From Calycina herbarum (lineage: Eukaryota; Ascomycota; Leotiomycetes; Helotiales; Pezizellaceae), in the NCBI GenBank assembly GCA_001414485.1, contig LLEY01000013.1:1-64000 (forward strand): a stretch of 64,000 nt of DNA, read 5' to 3'. This document shows positions 1 through 64,000 of the stretch, one piece after another. The position numbers were made by a program, and so were the translations under genes. How positions within the stretch are numbered: position 1 is the first letter of the stretch; each line of letters starts with the position of its first letter. The notes below the pieces were generated by a model, which had not been told where the DNA came from, made no database searches, and saw nothing but the letters and a program-made list of their open reading frames with translations.

Positions 1-781
1 CTTCTGAATAATCGTAGGTCTAGGGTATATAATAAGGATTTTAAAATAAAAGTAACCAGGGTTATTAACTAATCATTTACTCTAGAGAAGGTTCTCGATA
101 CTATAATTTTCTAACTATATTATAAGAAAATACTATAACTAAATATATATTTTTTAAATAGTAAAATAGTAGAGAGTAAGTAGTATAGCGCTCCTACTAC
201 TTAGGACGACCGACTTCGAATTCTAATAGCTCTCTAGTTTAATATTCTATATACTTAGATTAAGGAGACACTTTATATTACTAAGCGTCAAATCAACTAC
301 GCCCGCTACTATCTACTTATACTACAAAAGTCAAAAGCAGGTACTAGGCCTCTTCTTTATATATCTTAATAAGCAGCTCTTAAGCGCTAGATCTAGCTAT
401 CTCTCTCTTAACGTCGAATACCTTTGAAGTACTATATAGCAGATCTAGGACTATAAGGAGTAGGAGAGAAGGCAGTGAAGATAGTATTTAATCTTCTTAG
501 ATATTGTCGACGGACTTCAAAGAAGAAGAGCTACTCTAAGGATCTACGAGTATGCTGTAAACGCTTTAAGTTTGTAAAAGAAGGAATTACTTAGACTAGA
601 GAATACCTAAGTAGCTAGATATTTATAGATAAGGTTTAGGCTATAAGAGGAGAGTATACAACGTTATACGTGACTGTTAAAGAGAACGGATCTAATCGAT
701 ATTAGCTATAGAATATATAGTATAAGTACTTAAAGGCGCCTGCCTAGATGTTTTATAGGTTAATTATTAAAGAGAGAAAAG
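1..781. other. Unclassified AT-rich DNA outside Gypsy A
   Basis: This stretch is RIP-like: TpA-rich, with stops in all frames. I could not assign it to a transposon family. It must be continuous with the sequence after 14,701, because element A inserted at 781 and left an AAAAG duplication on both sides. It lacks the TIR and iterons seen in the pogo elements here, so I do not call it the missing half of P0. No gene is supported. Confidence 0.5.
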
Positions 782-1235
782 TGTAACGAAACTCAAACGA
801 ACTAAACAAAGATAACTAAGTCTCGAAGGTTAGTATATAGGTAAGAAGTATAGATACGCCGGGTTGTTTACTTAGAAGTAAACTCGTTACTTATATTAAA
901 GATATTAAATAAGATAATAAGATTAATAACTAAAGTTAAGTATAAAGCTCTTATCTAAAGACAGACGTGCTAGTCTATATAGAACCTTCGTATTCCCTAG
1001 CTGTTATAGTCGATCTGCCCGACCATAGCTGACATAGTCGACTTATAGGCTATGTCGCTTATCCTTCCTAGTCACGTGATTATAACCAACTTCTAATAGT
1101 AAGATCCTAGAATTCCTAAATACTCTTCTATATTACAGATTCCCTCTTATATTACCTTCTATTTCCTAGATATTATATCTTATTCTATTAGAGCGCTGTC
1201 TAGACTACTTATTACGTAAAACGTGATTTATAATA
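782..1235 (-). repeat. 3' LTR of Gypsy A
   Basis: 454-bp LTR at the left end of reverse element A. It matches 14,243-14,696 throughout, with differences mostly of the CA/TA and TG/TA type. The purine tract preceding the 3' LTR is seen on the minus strand as the complement of ctatccccttctt just after 1,235. It contains a CACGTG site near 1,073 and a dyad upstream of the TATA box, weakened by RIP. Confidence 0.93.
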
Positions 1236-1402
1236 CTATCCCCTTCTTAGACTAGCGTATCCCTACGTTTAAGTATAGCCTAAGAAATATTATTAAAGAG
1301 CTGTCGGCCCTTCTAGTTTTTAATATAAACACTACTTATACTTTTAAATATAAATACTAGATTAAACTTATAAAGTATATTAATAAATCTAGCGAAGAGA
1401 TA

Positions 1403-1463
1403 GCTCCTTATACTTAATACGAACGTTCTAGGCGAAGATATATAGCTATAGCTTCAGCCTTAG
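1403..1463 (+). pseudogene. Antisense frame of Gypsy A, part 1 (zinc-cluster half)
   Basis: First half of the cluster encoded antisense to gag-pol of A. In this frame the codons at 1,409, 1,418 and 1,439 are TAT, TAC and TAT, spaced x2 and x6 with basic residues between. These are the positions of the first three cysteines of a Zn(II)2Cys6-type pattern if RIP changed TGT/TGC to TAT/TAC. The frame carries RIP stops. It continues after the B insertion: base 1,463 and bases 8,083-8,084 make one GAG codon. The start is not resolved; the open region probably begins near 1,240, and comparison with E suggests a one-base length difference upstream. Confidence 0.5.
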
Positions 1464-1924
1464 TGTCACGAATCACGTGCCAGCACGTGATAAAGTGAAG
1501 TCCAGGCGACGCTCTAATAGAACGAGCACTATTATAACCCGGGAAGGAGGAAAGGATTAAGTATAATAGGACATGCAATCCTGAGGATCTCATTACAGTT
1601 ATATCACGTGACTCGGTTAGAGCGGTCAGGTGATAGAGTCCAGTTTTGAGGAGCCCTGAAAATAGAGTCGGACTCTATCTTCGGGACTTCTGCTAAGAAG
1701 GACTCTAAACATAAACGAAGGTTCTATATAAGACTAGCACGTCTACTATTAGATAAGAGCTTCGTGCTTAACTTTAGTTATTAATCTTATTATCTTATTT
1801 AACATCTTTAATATAAGTAACGAGTTTACTTCTAAGTAAACAACCTAGCGTATCTATACTTCTTACTATAAACTAACCTTCGAGACTTAGTTATCTTTGT
1901 TTAGTTTATTTGAGTTTTGTTATA
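1464..1924 (+). repeat. 5' LTR of Gypsy B
   Basis: 461 bp, from TGTCACG to GTTATA (GTTACA before RIP). It has two CACGTG boxes near the 5' end, a TATA-like TATATAAG near 1,725 and the perfect palindrome gtttacttctaagtaaac at 1,824-1,841. Compared with the 3' LTR it is the less mutated copy: CACGTG boxes intact here read TACGTA or CACGTA there, each change being CA->TA or TG->TA. Confidence 0.95.
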
Positions 1925-1937
1925 CTTTAAGTACTAG

Positions 1938-1948
1938 CTTAGAAGTAA
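1938..1948 (+). promoter_or_regulatory. Possible self-primer binding site of Gypsy B
   Basis: The leader after the 5' LTR lacks the usual TGG start of a tRNA primer site. Instead cttagaagtaa here is an exact reverse complement of 11 bases inside the LTR palindrome (1,826-1,836). The core CTTAGAAGT is kept in the leaders of A, C, D and E. Self-priming by mRNA fold-back is known for Tf1-type chromoviruses. Here the site lies 13 bp inside the LTR edge rather than abutting it, so the role is inferred. Confidence 0.3.
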
Positions 1949-1958
1949 GATCGCTACT

Positions 1959-4900
1959 ATGTCGGTAACTTCTTCTACTCTGAAAACCACCTCGCTAAAG
2001 CCAGCTGCGGCCCCCCTAGTTGTACTAGTTACTACTCTCTATAAGGAAGTGAAGCTTCCGATTCCGAAGCTGTTTAATAGCTTGCCTAAGAAACTAGCTA
2101 AGTTCTTAATAAAAGCCTCCCTCTACTTAAACTTCTATTAAGCTTAGTTTAGAAATAAAATAGACTAGGTTATATAGTTGTCTACCTGTCTTAAAGAGGC
2201 AGCTTATAACTGGTTAGAACTATACTTAGAGGACTACTAGGCGAACAAGACAACTGAGGGAAAAGTCTCTCTTTAAATGTCTAAGAAGATAAGAGATTTG
2301 TTTAGAAATGTTTAAGGGTTTAGGAATAGAATTAACTAAGCTTTTAAGAATATTAATATGAAAAAGAAGGCAGTTAGAGCTTTGTATATACTTAAGTAAA
2401 AAGATTTAGCTGCTAAATATACCTCCTAGTTTTAATAGTACTTTGTACGAATAGGATAGAACGACGAAGTATTACGTGAATAATTCTATTATAGGCTTAA
2501 GAACAACGTTAAGGATAAACTCGCCTAGGAGGATTTTCTAGATATACTAAATAAATTAATAGATAATGTAATTAAGATCGATAACTATATCTATAAAAGG
2601 AATCTAGAGAAGAAAGGAAGTTATAGTTATTAATATAGAAAGAGTAGACGAAAAGACTATAGAGATTCTATGGAAATTAATACTACTTAAAAATCATAGG
2701 TTCTAGAGAAGGAATCTAAGAAGGAAAACTTCTAGAGAGGAGGACTGTCCTAGAAAGAGCGAAATCGTCGACGTAAGCAGAACTTATGTTATAACTGTAG
2801 TCTTCCTAGCTATAGAGTAAATAAGTATAGTAAGAAGAAAGACTCTAAAGGGAAACAAGCTAATACTACTATCTAAAAAGAAGTAGCTTTGCTAGAAAAA
2901 ATTAAACTTACGGACGAAGAACTCGAGGCTAGAGGTTATAGCACGTAAATTAAAACAGACGCTATAGATATAATAGCAGACGTTATATACTTATAGCTAA
3001 ACGAAGGAATTAAGTTATAAGTTAGTAAGGTATAAGATACTAATAATAATAGGGATCTATTACTTAAAGAATATTATAATATACGATTAGAAATAGATTA
3101 CGAATTACCTTTTTAAGTAGAATATAAATTACTACTATTAACGAGTTCGTTAGAGTTGTTAGAATCGATATCCGACTTATTAGAAGTAGATCTAGGAATA
3201 TATAAGCCTAAATAAGGCGAAATATAGACATTTATTAGAACCTTTAAAAGAGGGAATAGATAGGTATATATAGAAAACCAGAAACCTGATTTCTAAAGCT
3301 TATATTCTACTTAAGGAATTAACCCTACTATTTTAACTACCTATAAAATAGTTTAGAATAAATAGGATAGAATAACTTTAGTAAGCCTTATTACTAGAAG
3401 GAAAACTATCGAATTTAAAGAACCTAGACTAGAATAAGTAGTATCTAGCGAACTATCTAGTACGCCTAAGATAGGAGATATTTAGATAGTCGTAGATCTA
3501 TAAGAAGAAACTAGCTTATAGTAATAGCAGGGTCCTGACGACTTTATAGGACGCTCTAAACCTAGTTTTTTAGATATACTACCTGATGAAAAGGGAGCTA
3601 TACTAGAAATAGAGGGCTAGTATACTATAGTCGCTTTAGTTGGAAAAGTCGGGGTAATATTTTAAGAATTATAAAGTAGAAAATTATTTAGTATAATCCT
3701 CTAAGAGATAAACGAATACGATATAGACTAAGAAACGGAGTTAGTATAGAGAGAGCTCTATTAACTAATAATTAGAGAAATAAACGCTACCTTAAGAGAA
3801 AATCAACTTATAGTAATAGTAAAGATAAGAGGAAAGGAACTCTAAGTCTTAATTAATTTAGGAGCAACGGGTAATTTCCTTTCCTTAGTAGCTTAGTAAA
3901 AGCTAAACGTTCTAATTAAAGGTATAAAGGTATACTGTTTAGGAGTAGTTAATAGAATAGACGTTGCTTATTAGGATAGAATTATCGATTAATAGACTAT
4001 TCTAATAAGGATTACTATCGAAGGATACTACTTAGATATATAATTCGATATTATTGAAATAGGAAGTAAAGAAGCGATACTTAGTATACTATAGATTAGG
4101 GAACATAATCTAGATATTAATTAGAAGGCTTAAATAATAACCTTTAGTCGATATAATTACGTAGGTTCGTAATTATAACTATAAGGCTAGAACGAGGTTA
4201 GCGCTACCTCTTCTAAGATGCTAGGACACCTAGCCTAGGGTCTTCTACAGGTTAGTAGGACAGCTGATAACGAAATACCTATGTAGTATAGAGAATTTAA
4301 GGCCTTGTTTAAAAACCTAGAAGACTTACGAGCCTTGCTAAAACATTGCTTATAGGATTATAAGATTAAATTAAAAGAGGGTTATTATCTCTTAAAGTAG
4401 AAACTTCGGTTATATAACTAGAAAAGCCTATAAAGAATAGAAAGTTATATAAAGAAAGGTATTAAAAAGGGATATATTAGAAAGTCTAAGTTGCTAATTA
4501 CTTTAAATATACTTATTATTAAGAAAAAAGACGATCTAGATAAGAGAGTATATATTAATTATAGAGAAGTAAATTATACTACGGTTAAGGACGCTTATCT
4601 GCTGCTACCTAGCTAGTACTTATAGGACAAGTTAGATAAGGTAGTACGATTTACGAAATTAGATTAATAAAACGCTTATAGACTTATATAAATAAAAGTT
4701 GGAGACGAATAGAAGATAGCATTTGCCTTACTATCGAGCTTTTACGAATATATAGTTATACTATTTAGACTTTGTAATATACTAGCTATATATTAGAGAT
4801 AAAATAATAACATTTTAGGAGATCTTCTAGAAGTAATAGTAATCTATTACCTAGATAATATATTAATTTTCTTAGAAAAAGAAGAAGAATATAAGAGATA

Positions 4901-7103
4901 TATTAAAGAAGTTTTATAATAACTAGTAAAAGTGAACTCTCGGTTGAAACTCTTGAAATATAAGTTTAGAGTAAGTTAAACACTTTTCCTAGGATAGGTG
5001 TTTAGCCTAGGAAAAATAGAGATAGATCTAGTAAAGATCTAGGACGTCTTAAACTAGAAGTTACTAGAAAATGTAAAAGATATATAGTCCTTTCTTAGAT
5101 TTATAAACTTTTGTTATCTGTTTATTCGAGACTATATAAAGATTACTAAACTAATATTAAGACTAGTTAAGAAAGCTGTTAAGTTTATATAGAATAAATA
5201 GGCGGAGGATACTTTTTAGAAAATTAAAGCGAAGTTTATAGAAGAACCTATTTTATACGATTTCGATATAGATAAGCCTAGTACGATTGAAATAGACGCC
5301 TTAGATATAGTAGTAGGTGTAGTTCATCTATAGCTAAATAATAAGGGAAAGCTTATATCTATTATATATTATTCTAAGATATTTAACCTAGTATAATAAA
5401 ACTATAGCATTTTCGATAAAGAATTGCTTATTATAGTACTAGCTTTAGAATACTAGAGAATCTATTTATAGTTAGTAAAACATCTAGTTATAATTCTATC
5501 TAACTACAAGAACCTTAGAACGTTTATAATAACTAAGGAACTTACGACTAGACGATTAGCTAGATAGTCAGAGATATTAGAAGGATTTAATATTATTATT
5601 CGACATGTAAAAGGAATGTTAAATACTTGAGCTAATGCTCTTAGCTGGAAACTTAGATATAAGGGAGATAAAGAGTATAAAAAGATTATAATCTTGAAAA
5701 CTCTCGAGAATAGAGACTTAGTACCTACTATATACGAGATAGCGACAATAAACGATATATAGATAGACAAAACTTAGACTATATATAAAGGTTATAACTA
5801 GTATATGAAGAGGAAGCTATAGGTTCCTAGCTCGTATATAAAAGAATTTATATAAGAATACTATACTATGCCTGCTTATAGTTACTAAGGAATTCGTAGA
5901 ACCCTTTAAAGAATAAGATAATACTACTATATTAATCGATTATCTATAATAGTTAAGGAAGTGATAGCGGAATATAATACCTATACTAGGAATAAGGCTT
6001 TCTACTATACTCCTTATAGATAGATAAACACTACTCTAATACTATAGGTACCTTAGAAATTAATATCTATAGATTTTATTATTAAATTACTAAAATCTAA
6101 AGATCTATTAATAAGAGTTAAATATAACGTAATCCTAGTTATTATAGAACGACTTACGAAGTATATAATTCTAATAGTATATATAGAATCAAGTATAGCT
6201 AAGGAATTAGCATTTACGTTCCTTAGAGAAGTAGTCTTAAGATATAGACTATCTAAAGAAATACTCTTAGATAGAGATAAACTCTTTACCTTAAAATTCT
6301 AGATTACTCTTATAAAGCGATTAGGTGTAAAGAGAAAGCTATCTATAGCTTTCTACTCTTAAATAAATAGAGGAAACGAACAAATGAATTAAGTAGTTAA
6401 AACATACCTTTGTTATTATATAAACTACTAGTAAGATAACTAGGTAGAACTACTGCTCTTAGTACAGTTTACCTATAACAGTTTAGTAATAGAAACAACA
6501 CTTATTACGCTATTCTATACTAATTTTAGATATAAATTATTAGTATATCGAGAACTACTATCTATAACTATCGATAACTAACTTACTCGTATTTATATCT
6601 TAAAAATCAAGAGTCTATATAAGGAACTTATAAAAGACCTATAATTTATAGTAGAAAGAAATACACACTACTATAATAAACGACGTAGTTAGGAGCTAAC
6701 GCTAAAAGAGAGGGATAAAGTCTATCTAGTATAGAAGAATATTAACATAAAAAGACTAAGTAATAAATTAGATTATAAAAAACTTAGACTATTTAAAATC
6801 AAACGTGTTAAAGGACCTTTGAATTATAAATTAGTACTACTAAAGATAATAAATATCTATCTAGTATTCTATATATCCTTGCTCGAACCAACACTATTAG
6901 GAGCACTACTAGCCCTATTTATAGAAATTCAACTAGTTAATCTAAATACTAAATATAAAGTTAAACAGATTCTTAACTATAGGATTATTAGAGGCAAGAT
7001 TAAGTATTTAATTAAATAGTTAGACTACCTATATTCAGAGAATATATAGGAACTAAGAAGTAACCTTAACTATTGCTTAAAGGAACTTCAGGAGTTCTAC
7101 TAA
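1959..7103 (+). pseudogene. Gag-pol polyprotein of Gypsy B, RIP-degraded
   Basis: One frame of about 1,715 codons holds all retroviral-type domains without a frameshift, as in Tf1-like chromoviruses. The start ATG at 1,959 lies 35 nt after the LTR. The Gag zinc knuckle near 2,787 keeps its first two cysteines, but its His and last Cys read Tyr. The protease motif near 3,850 reads L-I-N-L-G-A-T-G, with Asp replaced by Asn. The reverse transcriptase motif at 4,845 reads YLDN instead of YLDD. RNase H lies near 5,250-5,650. Integrase lies near 5,850-6,500, with H/C positions of its zinc finger changed to Tyr. A chromodomain lies at about 6,935-7,090. Dozens of TAG/TAA codons stand where Gln or Trp is expected. 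The changed active-site residues and stops mean no function remains. Confidence 0.9.
6935..7090 (+). other. Chromodomain at the end of Gypsy B pol
   Basis: In the gag-pol frame the C-terminus reads like a chromodomain: basic V-K-Q-I-L-N, then R-G-K-I-K-Y-L-I-K, then a stop in place of Trp, L-D-Y, and S-E-N with a stop where W is usual, followed by E and S-N-L. Chromodomains on Gypsy integrases (chromoviruses) direct insertion toward methylated-histone heterochromatin. That fits the repeated insertion of these elements into one another. The same domain is seen in A (near 8,590-8,700, minus), C, D, E and G. Confidence 0.8.
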
Positions 7104-7119
7104 CAAAACCTAGGGCTGC

Positions 7120-7524
7120 CTAGAACTCGGGACTAGGGTTAGACAGAGACATATCATCGGAAAGCACCTGTTTAACAAAAGGAGCTATCTCAAAGGTAGG
7201 AAACCAGGCAGAAGAGGACTCGGGAGAAGGACTTGAGGAAGGAGGACTCAGAGGAGTGATAGGGAATCGTTTACATATAAGGCTAAAGAAAAACCGGCAC
7301 ACGGGTTTTCGAGGCCTAGGGACAGGAACGATAAGATAGCTAGGGCTATCGTAGGACCTTTTCGACCGAATATACTTAGAATAGTAAGAGGATTTAGAAA
7401 GCTCTAGGAGGCATCGACGGGACTGTTTACAACAGAAAGAACAAGTCTTAGCTAGACGTTGTACAGATTCGATCTACATAGCAAGAGCTAAACGCTCTTT
7501 TCGTTTAGTATATAAGGAGGACAT
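7120..7524 (-). pseudogene. Antisense zinc-cluster-like ORF of Gypsy B
   Basis: A 135-codon frame on the strand opposite gag-pol, from ATG at 7,524 to a stop at 7,120, 16 bp from the gag-pol stop. It has only one internal stop (TAG at 7,474-7,476, probably a former CAG). Residues 28, 31 and 38 are Cys. Residues 48, 51 and 58 are Tyr from TAT/TAC, which RIP makes from TGT/TGC. The spacing C-x2-C-x6-C-x9-C-x2-C-x6-C is that of the fungal Zn(II)2Cys6 cluster, with Lys/Arg in the loops as expected. The C-terminal half is rich in Ser and Pro and differs from the charged helix in A, D and E. The role is unknown; a DNA-binding regulator or silencing antagonist is speculation. Confidence 0.6.
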
Positions 7525-7616
7525 ATTTATATATAAAGGAAGGTTAACATCTTACTAACAAACATATCTAAGTTGGAATTCTAGCGTAGGGACACGCTAG
7601 GCTAAGAAGGGGATAG

Positions 7617-8077
7617 TGTCACGAATTACGTACTAGCACGTAATAAAGTGAAGTCTAGGCGACGCTCTAATAGGACGAGCACTATTATAACCTAGGAAGG
7701 AGGAAAGGATTAAGTATAATAGAACATGTAATCCTAAAGATCTTATTATAGTTATATTACGTAACTCGGTTAGAGCGGTCAGGTAATAGAGTCTAGTTTT
7801 AAGGAGCCCTGAAAATAGAGTCGGACTCTATCTTTAGGACTCTTACTAAGAAGGACTCCAAATATAAACGAAGGTTCTATATAAGACTAGCACGTCTGCT
7901 ATTAGATAGGAGCTTTATACTTAACTTTAGTTATTAATCTTATTATCTTGTTTAACATCTTTAATATAAGTAACGAGTTCACTTCTAAGTGAACAACCTA
8001 GCGCATCTATACTTCTTACTATAAACCAACCTTCGAGACTTAGTTATCTTTGTTTAGTTCGTTTGAGTTTCGTTATA
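7617..8077 (+). repeat. 3' LTR of Gypsy B
   Basis: 461 bp, same ends as the 5' LTR, preceded by the purine tract at 7,603-7,616. It carries more RIP changes near its 5' end than its partner: both CACGTG boxes are lost. Confidence 0.95.
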
Positions 8078-8082
8078 CTTAG

Positions 8083-8504
8083 AGGTTAATAAATATTCTA
8101 AATATATAAGGCAGAAGAAATCCTATAATATTAAGTTACGAAACCGAATACCTTTACTTTCTAACTAGTCCTCGATTAACTAGCAACGACGAAAGCTAAG
8201 AGACGAAGAAGAACGGGCCTAGCAGTTCTAATAGGAAGCGGCTGCTAAGGTTCTTCGTTTATAAAAACTTCAACGCTAACTCGATAAGCGAGAATAGCAG
8301 CTAATCTAGTCTAGTTTGAATTCTATAGCTAAGCTAGAGGAGAAAGAGGAGGAAGAGAGAAGAAACAGGGAAAGACAGAAAGAGAAGGAGTATAAAGAGG
8401 AAGAGGCTACTAGGCTAGCCGCCCTTCTTACCTCCGACCCCGCTCTTAAACCGTCTCTCGACCCCGCCTTTCTAGACTCCTTTTCTCTTAATTATAAGAT
8501 ATAA
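8083..8504 (+). pseudogene. Antisense frame of Gypsy A, part 2 (cluster half and helix)
   Basis: It continues the frame from 1,463 across the B insertion. The codons at 8,094, 8,103 and 8,124 are TAT, at the spacing of cysteines 4-6 (x2, x6). The frame then runs through several RIP stops to an open part (8,316-8,504). That part encodes a Leu/Lys/Arg heptad-like stretch, a long Glu/Lys/Arg helix and a tail ending A-F-L-D-S-F-S-L-N-Y-K-I. The stop is 13 bp from the gag-pol stop at 8,518 on the other strand. The tail is conserved in D, E, G and C. Complete, the product would be about 200 residues: N-terminal segment, zinc-cluster-like motif, coiled coil and short conserved tail. No known protein is named. 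Confidence 0.6.
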
Positions 8505-8517
8505 GTAACCCTGGGTT

Positions 8518-11500
8518 TTAATAGTAGAACTTCTAAAGTTTCTCTAAGCAACGGTTAAGGTTGCTTTTTAGTTCTTAAGTATTCTCTAAGTAAGAGTAAT
8601 CTAACTATTTAATTAAATACTTAATCTTACCTCTAATGATTTTATAGTTAAGAATTCTCTTAACTTCATATTTAGTATTTAGATTAACTAGTTAAATTTC
8701 TATAAATAGGGCTAGTAGTGCTCCTAGTAGTACTAGTTCGAGTAAGGATATATAGAATACTAGGTAGATGTTTATTATCTTTAGTAACGCTAATTTATAA
8801 TTTAAAGGTCTCTTAACTTACTTAATTTTAAATAGTCTAAGTTTTTTATAATCTAGTTTATTACTTAGTCTTTTTATGTTAATGTTTTTTTATACTAAGT
8901 AGACTTTATCCCCCTCTTTTAGTATTAGCTCCTAACTACGTCGTTTATTATAGTAGTATATGTTTCTTTCTACTATAAATTACAGGTCCTCTATAAGTTT
9001 CTTATATAGACTCTTAATTTTCGAGATATAAACACGAGTAAGTTAGTTGTCGATAGTCGTAGATAGTAGTTCTTAATATACTATTAATTTATACCTAAAA
9101 TTAGTATAGAATAGTATAATAAGTGTTATTTCTATTACTAAACTATTATAGGCAAACTATGTTAAGAGTAGCAGTTCTACTTAGTTGTCTTACTAGTAGT
9201 TTATATAATAATAAAGGTATGTTTTAACTACTTAATTCATCTATTTGTTTCCTCTATTTATTTAAGAGTAAAAAGCTATAAATAGCTTTCTCTTTATACC
9301 TAATCGTTTTATAAGAGTAATCTAAAATTTTAAGGTAAAGAGTTTATCTCTATTTAAGAGTATTTCTTTAGATAGTCTATATCTTAAGACTACTTCTCTA
9401 AGGAATACGAATACTAATTCCTTAGCTATACTTAACTCTATATATACTATAAGAATTATATACTTTATAAGTTATTCTATAATAACTAGGATCGTATTAT
9501 ATATAACTCTTATTATTAGATCTTTAGATTTTAGTAGTTTAATAATAAAATCTATAGATATTAATTTCTAAGGTATCTATAGTATTAAAGTAGTGTTTAT
9601 CTATCTATAAGGAGTATAGTAGGAAGCCTTATTCCTAGTATAGGTATTATATTCTACTATTACTTTCTTAACTATCGTAGATAACCGATTAATATAGTAG
9701 TATTATCTTATTCTTTAGAGGGTTCTACGAATTCCTTAGTATCTATAAGTAGGCGTAGTATAGTATTCTTATATAAATTCCTTTATATACGAACTAGGGA
9801 CCTATAATTTTCCTTTTATATACTAGTTATAACCTTTATATATATTTTAAATTTTATCTATCTAGATATTGTTTATTACTACTATCTTATATATAGTAGG
9901 TACTAAGTCTTTATTCTTAAGAGTTTTTAAGATTATAATCTTTTTATACTTCTTATTTCCCTTATATCTAGGTTTCTAGCTAAGAGTATTAGCTTGAGTA
10001 TTTAACGTTCTTTTTATATACTAAATAATAATATTAAATCCTTCTAGTATTTCTAACTATTTAGCTAATTATCTTATTATAAGTTCCTTAGTTATTATAA
10101 ACGTCTTAAGGTTCTTATAGTTAGATAAAACTATAACTAGATATTTTACTAGCTATAAATAAATTCTCTAGTATTCTAAGGCTAATACTATAATAAGCAG
10201 TTCCTTATTAAAGATGTTATAGTTTTATTATACTAGGTTAAATATTTTAGAATAGTATATAATAGATATAAGTTTTCCCTTAATATTTAATTATAAGTGA
10301 ATTACATCTACTACTATATCTAAAGCGTCTATTTCGATTATACTAAGCTTATCTATATTGAAATTATATAGAATAGGTTTTTCTATAAACCTTACTTTAA
10401 TTTTCTAAAAAGTATTCTCTACCTATTTACTCTATATAAACTTAATAGCTTTCTTAACTAGTACTAACATTGGTTTAGTAATCTTTATATAGTCTTATAT
10501 AAATAGATAGTAAAAGTTTATAAATCTAAGGAAGGACTATATATCTTTTATATTCTCTAGTAATTTCTAGTCTAAGATGTCTTAGATCTTTACTAGATCT
10601 ATTTCTATTTTTCCTAGGCTAAATACTTATTCTAGGAAAAGTGTCTAAGTTATTCTAAACTTATATTTTAAGAGTTTTAACTAAGAGTTTACTTTTATAA
10701 GTTATTATAAAACTTCTCTAATATATCCTTTATATTCTTCTTCTTTTTTTAAGAAGATTAGGATATTATCTAAGTAATAAATTACTATTACTCTTAGAAG
10801 ATCTCTTAAAATGTTATTATTTTATTTCTAATATATAGCTAGTATATTATAAAGTCTAAATAGTATAACTATATATTTATAAAGGCCTGATAGTAAGGTA
10901 AATACTATCTTCTATTTATCCTTGACTTTTATTTATATAAGTCTATAAGTATTTTATTAATCTAATTTTATAAATTGTACTATCTTGTCTAACTTATTTT
11001 ATAAGTGTTAGCTAGGTAGCAGCGGATAAGCGTTCTTAACTATAGTGTGATTTACTTCTTAATAATTAATATATACTCTCTTGTCTAGGTCGTCTTTCTT
11101 CTTAATAATAAGTATATTTAAGGTAATTAGCGACTTAGATTTTCTAATATATCTCTTCTTAATACCTTTCTTTATATAACTTTCTATTCTCTATAGGCTT
11201 TTCTAGTTATATAACTGAAGTTTCTACTTTAAGAGGTGATAACCCTCTTTTAATTTAATCTTATAATCTTATAAGCGATGTTCTAGTAAGGCTTATAAGT
11301 CTTCTAGGTTTTTAAATAAAGCTCTAAATTCTCTGTACTATATAGGTATTTCGTTATCAGCTGTCTTACTAACCTGTAGAGGACCCTGGACAAGGTGTTC
11401 TAGTGCTTTAAAAGAGGTAGTACTAACCTTGTTCTAGCCTTGAAGTTATAAATATAAACCTATGTATTTGTATCGACTAAAGGTTATTGTTCTAGCCTTT

Positions 11501-14211
11501 TAGTCGATTTCTAGATTATATTCCTAAATCTATAGTATACTAAGTATTACTTCTTTACTTCCTATTTTAATAATATTAAATTATATATTTAAATAGTGTT
11601 CTTTAATATTAATTCTTATTAGAATAGTTTATTAATTAATAATTCTATTTTAATATATAATATCTATTCTATTAACTACCTCTAGTTGATATAGTCTTAT
11701 CCCTTTAATTAGAACGTTTAGCTTCTCTTAAGCTATTAGAGAGATAAAGTTACCTATTGCTTCTAAGTCTATTATAACTTATAACTTTTTCCCTCTTATT
11801 TCTATAGTTATTACTAACTGTCTTTCTCCTAAAGTAGCGTCTAACTTTGCTTTAATATATTAGACTTTAAAAGATCGATTTTCTTAATTATATTTCTTTC
11901 TCTCTTTATTCTTATACTATAGAAAGAATCTTACTCTTTCCTTATTAGCGTATACTACCTTATATACTAATCTATATTCTACGATTCTTATAGTTTTAGG
12001 AATTTCCTTTATAAATTACTTTAGTATTTGTCTATAGTTATATTAGATCTATTTATAACTAGTTTCTAAAATAGCTTCTATAAACTATAGTTCTCTTATA
12101 TATAGATAATCTAAAGTAGCCTCTAGTATACTTATCTCTGGTTTTATATAGTAAACTTTGAATATATAATCTCTTAAATTCTTTTCTTTAATAGTTCTAA
12201 TCTAGGACTAAGAAAAGAATACTACTCCTTCTTTATCTGATAATACTACTTCGTATATCTGATAATATTCTACTATTCTAGTAGGCTTTAGTAATATTCC
12301 TTTAAATCGTTTCTATAATAACTAATCTAAAGTTAGACTTAGTTTATATCGTATCTATTATACTATTATTTCCTAAACTGTTTCTATAAACTATAGTTCT
12401 CCTACTAATAGATAGTATAATTCCTCTAGTTCTATCTTAGCCTACCTTATTATATCAAGCTCCCTTTACTCCTAGTATAGTATACTAAATAGTTATTATA
12501 AGTTGTATTTTTTAAATACTAACCTATTATTTCTAATTAATATAATAATAATATATTACTTAAATTCCTTTAGTATAACATCTTTAGGTAGTATTCTAAG
12601 AAAAGAGGTTTTAATTCGTCTCTTAAATCCTATTAGAACTTACTATGTCTATATACTAATTTTATCTAATATATTATATATTTTCTATATATCCTCTACT
12701 TTAAGATAGCTAGGTTTCTTAACTAGTTAACGTTTCTGTTCTAGTTCCTTCTCTTTAATAGTTTTCTATCTAGTGATTAGGCTAACTAGAGTTATCGTTT
12801 TAGGGTTATTACTTATAACTATATACGTTGTTAAGATAGTTAGGTTAACTTCTTATATTATATAAGGACTTTAGAAATCTAGTTTCTAATTATCGATATA
12901 TACTTATCGATTTCCTTATTTAAAGGTTCTAAGGAAAGTCTAAGTTTCTCTAACTTTAGAGTCTTTATTTTTTATTTCTCCTTCTAAACTAGAAGATAAA
13001 TCTAATATCTCTAAAGAACTAGTTAATAGTAGTAATTCGTATTCTACTTAAAGAGGTTACTCGGATTCTATTACTAACTATATATTATAATATTCTTTAA
13101 GAAGTAGATCTCTATTATTATTAGTGCCTTATATACTACTGATTTCTTTATTATTTTTAATCTAGGTTCTATATTCTTATATCTCGAGCTCCTTATCTAT
13201 AAGTTTAATACGATTAGTTAAAGCTATCTATTATTAAATAGTAGTATTAATTTGTTTCTTTCTCTTAGAGTCTTTCTTCTTACTATACTTATTTACTTTA
13301 TAGCCTAGTTAGCTATAATTATAATACAAGTTCTACTCGCGTCAACGATTTCGCTCTTCCTAGGAAAGTCCTCCTTTCTTTAGAAAGGTTTTCTTTTATA
13401 TAGCGTTTACCTCCTTATTATACTTATTAGTATAAGAGTACTTCTACTTCTCTAACTCTTTACTCTTTTCCCCGTATCTAGGGTTACTCTTCTTAAATTT
13501 ATATAGGCGGTTGTCTAGTTAGACGACTTCCTTAATTATATCTATAATATTTAAGAACTATATATTCTACTTAGCTATTTCCTTATAGATATATATCTTT
13601 AATTCTTTATAAAAGAGTTTTATAAGAGTAATAGTATCTTATCTCGACTTTGTTCTATAATACTAAAATTTATTAGTATAATCTATTACTAATCTAGTTT
13701 AGTATAACTCTAAAAGCTTATATATAGCTGTTTAGATTATATCGAAGTCTCTAAAGACTTTTCTAATAGTTGCCTTAAATCCTTTCTAAGATTTAAATAT
13801 AATCTTAGTTAATTCTATCTTTCTATCTTTATCCTTATTTTTAAAGAAGTTCTCTAAGTATAGCTAAGCTTATTCTAATACTAATCCCCTAAGATAGAAG
13901 ATAGTAAAGATAGTTTATAAATTATAATTACCTTTAAACTTATCAGAGTTAAAGTTGAAGTAGATGTCTATTTAGAGAAGGAATAAGTTAAGTTCCTTTC
14001 GCTTCCTATAATATATATCTAGTATCTTAACTTTAATAGATTCAAGTACTTCGACCTTATAGAGCTCGGGGGCGTCTAGTATACTAATATTATCGTCGTT
14101 CCTAGTTAACTACGCACCGACAGATGTCCTTCCGGTTATACTTCCAGATGTTCCTACGACGTTAACTTAGCTAGCATTCGGGCTAGCTGCTGCGGGGGTT
14201 ACTAGAGCTAT
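8518..14211 (-). pseudogene. Gag-pol polyprotein of Gypsy A, RIP-degraded
   Basis: Minus-strand frame, with the inferred start at 14,211 reading ATA instead of ATG (a TG->TA change). The length to the stop at 8,518 is an exact 1,898 codons, so gag and pol share one frame. The decayed Gag knuckle is near 13,330. The reverse transcriptase catalytic region is at about 10,750-10,790. The integrase and a chromodomain (near 8,590-8,700) follow. It is longer than the B, D and E polyproteins, mostly toward the gag side. Stops are frequent and no stretch is intact. The plus-strand frame at 12,503-12,709 is a shadow of this gene. Confidence 0.85.
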
Positions 14212-14242
14212 AGCGACTGAACTTCTAAGCAGGTGCTTAAAG

Positions 14243-14696
14243 TATAACGAAACTTAAACAAACTAAACAAAGATAACTAAGTCTCGAAGGTTAGTATATA
14301 GGTAAGAAGTATAGATACGCTAGGTTGTTTACTTAAAAGTGAACTCGTTACTTATATTAAAGATGTTAAATAAGATAATAAGATTAATAACTAAAGTTAA
14401 GTACGAAGCTCCTATCTAAAGGTAGATATACTAGTCTATATAGAACCTTCGTATCCCCTAGCCGTTATAGTCGATCTGTCTAACCATAGCCGACATAGTC
14501 GACTTGTCGGCTATGTCGCTTATCCTTCCTGGTCACGTGATTACAACTAACTTCCAACAGTGAGATCCTAGAATTCCTAAATACTCTTCTATATTATAGA
14601 TTCCCTCTTATATTACCTTCTATTTCCTAGATATTATACCTTGTCCTATTAGAGCGCCGTCTAGACTACTTATCACGTAAAACGTGATTTGTAATA
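14243..14696 (-). repeat. 5' LTR of Gypsy A
   Basis: 454 bp, the transcription-side LTR of the reverse element. Upstream of the TATA box it has a clear dyad: catagccgac (14,485-14,494), an 11-bp centre containing the palindrome agtcgact, then gtcggctatg (14,506-14,515). A CACGTGA site lies near 14,533. The inner leader carries the conserved CTTTAAGCACC and CTTAGAAGT blocks. Confidence 0.93.
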
Positions 14697-14701
14697 AAAA
14701 G

Positions 14702-14990
14702 AACCTACCTGTTTTTAAGAGAAGGAATAAGGAATATTAACTCTATAACATATAATTCTTATATTCTTATAAGAGTCTAGGCATTTGTCGAGTTAAATCC
14801 TAGGCTTATATTTATATAAGATAATTCTCCTACTTATAGGTTATAACTTATAACGAGGAACGTTCGACGAAGAGGAATTATTTATATAAAGTAGCCTTCT
14901 TATTCCCTGGATTTAAACTTAATCGAACATATCTAGAATTAGATAAAGAATTAAATACAAGAGTACTATTAGACAGCTAGATATAATATA
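14702..14990. other. Unclassified DNA, continuation of the A target
   Basis: AT-rich and RIP-like. It is continuous with 1-781 before A inserted. I see no family-specific motif in it. The border with pogo remnant P0 is only approximate. Confidence 0.4.
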
Positions 14991-16014
14991 TCTCGTATTT
15001 CTCTAGAGGAATTAAGGTAGATAATTTAGACAGCGTAGTAAGCTATTCCTAACTCTTGGAATTCAGCTAATTCGTAACTCTTATATCTATCTAATACTAG
15101 TATTCGATATAGATCTCTTATATAAGTAGTAATATACTTATTAAAGTATTAAAGCTATTCTAGACCTGTTTTATTATTTATCTATCTATTATTTATAGGT
15201 TTAATAACCTAGTCGTATAGGAGGCCGCTCTTAGTAGACTAATTTATAAGATAATTCTTCTCTTAAACTACTAAAAATAGAGGCACGTTCTAACCCTCGC
15301 TGTTTATATAAGTAATTACTATAGCCTATTCTCGATTACCTAGCTAAACTGCCTTACCTCTACTACGTCGATTAACGTGTATAACAACTATAGCTAGGCT
15401 TATAATACCTATTATAAAGCCTGTCTTATCGAAGTTATAGAAGTTATAATCTAAAACACTATATTTTACTCTTATATTCTCTATAAGTTAAAACTACGCG
15501 CTAATAAGCTCTAGATCTTCGTATAAGACTCTTTCAAAGTCGTAAACACGATTAAAACACGTCTTTAATTCTAGTTAACGTTATATAAATTAAGATACCT
15601 AGAGCTTACTAACGTGTCTTCTCTCTTATAATTCGAGGATATAATTCGCTATATCTTCTATACTAGCTAGCTAGGGTGTAAATCCTCTTATATCTAGATT
15701 AAGTATATATCGAATAATTACCTTCTTCTCTAGGTTGTTTAATTTAAGGTTTAGTAGTAGACGTTTATAAAGAGTAGTATAACTGTTTATTCGAAGTTAG
15801 AGTATAGACTTAGGAATATTATAGATTTTCGTAGTAGACCGACGACTTAGCTTTTTAGCTATATAGATAGCCTCGATAGCTAAGATAATTCGTACTTCTT
15901 ACGTTTAAATTTCTATTTAAAGCGGTTGAGAAAACGCGTGTTAAAGTTAGAGTATAGTTAGTAGAGGAAAAGTACGCAGAGTACTAATATACGTAGAGTA
16001 CTAATAAACTACGT
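14990..16014 (-). mobile_element. Pogo/Fot1 DNA transposon remnant P0
   Basis: The right end is well defined. It has the terminal sequence acgt next to a TA at 16,015-16,016, and two 17-bp iterons (15,973-15,989 and 15,990-16,006) as in P1. On the minus strand the frame shows the pogo DDE core: Y-N-F-D-K-T-G-F, then R-R-S-R-G-K-A-V, then G-N-R-E with stops where Trp is expected. This matches P1, P2 and P3. The left TIR and C-terminal part are missing or unrecognisable. It is a Tc1/mariner-superfamily cut-and-paste element, inactive. Confidence 0.75.
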
Positions 16015-16016
16015 TA

Positions 16017-17273
16017 TAAGTATTATATTAAGATCTTTTACTTTCCTTCTTATCTTACTTATATTCTTTAACCTCTTAATATAGGAGTCTTTAAGCTATA
16101 GAAATATTACTATAAGTAAGCTATCGCCGCTGCTTTCTACTCTCTTAACTTCGAGTACTTAGTTACTTCGTTCTTTCGCAACTTAACCTAGATCCGCGAA
16201 TAGACTATAAAGCCTTATATAATTATTAACTCCTTTAGAAATACAGGAATATACTCTCTCTCGTAGAAAGCAGTAGAGAAGAAGATACAGTTATATAATA
16301 AGAAGAAGCGCTTAGTAGATAAAATAAATATCAACGACGAGATTACTCTCTCTCCTCTTCTACTTACTCGACCTACTAAAATATAAAGTACTACTACTAA
16401 AGTACGAGCTCTTAGTTCTTACGATTCTACCTAGTTTTCTAATTCTTTAGTAGAGCTCTTTAAGAGTACGATAAAGTAAGTAAGCGTCGACCTATAAAAA
16501 TCCTACCTTATTATAGTTTAATATTACACCTTATAAGAGAAGATACGCGAAGATATAAAGCGTAAGAAGAGCTCGAGGAGGAGTATTTATAAGAGTAAGG
16601 CGATTATTATATAGAACGTATATAAAAGGAAGAATTACCTTATAGTAGAGAGGAAGAATAAGGCTCTTAAGAAAGCAAAGAAGAACCTTACTTAAGCTAT
16701 TACTAAGGTAAAGAAGAGACTTCTTACTCTTAGTATATAAGCTCGTAAGAACGAGAGAGCTTATAAGGCTCGCGTAGTAGAGATAAAGAAGTAGAGAGAG
16801 TTTATATCTCTTAAGTTAACTGAACTAATCTACTAGCTAGATAAAGAGCCTACTATCTTTAAGTAAGCTTCTCTATAAGAGAGGTATTACTCTAGGTTAC
16901 TTCAAGCTATATAAGAGACTAAGACACTTTAAAGAGATCTTATTCCAGAGGAACCAGGTAGAGAAGAGGAAGAAGTAGTTCTTAATCTTAGTAATATATA
17001 AAGAAAGAAGGAGATAATAGAGAGTAAAGACGAGAAGTCCTCGGATTAAGAGAGTATAGCCTCTATTAATTCTATTATAGACTAAGCTGATTTTATTAAT
17101 CTATTAGATCTAAGATTATATAGGGTTTATATTAATTAGGTACCTAGATTTAGATAGAGGAGTAATATAAAATAAAGTACTAGTAAAATCGTATAAACTC
17201 CTACACTTGCTTCTAACCTATACTTACTTCCGCCGACTCTAAGCGAAAGCGTAGGAGAAGAGGAACCGGCTAT
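16017..17273 (+). pseudogene. C-terminal part of a second DDE transposase
   Basis: Plus-strand frame beginning with D-V-G-V-F-K-L-W-K and followed by L-T-W-I-R and I-N-S-F-R-N-T-G. This is the usual end of the DDE catalytic domain in ascomycete pogo-like transposases. After it come a long Lys/Glu-rich helix and an acidic tail. It differs from P0/P1, so it is another family. The N-terminal half and the first catalytic Asp residues are missing, and stops break the frame. It abuts P0 on the left and the truncated Gypsy G on the right. Confidence 0.55.
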
Positions 17274-18842
17274 TAGTTCTTTCTTAGATTTATAAACTTT
17301 TACTATCTATATATTAGAGACTATATAAAGATTACTAAACTAATATTAGTACTAACTAAAAAAACTATTATATTTACTTAGAATAAATAAGCTAAGAACG
17401 CTTTTTAGAAGATTAAAGTAAAGTTTACTAAGAAACCTATTCTTTATAATTTCAACGTAGATAAACCTAGTATAGTAGAAATAGACGTCTTAGATATAGT
17501 AGTAGATACTATTTACCTATAACTAAATAATAAAGAGAAGCTTATACCTATTATATACTACTCTAAAACATTTAATCTAGTATAGTAGAACTATAATATC
17601 TTTAATAAAGAATTACTTACTATAGTATTAGTATTAGAATATTAGAGAATATACTTTTAAGAAGTAAAATATTAAGTTATAGTTTTAACTAACTATAAGA
17701 ATTTAAGAATATTTATAATAATAAAAGAACTTATAACTAGATAACTAGTAAGTTAGTCTAAAATATTATTAAGATTTAATATTATTATATATTATATAAG
17801 TAGAATATTAAATACTTAAGCTAATACTCTTAGCTAAAAACCTAGATATAAAGAGAATAAAGAATATAAGAAGGTTACGATCTTGAAAACTCTTGAAAAT
17901 AAAGATATAACTCTAATAATATATAAAATCGTAGTACTAGAGGAAGTTAACCTCTAGAGAAATAAAATCTAGAGTACTTACGAAAAAGAATAATCTTAGA
18001 TACTTTAAAAGAGAAGAAACCTAGAATAGAAACTAGATATTAATATATACTATATACTAGAAGAATAAAATTATAAAGACAAGTATAAGAAAGAGAAACT
18101 TTAGATTTCTAACTTATATATAAGAGAATTTATTTAAGAATACTATATAGTACTACCTTATAAATACTAGAGAATTAGAAGAACTCTTTAGAGAATTAAA
18201 TAATATTACTATATTAAGAGAGTATTAAAGTTAGTTAAGAAAGTAATAATAGAGTATAATATCTATACCTAGAATAAAGCTTTCTACTATATACTATATA
18301 AATAGATAGATACTACTCTAATACTATAAATACCTTAGAAATTAATATCTTAGAATTTTATTATTAAGCTACTAAAATCTAAAGACCTAATAATAGAAGT
18401 TAAGTATAACTTAATCCTAGTTATTATAGAATAACTTATAAAGTATATAATTTTAATACTATATATAAAGTTAAGTATAGCTAAGGAATTAGTATTTATA
18501 TTCCTTAGAGAAGTAGTCTTAAGATATAAACTATTAGAGGAAATACTCTTAGATAGAGATAAACTCTTTATTTTAAAATTTTAGATTACTCTTATAAAGT
18601 AATTAGAAGTGAAAAGAAAGCTTTTTATAGCTTTTTACTCTTAGATAAATAAAGGAAATAAATATATAAATTAAGTAGTTAAAGTATATCTCTAATATTA
18701 TATAAACTACTAGTAAGATAACTAGGTTAAACTCTTATCTTTAGTATAGTTTGCTTATAATAGTTTAATAATAGAAATAATACTTATTATACTATTCTAT
18801 ACTAATTATAGATATAAATTAGTAGTATATTAAGAACTATTA

Positions 18843-20703
18843 ACGTGGTTTATTAGAACCCTACGTATATCAGGACCCTGCGTACTTTTGCTCTTCTCTA
18901 CTACTTTAAAACACAATTAAACAACTATAATATATAAATTTAACTAAAACTACTAAGAATCTAATAAACTAGACATATCTACATCTACTTAACAAGTTCG
19001 CGTATTATAACTAGCTTTTCTACAAGTGCTACAGCGCCTGCTAGTTAATTGCTCTACCTTCCGACTAACCCCCTCTATACGTATATCGCGTCGAACCTGC
19101 TTATCTGCGTCTTTCTACGCTAGAATATCCTATATATCCTCTATAGTAAGTGTACTACCTTGACGTATATAAGTCTTCCTAGCTCTACAACGCTTACTAA
19201 GGGCTTTATTTACTACTCGAAGTATACGTACCTCAGCGGTTAAAAGGGTTACTTTATAAGCTAATTACTCTATACCTTTTACTAATATAACAACTGTCTA
19301 GAAAATAGGTGTTAGTAAGCTTCCTTAGTAACTAGTAATCTAGTCCTTAATAAGAGTTATTTATAAAAGAGCTTTAGTAAGGTTATAAAGAGTCTAAGAG
19401 ACCTAAGGGTCAGCGTCTATAGAGGGGGGCCTAGTAGAGGTCAGTGTCTATAACTTTATATCAAGCTTTAAAATCACAGTCTATAGATTAAAAGGTACTA
19501 AGCCAGCCTCGTAGAATCCAGCTTAAGCGTTTTAGGCTATTATTAATTCTATATACGCTGCTTTAAAGACAAGAAAGAACTCGACCTTAGTAATATAGTT
19601 AATATAAGCTTTAATAAAAGTCTTAATTTATCAACTATATACCTGTTTTAAGACACTAAAACACCTAACATCGAGTAGCTAGGTTAAATAAGAAGAGTAA
19701 GGAGGTAGTCTAAGAGTAATAATATTATATACCTTATAGTACTCTTAGAATTCGGCTGATTTATAACTCTTATATCTATTAAGGATAAGTATTCGATATA
19801 GACCCTTTACTTAAGTAGAAGTATACTTATCAAAGTACTTAAGCTATTCTAGACCTGTCTTATTATTCGTCTAGCTATTACTTATTAGTTTAATAACCTA
19901 GTTATATAAAAGGCCGCTCTTAGTATACTAACTTAAGAGGTAGTATTTCCTCTTTACTACTAAAAATAGAAGAATACTCCTACCTTCGCCGTTGATATAA
20001 GCAATTATAGTAGCCTATTCTCGATTACCTAGCTAAACTGCCTTGCCTCTACTACGTCGATCTACACGTGTAACAACTATAGAAGGAGTAATTATACCTA
20101 TTATAAAGCCAGTTTCGTCGAAATTCTAAAAATCGCAGTCTAGAATACCGTATTTTACTCTTATATTCTCTACTAGTCGAAACCACGTACTAATAAGATT
20201 AGGATCTTCGTATAAGGCTCTTTAGAAGTCGTAAACGCGATTAAAACACGTCTTTAAGACTAGTTGTTATTATATAAATCGATGCGCCTAGAGCTTTCTA
20301 ACACGTCTTCTCCTCCGCGATTTAAGAATATAATTCGCTATATCTTCTACACTAGCTAGCTAGGCGTAAAGCCTTTTATATCTATATCAAGTATATATTA
20401 AACGATAACCTCCTCCTCTAATTCGGTTAAATTAGAATTTGCTAGCCGACGATCGGAGAGTAGAGTATAGCTGTTTATTCTAAGACGAAGTATAGATTCA
20501 GGAACTTTATAGATTTTTATAGCTTTTCAACGACTTAGTTTTCTTTTAGAGGTTCGAATAGCTTTAATAGCTAAAATAATACGTGCTTCTTAAGTTTATA
20601 CCTCTATTAGAAAGAGTGAAAAACGCGTATTAAAATAATAGAGTAGAAGAGTCGGCAAAAGTACGCAGAGTCCTAATATACGTAGAGTTCTAATAAACCA
20701 CGT
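18843..20703 (-). mobile_element. Pogo/Fot1 element P1, complete
   Basis: 1,861 bp, bounded by TA duplications (18,841-18,842 and 20,704-20,705). Its 49-bp terminal inverted repeats match at nearly all positions (18,843-18,891 against 20,655-20,703). Each TIR starts ACGTGGTT and then has two 17-bp iterons of the form TATTAGAACCCTACGTA / TATCAGGACCCTGCGTA. The minus strand encodes the transposase. It inserted into the Gypsy G integrase. Confidence 0.93.
18970..20640 (-). pseudogene. Fot1/pogo transposase of P1, RIP-degraded
   Basis: Minus-strand frame. The N-terminal helix-turn-helix/CENP-B region is at the right. The DDE core lies around 19,900-20,200, with N-F-D-E-T-G-F-type and R-R-S-R-G-K-A-V motifs. 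The C-terminus near 18,990-19,040 reads R-R-C-S-T-C-R-K-A-S-Y-N-T-R-T, the usual Fot1 zinc-knuckle end with its His changed to Tyr. Stops occur where Trp or Gln is expected. It would cut and paste the element at TA sites; no activity is possible now. Confidence 0.8.
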
Positions 20704-21264
20704 TATCTTTAATAAATAATAATTAACTTACTTAAATTTAGGTCTTAAAAATCAAAGAGCTATATAAGGAACTTATAAAGAACTTGTAGTTTATAGTAGA
20801 ATATAATATATACTACTATAATAGATAATATAGCTAGAAGCTAATATTAAAAGAGAAGAATAAAGTCTACTTAGTATAGAAAAATATTAATACTAAAAGA
20901 CTAAGTAATAAACTAGACTATAAGAAACTTAGACTATTTAAAATTAAACGAGTTAGAAGACCTTTGAATTATAAATTAGTATTATTATAGATAATAAATA
21001 TCTATCTAGTATTCTATATATTCTTACTTAAACTAGTACTACTAGGAGTGCTACTAGCTCTACTTATAGAAATATAACTAGTAAATCTAAATACTAAGTA
21101 TAAAATTAAGAGGATTCTTAACTATAGACTTATTAGAGAATAAGTTAAGTACTTAATTAAATAGTTAGATTACCTATACTTAGAAAATACTTAAAAACCT
21201 AGAAAAAATATTAACTAGTACTTAGAGAAACTTTAGAAGTTCTACTACTAAAACCTAGGGTTGT

Positions 21265-21490
21265 CTATATCTTATAATTAGAAGGAAAGGACTTAAGAAA
21301 GACTAGGTTAAGGCTTAGGTCGAAAGTAGAGTTAGAAGTAGAAAGAGCAGCTAGCCTAGTAGCCTCTTCTTCTTTATACTTCTTTTCCTTCTATTTCTTC
21401 TTTTCTTTCTTTCTAAATCTTTAGTAGTATCTAGTTTATTAAGAGAACTAAGACTAGCTACTATTATCTTCTTTTCTCTTTTAAAAAGAA
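21265..21490 (-). pseudogene. Antisense frame of Gypsy G, C-terminal part
   Basis: The minus-strand frame ends at 21,265, 13 bp beyond the pol stop at 21,251. It encodes a Lys/Glu helix followed by A-T-R-L-A-A-L, and it ends S-F-P-S-N-Y-K-I before the stop. This is the same tail as in A, D and E. The upstream part toward 22,040 has diverged or been replaced, and I could not find the cysteine-spaced cluster there. Confidence 0.5.
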
Positions 21491-22044
21491 GACGTTTTTA
21501 TTATTAAAGCTTATGAAAAAATGCTTTTATTATACCTTAAACCTCTTAAATAGAGGAAGAGAAAGGATGTATTTATATATAAATTTATAATTCTAGAATA
21601 TTCTAGATCACGTGTTACTGATTCTAAGCGATTCTAGCAATAAAGCTAAAGGATTTTTACTATTAGCTCTTTCTCTTAGAAGTTAAAATAGGCTTTCTGT
21701 TTTTTAATAGAAGCCTAGTCTAAGAGTAAGAGTATTTAGTTTTATTTATAATAGTTATAGTATTTACTCTACCTAGTATAAGTAGAATAATAAGAGTATT
21801 AATTACTATAAATAGTAATATATCAACGAGGCTTACTAGCTAAGTTAAGAGATTTTTTATAATAGATATAAAGAGATATTTCGTTACTATATTATTTAAT
21901 ATAATTTCTAAGAGTTTAACGTTTAATATACTTCTTATTATTAGAAGATAGTATAATAGAAATAAGAAGAGACTACTAGTCTTTTAATAATAGTTCTTAG
22001 TCTATACTTAAGCGTAAGAATACGCTAGGCTAAGAAGAGAATAG
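21491..22044. other. 3' untranslated part of Gypsy G
   Basis: AT-rich DNA between the recognisable antisense frame and the 3' LTR. The last bases (aagaagagaatag) are the polypurine tract. No gene is seen. It is partly unlike the same interval in A and E, so an old small insertion or replacement is possible. Confidence 0.4.
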
Positions 22045-22333
22045 TATTATAAATCACGTTTTATATAATAAGTAGTCTAGACAGCGCTCTAATAGAATAA
22101 GATATAACGTCTAAGAAATAGAAGGTAATATAAGAGAGAATATAGAGGTATTTAGAGATTCTAGGATCTTATTATTAGAAGCACGTTAAAGGTTATATAA
22201 TATAAAGGATTACCTAGGTTAACTAGCGACCTAGGCGATCTAGTCGACTAGAACGACAGACGATCCTATCTATCTAGGAAGAGACGAAGGTTCTATATAA
22301 GACTAGCACGTCTACTATTAGATAGAAGCTTTA
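22045..22333 (+). repeat. 3' LTR of Gypsy G, first part
   Basis: Starts TATTATAAATCACG and runs to the CTTTA target of element H. It resumes at 25,122. The two parts together make about 450 bp, matching the LTRs of C (446) and A/E (454). Its pre-TATA segment near 22,195-22,275 is unlike that of the other copies. Confidence 0.9.
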
Positions 22334-22617
22334 TATAACAGTACGAAACGGATACTACTATAAAAGAGGCATATAGAAGTGCGTTCGATAGAATAACATA
22401 TCCGAATACTAGGCTCTAATACGAAGGAAAAGACTAAATTAGTCTTTCTCGATAGAGAGGAGGCAGCTATTTATAAGAGGTTCGGATAATAGTAAGTCTA
22501 GAAGCTATCTAGCTTTTCTAAAACCTAAAACAATATCTATATTATATCCTATTCAGTACGTAGACTTAGTAATTCCAATTCCGATTATTCTAATCAATTC
22601 CTAATAGTTCTATTACA
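22334..22617 (-). repeat. 3' LTR of element H
   Basis: 284 bp. It is nearly identical to 24,833-25,116, with scattered C/T and G/A differences. Both copies end in TTCTATTACA on the plus strand. Confidence 0.92.
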
Positions 22618-22799
22618 TCTCTCCTTCTTAAAAAAGACTCGTCCTCGAGGCTTCGTATTATCGGTACAGTATCGGTATAATATCAGTAGACGGTGTCTAT
22701 AGGCGGTAGTATTAGTAGCGGAAGGATTGTCGTATAAAATACAGTTTATTAAGTAAGGTGTTTAGCGAAAGGTAGGATATAAGTCGTAGCCGGCCTTGT

Positions 22800-24700
22800 T
22801 TGTAGATGTTATCTATATCAGGTGTTTCCTACTAAAGCAAAGCATTCGCTAAAAGAGTATATAGTCTAATCCCTCGATTGTTCTACATATCAGAGAGGAT
22901 TTAGATAGGAGTCGGAGGCGGAAAAGTCGGAATTCGGAAGTCGATATTATAGAAGACAGTGATAACTTAGCTAAGAGGTCACTTATTCTTATCTTTCGTC
23001 CGGATAGATAGCGTACTTCTTCGATTCGTATCCGATTCAAATTAGACTTCTAGAATCCGGCTAGAAGGTAAAAGAAAGTAAGAACTCCTTACTGAAGTAG
23101 AGAGTCGGTAGGGTTTCAGCTAGCTAAATAAGTTGATTCTTAGCAGGGTTAAGGAGTATTTTAAAATGTTTTAACTATTTATTACTAACAATTAAGTCTT
23201 ACTATCCTAGATCTAGAATAATAAAGAGGCGGTTACAGATACAACGTCGATCCAGGTTTAGATATAGTCGTATAAACTATGTTATCTAATACCTCGTTTT
23301 CCTACTAATTCAAGGTACTCTATAAGGACTTGGTTTTATCTTCCCTTTAAACAGTAGAAAAGGATTCGTGTTCAGGTAGTAGGAGGTCCGGTATTATACT
23401 AGATAAGGATTAAAAGGTAGTCTTTTTAACCAAAGTAGTTGTACCGACTAGCTTAGTCGTATTAGCTATGTATAACTTAGCGTTTCAGCGTTTTTCCTTA
23501 TCTAGAGCTAGAAGATCTGCTACTATTTTAATAAAGTTATAGTTCCAACGTCTCTTAAGTATAGTAGCTGAGTTTCGTAGCTATAGTATAATCTTTTCCT
23601 ATATATAGAAGAACTGTTCTAACTCTAGTATCTCTCTAAGTATAGCTATACTCGAAAAGCGACCTCTAAAGTTAGTAAACGTTTCTCTAGTATAATCCTT
23701 TCTACCTATCTACAAGGCCTAGAAGGCGTTCCGTACATCCTCTGTCTCGTATCTAGTTAAGAAATATAAATCCAAAAGTTTAATTATATCTTAATAATCG
23801 TAGAAAGTAATATAAATCGATTCGAACTCGTATCTAAGCTTAAGGTAGTTCCTAGTAAGTCTAGTAGTTGTTCCCTATATAAGGGCCTTTCGAGTTAGGC
23901 TTATATTATAATAATCGGCATTTACTAGTAGTCTATCGTATACCGATATCTTCTATTGTCGGTATATAAGTAATATACCGTTATCTAAGGGTTTAATCTT
24001 TTCTATAATCTTGCTTTTCGTAGGTTAGATAGGATTCGGACTACCTTCGAGGTCGAGTAGGGTAGTCTGCCGTCGAGGGAAGGCATTAGAGGCAGGATCT
24101 CTTAAGCGAAAGAGGTCTGATATAGGACTTAGAAGAGAAGGAGGGTCGTTCTCGGATCGAGATCGTTAAGGTTAAGGGTCTCTAATTTAATTCCTAAGTT
24201 CGCTTATAATTGATTCCAACTATATAAACCGATCGTTGTTATCTTAAAGTTTTTCTTCTAAGCCTTATACTACGCCTCGTATCTCGTCTATATTAGAAAA
24301 GTCTCGGTTATCTTTAGGGTTTCAAGTAGGTTGCTTTCCTTTCTAGGACCTTTTATTTTTAGGCGTGTAAGTACGGTTCGTAGACCTTTCAGAAGGGGGT
24401 CTACTAGCTTCCCTAGTAGGTTGCTTAACGCTCTTAAGCGGAGCTTTGGAATTCGATATATCGTATATCGATTCGAAAAAGAGGGGGTTAAGAGGTAGAT
24501 TCGGGAGCCTTCCGAGTAACTATATATCGTCGACTATCTATATCTTATATAGCAATCCCTATACAGAGAGGGTTATTAGGAGTCTCAGAAGTACTTAGCG
24601 TAGTCCACTCCTATTAACGTAGGAATCGCCTACGATTTTACTAGCTGACTATTTAGATACTAAACCCCGGTGTTACTAGCTATCCAGGTAGTCTCTAATT
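22800..24700 (-). pseudogene. Gag-like protein of element H, RIP-degraded
   Basis: The minus-strand frame is readable around 23,830-23,560: F-Y-D-Y, a stop where Gln is expected, then D-I-I-K-L-L-D-L-Y, R-Y-E-T-E-D-V-R-N-A-F and E-T-F-T-N-F-R-G-R-F. These are hydrophobic/charged helices of the kind found in retrotransposon Gag. A short open piece lies at 22,849-23,040. I see no zinc knuckle. Limits are approximate because stops and possible shifts obscure both ends. The superfamily (Copia or Gypsy) cannot be told without pol. Confidence 0.5.
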
Positions 24701-24832
24701 ACCTAGCTATTTAAGGTTATCGATATACTAATCCAAATCTAGGCTAAATCGAATTCAAAGCAGGTACGCCGGCGCGCTCGAGTAAGATATTATAACAGGC
24801 CGTCTACGGCGGAGTCGAATTTAGTCTTTTAA

Positions 24833-25116
24833 TATAACAGTACGAAACAGATACTACTATAAAAGAGGTATATAGAAGTACGTTTAATAGAATAACATAT
24901 CCGAATACTAGGCTCTAATACGAAGGAAAAGACTAAATTAGTCTTTCCCGATAGAGAGGAGACAGCTATTTATAAGAGGTTCGGACAATAGTAAGTCTAG
25001 AAGCTATCTAGCTTTTCTAAAACCTAAAACAACATCTATATCGTATCCTATTCAGCACGTAGACTCGGCAATTCCAATTCCAATCATTCCGATCAATTCC
25101 TAATAGTTCTATTACA
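24833..25116 (-). repeat. 5' LTR of element H
   Basis: 284-bp partner of 22,334-22,617. On the minus strand it is the promoter-side LTR, ending next to the duplicated CTTTA. Confidence 0.92.
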
Positions 25117-25121
25117 CTTTA

Positions 25122-25282
25122 TACTTAACTTTAGTTATTAATCTTATTATCTTATTTAATATCTTTAATATAAGTAACGAATTTACTTCTAAGTAAATAA
25201 ACTAGCGTATCTATACTTCTTACTAATATACTAACCTTCGAGACTTAGTTACCTTTATTTAGTTTATTTAAGTTTTATTATA
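25122..25282 (+). repeat. 3' LTR of Gypsy G, second part
   Basis: Continues the LTR after element H and ends GTTTTATTATA. It holds the R/U5-side block with the ttacttctaagtaa palindrome found in all these LTRs. Confidence 0.9.
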
Positions 25283-25433
25283 TTATATATAAGAGAGTTA
25301 GATAACTAGAAAAGTCTATAAAGCTCGATAATCTAATTCCTAATCGTATCTAAAACCTAGAATATATCGTATCTCTCTTAGTACGTATTATATCCTCTTA
25401 GTAATCGGTACTTTATAATACCTAGTTATTATA

Positions 25434-26576
25434 ACGTGTTTTATAAGCGAGCTAGCTATATAAGCGAGCTAGCTACTTTTCTAAATAACTTATTTTTAAA
25501 TATAAATTACTTAATACTAGAATAAGCTATTATATTATATAAGATATTATAAGATTATTTAGAGTCGTTACTATCTTTAGTATCTACTATTTCTACTTAA
25601 TAAGTATAAGAATTATATCTAATTTTACTACAACGTCTATAGTATCTCTCTATCTAAACCTTCTTTTTTATCTCTCTACTACTCTTCTAATCGCTATTTT
25701 CTATAGAAGTAATTAAGCTAATTACCTTCTCTACTATTAATATCTCTTAACTCTGAATATATTTCCTTTTATAACTCTTACGCTTAGTTATCTTATAAAG
25801 ATCTATGATTTCTTTCTATATTAATACTATTATCTAACCTGTTATATTAACTTCTTAAATAACTATAACTTATTCGCGATTACCTAGTTAAACTTTTTTA
25901 CGTCTCTCGTATATCTCTAAACTTGTAATAATAAGCTAAGATAATATAATATCTATTATAAAACCGGTCTTATCGAAATTATATATATCCTTGTTTATAA
26001 TACTATGTTTATTCTTAAATAACTATATAAGTATAAACTATAAGCTAATAATCCGCGAATCTTTAGTTAAAGCTCGCTGATAATTATAAAAACGACTCTA
26101 TTAAGTTTTTAGCTTAGGTATACGCTGAATAAAGTTATCTAGCTAGTTTCTATCTATAGACTATCTATCGCGCTCCTTTAGTAAGTTATTAGCTATATCT
26201 TATACTATATCTTTTATAGACGAAAACTCTCTCGAATCCTACTTTAATATATATCTAATTATTACCTTCTTCTCTAGCTTTATAAGTTTCTTCGAATTAG
26301 GCTCGTAATCGCGTCTTAGTTAGATTCTAGTATATCGGCTTGAAATAGTAGATCGAGAGGTATTATAAGCCTTCGCAGCGCTTCGTTAGGTAATTAACAC
26401 GTTGTTTTCAAGTACTTAGATAGCTAAGTTAATCTTGTTTTCGTTAAGAGATATTTAGACGTTGTTTAGTAGAGATAATATAACTAGAAGTTAATAATTA
26501 TTATAAAGTTTAAAAAGTAGCCAGCTCGCTTATATAGCCAGCTCGCTTATATAGCCAGCTCGCTTATAAAACACGT
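25434..26576 (-). mobile_element. Short pogo element P2 with iterated ends
   Basis: 1,143 bp between TA duplications (25,432-25,433 and 26,577-26,578). The ends start ACGTGTTT and carry 17-bp iterons TATAAGCGAGCTRGCTA, two on the left (25,442-25,475) and three on the right (26,518-26,568). On the minus strand a pogo transposase core is readable: N-F-D-K-T-G-F-I-I, then E-R-R-K-K-V, a stop, then L-G-N-R-E, a stop and V-I-V-I. At 1.1 kb it is too short for a full transposase (about 1.6-1.9 kb), so it is an internally deleted copy. It marks the left edge of the gene island. Confidence 0.88.
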
Positions 26577-26578
26577 TA

Positions 26579-26910
26579 TTACTTATTATTCTTATATTTT
26601 AAAAAGTATATATCTAACTCTAACTACTAACTACTAACTCTAACCCGAACCCTTAGAAAGTAGATACTTACTTTAAAAAGAGGTTTTACCTAATTAGGCT
26701 TAGATGCCAAGACTTTTAGCGTGGGACCTCTTAGCGAGGACTGGCACTTCGACCTGGGAAGAGCCGTGGTTTGAACTCTGCCAAGGTCCGGAGTTCGGCT
26801 AATTTTGCATGCCTAAGGTGTGAATTTACCCCTCTTTTCTGCTGGCTTGGTCTCCCTAAAACCAAAATCAACTTCTGTTAAAGCATAGTTCTATCCTCTC
26901 TAACAAAATA
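26579..26910. other. Island edge and upstream region of the first gene
   Basis: Composition changes here from RIP-like to normal DNA near 26,690. At 26,612-26,652 there is a run of degenerate CTAACT/CTAACCC repeats. The rest is ordinary upstream DNA with pyrimidine tracts just before the start at 26,911. No other gene is seen. Confidence 0.5.
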
Positions 26911-27487
26911 ATGGTTGTCGGAACTCAGCTCTCATACCGCCTTCTCCGATGTGTCTATAGAAGAAGGGCGAACGGGGGGCTGGATTTTTTACCGCAAAAC
27001 GCACCAGGCCTCCCTATCACAGCCCGAATAGCCGACCGCGAAGCCGAAGCCTCGAGTATCGATGAAGTACTCGCAGGTCTCTTATATGATGTAACCAGGG
27101 AGTTAACCCGAGGTGATTATAGGGGATGGTAAGTAATTAGATACACCGATTCTTACACCAAACTCTGATATGTCATAGGGCTGTTTTCGGAGCAGTAGAT
27201 GCAGACAAGAACAATCCACTTCTCGATCGCTACAACAACTCTGGCGATGAGTGGACCAAGGGCGGGAATTGGCATGGTGTCGATATTTATCTTGAGAAGG
27301 AAATTGAGTTCGAGGAGGAGGAGGAGGAGTAGATCTGGAAGGGGGCAAGTTTGCATCTCCTACTGAAGGACTGGTTATAACAAAGGAAGAGTTGACGCGA
27401 GTAAGGGTTGATTGCACTGGGAATAGGACTGGGATTTCACTACGAAAAAGCCTTGATTCAATAATCAATTGGATTATCGGCACTTGA
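26911..27487 (+). CDS. Unrecognised small protein gene, intron-containing
   Basis: The ATG has a good context (A at -3, G at +4). Exon 1 (26,911-27,128) is followed by a 50-bp intron (27,129-27,178) with GTAAGT donor and AG acceptor. Exon 2 runs to a TAG at 27,330-27,332 after six GAG codons, giving 124 residues. An open frame in another phase continues without a stop to TGA at 27,485-27,487. It can be joined by a second intron 27,277-27,332 (GT..TAG, weak donor, no clear branch site), or its loss may be a one-base slip in the GAG run. The product has an N-terminal basic segment, a central acidic region and an Asn/Trp/Gly-rich part, with no signal peptide or membrane helix. I do not recognise the family. 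It converges on the next gene, whose stop is 18 bp away. Confidence 0.5.
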
Positions 27488-27504
27488 TCTTACTTGAGAG
27501 CTTC

Positions 27505-28983
27505 TCATAAACGCGCTCGACTCTTTGTCCTCTGGGACGCTAGAGCTTTCCTAGCCTCTTTGGCTGCGAGTTCTTGCAACTCTCTAGCATCTTGGTCATC
27601 TCGTTCAATTAACTCCTGATCAATCTCTCCTTCTGAAACAGCTCTATGCGCCTCGTCAAGGGCAGTTTGTTCAGCCTCGGCTCTTAGCTGGACCTGAAAT
27701 AATGCAGCATTGTTGAGCAAAAATTCCTCCCCTTCCGAGAGTTCCTGTCCCTCGGACATCTTTCGTTTCGCCCGTTTGTAATCCCGCTCTCCGGGAGGTC
27801 TTCCATTAAAATATTTGCCGATAGCTTTCTCTTGCTTATCAATAAGGTCACCTTCTACTTCTTCCATGTCTTTCATTACCCTCTTCTCTTCCATAGTCCA
27901 TACATCGTTTGGTATTTCATGAGTCTCGCATAATAGGGTCATTCCTAATTTTCTGAAATATAGTGTTTCACGCCACTCATCCTCATCCTCATAAATTGGT
28001 AACCCCAGAGTTTCTCGGTACACCTCGTCTGAGATGTCAGCTTCGGGATCTTTCAGGATTATCGACTGGCGCCAAACATTTCTCCTATACCGATAAAGAA
28101 AATATCGACCTTCAACCGTTGTAGCGTCCCTCTCTCTCTTCCGAAGTCGCTCCTCGATCTCGGATTTTTCTCTTGCCGACTTTATCTCTTCCTCCTCTGC
28201 CTTTCTTTCTGCTTCTTGACTTCGAATTTCATCAAAATGAGTCTCTTTACCTTCAGCTACCCGAATTGCCCGCTCGCGTGCTTGTTGTAGTTTCCTGACC
28301 TTGCTTTGTTTGTCTTGTGGTAGATCGGTGACTTCCCGTGACGGTCTTCGATCTCTAAAGCCACGTTTCGAAATCACTAACTTATCGTCATACTGATCAA
28401 GTTCATAATCGGGGTCCAATGCCTCTTCAGCTGTGAGAATTCCTTCCCAATATGGGACTGGCTTCTTTCTGGGTTTTGATTCTCGTGGCTTTTTAGTCAC
28501 TGGTTCTGACTCTACATCCTCCATATCTGGCTCTTGTTCTACGAACGCCTTCCGTTTCCCTTTTGGCTTTTGTGGCCTTTTGGGCTCACGCACTGGCTTT
28601 GGCTTTGATTCTGAAGTCGACATCTCATTAGACTTCAACTTCATCACCGGCTTTCGCTTTCGCAGGTTTTTGGTTGCAGGTTTTGGTGCGGGTTCCTGTT
28701 GTTCCTCCGGTTCCGACTCTGGTTCTAGGGCTGGATCTTTGGGGGATGATCGTTTGGGAGGTGTTTTCTTGTTCGGCTTCGGGGCTTGGGGAGCGGGAGC
28801 AGGAGAATTTCGTGTAGATCCGCCAAAGGAGTTTTTTTTGTTTTTTTGATGTTGATAACAACGTGTCTCTGGATCATCAGCTTCAACCAAAAACCTTCTC
28901 TTACACCGTCTCCCAGTGGTATTATTTTTCTCGACACGTTGCCTGGAGATTGGTTTGTTGCCCTTTCCCTTCCTAGGGGCCAT
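27505..28983 (-). CDS. Basic, disordered coiled-coil protein, unknown function
   Basis: Single-exon frame of 492 codons from ATG at 28,983. Residues 1-50 are basic and contain C-K-R-R-F then R-C-Y-Q-H-Q, a small C...C-x2-H arrangement. It resembles short zinc-binding tags, but I cannot name it. Residues 55-180 are Pro/Lys/Glu-rich, with many basic clusters that look like nuclear localisation signals. Residues 215-290 and 370-490 are charged helices, probably coiled coils. Between them lies a more ordered segment with aromatic residues (Y-F-L-Y-R-Y, W-R-Q, W-R-E-T-L-Y-F). A nuclear or chromatin-associated role is a guess. The frame is intact and free of RIP, unlike all flanking DNA. The plus-strand open frame at 28,433-28,849 is its shadow. 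Confidence 0.8.
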   Translation of the reverse strand: MAPRKGKGNKPISRQRVEKNNTTGRRCKRRFLVEADDPETRCYQHQKNKKNSFGGSTRNSPAPAPQAPKPNKKTPPKRSSPKDPALEPESEPEEQQEPAPKPATKNLRKRKPVMKLKSNEMSTSESKPKPVREPKRPQKPKGKRKAFVEQEPDMEDVESEPVTKKPRESKPRKKPVPYWEGILTAEEALDPDYELDQYDDKLVISKRGFRDRRPSREVTDLPQDKQSKVRKLQQARERAIRVAEGKETHFDEIRSQEAERKAEEEEIKSAREKSEIEERLRKRERDATTVEGRYFLYRYRRNVWRQSIILKDPEADISDEVYRETLGLPIYEDEDEWRETLYFRKLGMTLLCETHEIPNDVWTMEEKRVMKDMEEVEGDLIDKQEKAIGKYFNGRPPGERDYKRAKRKMSEGQELSEGEEFLLNNAALFQVQLRAEAEQTALDEAHRAVSEGEIDQELIERDDQDARELQELAAKEARKALASQRTKSRARL

Positions 28984-29619
28984 TGATTATTGAAAAGAGT
29001 AGAGTTTTATTTGAAGAAATATAGAGTCCGAGAGGGAAGAAGGAGGTGAATAAAAGGAAGGTATTGTTTCTGGAAAAATATCTCTCTTTGTTTCACAATT
29101 CGCTTATTTCCACCACACCCAAAAACGGCTATTGATGGATTGTCCCTCTTTGTCCCATTGTATTTTGGCTTTGTCTATTTCTCATACTCTAAACAAAAAG
29201 CCCGAATAAAACTTCTGCCAACAGAACTGTGTTTAACACCCAAGACCCTTCGTGAATCGTGATATGAAAAATTCATACGACCGAATCCGGCGCCTAACTG
29301 AATTATTTCGAGCACGCTATTATTTCGAGTGAGCTAACATTCTCCCAAGTAGGCCATCGACAACGAGTAGGCTACAACAACAGTCGCATCACATTTGAGA
29401 GAAACCTCACATGACTTCAACACCTCTCATTTCCCCTCCCAATAAAAGTTCCAAGCTCAACTAGCCTGTTCGTGAGCTTACCTGTCTGGTTCGAACTCTT
29501 CTCTGGCTGTCTTATGAGGAGTTCCAAACGCCCTATAAGTCTTGAGCAACGCTCTCAAGGTGCCTGTATAATAACTTCTGGTGCAGTAAAGATATGGTAT
29601 TGCTATACACATACTTCCG
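28984..29619. other. Intergenic region between two minus-strand genes
   Basis: 636 bp without a convincing gene. The part next to 28,984 must hold the promoter of the 492-residue gene, and the part next to 29,619 the 3' end of the hydrolase gene. Short open frames at 29,472-29,729 overlap the hydrolase end and look like shadows. Confidence 0.6.
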
Positions 29620-30714
29620 TCATCTATCCTGACAAACCAGAACCTCCGGATCATCCAAGAAGGCAACCAAAGCTTCCAATTCCTGTTCCGAATACCAATG
29701 ACCCAAACCTTCAACTTCTGTCCATGTAACCTTCAGTTTGCCCTCCTTTCCCACCTCCCTGGTGCCCCAAGGATTAGGGGGATGACAAGGGGGATCCTTA
29801 TGTACGTAGTCCGATCCAAGTGCCAAAAAGACGTCCCTAGCCTGTATACCCCACTCATACTTGACTTTCTTATCCGCATTTCCATGCGCAAAGAAGAATC
29901 GACCTTCAACATAGTCGTGACACCTATCATCGGTTCCCAGCATACGCAAACAACGTGGAGCCCCAAGTATACCACGAATCGTATTAGCAACTTCCTTGCC
30001 CACTTTCTTTGAATATGCTTTCCAATCCTTTCCTTTAAGTTCACACTCTTCCATAGTCTCCAAAATCTGCTTCCGAAAAGGCAACCATCCACTCAAGCAG
30101 CAATAACCATTAAGCCCAAACCCGTCAACAATCACATCCTGCGTCAAGGCCATGATAAGTGTCATCGCAGCACCCTGAGAAAAACCCCCAAGCGCAACTT
30201 TCCCGTATAGCTGTTTCTGGCCTATACCCAGTGGCTCGGACGGATAAGGGTCCATCAACCTCTCCCGTTCATATGAAATAAGTTCTTTCAAGAAGTCATA
30301 ACTCTCCCGCATCCCGATTGCACTCTCATTCTCTCCAATCGTCCGATCGCTGAAGTCGTGGATATCGAACCAGGCATTCGTCAACTTGCCACCAAAGACA
30401 GTAGTTTCTCTAGGTCTGCCAGTGGGGAATACGAATCGTGTGTAGGGGAGAATTTGAGGGAGACTTGTCATGTAGGGACCATCGAGGGTATATTGGCCGA
30501 CGGCGGGGAATCGAAAATTGAGAATACTGGAGGCGAAGGAAGGGCCATCGGTTGAAGTTCCGTGGAGGAGGATGAGTGTGGATTTATGTATTTCGTTGAT
30601 GGGACCAACGACATGCAGGTCTGGATAGTCTGGGAAACCTGGATGAGGTTCTAAGACGGCGACCTTATCCCACATGGTAGGGGTATCGATTTCGAGGCCT
30701 CCTGTGGTTGCCAT
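29620..30714 (-). CDS. Phospholipase/carboxylesterase-type alpha/beta hydrolase
   Basis: The frame is open from an ATG at 30,774, but the ATG at 30,714 has the better context (A at -3, G at +4), giving 364 residues. An oxyanion-side motif L-L-H-G-T-S-T-D-G is followed by the nucleophile elbow G-F-S-Q-G (Ser179 in this numbering), then H-G-N-A-D (Asp281) and G-L-G-H-W (His339). These form a complete Ser-Asp-His triad in the order known for acyl-protein thioesterases and the phospholipase/carboxylesterase family (Abhydrolase_2). It is longer than the typical acyl-protein thioesterase (about 230 residues), with an insert between Ser and Asp. It has no signal peptide, so it is probably cytosolic, and single exon. 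The substrate may be S-acylated proteins or lysophospholipids; the sequence does not decide. Confidence 0.85.
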   Translation of the reverse strand: MATTGGLEIDTPTMWDKVAVLEPHPGFPDYPDLHVVGPINEIHKSTLILLHGTSTDGPSFASSILNFRFPAVGQYTLDGPYMTSLPQILPYTRFVFPTGRPRETTVFGGKLTNAWFDIHDFSDRTIGENESAIGMRESYDFLKELISYERERLMDPYPSEPLGIGQKQLYGKVALGGFSQGAAMTLIMALTQDVIVDGFGLNGYCCLSGWLPFRKQILETMEECELKGKDWKAYSKKVGKEVANTIRGILGAPRCLRMLGTDDRCHDYVEGRFFFAHGNADKKVKYEWGIQARDVFLALGSDYVHKDPPCHPPNPWGTREVGKEGKLKVTWTEVEGLGHWYSEQELEALVAFLDDPEVLVCQDR

Positions 30715-32130
30715 TTTGACTGATCTTAATGGTCTTGTTTTTTTGTTGGTAAAGTAGTACAAGCAGATGCTCATGGACCTTTCGCCATTATGTGTGAATG
30801 GGTGATGCTTGCCTTGGATGTTGACTTTATTAGTGACTTCTCAGAACTTTCTTCGGTACCTGTCTCCGGTTTCGGAGCTATCCATGCACAAGGCAGGTAC
30901 GTGGGATATGAGTGGTCGCTCATCGCTCATCGTTCCAATTGGTCGTGAATATTTCCTCGCTGCTGGATCGTTCTTGCCATTTCAGTCGAGCTCGGCAAGA
31001 GTTTTTATAGAAGCGCCCAGTTCTGTCACCTGCCAGTGGGAAATGCGAATTAAGCTGGGCTGCTGAATAAGACTTTTCGCTGACTTTGCCGCCGAGGAAC
31101 GATTGTGTCAGCTCCGTTGGAAGAGTGAGATTCTTATTTTGAGGATATACTTCCAAAGTTTGCTTTGTTAAATAGTTCCGTCTGAGTTGGCTCACAGATG
31201 AATGCCTGTTTCCCGCTCATCACCCCCAAATTCTCCCTCAAAAACTCCAATTCAAAAGGACCACTCACAACTCAGCTCACACTCAAATTTCTGTTTTGAT
31301 CATATACTTCGAAGATTTAAATGCATTGTCAAATCTTGGTGGCTCTTGGATCTTGAAACTGGATGCCTTCCACCTCGATCACCCACCCTCGTTCCTGCAT
31401 TTATCTCTAGCCCCGAAAAAGGGAAAGAGGTTGATACTCCGGATGTAGACCGGGGCTCGTGCCTTCCATTCTGAGATCTCGTGGTGGTGGCGTGCGAAGT
31501 CGACGTAGGAGGGAAGGAGCGACTAGGACTCTGATCATGGCGGTCGAGACGAAACCCGGTCAAGGCTGTGGCATTCAAACCATCGCTCATCATATGCATT
31601 TCTCCAATTGCCACTCTTGCTTTGTCCAAGACCCCATTGGTGTCAGCCTCCCACTCATCATTTTCTCCTCTCACCTTTTAACTCGGTCGCCGATGTCTCT
31701 CCTCACAATCCACGACCTGCCACACACACCCTAAAAATCAACCTCATACCTCACATCACCTGCCTCCTCTCTCTTTAAAACCTCTTGCTTCCTCCCCAAC
31801 ACTCATTACCCAAAGAAGAAACCCGGGAGGAAAGGTAGTGAAATCTGGAGAATCTGAGAAGCTTTTTGTGTGGTGATGCTGGTGGACTCCCAAGAAGTTG
31901 GTAAACGTAGAATTTTGGTTGGATTTTGTGATCTGACATATCGACGTCAGAGGGAGCGTTGGTTGGATAGCCAATTATTTCGCACTTGTAGCAAAAGAAC
32001 AGGTAAAAACTTACTACTACTCTCCGACCAAATCTCCAGGTAATTTTCAAGGCGAACAAGTTGAATAGAGACCGGGTAGTCAAAAGCCCCTAAGCATCAT
32101 TGCCCTATTCCTACGCCTCCACAACCAAGT
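30715..32130. other. Region without a supported gene
   Basis: About 1.4 kb of balanced composition upstream of the hydrolase. Several frames of 60-125 codons exist on both strands, but they overlap each other. Those I checked (30,809, 31,459 and 31,674) open with TTG or GTG rather than ATG. The best of them, on minus, has an ATG-started part of 99 codons from about 31,599 to 31,300, Ser/Thr/Arg-rich and of no known type. Promoter DNA of the hydrolase and decayed or non-coding sequence are the simplest reading. Confidence 0.45.
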
Positions 32131-32364
32131 CTATCTCATCCGCTCATCAATAACCTCCACCCAACATTCAATCCATTCTAATCCTTTTTCAATCCTGTCA
32201 AGCACCCCCTCCCCTTCTATCGCCGTCTTCACAAGCACAGCTATAATAACCACAAAAATATAAACTAGACAGAGGACAACAAAGGTTTCTGGCAAAGAAA
32301 CAGAATAAAGCGCCAAGTATTCTGGCTTCTTCATGATTGCGTGAAGTGATGAGTGGAGCCACAT
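32131..32364 (-). CDS. Small one-helix membrane protein, possibly 5'-truncated
   Basis: From the ATG at 32,364 the frame gives 77 residues. A hydrophobic helix of about 20 residues (F-V-V-L-C-L-V-Y-I-F-V-V-I-I-A-V-L-V) is followed by a charged amphipathic tail ending E-R-M-R. The frame stays open upstream through 32,399 into the terminal repeat of pogo element P3. The host part of the gene may therefore once have begun further right and been cut by that insertion. The family is unknown. A chance open frame cannot be excluded, but a clear membrane helix in a RIP-free region favours a real or recently real gene. Confidence 0.35.
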   Translation of the reverse strand: MWLHSSLHAIMKKPEYLALYSVSLPETFVVLCLVYIFVVIIAVLVKTAIEGEGVLDRIEKGLEWIECWVEVIDERMR

Positions 32365-32496
32365 TGTGCTCTCGGTAGGATAATTCAAGATTGGTTTAAC
32401 GTGGTTTATCATCGAGTCGCCCATATCATCGAGTCGCCCACTTTTCCCCACATTCCACCCTACTAACTTTAACACGCGTTTTCTCAACTACTACAA

Positions 32497-33009
32497 ATGG
32501 AAGTTTAAACCAAAGAAGCTCGAATCATTCTAGCTATTAAGGCTATTCGTTCATCTAAGATAATAAATACTCGGACTGCAGCAAAACTGTATAGGGTCCC
32601 TAGAACTACACTTAGGGACAGAATGGCTGGCCGAACTCCTCGCGATGAAACACGACCTAATCGTCATAAATTAACTATACTAGAAGAGGAGGTGATTTCT
32701 TAGAATATACTTAAGCTAGATTCTAGAGGGTTTACACCACGGCTTACTAGTGTAGAAGATATGGCCAATTTTATCCTAGAATTAAGGGAGGCAGGACATG
32801 TTAGCAAGCTCTGGGCTTATCGATTTATATAATAATAACTAGCTCTTAAGACGCGTTTTAATCGCGTTTACGATTTCTAAAGAGTCTTATACAAAGATCC
32901 TAAGCTAATTAGCACGTGGTTTCGACTAGTAGAAAACATAAGAGCAAAATACGGGATTTTAGACTACGACTTCTATAACTTTAATAAGACTAGGTTTATA
33001 ATAGGTATA
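32497..33009 (+). pseudogene. P3 transposase, N-terminal part
   Basis: From ATG at 32,497, with one stop at codon 4 and few others, the frame reads as a pogo/Fot1 transposase. A psq-type helix-turn-helix (I-R-S-S-K-I-I-N-T-R-T-A-A-K-L-Y and R-T-T-L-R-D-R) is followed by a CENP-B-type DNA-binding part (L-E-E-E-V-I-S, a stop where Trp is expected, then G-H-V-S-K-L-W). The start of the DDE domain follows (Y-D-F-Y-N-F-N-K-T-R-F). It stops at the LINE target duplication. The first catalytic Asp position reads Asn, a RIP change. It continues at 52,262. Confidence 0.8.
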
Positions 33010-33099
33010 CAAAAACATAACCTTTTTTCGAGACTGAATTTTTTGTTCTAAATCACTCGTTCTCACTTGCTTATACTAAACAAGCCGATTTCCTTCTAT

Positions 33100-34600
33100 G
33101 GAAACCTCTCTAAGAAGGCCTCCGGCTCTTCCGCCGCCTCTAAAAAGAGGTCCAGGTAGGGAGGGAGTATGCCCGATTCCCTCTCTCTTAAACATATAGT
33201 AATACTTCGTCTTAGCAACTACTAAAGCCCTAGAACGTAGTTCTATAGGCTAAACCTTCTTTAGAGGAACTACAGAAGCTGTAGATTGCTATCTAAGCAC
33301 TATACTCGACAAAGCTCCCCCTGACCTCCTGCCCTACCTCCGAGTCTTTTACACTTAAGTAGCTAATATTAGCCTCTTATTCCACCAAGTATACACCTTA
33401 GGGACACCTCCCCCACTACCCTCGACCTTAGAAACCCCCTCTATTACATATAGAGGCGGCTCTACGCCCTCTCTAACTCCCTCCCTCTCTCTGGCTCTAA
33501 GAGAAAAATTCTCATATACATAGACTATAAAGAATGTCTTAGCGCTTGAAAACACAACCTCGGCATTAACAACAATTCCACCTCTCTCTCTCTCTTCCTC
33601 GATAATACAGAAGAAGAAGAATAAGAACTCGCTAGCTAAACCAGACCTTAGAGTCTTTATCCGACTTCTTCCCGATTCCTCTAAAAGAGAGTACTCTGCT
33701 CTTACTATCTTCCTTATACTTTGTAACCTAAAAATAGGTTATAAAGAGCTTATATAAGAGGTTCTCTCGGTTAACTCTAGATTCGCTATTATACTTAAAA
33801 ACAAGGAAGCTCTAGAAGTCTTTCTAATAACAAAGAAAGCATTTATATAAACTCTATTCTTAGTAGCTAGGATCGAGACCTTATAAAACTAGGTAGTATA
33901 TCGCCTATCTAGGATACCTTAGAACACTAAAGCTGTTGAAATTAATAATAAAGGAGTAATTACCTTAACTCTTACCCCTACTACTGCCGAAGTAGTAGCT
34001 ATAGTAATAAAGGAACGAATTAGAGTAGCTCCTACAAAAGTTAATATATTAAGTAAATCGCTCTCTAGTAAGGTATTCTTTACCTCTTAGACTATCTTCT
34101 TTAAAGAAGAAGAGGCTTAGAATCACGCTATCCTAGATATAATATCTCTCCTCAGAAGAAGAGTCTTCTTTAAGTCTCTCTCTAAGGTCTCTTTAGTTGT
34201 TTAGTACTCTAAGTACTAGGGGTAGTATAATTAAAGGATTTGTAGAAAGAACCAAAGATGTCGTCTTTGTAGTACTACTTAGTATACTAAAGACTTATAT
34301 CTAGAGTATCTAAACCGTATATAATATAAGCTAAAGTGCCTATACTATAGTAGCCTACATCTCTTAGACGACCCTAGATATCTACTTAGACTAGGAACTT
34401 TAGGAACACGCTCTACAGCTGAGAACAGAAGGAATATATACTAAGCGTATAACGAACTACGGATTAGAAGCGAGCTTGACTCTCTCTATAGCAGCCTAGA
34501 ACAGGTTATTCTAGCTACCTTATAAGCGAGAGTAGTTGATTCTCCTTCTCTCTCTCTCTTTCCCTCGATACCTTCTTCACCTTAAAGAGAAGAACTCTCT
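33100..34600 (+). pseudogene. LINE ORF1 (Gag-like), RIP-degraded
   Basis: Nucleic-acid-binding protein of the LINE. The readable frame near 34,255-34,370 shows C-R-L-C-S-T-T, a stop, then Y-T-K-D-L-Y, which is a CX2CX4HX4C knuckle with His and the last Cys changed to Tyr. A second damaged knuckle follows about 20 residues later. The upstream part is Ser/Pro-rich with Leu-rich helices. Start and stop cannot be fixed because of RIP stops. Confidence 0.6.
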
Positions 34601-34679
34601 AAAGACACCTCTATAGAAGAAACAGTATACGCCCCCCCTATACGAAGAACCTAGAACTCTACTATTATAGTCTCTTTAT

Positions 34680-36395
34680 AAGTAGATAAGAACATACGAA
34701 GAACCACTGTCTTTAAGTACTATAAATCAACGTATATAAGTCTAGCGGATACTAGGAGCTTATACTACAGCTAGCACATGCTAGGCGAGTCGACGTAGTA
34801 TTTATTTAAGAACTATATATCTACTTAAGAGAGATTAGCCGCTAGATTATAAGACGCTACCTGAACTACGACTGCTTTATACCTATATACGACTGGAACG
34901 CCGGACCTCCTAGAGTACTCTCCTTTATACGTAAAAGGGCTGGGATCCTTATAAGTTAGTAGACCCTTATTACTCCCTCGCTTTAATACCGAGACCTTGT
35001 TTACGCCTCGATTACTCTCTTATAAGGCCCTCTGCTATATATACTTAACGTATATAACGCTTCTCTTAGTACTAGGGAAGCCGGGGAGGCTGTTAGCCTT
35101 ATTCTAGCCTCTTAGTACATTTCTATAACAAATATCTTTATAGCTAGCGACTTTAATCTAAAGAGCTAGCTCTAGTAGCTAGACTTCCTAAGCCTAGAGA
35201 GTATATAAGCTCTCTCGCTTATCGACTAGATAGAGAGTAAAGGACTCTAACTCACTACTCCTCCTAGTATACAAACCTATAGCCTAGAGAATACACTAGA
35301 CCGAGCCTTCTGCTCTAGTAGCCTCTATTAAAGAGGGGTAACCTCAGAGGTTAACCTAGCCTTTAAGTATAGCTTAGATCACCTTCTAGTTCTTACTAGC
35401 CTACTATATACTAGTAGACTAGCTAGGAAGGACTCCTCGCTTAAGCTTAGTACTCTCGACGCTAAAGTCTTTAAGATAGTACTTTAAGGAAAGCTTTAAG
35501 AGCAGTAGCTTTTTAAGCTTATAGAACAACTAGATAGGAACTCGCTTAAGACTTTGGTAGAGTTTATTATTAAGAGTATACATAAGGCGTACCTTAGTAG
35601 TACTAAGCGAGGGCTTGGTTATAGAGGTAGACACTCTTAGTAGAATAAGGAGTGTTAATCTACAGCTACTAAGGCTAGAAAGATACGAAGGCTAGGAGCT
35701 AGTACAGAGTCTATTAAAGGCCTCTAGAGAACACTTTAAGGAGAGATCTAGAAGACAAAGAGAGAACACTTCCGCGGCCTAATTAACAAAGCTATAAAGA
35801 GCAAGGACGTCTTTAAGATTTATAAGTAGCACTAGAGTATAGAGGTCTACAGGTCCCCTCCTTTAAAAGACTCGGCAGGGCAACTAGGCTTTACTACTTA
35901 GGAGAAACAGAAGATCCTAGTATAAGAACTACTTATAAATAAGGTAGAAGTCGGAGATATACTAACTAACACCTCGACTACCTCTACTTATTCTCTACCT
36001 TAGACAGCTCTTACTTTATACGAGGTTGAGGAATCGGTTCTAGGAAAGGCCTCTACTACTCTAAGGGAGGACGAACTTGTTATAGGTGTCTTTAAGATAG
36101 CCTAGCCTTAGATCTTATACCTATTCTATTCACTGTTTAAGAGGTATATAGAGACAGGCTTCTACCTAAAGATCTTCTATATAGCTATTATAGCTATTAT
36201 CCTAAAGTTAAATAAGAAGGATAAGTCGTCTCCTTACGTATACTAGCTAATCTCTCTACTCTTGGTTCTTAGAAAGAGCCTCGAGAGGCTTCTAGTAAAG
36301 AGAGCCTCCTAGATTGCTATTAAGTATACTGTTCTCGAACTGAACTAGTTTAGAGCTCTTCTACTAAGAGTAGCTATAGACCTTATAACCTGTCT
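34680..36395 (+). pseudogene. LINE ORF2, endonuclease and start of RT
   Basis: The endonuclease (EEP/APE family) motif is near 35,138-35,162, reading I-A-S-D-F-N-L-K, the G-D-F-N-L signature with Gly changed to Ser. The N-terminal half of the reverse transcriptase follows at about 36,180-36,395, with K-L-N-K-K-D, S-P-Y-V-Y, a stop and L-I-S-L-L. The frame is cut at 36,395 by Gypsy C and resumes at 49,925. The many stops are of RIP type. Confidence 0.75.
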
Positions 36396-36841
36396 TATTA
36401 CGAATTACGTTATATATAATAAGTAGTCTAGACGGCGCTCTAATAGGACAAGGCACGATATCTAGGAAATAGAAGGTAACACGAGAAGGAATTAGTAATA
36501 TAAGAGCATTTAAGTATTCTAGGATCTCACTATTAGATAGCTATTAGTAGTTATATAATAGATCCCCTCGGATCTCTTAGAGGATCTAGAGAGATCTAGG
36601 GATCTAGGCTTATATAGGGATCTAGGTAGTACGAGAAGATCTATATATACTAGCACGTCTGTTATTAGATAAGAGCTTTATACTTAACTTTAGTTATTAA
36701 TCTTATTATCTTATTTAATATCTTTAATATAAGTAACGAGTTCACTTCTAAGTAAATAATCTATTATATCTATACTTCTTATCTATATACTAACCTTTAA
36801 GACTTAGTTATCTTTGTTTAGTTTATTTAAGTTTCGTTATA
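36396..36841 (+). repeat. 5' LTR of Gypsy C
   Basis: 446 bp. The ends are shared with A, D, E and G. The segment before the TATA box (36,560-36,651) is different and contains seven GATC sites, mostly as GATCTAG or GATCTC. A TATA-like tatatata lies near 36,651. Confidence 0.93.
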
Positions 36842-36875
36842 CTTTAAGCACCTACTTAGAAGTACTACTAATATA

Positions 36876-39800
36876 ATGTCGAAAACTACGCTATTCTTAA
36901 GTTTAACCCCTATACTGCCTCTAGCGCTAATAATACCAGTAGTACCAGTTACTACTATTAGAGAGGAAGTAAAATTACTAGTATCTAAAACGTTTGATAG
37001 CTCCTTAGAGAAGCTTACTAAATTTATTATAAAAGCTTTAATATACTTAAACTTTTATTTAATATAGTTTACTTATAAAACTAATCAAGTTATATAGCTT
37101 ACTACCTGTCTTAAAGGAGTAGTATATAACTAGATAGAGCTATATTTAGAAGATTTTTAGAAGAATAAAACATTAAATAGAAGAGTATTAAACCTTATAA
37201 GTAAAAGTACTTAAGGATTGTTTTTAACTGTCGTAGGATTTAAGAAAGGAATTAACTAGACATTTACAAATGTAGATTTAAAGAAGAAGACAGTATAGGC
37301 TTTATATAGTCTCTAACAAAAAGGGTTAGTAGCTAAATATACGTTAATGTTCTAATAGTACTCTATACGTCTTAGCTAGAATAATAAAGCCTTATATAAG
37401 TAGTACTATAAAGGATTAAAGAATAGTATTAAGAATAAATTAGCTAGGGATAACTTCCTAGATATACTTAATAAGCTAACTAATAATATAATTAAAATTA
37501 ATAATCGGAATTATAAGAGAAGTCTAGAGAAAAAGAGTAGTTATAGACATCGATATTAAGGAAAAGGTAGGAAAAAAGACTATAGAGATCCTATAGAAGT
37601 TAACACTACTTAGAAGCGTTAGGTCCTAGGAAAAGGAACTTAAGGTAGAGACCTACTAAAGAAAGAACTTTCTTAAAAAAAGTAAGATCGTTATTATAAG
37701 AAGAACTTATATTATAACTATAGCCTCTCTAGCTATAGAGCAAATAAGTATAGTAAGAAGAAAGACTCTAAAGAGAAATAAGCAAATACTACTATCTAAA
37801 AAGAAGTAGCTTTACTAGAAAGAATAGAACTTATAGACGAAGAACTCAAGGCTAGAGGATATAGTATATAGATTGAAATAGATACCTTAGATATATTAAC
37901 AGACGCTATATACTTATAGCTAAACAAAGGAATTAAACTCTAAGATAGTAAAGTATAGGACACTAATAATAGTAGGAATCTACTTCTTAAAGAATATTAT
38001 AATATATAATTAGAAATAGAATATAGATTCCCTTTTTAAGTAGAGTATAAATTACTACTATTAATAAGTTTATTAGAGTTATTAGAATTAGAATCTAATT
38101 TATTAGAAGTAAATCTAAGAATATATAAGCTTAAATAAGGCGAGATATAGGCATTTATTAGAACCTTTAAGAGAGGGAATAGATAGGTATATATAGAATA
38201 TTAGAAACCTAATTTCTAGAGCCTATATTCTACTTAAGGAATTAACTCTACTATTTTAACTACTTATAAAATAGTTTAGAATAAGTAGGATAGAATAACA
38301 TTAGTAAGCCTTGTTACTAAAAGGGAAACCATCGAATTTAAAGAACCTAGACTAGAGTAAGCAGTATCTAGTAAGCTATCTAGTATACTTAAGATAGGAG
38401 ACATTTAGATAGTTATAGATCTTTAGGAGGAAACCAGCTTATAGTAATAGCAGGGGCCTAATAACTTTATAGGACGCTCTAAACCTAGTTTTTTAAGTAC
38501 GTTACCTAATTATAAGGAAGCTATACTAGAAATAAGAGAATAGTATACTATAGTCGCTTTAGTTAGAAAAGTTAGAGTAATATTTTAAGAATCGAGAAGT
38601 AGAAAATTATTTAGTATAATTTTCTAAGAGATAAACGAATACGATATAGACTAAGAAACGGAGTTAGTATAGAGAGAACTCTACTAACTAATAGATAGAG
38701 AGCTAAGTACTACCTCTAAAGAAAGTTAATTAGTTATAACTATAAAAATAAAGGGAAAGGAACTTCGAGTTATAATTAACTTAGGAGTAATAAGCAATTT
38801 TCTCTCTCTAATAGCTTTAAAAAAGCTAAACGTTCTAATTAAGAATATAAAACTATACTACTTAGGAGTAGTTAATAGAATAGATATTATATATTAAAAT
38901 AAGATTATTAATTAGTAAACTATTCTAATAAAAATTAATATTAAAGGATACTATTTAGATATATAATTCAATATTATTAAAATAGAGAGTAAGGAGGTAA
39001 TACTTAGTATACTATAGATTTAGGAACATAATCTAGATATTAACTAGAAGGTACGAATAATAACCTTTAGTTAATATCATTATATAGGATTATAATTATA
39101 ACTTTAAGGCTAGAACAAGGTTAGCGCTACCTCTTCTAAAGCGCTAGGACATCTTGTCTAGGGTCCTTTATAGGTTAGTAAGAAAGCTAATAACGAAATA
39201 CCTATATAGTATAGAGAATTTAAGGCTTTGTTTAAAAACCTAGAAGACTTACGAGCTTTATTAGAACATTGCTTATAGGATTATAAGATTAAATTAAAAG
39301 AGGGTTATCACCTCTTAAAGTAGAAGCTTCAGTTATATAACTAGAAAAGTCTATAAAGAATAGAAAGTTATATAAAGGAAGGTATTAAGAAGAGATATAT
39401 TAGAAAATCTAAGTTATTAATTACCTTAAATATACTTATTATTAAGAAAAAAGACGATTTAGACGAAAGAGTATATATTAATTACTAAGAAGTAAATTAT
39501 ACTATAGTTAAGAACGCTTATCTACTGCTACTAAGCTAATACTTATAGAATAAGTTAGGTAAGGTAGTATAATTTATAAAATTAGATTAATAAAACGCTT
39601 ATAGACTTATATAAATAAAAACCAGAGACGAATAGAAGATAGTATTTACCTTACTATTAGGCCTTTATAAATATATAGTTATACTATTTAGACTATATAA
39701 TATACTAGCTATATATTAGAGATAAAATAATAACATTTTAAGAGATCTTCTAGAAGTAATAGTAATTTATTATCTAGATAATATTTTAATCTTCTTAGAA

Positions 39801-42026
39801 AAAGAAGAAGAGTATAAGGGATATATTAGAGAAGTTTTATAATAACTTATGAAAGTAAACTCTTAGTTAAAACTCTTAAAATACGAGTTTAGAGTAACTT
39901 AGACACTTTTCTTAGGATAGGTATTTAGCTTAGAGAAAATAGAAATAGATTTAGTAAAGATCTAGGATATCTTAAACTAGAAATTACTAGAGAATATAAA
40001 AGATATATAGTTCTTTCTTAGATTTATAAACTTTTATTACCTATTTATATAAGACTATATAAAGATTACTAAACTAATAATAATACTAGTTAAGAAAATT
40101 ATTAAATTTATTTAGAATAAATAAGCTAAGGATACTTTTTAAAAGATTAAAGTAAGGTTTATAGAAAAACCTATTCTATATAACTTTAATATAGGAAAAC
40201 TAAGTATAATTAAAATAGACGTCTTAGATATATTAGTAGGTATAATTTACTTATAACTAAATAAAAAGAGAAAACTTATACTTATTATATATTATTTAAA
40301 AATATTTAACCTAGTATAATAAAACTATAGTATATTTAATAAAGAGTTACTTATTATAGTATTAGCTTTAGAATACTAGAGAATTTATTTATAACTAGTA
40401 AAATACTTAGTTATAGTCTTATCTAACTATAAGAATCTTAGGATATTTATAATAACTAAGGAACTTATAACTAGATAATTAGCTAGATAGTTAGAGATAT
40501 TAGAAGGATTTAATATTATTATATAATATATAAAAGGAACGTTAAATACTCGAGCTAATACTCTTAGCTAAAAACCTAGATATAAGAGAAATAAAGAGTA
40601 TAAAAAGATTATAATCTTAAAAACCCTTAAGAATAGAGACTTAGTATCTATTATATATAAAATTATAGTAATAAATAATATTTAGATAAATAAAATTTAG
40701 AATATATATAAAGGTTATAACTAGTATATAAAAGGGAAATTATAGGTCTCTAGCTTATATATAAAGGAATTTATATAAGAATACTATACTACGCTTACTT
40801 ATAGCTACTAAGGAATTCGTAGAACTCTTTAAAGGATAAGATAATACTACTATATTAATTAGTTATCTACGATAATTAAAGAAGTAATAGTAGAATATAA
40901 TATCTATACTAGGAATAAGGCTTCTTACTATACTTCTTATAGATAGATAAACACTACTCTAATACTATAAATACCTTAGAAATTAATATTTATAGATTTT
41001 ATTATTAAACTATTAAAATCTAAAGATTTAATAATAAGAGTTAAGTATAACTTAATCCTAGTTATTATAAAACGACTTATAAAATATATAATTTTAGTAG
41101 TATATATAGAGTTAAGTATAGCTAAGGAATTAGTATTTATATTCCTTAGAGAAGTAGTCTTAAGATATAGACTACTTAAAGAAATACTCTTAGATAGAGA
41201 TAAACTCTTTACCTTAAAATTTTAGATTACTCTTATAAAACGATTAGGTATAAAGAGAAAGCTCTCTATAGCTTTTCACTCTTAAATAAATAGAGGAAAT
41301 AAACATATAAACTAAGTAGTAGAAACATACCTTCGTTATTATATAAACTACTAGTAAAACAACTAGGTAAAACTACTGCTTTTAGTATAATTTACCTATA
41401 ATAGTTTAGTAATAGAAATAACACTTATTATACTATTCTATACTAACTTTAGATATAAATTATTAGTATATTAAGAACTACTGTCTATAACTATCGATAA
41501 CTAGCTTACTCGTATTTAGGTCTTAAAAATCAAGGGGCTATATAAGGAACTTATAGAAGATTTATAGTTTATTATAGAAAGAAACACGTACTACTATAAC
41601 AAACGACGTAGTTAGAAGCTAATACTAAAAGAGAGAGATAAAGTCTACTTAGTATAGAAAAATATTAATATAAAAAGACTAAGTAATAAACTAGATTATA
41701 AAAAACTTAGACTATTTAAAATTAAGTAAGTTAAGAGACCTTTAAATTATAAATTAGTATTACTAAAGATAATAAACATTTACCTAGTATTCTATATATT
41801 CTTACTTAAACTAGTACTACTAAGAGTACTACTAGCTCTATTTATAGAAATTTAACTAGTAAACCTAAATACTAAGTATAAAGTTAAGAGGATTCTTAAC
41901 TATAAACTAGTTAGAGGATAAGTTAAGTACTTAATTAAATAGTTAGATTACCTATACTTAGAAAATACTTAAGAGCTAAGAAGTAATCTTAACTATTACT
42001 TAGTAGAACTTTAGAAGTTCTATTAG
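36876..42026 (+). pseudogene. Gag-pol polyprotein of Gypsy C, RIP-degraded
   Basis: Begins at ATG 36,876, 35 nt after the LTR. The first 63 codons are open. The zinc knuckle near 37,710 has lost its cysteines to Tyr. The RT motif at 39,768 reads Y-Y-L-D-N and stays in the same frame as the start, so gag and pol are one frame. Integrase and chromodomain follow to a stop at 42,024-42,026. It has the same architecture as B and E. Confidence 0.85.
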
Positions 42027-42042
42027 GAAAACCTAGGTTTAC

Positions 42043-42217
42043 CTATATTTCATAGTCTAAAGAAAAAGCTATAAAGAAGGCTAGGTTAAGGACTATCTTA
42101 GATTAGGAATTAGTAGGAATAGGCAGAGCTATTAGATAGGTAACCTCCGCCTTCTACTACTCTTATTCCTCTCTTTCTTTCTCCTTCTTCTCTTTCTTTT
42201 CTATCTCTTTAGTAATA
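42043..42217 (-). pseudogene. Antisense frame of Gypsy C, C-terminal part
   Basis: The minus-strand frame ends at 42,043, 16 bp beyond the gag-pol stop. It encodes a Lys/Glu-rich helix and the tail A-F-F-I-A-F-S-L-D-Y-E-I. Element D interrupts it at 42,217; the rest should lie at 49,007 onward, where I could not follow the frame. Confidence 0.45.
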
Positions 42218-42682
42218 TATAACGAAACTCAAACGAACTAAACAAAGATAACTAAGTCTCAAAGGTTAGTATATAGGTAAGAAGTATAGACGCGATCACT
42301 TGTTCACTTAGAAGTGAACTCGTTACTTATATCAAAGATGTTAAATAAGATGATAAGATTAATAACTAAAGTTAAGTACGAAGCTCCTATCTAATAGTAG
42401 ACGTGCTAGTCTTATATAGAACCTTCGTTTTCTAAGTACGTTGCTTATATCGCTTATATCGCTCGCGTCGCTTGTAATTAAGGCGATTAGAGCGATGTAG
42501 GCGATTACGTTATATGATCTTACATGACTTCTAATATTACTATAATAGTAAGATCCTAAAATCCCTAATATTCTTTTATATTACTGATTTCCTTCTATAT
42601 TACTTTCCTTTCCTAGATATTATACCTTATCTTATTAGAACGCCGTCTAGACTACTTACTACGTATACCGTGATTTATAACA
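42218..42682 (-). repeat. 3' LTR of Gypsy D
   Basis: 465 bp, ending in an unmutated TAACA followed by the complement of the purine tract. Its pre-TATA segment (42,425-42,505) has repeated TTATATCGC and GCGATTAG/GCGATGTAG motifs, unlike A, C or E. Confidence 0.93.
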
Positions 42683-42739
42683 CTATCCCCTTCTTAGACT
42701 AGCGTGTTCCTACGCTTAAGTATAGCCTAAGAAATATTA

Positions 42740-43335
42740 TTAAGAGGTAAGCAGCCTCTCTAGTTCCTATTATATTATTAACACCTCTCTTAAAAGACAA
42801 GCTTAAATAATATAGGACTCTTAACACTCTTCGAATTAAACGTTTAAGACGCGAAATAATTCCTTATACTCGTTATATAAATGTAAAAACTAGTCGTTAA
42901 TATATTAGCGTTTCTAGTAGTTCTAAGTATTCCGAGTATACTAGGAAGGGTAAATCTTATAATATTAAGTTATAAAATCGAATATTCTTAATTTTCAAGT
43001 AGGAATCTATTAATACTTAGAAGTAGAGGTTATAATAGTAGGAAGAGATAGCTTATAAGATTTAGGAAGAAGCTATATAGAAGATCCTTTGTCTATAAAA
43101 ACAATAACGCTTCTTTATAGAGTAGGAGTAAGAGATACTCCGTTGTAGTCTTGCTAACCTATAAGAACTTAATAAAGCTGATGAAAAAGAAAGAGTAGAG
43201 AAAGAGAAAGAAGAGAGGGAATTAGAGGTTGCCTAGCTGGCGGCTCTCTCTTCTTCTAGCGACCCCGCTTTTGTTACTAAGCTGACCCTTGATTCGGCTT
43301 TCCTTGAGGCTTTCTCTTCTAACTACGAGATGTAG
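42740..43335 (+). pseudogene. Antisense frame of Gypsy D
   Basis: Plus-strand frame, opposite to gag-pol. TAT codons at 42,865, 42,874, 42,901, 42,928, 42,937 and 42,958 give spacing x2-x8-x8-x2-x6, close to the six-cysteine cluster in A, B and E if each was TGT. The frame continues without a shift through a heptad-like and Glu/Lys-rich helix to a tail ending A-F-L-E-A-F-S-S-N-Y-E-M and a stop at 43,333-43,335. That stop is 13 bp from the gag-pol stop on the other strand. The last 60 codons are nearly free of stops. Confidence 0.55.
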
Positions 43336-43348
43336 GTAACTCTAGGTT

Positions 43349-46300
43349 TTAGTAGTAGAACTTTTAAAGCTTCTCTAAGTAATAGTTAAGATTGCCTTTT
43401 AGCTCTTAAGTGTTTTCTAAGTATAGGTAATCTAACTATTTAATTAAATACTTAATCTTACCTCTAATGATTTTATAGTTAAGAATCCTTTTAACTTTAT
43501 ATTTAGTATTTGAGTTTACTAGTTAAATCTCTGTAAGTAGGGCTAGTAGTACTCTTAGTAGTACTGGTTTAAGTAAGGATATATAGAATACTAGATAGAT
43601 ATTTATTATCCTTAGTAGTGCTAATTTATAATTCAAAGGTCCTCTAACTTATTTAATTTTAAATAGTCTAAGTTTTTTATAATCTAGTTTATTACTTAGT
43701 CTTTTTATGTTAATATTCTTTTATACTAAGTAGACTTTATCCCTCTCTTTTAGCGTTAGCTCCTAACTACGTCGTTTGTTATAGTAGTATATATTTCTTT
43801 TGGCTATAAATTATAAATCCCTTATAAGTTCCTTATATAGCCTTTTAATTTTTAAGACGTGAATATAAGTAAGTTGGTTATTAATAGTCGTAGATAGTAG
43901 TTCTTGATATACTAATAATTTATACCTAAAATTAGTGTAGAATAGTGTAATAAGTGTTGTTTCTGTTACTAAACTGTTATAGGTAAACTATACTAAGGGT
44001 AGTAGTTCTACTTAGTTGTCTTACTAGTAGTTTATATAATAATAAAGGTATGTTTTAACTACTTAATTTATCTGTTTGTTTCCTTTATTTGTTTAAGAGT
44101 AGAAAGCTATAGAGAGCTTTCTTTTTGTACCTAATCGTTTTATTAGAGTAATCTAAAATTTTAAGGTAAAGAGCTTATCTCTATTTAAGAGTATTTCTTT
44201 AGATAGTCTATATCTTAAGACTACCTCTCTAAGGAATGTAAATGCTAATTCTTTAGTTATACTTAACTTTATATATACTATTAGAATTATATACTTTATA
44301 AGTTGTTCTATAATAACTAGGATTATATTATACTTAACTCCTATTATTAGATCTTTAGATTTTAGTAATTTAATAATAAAATCTATAGATATTGATTTCT
44401 AAGGTACCTATAGTATTAGAGTAGTGTTTATCTATTTATAAGAAGTATAGTAGGAAGCCTTATTCCTAGTATAGGTATTATATTCTACTATTACTTCCTT
44501 AACTATTATAGATAACTGATTAATATAGTAGTGTTGTCTTATTCTCTAGAGGGTTCTATGAATTCCTTAGTATCTATAAGTAGGTATAGTATAGTATTCC
44601 TATATAAACTCCTTTATATATAAGCTAGGAACCTATAACTTCCCTTTTATATATTAGTTATAACCTTTGTATATATTCTAAATTTTATCTATCTAGATGT
44701 TGTTTATTACTACTATCTTATATATAGTAGGTACTAAGTCTCTGTTCTTAAGAGTTTTTAAGATTGTAATCTTTTTATACTCTTTATCTCTCTTATATCT
44801 AGGTTTCTAACTAAGAGTATTAGCTTGAGTATTTAACGTTCCTTTTATATATTAAATAATAATATCAAATCCTTCTAATATCTTTAACTATCTAGCTAAT
44901 TATCTAGTTATAAGTTCTTTAGTTATTATAAATATCTTAAGATTCTTATAGTTAGATAAAACTATAACTAAGTATTTTACTAACTATAAATAGATTCTCT
45001 AGTATTCTAAAGCTAGTACTATAGTAAGCAATTCCTTATTAAAGATGCTATAGTTTTGTTATACTAGGTTAAATGTCTTAGAATAATATATAATAGGTAT
45101 AAGCCTTCTCTTATTATTTAGCTATAGGTAAACTATATCTACTGCTATGTCTAAAGCGTCTGTTTTAATCGTACTAGGCTTGTCTATATCGAAATTATAT
45201 AGAATAGGTTTTTCTATAAACTTTGCTTTAATTTTCTAAAAAGCATCCTTTATCTGTTTATTCTATATAAACTTAATAGCTTTCTTAACTAGTCTTAACA
45301 TTAGTTTAGTAATCTTTACATAGTCTTATATAAACGGACGACAAAAGTTTACAAATCTAAGGAAGGACTGTATATCTTTTATATTTTCTAGTAATTTCTA
45401 GTTTAAGACGTCTTAGATCTTTACTAGATCTATTTCTATTTTTCTAAGGCTAAACACCTATTCTAGGAAAAGTGTCTAAGTTACTTTAAACTCGTATTTT
45501 AAGAGTTTTAACTAAGAGTTTACTTTTATAAGTTATTATAAAACTTCTTTAACATATTTCTTATATTCTTCTTCTTTTTCTAAGAAGATTAAAATATTAT
45601 CTAGATAATAGATTACTATTACTTTTAGAAGATCTCTTAAAATATTATTATTTTATCTCTAATATATAGCTAGTATATTATAAAGTTTAAATAGTATAAC
45701 TATGTATTTATAAAGGCCTAATAGTAAGATAAATGCTGTCTTTTATTCGTCTCTAACTTTTATTTATATAAGTCTATAAGCGTTTTATTAATCTAGTTTC
45801 GTAAATCGTACTACTTTACCTAACTTATTTTATAAGTATTAGCTAGGTAGTAGTAGATAAGCGTTCTTAACTATAGCGTGATTTACTTCTTAGTAATTAA
45901 TATATACTCTCTTATCTAGATCGTCTTTCTTCTTAATAATAAGTATGTTTAAGGTAATTAGTAACTTAGACTTTCTAATATGTCTCTTCTTAATACCTTC
46001 CTTTATATAACTTTCTATCTTTTATAGGCTTTTCTAATTATATAACCGAAGCTTCTACTTTAAGAGGTAATAATCCTCTTTTAATTTAATCTTATAATCT
46101 TATAGGCGATGTTCTAATAAAGCTTATAAGTCTTCTAGGTTTTTGAACAAAGCTTTAAATTCTCTATACTATATAGGTATTTCGTTATCAGCTGTCCTAC
46201 TAACCTATAGAGGACCCTAGGCTAGGTGTTCTAGCGTTTTAGAAGAGGTAGTGCTAACCTTGTTTTAGTCTTATAGTTATAATTACAAACCTATGTAATT

Positions 46301-48502
46301 ATATTAACTAAAGGTTATTATTTAAGCCTTCTAATTAATATCTAGATTATGTTCTCTAATCTATAGTATACTAAGTATCGCTTCCTTACTTTCTATTTTA
46401 ATAATATTAAATTATATGTCTAAGTAGTGTTCTTCGATAGTAATCTTTATTAGAATAGTTTATTAATTAATAATTCTATTCTAGTATATAATATCTATTC
46501 TATTAACTACTCCTAAGTAGTATAGCTTTATACCTTTAATTAGAACGTTTAGCTTCTTCTAAGCTATTAGAGAAAGGAAATTACCTGTTACTCTAGAATT
46601 AATTAAGACTTAGAGTTCCTTTCCTCTTATCTTTACTATTACTATAAGTTGATTTTCTCTAGAGATAGCGTTTAATTCTCTAATTATTAGTTAGTAGAGC
46701 TCTCTCTATACTAACTCTGTTTCTTAGTCTATGTTATATTTGTTTATCTCCTAAAAGATTATACTAAATAATCTTCTACTTCTTAATTCCTAAAATATTA
46801 CCTCGACTTTTCTAATTAAAGCGACTATAGTATACTAGTCTTCTATTTCTAGTATAGCTTTCTTATTATCTAGTATTATACCTAAAAAACTAGGTTTAGA
46901 GCGTCTTATAAAGTCGGTAAAACCCTGCTATTACTATAAGCTAGTTTCCTCTTATAAATCTACGACTATCTAAATATCTCCTATCTTAGGTGTATTAGAT
47001 AGTTTACTAGATACTGCTTATCCTAGTCTAGGTTCTTTAAATTCGATGGTTTCCCTTCTAGTAATAGAGCTAATTATAGTTACTTAATCTATATTATTCC
47101 TTACTATCTTATAGGTAGTTAAGATAGTAGGATTGATTCCTTAAGTAGAATATAGGCTCTAGAAATTAGGTTTCTGGTTTTCTATATATACCTATCTATT
47201 CCCTCTTTTAAAAGTTCTAATAAATGCCTATATTTCGTCTTATCTAGGCTTATATATTCCTAGATCTACCTTTAACAAGTTAGATATCGATTCTAACGAC
47301 TCTAACAAACTTATTAATAGTAGTAATTTATATTCTATCTAAAGAGGCAATTTATAATCTATTTCCGATCATATGTTATAATATTCTTTAAGTAATAGAT
47401 CTCTATTATTATTAGTATTCTACTCTTTACTAACTTATAACTTAATTCCTTTGTTTAGCTATAAGTATATAACACCTACTATTATATCTATAGCGTCTGT
47501 TTTAATTTATATATTATAACCTCTAGCCTCGAGTTCTTCGTCTATAAGTTCGATTTTTTCTAGTAAAGCTACTTCTTTTTAGATAGTAGCGTTAGCTTAT
47601 TTCCCTTTAAAGTCTTTCTTCTTACTATACTTATTTACTCTATAGCTAGGAAGACTATAGTTATAACATAAGTTCTACTTACGACGACGATCTCGCTCTT
47701 TCTAAGAAAGTCCTTTCTTTAGTATATCTCTACCTTAAGTTCCTTTTCCTAGAACCTAACGTTTCTAAGTAGTGTTAATTTCTATAGAATCTCTATAGTC
47801 CTTTTTCCTACCTTTTCCTTAATATTAATATCTATAACTACTCTTTTTCTCTAGACTCTGCTTATAATTCTAATTATCGATTTTAATTACATCGTTAGTT
47901 AACTTGTTAAGTATATCTAGGAAATTATCCCTAGCTAATTTATCCTTAACACTGTCTTTTAATCCTTTATAGTACTGCTTATATAGGGCTTTATCGTTCT
48001 AGCTAAGATATATAGAGTATTATTAAAACATTAACATATATTTAGCCGCTGACCTCTTTTATTAGAGGCTATATAAAGCTTATACTACTTTTTTCTTTAA
48101 ATCTACATCTATAAACACCTAGTTAATTTCTTTCTTAAATCTAGTAATAGTTAAAAACAATCCTTAAGTACTTTTACTTATAAGGTTTAATACTTTTCTA
48201 TTTAATATTTTATTTTTCTAAAAATCCTCTAAATATAGCTCTATCTAGTTATATACTACTCTCTTAAGATAGGTAGTAAGCTATATAACTTAATTAGTTT
48301 TATAAGTAAACTATACTAAATAAAAGTTTAAATATATTAAAGCTTTTATAATAAATTTAGTAAGCTTCTCTAGGGAGCTGTTAAACGTTTTAGGTATTGG
48401 TAATTTCACTTCCTCTCTAAGAGTAGTAACTGGCGCTACCGGCAGAATTAGTGCTAGAGGTAGTACTAAGGTCGAACTCGAGGATAGCGTAGTTTTCGAT
48501 AT
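43349..48502 (-). pseudogene. Gag-pol polyprotein of Gypsy D, RIP-degraded
   Basis: The minus-strand frame is an exact 1,718 codons from 48,502 to the stop at 43,349. The initiator reads ATA, while the homologous position in C is ATG, a TG->TA change. The zinc knuckle near 47,670, protease, RT catalytic region near 45,590, integrase and chromodomain follow in the same order as in B. Stops are frequent but fewer than in A. Confidence 0.85.
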
Positions 48503-48536
48503 TATATTAGTAGTACTTCTAAGCAGGTACTTAAAG

Positions 48537-49001
48537 TATAATAAAACTTAAATAAACTAAATAAAGATAACTAAGTCTTAAAGGTTAGTATATAAGTAAG
48601 AAGTATAAACGCGATTACTTATTTACTTAGAAGTGAACTCGTTACTTATATCAAAGATGTTAAATAAGATAATAAGATTAATAACTAAAGTTAAGTACGA
48701 AGCTCCTATCTAATAGCAGACGTGCTAGTCTTATATAGAACCTTCGTTTTCTAAGTACGTCGCTTATATCGCTTATATCGCTCGCGTCGCTCGCGATTAA
48801 GGCGATTAGAGCAATGTAGGCGATCACGTTACATGATCCCACGTGACTTCTAACATTACTATAATAGTAAGATCCTGAAATCTCTAATGTTCTTTCGTAT
48901 TACTGATTTCCTCCTGTGTTACTTTCCTTTCCCGGATATTATACCTTGTCCTATTAGAACGCCGTCTGAACTACTTACCACGTATACCGTGATTCGTAAT
49001 A
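48537..49001 (-). repeat. 5' LTR of Gypsy D
   Basis: 465 bp, the promoter-side LTR. The pre-TATA segment keeps the alternating ATATCGC / GCGATTA motifs and CACGTGAC near 48,839. Confidence 0.93.
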
Positions 49002-49006
49002 TAATG

Positions 49007-49473
49007 TTAAGTTTATTAAAAAAACGAAGTCCTTAATAGGATATTTTATATCGCCTTTCTTTAAGAAAGGCCTTCTACTTTCGTAACTATAGAATCTTCG
49101 TTATTACCTCCTCCTCTTCTCTATCTAGCTTCTCCTCTTATCTTTTAATAGAGGACTAGTCACTAGTATAGAGAATATTCTTCTCCTAAGTATTATTGAT
49201 TCTATTATATTTTAGCTTTAAATAAACGTATTTAGAATATTAAGAGGATTAGAAGGTATTAATAAAACATCTACGCTTTTAGAAAGTATAGTAAGAACAT
49301 AGTAATATTTTATTATAAACTATTTTAATACTTTTTATAAGAAGTATTTATTCTTCTTTCTTCTTTTATATAGAGTAGGATATAATAGAAAGGAAAGGAT
49401 ACTACTAGTACTCTAACCGAGTTTCTTAGCTTATACTTAAGCATAAGGACATACTAGGCTAAGAAGGAGATAG
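49007..49473 (+). other. 3' region of Gypsy C after insertion D
   Basis: 467 bp between the D insertion and the 3' LTR of C, ending in the purine tract aagaaggagatag. It should hold the N-terminal half of the antisense frame. It is AT-rich, and I could not read the cysteine-spaced motif in it. Confidence 0.5.
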
Positions 49474-49919
49474 TATTACAAATCACGTTATATATAATAA
49501 GTAGTCTAGACAGCGCTCTAATAGAATAAGGCACGATATCTAGGAAATAGAAGGTAATATAAGAAGGAATTAGTAATATAAGAGTATTTAGGTATTCTAA
49601 GATCTTACTATTAGATAGTTGTTAGTAGTTATATAATAGATCCTCTTAGATCCCTTAAAGGATCTAGAGAGATCTAGAGATCTAGGCTTATATAGAGATC
49701 TAGGTAGTACGAGAAGATCTATATATACTAGCACGTCTATTATTAGATAAGAGCTTTATACTTAACTTTAGTTATTAATCTTATTATCTTATTTAATATC
49801 TTTAATATAAGTAACGAGTTCACTTCTAAGTAAACAATCTATCGCGTCTATACTTCTTATCTATATACTAACCTTCGAGACTTAGTTATCTTTGTTTAGT
49901 TTATTTGAGTTTCGTTATA
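49474..49919 (+). repeat. 3' LTR of Gypsy C
   Basis: 446 bp, pair of 36,396-36,841, with the same GATC-rich pre-TATA segment, somewhat more RIP-mutated. Confidence 0.93.
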
Positions 49920-49924
49920 TATCT

Positions 49925-52230
49925 CACCTTTGATATAGAGAAAGTACTTAGAGAGAAGCAAGAGGCTTCTCTTCTTACACTCGATATTAAGAGTACCTTT
50001 AACACTGTTCTTCTAAGCCGGCTAATTAAAAGACTCTAAGAGCAAGGGTGGCTATATAGCTTTGTAGTATAGGTTACCTCCTTCTTATCTAGTAGATCTA
50101 TTAAAGTAAAGCTAGACGGAGAAATAGGAGTATCTACCCCTCTTTAGTATAGGCTGCCCTAGGGCTCGTCTATCTCGCTTATTCTCTTTATACTCTATAT
50201 CTAGCTACTCTTTACCCTAGAAGTAGGCTCTCTTCTAATACTTCAAAGGTTCGGCTACGTCGACGATATTAGACTACTTACTTTTGAGCCCTCTAAGGCA
50301 GAGAATACTATAGTCCTTATAAAACAGGTAGCTAGTATACTAGCTTAGGGGATAGAAGAGGGGATTACCTTTGATACTAAGAAGTCTAAACTTATCTACT
50401 TCTCTTATAAGAGAAAGCAAAAGAGAAGAGGTATCCGGCCTCTTCCTTCTATTATAGTAGAAGGAAAAACAATAGAACCTATATAAGGGCTTCGGTAGCT
50501 TAGTATCTTCTTTAACTCTTATCTTACCTTCTATAGCCACGTTAGAAGGATAGCTAGCAAGGCTACACTAGTAGCTAGTGCTTTAAAGGGAACAATAAAC
50601 ACTATACGAGGCTCTCTCTCACACTTACTTAAACAAGCTACTACTGCTTATATCCTGTCTATCGTCTACTTTGAAAGCGAGACCTAGTTCCTCAAACGTG
50701 CTAGAGCAAGAGAGAGCTAGGTATAGAACACAAAAAACAACTAAATTAGCCGCTATCTTACTCTACTAGATAGAGTAGTAGCTAAGTGTACTAGGATTAT
50801 CCTCCTAGTATATAAGACTACTCCTACCTTAGTACTTCTTATAGAATCCAGCCTCCTTACCTCTAAGATTAGTCTTATAAGTAGAAGCAAAGCACTTAAA
50901 GCTAGAACTCGACGACTTAACCTAGCTTACCTACTAAAACGTTGTACTAATAACCCTTACTCTAAAGCTAGGCTTACTTATCGTGCTTATAAGGCTCTCT
51001 CTCTCTCTAAAGAGATCGACCCTCTCTAAGACCTACTATAGAATAGAGGCTTTAACCGACAAGCCCGCCTTCTAGAAATAAAGAGGCCTGACTCTAGAAG
51101 AACCAAGGACTCTTATAAAGCTAGATTCCTTGAATTCCTTACTACTATCCCTGATATAGACCTAGTTATCTTCTCCGACGGCTCTCGCTTAGACGATAAG
51201 AAAACTAGCAGAGGTGTCTATCTAATAAGAGAGGGAGCTATTCTTAATACTAAGGTTTACTTCTTCGGTATAATACTTAAAATCTACGATATAGAGGCTA
51301 GAGCTACTCTTTATAGACTAGAACTAGCTATCTTCTCTTCCTTCTAGCCCCTAGCTAGGAAGTGCTAGATCTACCTTAATAACCTTAAAGTAATACTATA
51401 ACTAACCTACCAGTCTTATAGCACCTTATAAGAGACCTTTAATAGAGTTAACAAGTTAGCTCTATTATACCCTAGGAAAGTTTATACTAGGTAGTGCCCT
51501 AGTTATATAGGAATCAAAGGGAACAAGATAGCAGATAGAGCTACAGGGAGAGGCACTCGGCTACTCTCGCTTAACTCTTTGTCTTCTTCTCCTTCTTCTT
51601 CTTCTCTACTTTATACTACTACGCTTAAGAGAGAGGTTAAAGAGTCAGAGACTCAGCTTATAAAGAAGCTCTAGAACACCACAGCTCCTAGTCTATATAA
51701 AGACCTAGGGCTTGTTAACTGGTCCTTAAAGCTAAAGACACTTCACCTACTAAGAGAGGTCCTAGCTTACCTAATCGTAGCTTACTCTAGCTATAGAGAC
51801 TTTAACCTATATCACCTTTGCTTCTTCTACCTCGATATACTACTTACCTTAAGTAAGTATAAGTGTAGTAAAGGAAAAACTCAATTCCACCTTCTCTTTT
51901 ACTAGCTAGTAAATAGAGTAGCCTCGGAACTACTTATAAAGGCTAAGAGAAATCTACAACTTCTCTTTAGCTTATACTACGAGGAACTCTTTTATAAGGT
52001 CTACTATAAGATAAAGTTTTATACTAAGATCTACCTCTTATAATACTTTTAAACTAATTAAGAACAAGAGCTATTCCAGAAGTAGAGCTTCTCTTTAAAC
52101 TATCTCTTATAAATTAGCGTACTTTCTTTTACACTCTCTATAGCCTAGGGCACCTCTCTAGCGTTATTTGCTTAATACTAGGACTTTCTAGGACCTAGCC
52201 TACGTAAGCTAGAATCCGCTTAACGTTAAA
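49925..52230 (+). pseudogene. LINE ORF2, rest of RT, RNase H and C-terminal finger
   Basis: Resumes the reverse transcriptase after Gypsy C. The catalytic motif F-G-Y-V-D-D-I at 50,251-50,271 is intact. RNase H is readable at about 51,163-51,560, with V-I-F-S-D-G-S-R, and its Asp is kept. Near 51,815-51,880 a C-terminal Cys/His region (L-C-F-F-Y and K-Y-K-C) is partly preserved. The frame is among the best preserved of the RIP-damaged genes here, with long stretches without stops, but several TAG/TAA remain. It ends before the AAAT tail. Confidence 0.8.
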
Positions 52231-52261
52231 TAGAAATAAATAAATAAATATAATAAGTATA

Positions 52262-52575
52262 ATCTACGCTATAATAGTTATAACCCGCGTAGATCGACGT
52301 AGTAGAGGTAAGGCAGTTTAGCTAGAGAATAGTAAATAGGCTATAGCTATTACTTATATTAATAGTAAAAGCTAGAGTGTTCTTCTATTTTTAGTAGTTT
52401 AAGAGAAGAATTATCTTACGAACTAGTATATCGACGGCAGCCTTCTACCTAACTAGGTTATTAAACCGATAAGTAATAGGTAGATAAATAATAAGACAGG
52501 TCTAGAATAGTTAAAACACTTTAATAAACATACTACTACTTATATAAAGAGGCTATATTAAATACTTGTTCTTAA
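52262..52575 (+). pseudogene. P3 transposase, DDE core part
   Basis: Continues from 33,009 after the LINE. V-D-R-R-S-R-G-K-A-V, a stop and L-E-N are followed by the middle of the DDE domain (L-F-L-V-V), ending near L-E, a stop, L-K-H-F-N-K-H-T and I-L-V-L-N. It matches P1 across the junction. Cut at 52,575 by Gypsy F. Confidence 0.75.
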
Positions 52576-52856
52576 TATTACGGCGCTGGTCCGTAACACG
52601 TGATTCTCGGTCCTACACGTGACCGTCAGAGCTGCAACGCTTGGACGGATTTATAACGAGATTAAAGGCTCTTTATAGTTAGTAGGAATACCTCTTTTTC
52701 GTAGAGTATATATTCCGTATTCTCTCGTTCTTAGAACTATAGCTTTAAATTCTCGAATATATATATATATACTCTTATGCCTTTGCCTTTAGATATAGAT
52801 TATAATATTATTTAAAGCTTAACCCTTTTTACTCTCTATAAAGGATTATAATATTA
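52576..52856 (+). repeat. Probable 5' LTR of Gypsy F
   Basis: The left edge is sharp against P3. The right edge is estimated from the TGG-type primer site at 52,859. It contains two CACGTGA sites in the first 60 bp. The partner LTR is outside the window, so the length is not confirmed. Confidence 0.45.
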
Positions 52857-52989
52857 ACTGGATTCTACGCTCGTAATAGCTAGAAGATCTCACACTTATA
52901 ATAGTATAATTATAACCCTCCTTCTCCGTCTATAACAGCCCCTCTTTCTATAAATAGATCTCTTAAGTATCTCTACGTCTATAACGACT

Positions 52990-55545
52990 TATCTCCTCGA
53001 AAGACACGTCTATAATAGCCTATATAACCTTTTTTACAACCTCTCTCTACCTTCTCCTCCTTCCTTTCCGATAATATAATAGCTAACACTCGAAGTAGTC
53101 GTGGTAGAAAAGGGAAGACACCTACTAGCTTATCTTAAACCGAGCTTTAACAACTGGATAACACCTCTAGAGTCGCCTCTCCCTCGCCTACCTCCTCTAC
53201 GATAAGCGAGCCTCCTATAGACGAAAACGTTCGTTTATAGGCTAAAATCCTCTCTTTACGTATATAACTCTACTAAACCCCGTTGCTTATAAACCACTCT
53301 AACAACCCTCTCCCGAGCTACGAGTATATACAAGCCCTCTAAGAGGCTACTACCGACTTCTCCCGTTCCCGATTTAGTTCTAACAATTCTACTCGTAAGT
53401 TCTAAGATAGCGAGAAACTTAAGAACAGTATCTCTCTATTATATAAGGCCTAGTAGATTATCCTAGCTAGTAAAATAAGAAAGAACCTCTTTAAGAACGA
53501 ATAAGATAAACTTACCTTCGTCTTTATAGCTACTTCTAGCGTAGTACAAGAGCACCTAGAACTATAGATAGATTTTAGTTCCTCTACTTTATTTATAGAC
53601 GTTATAAATATACTTATATATCTAGATATCTTATTCGTAGATAATAACAAAGCTATAAAGGCTTATAAGGTCTTCTATAAACTCTTAATATAAGAGGACA
53701 AGACTTTTGCTATATTTAAAGTAACCTTCTTAAGCCTTACAACTAAGGCTTATATCCTATTAAGTAAGTAGTCTAAAGATTTATACTAGAAGCTTACGCC
53801 AGCTCTTTAAGTAAGTATCTCACTAGTCTAAATCACTCTAGTAACCTTTAACTAGTTATATAACCGCTATTACTCTGTCTATTAAGACATAGTAACTATT
53901 AAGAAACGCCTTACAGCTTGCTATAACCGCTGCCTACTTATAAGAGGTTTCTCTACTAGCTATAGATTAACTTACTAACTTCTAGCTCTACGTACTACTA
54001 TTAGTTATCTACTAACCTAAAGCCTGGTCTGTTACTCTCTAGTTACGGACTATAAGACTCCTTTGCCTACTTATAAGAGTATAACTCCTGTCTAGGATAT
54101 AGTAGACGTTATCTATTATAATTACAATAAACCTAGGTATTACGCTAGTAAATACTCTCTTTCTTAAAAACCCTCTACAGCTATTAAGCTATTAGAAGAC
54201 GCTAAAAACTCGCTTATAGACTCCTATAGACTATAAGCGTCTAGAGAAGAATCAGCTAATAAGGAACTCGTTTATAAGAACTTAGGAAAAGAACAGCTCT
54301 GAAGTAAGTCTCCTCTTTAGAATAAAATAAACTTAGATCTTAACCTTTTAATCTAAGTTATATAATAGACAGAAAGGCTTTTATAACTATATATACTTTA
54401 ATTAAGAATAGATATACTTTTAATACTACTAGACTTATTAATACTAAAGTAAATAGATAGCTATTTATTAACACGGCTTTAGCTAACTAGTTAAGTTAAT
54501 ATTACGAATAGGCTATAGAAAAGCTATTATACGTAATATTAATTATAGAGTTTAATAGATATAAAGGACTAGCGATTACTTGTATTATTCGCTTAACGCT
54601 AAGTATTAATAGATAATAGTTTACTAATATACCTTTTCTAATTACTAATATTAGTAGATACGATATTATTATCAGCTGTTAATAGCTTATAGACGTAAAC
54701 GTAAAGTTAGTAGTCTATAGTTATAAGATTAAGTAGCTAGAATCTCTTCCCCTAGTTTGTCGATTTAATCACTTAGTACCTATTACTAAGGAATCGATAA
54801 CTATCTCTCTACTAGACCTCTAGGCTTAGGAGAATATAGAGAACCGCGACCTCTACTAGAATACTATAGAGGAACCTATATTAATCTATTTAATACTACC
54901 TTAAAGCTAGTACTAAACCCTGCTACTAGTTACTCTTAAGAAAACTCTAGACAAAAGCTTTTAATAAGACCTCGTCTCTGCTTAGAATAGAATATAGGTC
55001 CTTATTCTTAACTGCTAACAACGTTGTTAATCCTCCTTAGGAAAACGTTTAGTTATAGACTATAAAGCAGCTATAAGCTTACTTACGAACATTTGTAAAC
55101 CTACGGAAGACTTTGCTATTAATATCTATTATATTAGAGTTACTACTTTTAAACTTAATCTTTAAAAGCACGATAATAAAGTCTTCCTTACTAGCTTATA
55201 AGAGATCGACTATGCTCTTATAGATAGGTTATATATAGAGCTCTCTTTAGTAGATTACGGTTTAGACGAATAACTAGTAGAATAGAACGTTTACTAGGAA
55301 TATATAGACTTTAAGGATATCTTTTTAAAGAGAGCTTTAGACGAGCTTCCTCTACTATAAAACTAAGTTAACTATTAAATTAAACTTATAAGTTTAAATA
55401 CTCTATTACATAGCCTATTATATAAGATAACGACTAAGAAACTTCTAGCTATAAAGTAGTATATTCTTAATAACCTTAATAAAGGGTTTATTATTCCTAG
55501 CTACGTCTTTTTCGCCTCTCTAGTACTGTTTATAAAGAAGCCTAA
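52990..55545 (+). pseudogene. Gag, protease and start of RT of Gypsy F
   Basis: RIP-degraded. The zinc knuckle at about 54,111-54,157 reads Y-Y-N-Y-N-K-P-R-Y-Y-A-S-K-Y: a CX2CX4HX4C knuckle whose three Cys and His are all Tyr. A retropepsin-like region follows near 54,400-54,700, and the RT start lies at the right end (L-F-I-K-K-P just before E). Start and frame changes between gag and pol are not resolved. Confidence 0.6.
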
Positions 55546-55999
55546 TATTACGAATCACGTTTTACGTAATAAGTAGTCTAGACAGCGTTCTAATAGAATA
55601 AGATATAACGTCTAGGAAATAGAAGGTAATATAGAAGGGAATCTGTAATATAGAAGAGTATTTAGGAATTCTAGGATCTCACTGTTAGAAGCTGGTTGTA
55701 ATCACGTGACCAGGAGGGTAAGCGACATAGCCGACGAGTCGACTATATCGACTATAGTCGAGCAAATCGACTATAGCGGCTAGAGGATACGAAGGCTCTA
55801 TATAGAACTAGCACGTCTGCTATTAGATAAGAGCTTTATACTTAACTTTAGTTATTAATCTTATTATCTTATTTAATATCTTTGATATAAGTAACGAGTT
55901 TACTTCTAAGTAAATAATCTATCGTGTCTATACTTCTTATCTATATACTAACCTTCGAGACTTAGTTATCTTTATTTAGTTCGTTTAAGTTTTATTATA
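55546..55999 (+). repeat. 5' LTR of Gypsy E
   Basis: 454 bp. CACGTGA lies near 55,703. The motif catagccgac-gagtcgactat near 55,727 matches the dyad of A, with its second arm partly lost. A TATA-like tatata lies near 55,800. Confidence 0.93.
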
Positions 56000-56033
56000 C
56001 TTTAAGTACCTGCTTAGAAGTACTACTAATATA

Positions 56034-59000
56034 ATGTTGAAAACTATACTGTTATCGAGTTTAACCTCTATACTACCTCTAACGCTAATAATACTAGTAG
56101 CACTAGTTACTACTCTTAGAGAGGAAGTAAAATTACTAGTACTAAGAACGTTTAACAGCTCCTTAGAGAAACTTACTAAGTTTATTATAAAAGCTTTAAT
56201 ATACTTAAACTTTTATTTAGTATAGTTTACTTATAAAACTAATTAAGTTATATAGCTTACTACCTGTCTTAAGAGAGTAGTATATAACTAGATAGAGCTA
56301 TATTTAGAGGATTTTTAGAAGAATAAAACTTTAAATAGAAAAGTATTAAACCTTATAAGTAAAAGTACTTAAGGATTGTTTTTAACTATTACTAGATTTA
56401 AGAAAGGAATTAACTAAGTATTTATAGATATAGATTTAAAGAAAAAAGTAGTATAAGCTTTATATAGCCTCTAATAAAAGAGGTTAGTAGCTAAATATAC
56501 GTTAATATTCTAATAATACTCTATACGTCTTAGCTAGAACGATAAAGCCCTATATAAGTAGTACTATAGAGGATTAAAGGACAGTGTTAAGGATAAATTA
56601 GCTAGAGATAACTTCCTAGACATACTCGATAAGTTAACTAATAATATAATTAAAATCGATAATCGGAATTATAAGTAGAGTCTAGAGAAGAAGAGTAGTT
56701 ATAGATATCGATATTAAGGAAAAAGTAGGAAAAAGAACTGTAGAGATCCTATAGAAATTAATACTACTTAGAAGCGTTAGACTTAAGAAAAAGGAACCTA
56801 AGGTAGAGACTTACTAAAGAAAGAGCTTTCCTAGAAAGAGCGAGATCGTTGTTATAAGTAGAACTTATATTATAACTATAGCCTCTCTAGCTATAGAGTA
56901 AATAAGTATAGTAAGAAGAAAGACTCTAAAGGGAAATAAGCTAACGCTACTATTTAAAAAGAAGTAGCTATATTAGAAAAAATTAAACTTATAAACGAAG
57001 AATTCGAGGCTAGAGGATATAGTACATAGATTGAAATAGATACCTTAGATATATTAGTAAGCGCTATATACCTATAGCTAAACGAAGGAATCGAGCTATA
57101 AGATAGTAAGGTATAAGATACTAATAATATTAAGAATCTACTTCTTAAAGAATATTATAATATACGATTAGAAATAGAATACGAACTACCTCTTTAAGTA
57201 GAATATAAGTTACTACTATTAATAAGTTTATTAGAGTTATTAGAATTAGAATCTAATTCGTTAGAAGTAGATCTAAGAATATATAAGCCTAAATAAGGCG
57301 AGATATAAGTATTTATTAGAACTTTTAAAAGAGAGAATAGATAGGTATATATAGAAAACTAGAAACCTAATTTCTAGAGCTTATATTCTACTTAAGGAAT
57401 TAACTCTACTATTTTAACTACCTATAAAATAGTTTAAAATAAACGAGATAGAATAACATTAGTAAGCCTTATTACTAGAAGGGAAACTATTGAATTTAAA
57501 GAACCTAGACTAGAATAAGCAGTATCTAGTAAGCTATCTAGTCTACCTAAGATAGGAGATATTTAGATAGTCGTAGATCTTTAGAAAGAAACTAGCTTAT
57601 AGTAATAGCAGAGTTCTAACGACTTTATAAGACGCTCTAAACCTAGTTTTTTAGGTATACTACCTAATAATAAGAAAGCTATACTAGAGATAGGAGACTA
57701 GTATACTATAGTTGCTTTAGTTAGAAGAGTTAGAGTAATATTTTAAGAATCTTAAAGTAGAAAGTTATTTAGTATAATCTTTTAGGAAATAAACGAATAT
57801 AACATAGACTAGGAAACAGAGTTAGTATAGAGGGAACTCTACTAACTAATAATTAGAAAGCTAAACACTACCTCTAAAGAAAGCTAGTTAGTTATAACTA
57901 CGAAGATTAAGAGAAAGGAACTTCGAGTTATAATTAACTCTAGAGTAACGAGTAATTTCCTCTCTCTAACAGCTTTAAAAAAGCTAAACGTCTTAATTAA
58001 GAATATAAAACCTTACTACCTAGGGGTAGTTAATAGAATAGACGTTATCTACTAAAATAGGATTATTAATTAGTAAACTATTCTAATAAAAGTTGATATT
58101 AAAGAGTACTATTTAAATATATAATTTAATATTATTAAAATAGGAAGTAAGGAAGTAATACTTAGTATACTATAGATTTAGAAATATAATCTAGATATTA
58201 ATTAGAAGACTTAAATAATAACCTTTAGTTAATATAATTACATAGGATTATAATTATAACTATAAGACTAGAACGAGGTTAGCGCCACCTCTTCTAAGAT
58301 ACTAGAACACCTTATCTAAGGTCCTCTATAGGTTAGTAAGAAAGCTGATAATAAAATACCTATGTAGTATAGAGAATTTAAGGCTTTGTTTAAAAACCTA
58401 GAAGACTTATAAGCTTTACTAAAACATTATTTATAGGATTATAAGATTAAATTAAAAGAGAGTTATCACCTCTTAAAGTAAAAGCTTCAGCTATCTAACT
58501 AGAAAAGTCTATAAAGAATAGAAAGTTATATAAAGAAAGGTATTAAAAAGAGATATATTAGAAAATCTAAGTTACTAATTATCTTAAATATACTTATTAT
58601 TAAAAAGAAAGATAACCTAGATAAGAGAGTATATATTAATTACTAAGAAGTAAATTATACTATAGTTAAGAACGCTTATCTGCTACTACTTAGCTAATAC
58701 TTATAAGATAAGTTAGATAAAGTAGTACGATTTATAAAACTAGATTAATAAAACACCTATAGACTTATATAAATAAAAGTTAAAGACGAATAGAAAACAG
58801 TATTTACCTTACTATCGAGCCTTTATAAATATATAGTTATACTATTTAGACTTTATAATATACTAGCTATATATTAGAAATAAAATAATAACATTTTAGG
58901 AGATCTTCTAAGAGTAATAGTAATCTATTACCTAGATAATATATTAATCTTCTTAGAAAAAGAAGAAGAATATAAAGGATATATTAAAGAAGTTTTATAA

Positions 59001-61187
59001 TAACTTATAAAAGTGAATTCCTAGTTAAAACTCTTAAAATACGAGTTTAAAGTAACTTAGACACTTTTCCTAGGATAGGTATTTAGCTTAGAGAAAATAG
59101 AAATAGATCTAGTAAAGATCTAAGACATCTTAAACTAGAAATTACTAGAGAATATAAAAGATATATAGTCCTTTCTTAGATTTATAAACTTTTGCTATTT
59201 ATTTATCTAAGACTATATAAAGATTATTAAACTAATGTCGGTACTAGTTAAGAAGGCTATTAAGTTTATATAAAATAAATAAATAGAGAATACTTTTTAG
59301 AAAATTAAAGCAAAGTTTATAGAAAAACCTATTTTATACGATTTCGACGTAGATAAACCTAGTATAATTAAAATAGACGTCTTAGATATAGTAGTAGGTA
59401 TGATTCACTTATAACTAAATAATAAGAGAAAACTTATACCTATTATATATTATTCTAAAACATTTAACCTAGTATAATAAAACTATAGCATCTTCGACAA
59501 AGAATTACTTATTATACTATTAGCTTTAGAATACTAGAGAATTTATTTATAGCTAGTAAAATACTAAGTTATAGTTTTATTCGACTACGAAAACCTTAGA
59601 ACGTTTACAACGACTAAGGAACTTATAATAAGATAATTAGCTAGATAGTTAGAGATATTAGAAGGATTTAATATTATTATTCGATATATAAAGAGAACGT
59701 TAAATACTTAAGCTAATACTCTTAGCTAGAAACCTAGTTATAAGAGAAATAAAGAGTATAAGAAGATTACGATCTTAAAAACTCTTAAGAATAGAGACTT
59801 AGTATCTACTATATACGAAATAGTAGTAATAAATAATATCTAGATAGATAAAATTTAAAATATATATAAGGGTTATAACTAGTACGTGAAAGAGAAACTA
59901 TAGGTTCCTAGCTTATATATAAAAGAATTTATATAGAAATACTATACTATGCTTACTTACGGCTACTAAGGAATTCGTAGAACCCTCTAGAGAATAAGAT
60001 AATACTACTATGTTAATCGGTTATCTACGATAGTTAAGAAGGTAATAGTAGAATATAATACCTATACTAGGAATAAGGCTTCCTACTATACTTCTTATAA
60101 ATAGATAAACACTACTCTAATATTATAAGTACCTTAGAAATTAATATCTATAGATTTTATTATTAAATTACTAAAATCTAAAGATCTAATAATAGGAGTT
60201 AAGTATAATATAATCCTAGTTATTATAGAACAACTTACGAAATATATGATTTTAGTAGTATATATAGAGTTAAGTATAGCTAAGGAATTAGTATTTATAT
60301 TCCTTAAAGAAGTAGTCTTAAGATATAGACTACTTAAAGAAATACTCTTAGATAGAGATAAGCTCTTTATCTTAAAATTTTAAATTACTCTTATAAAACG
60401 ATTAAGTGTAAAAAGAAAGCTCTCTATAGCTTTTTACTTTTAAATAAATAGAGGAAACGAACAAATAAATTAAGTAGTTAAAACATACCTTCGTTATTAT
60501 ATAAACTACTAGTAAGATAACTAGGTAGAACTACTACTCTTAGCATAGTTTACCTATAACAGTTTAGTAATAGAAATAACACTTATTATACTATTCTATA
60601 CTAACTTTAGATATAAATTATTAGTATATCGAGAACTACTATCTACGACTATCGATAACTAACTTACTCGTATTTATATCTTAAAAATTAAGAGTCTATA
60701 TAAGGAACTTATAAAGGACCTATAATTTATAGTAGAAAGAAATATATACTACTATAATAAACGACGTAGTTAGAAGCTAATGTTAAAAGAGGGGGATAAA
60801 GTCTACTTAGTATAAAAAAACATCGATATAAAAAGACTAAGTAATAAACTAGATTATAAAAAACTTAGACTATTTAAAATTAAATAAGTTAAGAGACCTT
60901 TAAATTATAAATTAGTACTACTAAGGATAATAAACATCTACCTAGTATTCTATATATCTCTACTCGAACTAGTACTACTAGGAGTACTACTAGCCCTAAT
61001 CATAGAAATTTAACTAGTAAACCTAAACGCTAAGTACGAAGTTAAGAGGATTCTTAACTATAAACTTATTAGAGGACAGGTTAAGTATTTAATTAAATAG
61101 TTAGATTACCTATACTTAGAAAACACGTAGAAACTAAAAAGCAACCTTAACTATTACTTAGAGGAACTTTAGGAGTTCTACTGTTAA
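56034..61187 (+). pseudogene. Gag-pol polyprotein of Gypsy E, RIP-degraded
   Basis: ATG at 56,034, 35 nt after the LTR; the first 63 codons are open. The same frame reaches the RT motif at 58,926 (Y-Y-L-D-N), the integrase, the chromodomain near 61,020-61,180 and a stop at 61,185-61,187, an exact 1,718 codons. This equals the length in D. The Gag knuckle near 56,860 shows Cys->Tyr changes. No function remains. Confidence 0.87.
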
Positions 61188-61200
61188 AACCTAGAGTTGC

Positions 61201-61790
61201 CTATATCTCGTAATTAAGAGGAAAGGATTCTAGAAAGGCAGGGTTAAGAGCTAGATCGAAGACGAGGTTGGAAGTAGGAAGGGCGGCTAGCCTAGTAGCT
61301 TCTTCCTCTTTATACTCCTTCTCCTTCTGTCTTTTCCTATCTTTTCTCTCTTCCTTCTCTTTCTCCTCTAGCTTAGCTATAGAATTTAAACCAGAGTAGA
61401 TCAGCTACTGTTCTTACTCGTCGAGTTAGTACTAAAGTTTTCGTAAACGAAGAACCTTAGTAGCCGCTTCCTATTAGGACTACTAGGCCTGTTCTTCTTC
61501 GTCCTTTAATTTTCATTATTACTAGTTAATTAAGGACTAGTCGGAAAGTAAGAGCATTCGATTTCACGACTTAACGTTATAGGATTTCTTCTACCTTATA
61601 TACTTAGAACATTTATTAACCTCTAAGGTTAAAGATATAGCTATATATCTTCGTCTAGAACGTTTATATCAAGTATAAGGAGCTATCTCTTTACTAGATT
61701 TATTAATACGCTTTATAAGTTCGATCTAGTATTTATATTTAAAGGCACGAGTAGTATTTATATTAAAACCAGGAGAGCCGACAGCTCTTT
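61201..61790 (-). pseudogene. Antisense frame of Gypsy E with zinc-cluster-like motif
   Basis: Ends at 61,201, 13 bp from the gag-pol stop. Read on minus, six codons from 61,677 down to 61,579 have the spacing x2-x6-x11-x2-x6. One of them (61,609-61,611) is still TGT for Cys; the other five are TAT, the expected RIP product of TGT. Lys/Arg fill the loops (K-R-S-R-R-R and I-R, a stop, K-K-S). Then come a Leu-heptad-like part, a Glu/Lys helix and the tail A-F-L-E-S-F-P-L-N-Y-E-I. All lie in one frame with a few RIP stops. The start is uncertain. This is the uninterrupted reference for the split copy in A. Confidence 0.6.
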
Positions 61791-61849
61791 AACGATATTT
61801 CTTAGGCTATACTTAAGCGTAGAGACACGCTAGTCTAAAAAGAGAATAG

Positions 61850-62303
61850 TATTATAAATCACGTTTTACGTAATAAGTAGTCTAGACAGCGTTCTAATAG
61901 GATAAGGTACAACGTCTAGGAAATAGAAAGTAATATAGAAGGGAATCTATAATATAGAAGAGTATTTAGGAATTCTAGGATCTCACTATTAGAAGCTGGT
62001 TATAATCACGTAACTAGGAGAGTAAGCGACATAGCCGACAAGTCGACTATGTCGACTATAGTCGAGTAAATCAACTATAACAGCTAGAGGATACGAAGGC
62101 TCTATATAGGACTAGCACGTCTGCTATTAGATAAGAGCTTTATACTTAACTTTAGTTATTAATCTTATTATCTTATTTAATATCTTTGATATAAGTAACA
62201 AGTTCACTTCTAGGTGAACAATCTATCGCGTCTATACTTCTTACCTATATACTAACCTTCGAGACTTAGTTATCTTTATTTAGTTCGTTTGAGTTTCGTT
62301 ATA
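61850..62303 (+). repeat. 3' LTR of Gypsy E
   Basis: 454 bp, pair of 55,546-55,999. The motif catagccgacaagtcgactatgtcgactatag lies near 62,028-62,060. It is preceded by a decayed purine tract (aaaaagagaatag). Confidence 0.93.
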
Positions 62304-62308
62304 TCTAA

Positions 62309-64000
62309 TAGAAGCTTATAGCTCTATATCAACTACTAGAAACTTAATAACCTTACTTATAAGAACTAGCACTCTCTTCTACTAATCAACGAAACTCTTA
62401 TACGAATTACTAGTACTAAAATCCTTATAAAGCTTGATATTCGTTAAGCTTTTAACTGTATATATATAGAACTAGAGTTAAAAGAACTTATAACCTTTTA
62501 GACCTATTATAACACGTTTAAATATAAGGTATTACCTTTTAGCTTAACTAACGGTCCTACTATATACTAGAGGTATATAAATAGTATTCTTATAGAATAT
62601 CTTAATAACTTTTATATAGCTTACTTTAACAATATTCTTATATACTCTAATAATAAGCTCGAACACGTTAAACACGTCTATAAGGTCTTAGAACAGCTCT
62701 ATAAAGCTAGACTATAAGTAGATATTAAGAAGATTAAGTTCTACGTTACTTATATAAAGTACCTTAGTTTTATTATCTCTATAAATAGAATCGAAGTCGA
62801 CTTAGAGAAGATCTTAGCAATTGTTTCCTAGAAATATCCTAGTACTATTAAGAGTATCTAGTCTTTCTAGGTTTTTATAACTTCTATTAACGTTTTATTT
62901 AAGATTATAAACAGATTGCTTATCTACTGAACTATCTTATAAGTAAGGAAGTACTGTTTAAGTTTAACTTAGAATATAAGAAGACTTTTAATATATTAAA
63001 AGAAGCCTTAGTTACTACCTCTCTCTTATACTACTTTATAACTAATTTAGAGACTATAGTTAAGACTAACGCTTCTAACAGAGTAGTTACAGCTATAATA
63101 TTACAACGTATATCTGAAACCGAACCGTAGAGACCTATAGGCTACTTCTCGAAGACGATGAACTCTACTAAGCTAAACTACTAAATCTACGATAAGGAGA
63201 TATTAGCTATTATACGCTCTTTTAGATAATAGCGAGCAGATCTTACTTAAACTAGCTCCTAGATTAAGGTCTTCGCTGATTACAAGGCTTTAGAGTACTT
63301 TATAACCTTTAAAACCTTAAACTAGTAATAAGTAAGATAGGCAAAGTTTCTATTAGAGTTCTATTTTATAATTATATTTTAATCTAGTAAGTAGAACGAG
63401 AAAACGAACACGCTAACACGCTAAGACTAAGACGTTAACCTGTAAAACGACCTAAAAGCGTCTATAAAATAATAAACCTTACTTACGTCTAATTAGTTAG
63501 ATCTATATATTACTACTCGATTAGAACCTCCTATAACGTTAGCCTTAGTTATCTTAGAACCCTTGCTTAACCTTGTTAACTAGTTACTTACTACTAACTA
63601 TAACTCTTTAGACTTAGAAGACGACTAAACGAAAGCTACCTACGAGTACTAAAACTAGATAATAGAGAATAGCTTACTTCTTTAGTAAAAGAGACTCGTG
63701 GTTTCTAATTAAGGTACTTTATAGACAGACCTAATCTATAAGGCTTACGTATAAGTATCTATAGCTTACCTTGGACAGATAAAGACAGTAGCTATCCTCG
63801 CTCGTAGATACTAGTAGAAAGGTTTATAGACGTTCGTAGAAACCTATATTAGTAACTGCGGAGACTGTCGACGTACTACGGTTTCTTATAACTGTAAACC
63901 TAGGTTTTTACACCTATTACTAGTTCTAGAACGTCCCTAGTAGTATATTACTATAAACTATAAGTCTTTCCCTGCTAATAAATAAGGTTATAATACCTTA
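62309..64000 (+). pseudogene. RT, RNase H and start of integrase of Gypsy F
   Basis: Continues the F polyprotein after E. The RT catalytic motif near 62,625 reads Y-F-N-N-I-L-I-Y-S, with both Asp of YxDD changed to Asn by RIP. The thumb and RNase H regions follow (N-R-D-L and K-T, damaged). A Cys/His-like integrase zinc finger appears at 63,840-63,880 (G-D-C-R-R, damaged). The element runs off the end of the window. Confidence 0.7.

Follow-up and report, generated by a model that had tools for sequence, protein, structure and literature searches.

A Ty3/Gypsy chromovirus of Calycina herbarum, here element B, carries an antisense open reading frame (ORF) between pol and its 3' LTR, and the translation of this ORF is zinc-cluster-like. 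Between element types, the antisense gene and the U3 part of the LTR diverge as a single block; late pol and R-U5 are nearly identical. We infer a regulatory role for the antisense protein. More precisely, the ORF is probably a real accessory gene of this chromovirus family, and its product a nuclear regulator of the element's own U3.

The window is the whole stretch analysed, 64,000 nucleotides of contig LLEY01000013.1 (positions 1 to 64,000), in a genome of 68.8 Mb and 379 contigs. It contains many RIP-mutated gypsy elements. The two LTRs of element B are 91.6% identical (1461-1927 against 7614-8080). Its pol closes with a chromodomain, as in chromoviruses, although this is read in a RIP-mutated copy and below the gathering score. 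PF00385 (Chromo) matches with E 2.9e-5 and 24.4 bits, just below the gathering score of 25.1, and PF24626 (SH3_Tf2-1) with E 4.3e-5 and 24 bits, below that of 30. The coordinates are given in Table 1. The insertion of element B, marked by the CTTAG duplication, splits the antisense ORF of the reversed element A after the third Cys position and before the fourth. Element C apparently hosts the reversed element D (36396-49919) in its antisense-ORF region, at a place similar to that of B in A. A GC island (27001-32000, 44-48% GC) within the AT-rich window perhaps holds host genes.

Table 1. Coordinates of the elements and ORFs in the window.
Feature	Position	Strand	Remarks
Element B, Ty3/Gypsy chromovirus, RIP-mutated	1464..8077	+	LTR repeat, flanks, pol domain matches
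Element B 5' LTR	1464..1924	+	LTR repeat
Element B 3' LTR	7617-8077	+	LTR repeat
U3 of the element B 3' LTR	7617..7870	+	boundary approximate; diverges along with the antisense ORF
R-U5 of the element B 3' LTR	7871..8077	+	1.0-2.0 transversions per 100 sites to elements A, C, D, E
5-bp duplication CTTAG around element B	1459-1463 and 8078-8082		flank reading
Element B pol chromodomain	6954..7100	+	PF00385 match; reads with RIP stops
Element B antisense ORF	7120..7524	-	134 codons plus stop, ATG start; internal stop at codon 17 (7474-7476)
Six-cysteine zinc-cluster-like stretch	7351..7443	-	codons 28-58; 3 Cys and 3 Tyr in the window copy
Element A (reversed) antisense ORF, first part through third Cys position	1325..1463	+	start placed from P0001
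Element A antisense ORF, rest: second cluster half, charged tail	8083..8504	+	
Element D (reversed) antisense ORF	42772..43335	+	ATG in 10/21 copies, ATA in 11; end stop 21/21
Element E antisense ORF	61201..61761	-	start ATA in 21/21; end stop 21/21; start placed from P0001 and P0004

The first-pass annotation described a frame of 135 codons with a single internal stop. Translation of 7120-7524 on the minus strand agrees, with the stop at codon 17. It also placed the frame opposite gag-pol, and this has to be corrected. The frame lies mostly between the chromodomain, whose match ends near 7100, and the 3' LTR, which starts at 7617. The first stop of the pol frame present in at least 95% of the copies is at 7257 (85/86), so an overlap of pol with the closing part of the antisense frame is possible.

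The window copy presents the spacing C-x2-C-x6-C-x9-C-x2-C-x6-C as first described, with Cys at codons 28, 31 and 38 and Tyr at 48, 51 and 58 (C-x2-C-x6-C-x9-Y-x2-Y-x6-Y). Other copies came from a DNA search of the genome (best 40 of 194 candidates scored) and a protein search (best 150 of 214 scored), which makes both copy counts lower bounds. The 68 overlapping loci of these searches gave 46 distinct copies. A larger set of 86 adds 40 of the 150 protein-search rows, mostly more diverged. One locus (L033, contig C9) holds two antisense ORF copies in opposite orientation, about 1 kb apart.

At the six motif positions, 31 copies show TGY or TAY in all of their 186 cells. Among the 46 distinct copies, columns 28, 31, 38, 48, 51, 58 and 76 contain nothing but Cys or Tyr, and each has some Cys. 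The 86 copies have Cys or Tyr in 514/516 cells at the six positions; the two exceptions are a gap at 48 and a His at 58. Each position is Cys in some copy (28, 48/86; 31, 19/86; 38, 61/86; 48, 21/85; 51, 9/86; 58, 4/86). This TGY/TAY polymorphism supports the earlier proposal that the three Tyr of the window copy were formerly Cys. The annotation also expected Cys at all six positions in less mutated copies. That is true of each position separately. However, none of the 86 copies in this genome has all six (range 0 to 5, one copy with five), none is unmutated, and none has a fully open frame (1 to 11 internal stops each). Unmutated copies with other residues at these positions, or with a closed frame, were named as evidence against the reading; they were not encountered, and two relatives outside the genome have all six Cys.

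The zinc-cluster (Zn2Cys6) spacing follows C-x2-C-x6-C-x5..12-C-x2-C-x6..8-C. In the antisense frame, 7/135 columns of the 86 copies are Cys-or-Tyr columns, with at most two other residues tolerated and at least one Cys required. They are the six positions plus codon 76. Such columns number 4, 1, 0, 3 and 2 in the remaining five frames of these copies, and the spacing fits in none. Random placement of 7 columns matched this spacing rule 3 times in 2,000,000. Codon 76 (7297-7299), downstream of the cluster, has 9 Cys and 77 Tyr in the 86 copies.

The antisense frame of type B is well supported as coding by the substitutions among its copies. It has no fixed stop over the 86 copies. Four of the five other frames have one each, and antisense frame 1 has none. 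Of its 17 stop columns, 15 show CAA, CAG, CGA or TGG in some copy. RIP predicts such source codons, so these 15 agree with RIP. Transversions are not produced by RIP. With a minor count of at least 2, the transversion columns at antisense codon positions 1/2/3 number 9/4/27 (86 copies; Fisher p 4e-6). The counts are 26/23/43 (p 0.002) at a minor count of at least 1, 6/3/17 (p 0.0008) at 3, and 4/2/8 (p 0.08) at 5. The crude transversion omega, from column counts without a tree over related copies, is 0.63, 0.46 and 0.39 at minor counts of at least 1, 2 and 3. A dN/dS near 1 with RIP sites masked had been named as evidence against a gene; the value of 0.46 at a minor count of at least 2 departs from it.

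In 30 close copies the transversion columns are too few to be informative (1/0/3; LTR control 4/2/0). These copies have three indels in the ORF (2, 12 and 15 bases) and 73 in the 3' gap and LTR, 69 of one base, though many of the latter may trace to a single change in the window copy, which served as reference, recounted in each copy.

Two sense-strand candidates were rejected. The pol sense-strand tail has 20 majority-stop columns and one fixed stop in the pol frame. The third positions of sense frame 1 are also those of the antisense frame. In B, one stop is fixed in sense frame 1 and 9 of its stop columns lack a RIP source codon; the antisense frame has 0 and 2, respectively. Identity between D and E does not distinguish these two frames (45% for sense frame 1 against 43%).

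The ORF is present in several element types. In the reversed A, the reversed D, and E, an antisense ORF occupies the equivalent position and ends in a longer, charged tail; element C was left out of the ORF counts. The flanks of element A, read across the B insertion, maintain a single frame. Over 21 copies of D and 21 of E, counting those in the window, three of the six positions present Cys and the others Tyr, with one His in E. The end stops are at codon 216 (E) and codon 225 (D), each in 21/21 copies. Stops in 21/21 copies also occupy 4 other E codons and 9 other D codons, one of each before the start placed from the relatives. Because these heavily mutated types hold such stops, their open frame rests on the relatives. 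The tail is Ser/Pro-rich in type B. In the A/E and D types, the long charged tail is probably a coiled coil for dimerisation.

With the window piece alone, the search proposed by the annotation gave 13 candidates, none at E <=0.01. Eight observed rows, drawn from three element types and with X at stops, served as another query. They recovered P0001 (HYALB_00014084, partial; an annotated protein of Hymenoscyphus albidus) together with the B-like proteins P0002 and P0003. P0001 in turn found P0004 (194 aa) and P0005 (tail only). The relatives that hold the domain have 129-194 aa. P0001 and P0004, two of these four and both outside this genome, are unbroken and conserve all six Cys (C-x2-C-x6-C-x11-C-x2-C-x6-C). 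P0002 and P0003 have the B spacing, but three and two of their six positions, respectively, are Tyr. P0001-P0005 presumably lie in retrotransposons as well.

The spacings of B (x2,x6,x9,x2,x6) and of P0001 and P0004 (x2,x6,x11,x2,x6) fit the Zn2Cys6 rule. The D type deviates from it (x2,x8,x8,x2,x6). In the A/E type the halves look exchanged, the first being similar to the usual second half and the second to the usual first, although no match was significant. The Pfam family PF00172 (Zn_clus), with a gathering score of 21, was not reached: P0001 scored 15.9 bits, P0004 11.3 and the best half 19.0. We therefore call the protein zinc-cluster-like and do not file it as PF00172. Pfam on the window and copy pieces gave nothing useful, and sequence searches of the PDB gave no significant match. 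Plasmid and viral collections gave no useful match, and a fungal gene is hardly expected there.

A structure prediction had been suggested as a check. Foldseek with the P0004 model against the PDB gave 11 hits at E <=10, none significant (best E 1.0). They are entries of PUT3, Pho7, LEU3, PPR1, GAL4, HAP1 and 1cld (LAC9). All 11 are known as Zn2Cys6 proteins, PPR1 alone naming Zn2Cys6 in its title. A helix is predicted at residues 72-154, confidently from 81 to 150. The spacing, the six-Cys relatives and the identity of these non-significant hits speak for a GAL4-type cluster; the Pfam family score does not. The likeness to fungal Zn2Cys6 regulators consists of the six-Cys spacing, the basic loops and possibly a dimerising helix. 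Unlike them, this ORF is antisense in a retrotransposon and stays below the gathering score. Capture from a host regulator, also proposed, gains nothing here: no host parent was found, and the Zn_clus scores are those given above.

We compared transversions between B, D and E along the element. The last 2.6 kb of pol has 0.7 per 100 sites and R-U5 has 1.0-1.9, against 16.7-24.2 in the antisense region and 11.2-20.4 in U3. Binned at 200 bases, the D-E comparison gives 6.5-22.5 per 100 within the antisense/U3 block. The first two bins, in the 5' LTR, have 9.5 and 6.0, and elsewhere the value is at most 4.5. A and E are one type (0.9 per 100 in the antisense piece, 0.4 in U3). The pol of element C differs from those of the other elements by 1.1-1.5 per 100. 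The stretch of B at about 1864-2863 is 5-19 transversions per 100 sites away from D and E, against 0-4.5 onward to the end of pol. This stretch of B is probably the 5' part of gag, and perhaps a second exchanged block.

In the loci compared, the ORF and U3 types go together. The B-type U3 is present in 30/30 loci chosen by similarity to the B-type ORF, window copy included. For 3/3 E and 3/3 D pieces, all small, the best U3 match is that of their own type. Two further searches agree, each with the best 40 candidates scored, which favours complete matches; two places with the E-type ORF (C61 and C117:63005) are missing among the best 40 of one of them. CGG-N6-CGG is present in both B LTRs. The other element types do not share it, so we claim no binding site.

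The original description of brtn, in Boty-like elements of Botrytis cinerea and Sclerotinia sclerotiorum, is reportedly that of Zhao et al. 2011. The passages that describe this gene in citing papers mention neither a zinc cluster nor co-divergence with U3; its product may nonetheless carry such a cluster. The annotation took gag and pol to be the usual full gene content of Gypsy elements. It overlooked antisense genes already known at this place, including brtn of Boty in Botrytis and Sclerotinia, as described in passages of PMC7264820. Passages of PMC4227169 and PMC8365987 likewise describe brtn as the antisense gene of Boty-like elements. No relative named BRTN was among our protein-search hits. 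In Monilinia, a transcript is similar to truncated Pol and to BRTN (PMC5987419; no strand in the passage). Such a transcript suggests that regions of this kind are transcribed in relatives.

In plants, the aORF-3R genes include maize Grande gene23, rice RIRE2, Silene Retand (TRP28) and PvRetro13. As far as the passages of PMC7264820 and PMC11963269 go, they share place and strand with the element B ORF, the product is nuclear in Grande, and a regulatory role is proposed. However, their domains (TRP28, SMC) and hosts are others. The word 'zinc' is absent from both papers, and 'antisense' is absent from PMC3248453 (fungal LTR elements) and PMC8254937 (H. albidus genome). An antisense gene at this place is therefore known. 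The zinc cluster there, and the gene and U3 as one diverging block, are apparently new: we found no report of the first in the titles and abstract starts of the open-licence literature, nor of the second in a narrow search of it.

Other explanations have to be weighed. The first, possible but doubtful, is that ORF and U3 diverge fast from weak constraint and reverse-transcription recombination, and that the protein has another role, unpaired with U3. A precedent is crapaud of Podospora, whose variation is concentrated in U3 with a conserved R-U5, and for which recombination and diversifying selection are discussed (passages of PMC10787394). Its figure legend gives two ORFs and the passages no antisense gene, and the word 'antisense' is absent from the paper; in the type of element B, a coding gene diverges with U3. 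Weak constraint and recombination explain the mosaic. They do not explain the coding retention in type B or the presence of the ORF in A/E and D.

It is unlikely that the antisense gene, although coding, makes a zinc-knuckle-like nucleic-acid chaperone or Gag partner acting on element RNA or cDNA. The protein is short, basic and Cys-rich, its Zn_clus score is below the Pfam gathering score, and the coding signal cannot separate DNA from RNA binding. Nevertheless, the spacing and the Foldseek hits point to a DNA-binding binuclear cluster, and a divergence shared with U3 suits a promoter target better. Slightly more improbable still is that the antisense RNA matters, through double-stranded RNA and silencing or through transcriptional interference, with the protein secondary. 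A passage of PMC7264820 argues that siRNA may be supplied by antisense transcription of LTR elements. Yet such a role needs no reading frame, and both a codon-position bias and Cys conservation are present. A chance open, Cys-like frame in AT-rich, RIP-mutated DNA is rejected as extremely improbable: TAT and TAC abound here, and other frames of the D and E types have Cys/Tyr columns as well, but the 86 copies, the other-frame control, the spacing odds and the six-Cys relatives argue against it.

The preferred reading, a nuclear regulator of the element's own U3, would work as follows. The gene, antisense between pol and the 3' LTR and RIP-broken in every copy read, would be transcribed most likely from the 3' LTR side. 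Its small six-Cys product would bind zinc and may dimerise through the charged tail. It would then enter the nucleus and bind to sites within the element's own U3. This binding could tune the sense transcription of the element, upward or downward. The HBZ gene of HTLV-1 acts on the virus's own transcription, and its protein is a bZIP rather than a zinc cluster. It is an antisense retroviral gene with a nuclear protein (passage of PMC11963269). The likeness concerns the way of working only; we claim no homology.

A further step, tentative and rather unlikely, would make gene and U3 an immunity-like cassette, similar to what the repressor-operator region is in lambdoid phages. Each type's protein would recognize its own U3, and by swapping or co-diversifying the pair, an element whose pol is almost unchanged might escape control by resident copies of other types. 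This fits the block pattern, and neutral recombination at U3 accounts for the pattern without it. A domain with a known mode of action, diverging alongside the promoter half, makes a direct test possible: does each protein bind its own U3 only? If so, these retrotransposons would have a self-made, type-specific control of their copies.
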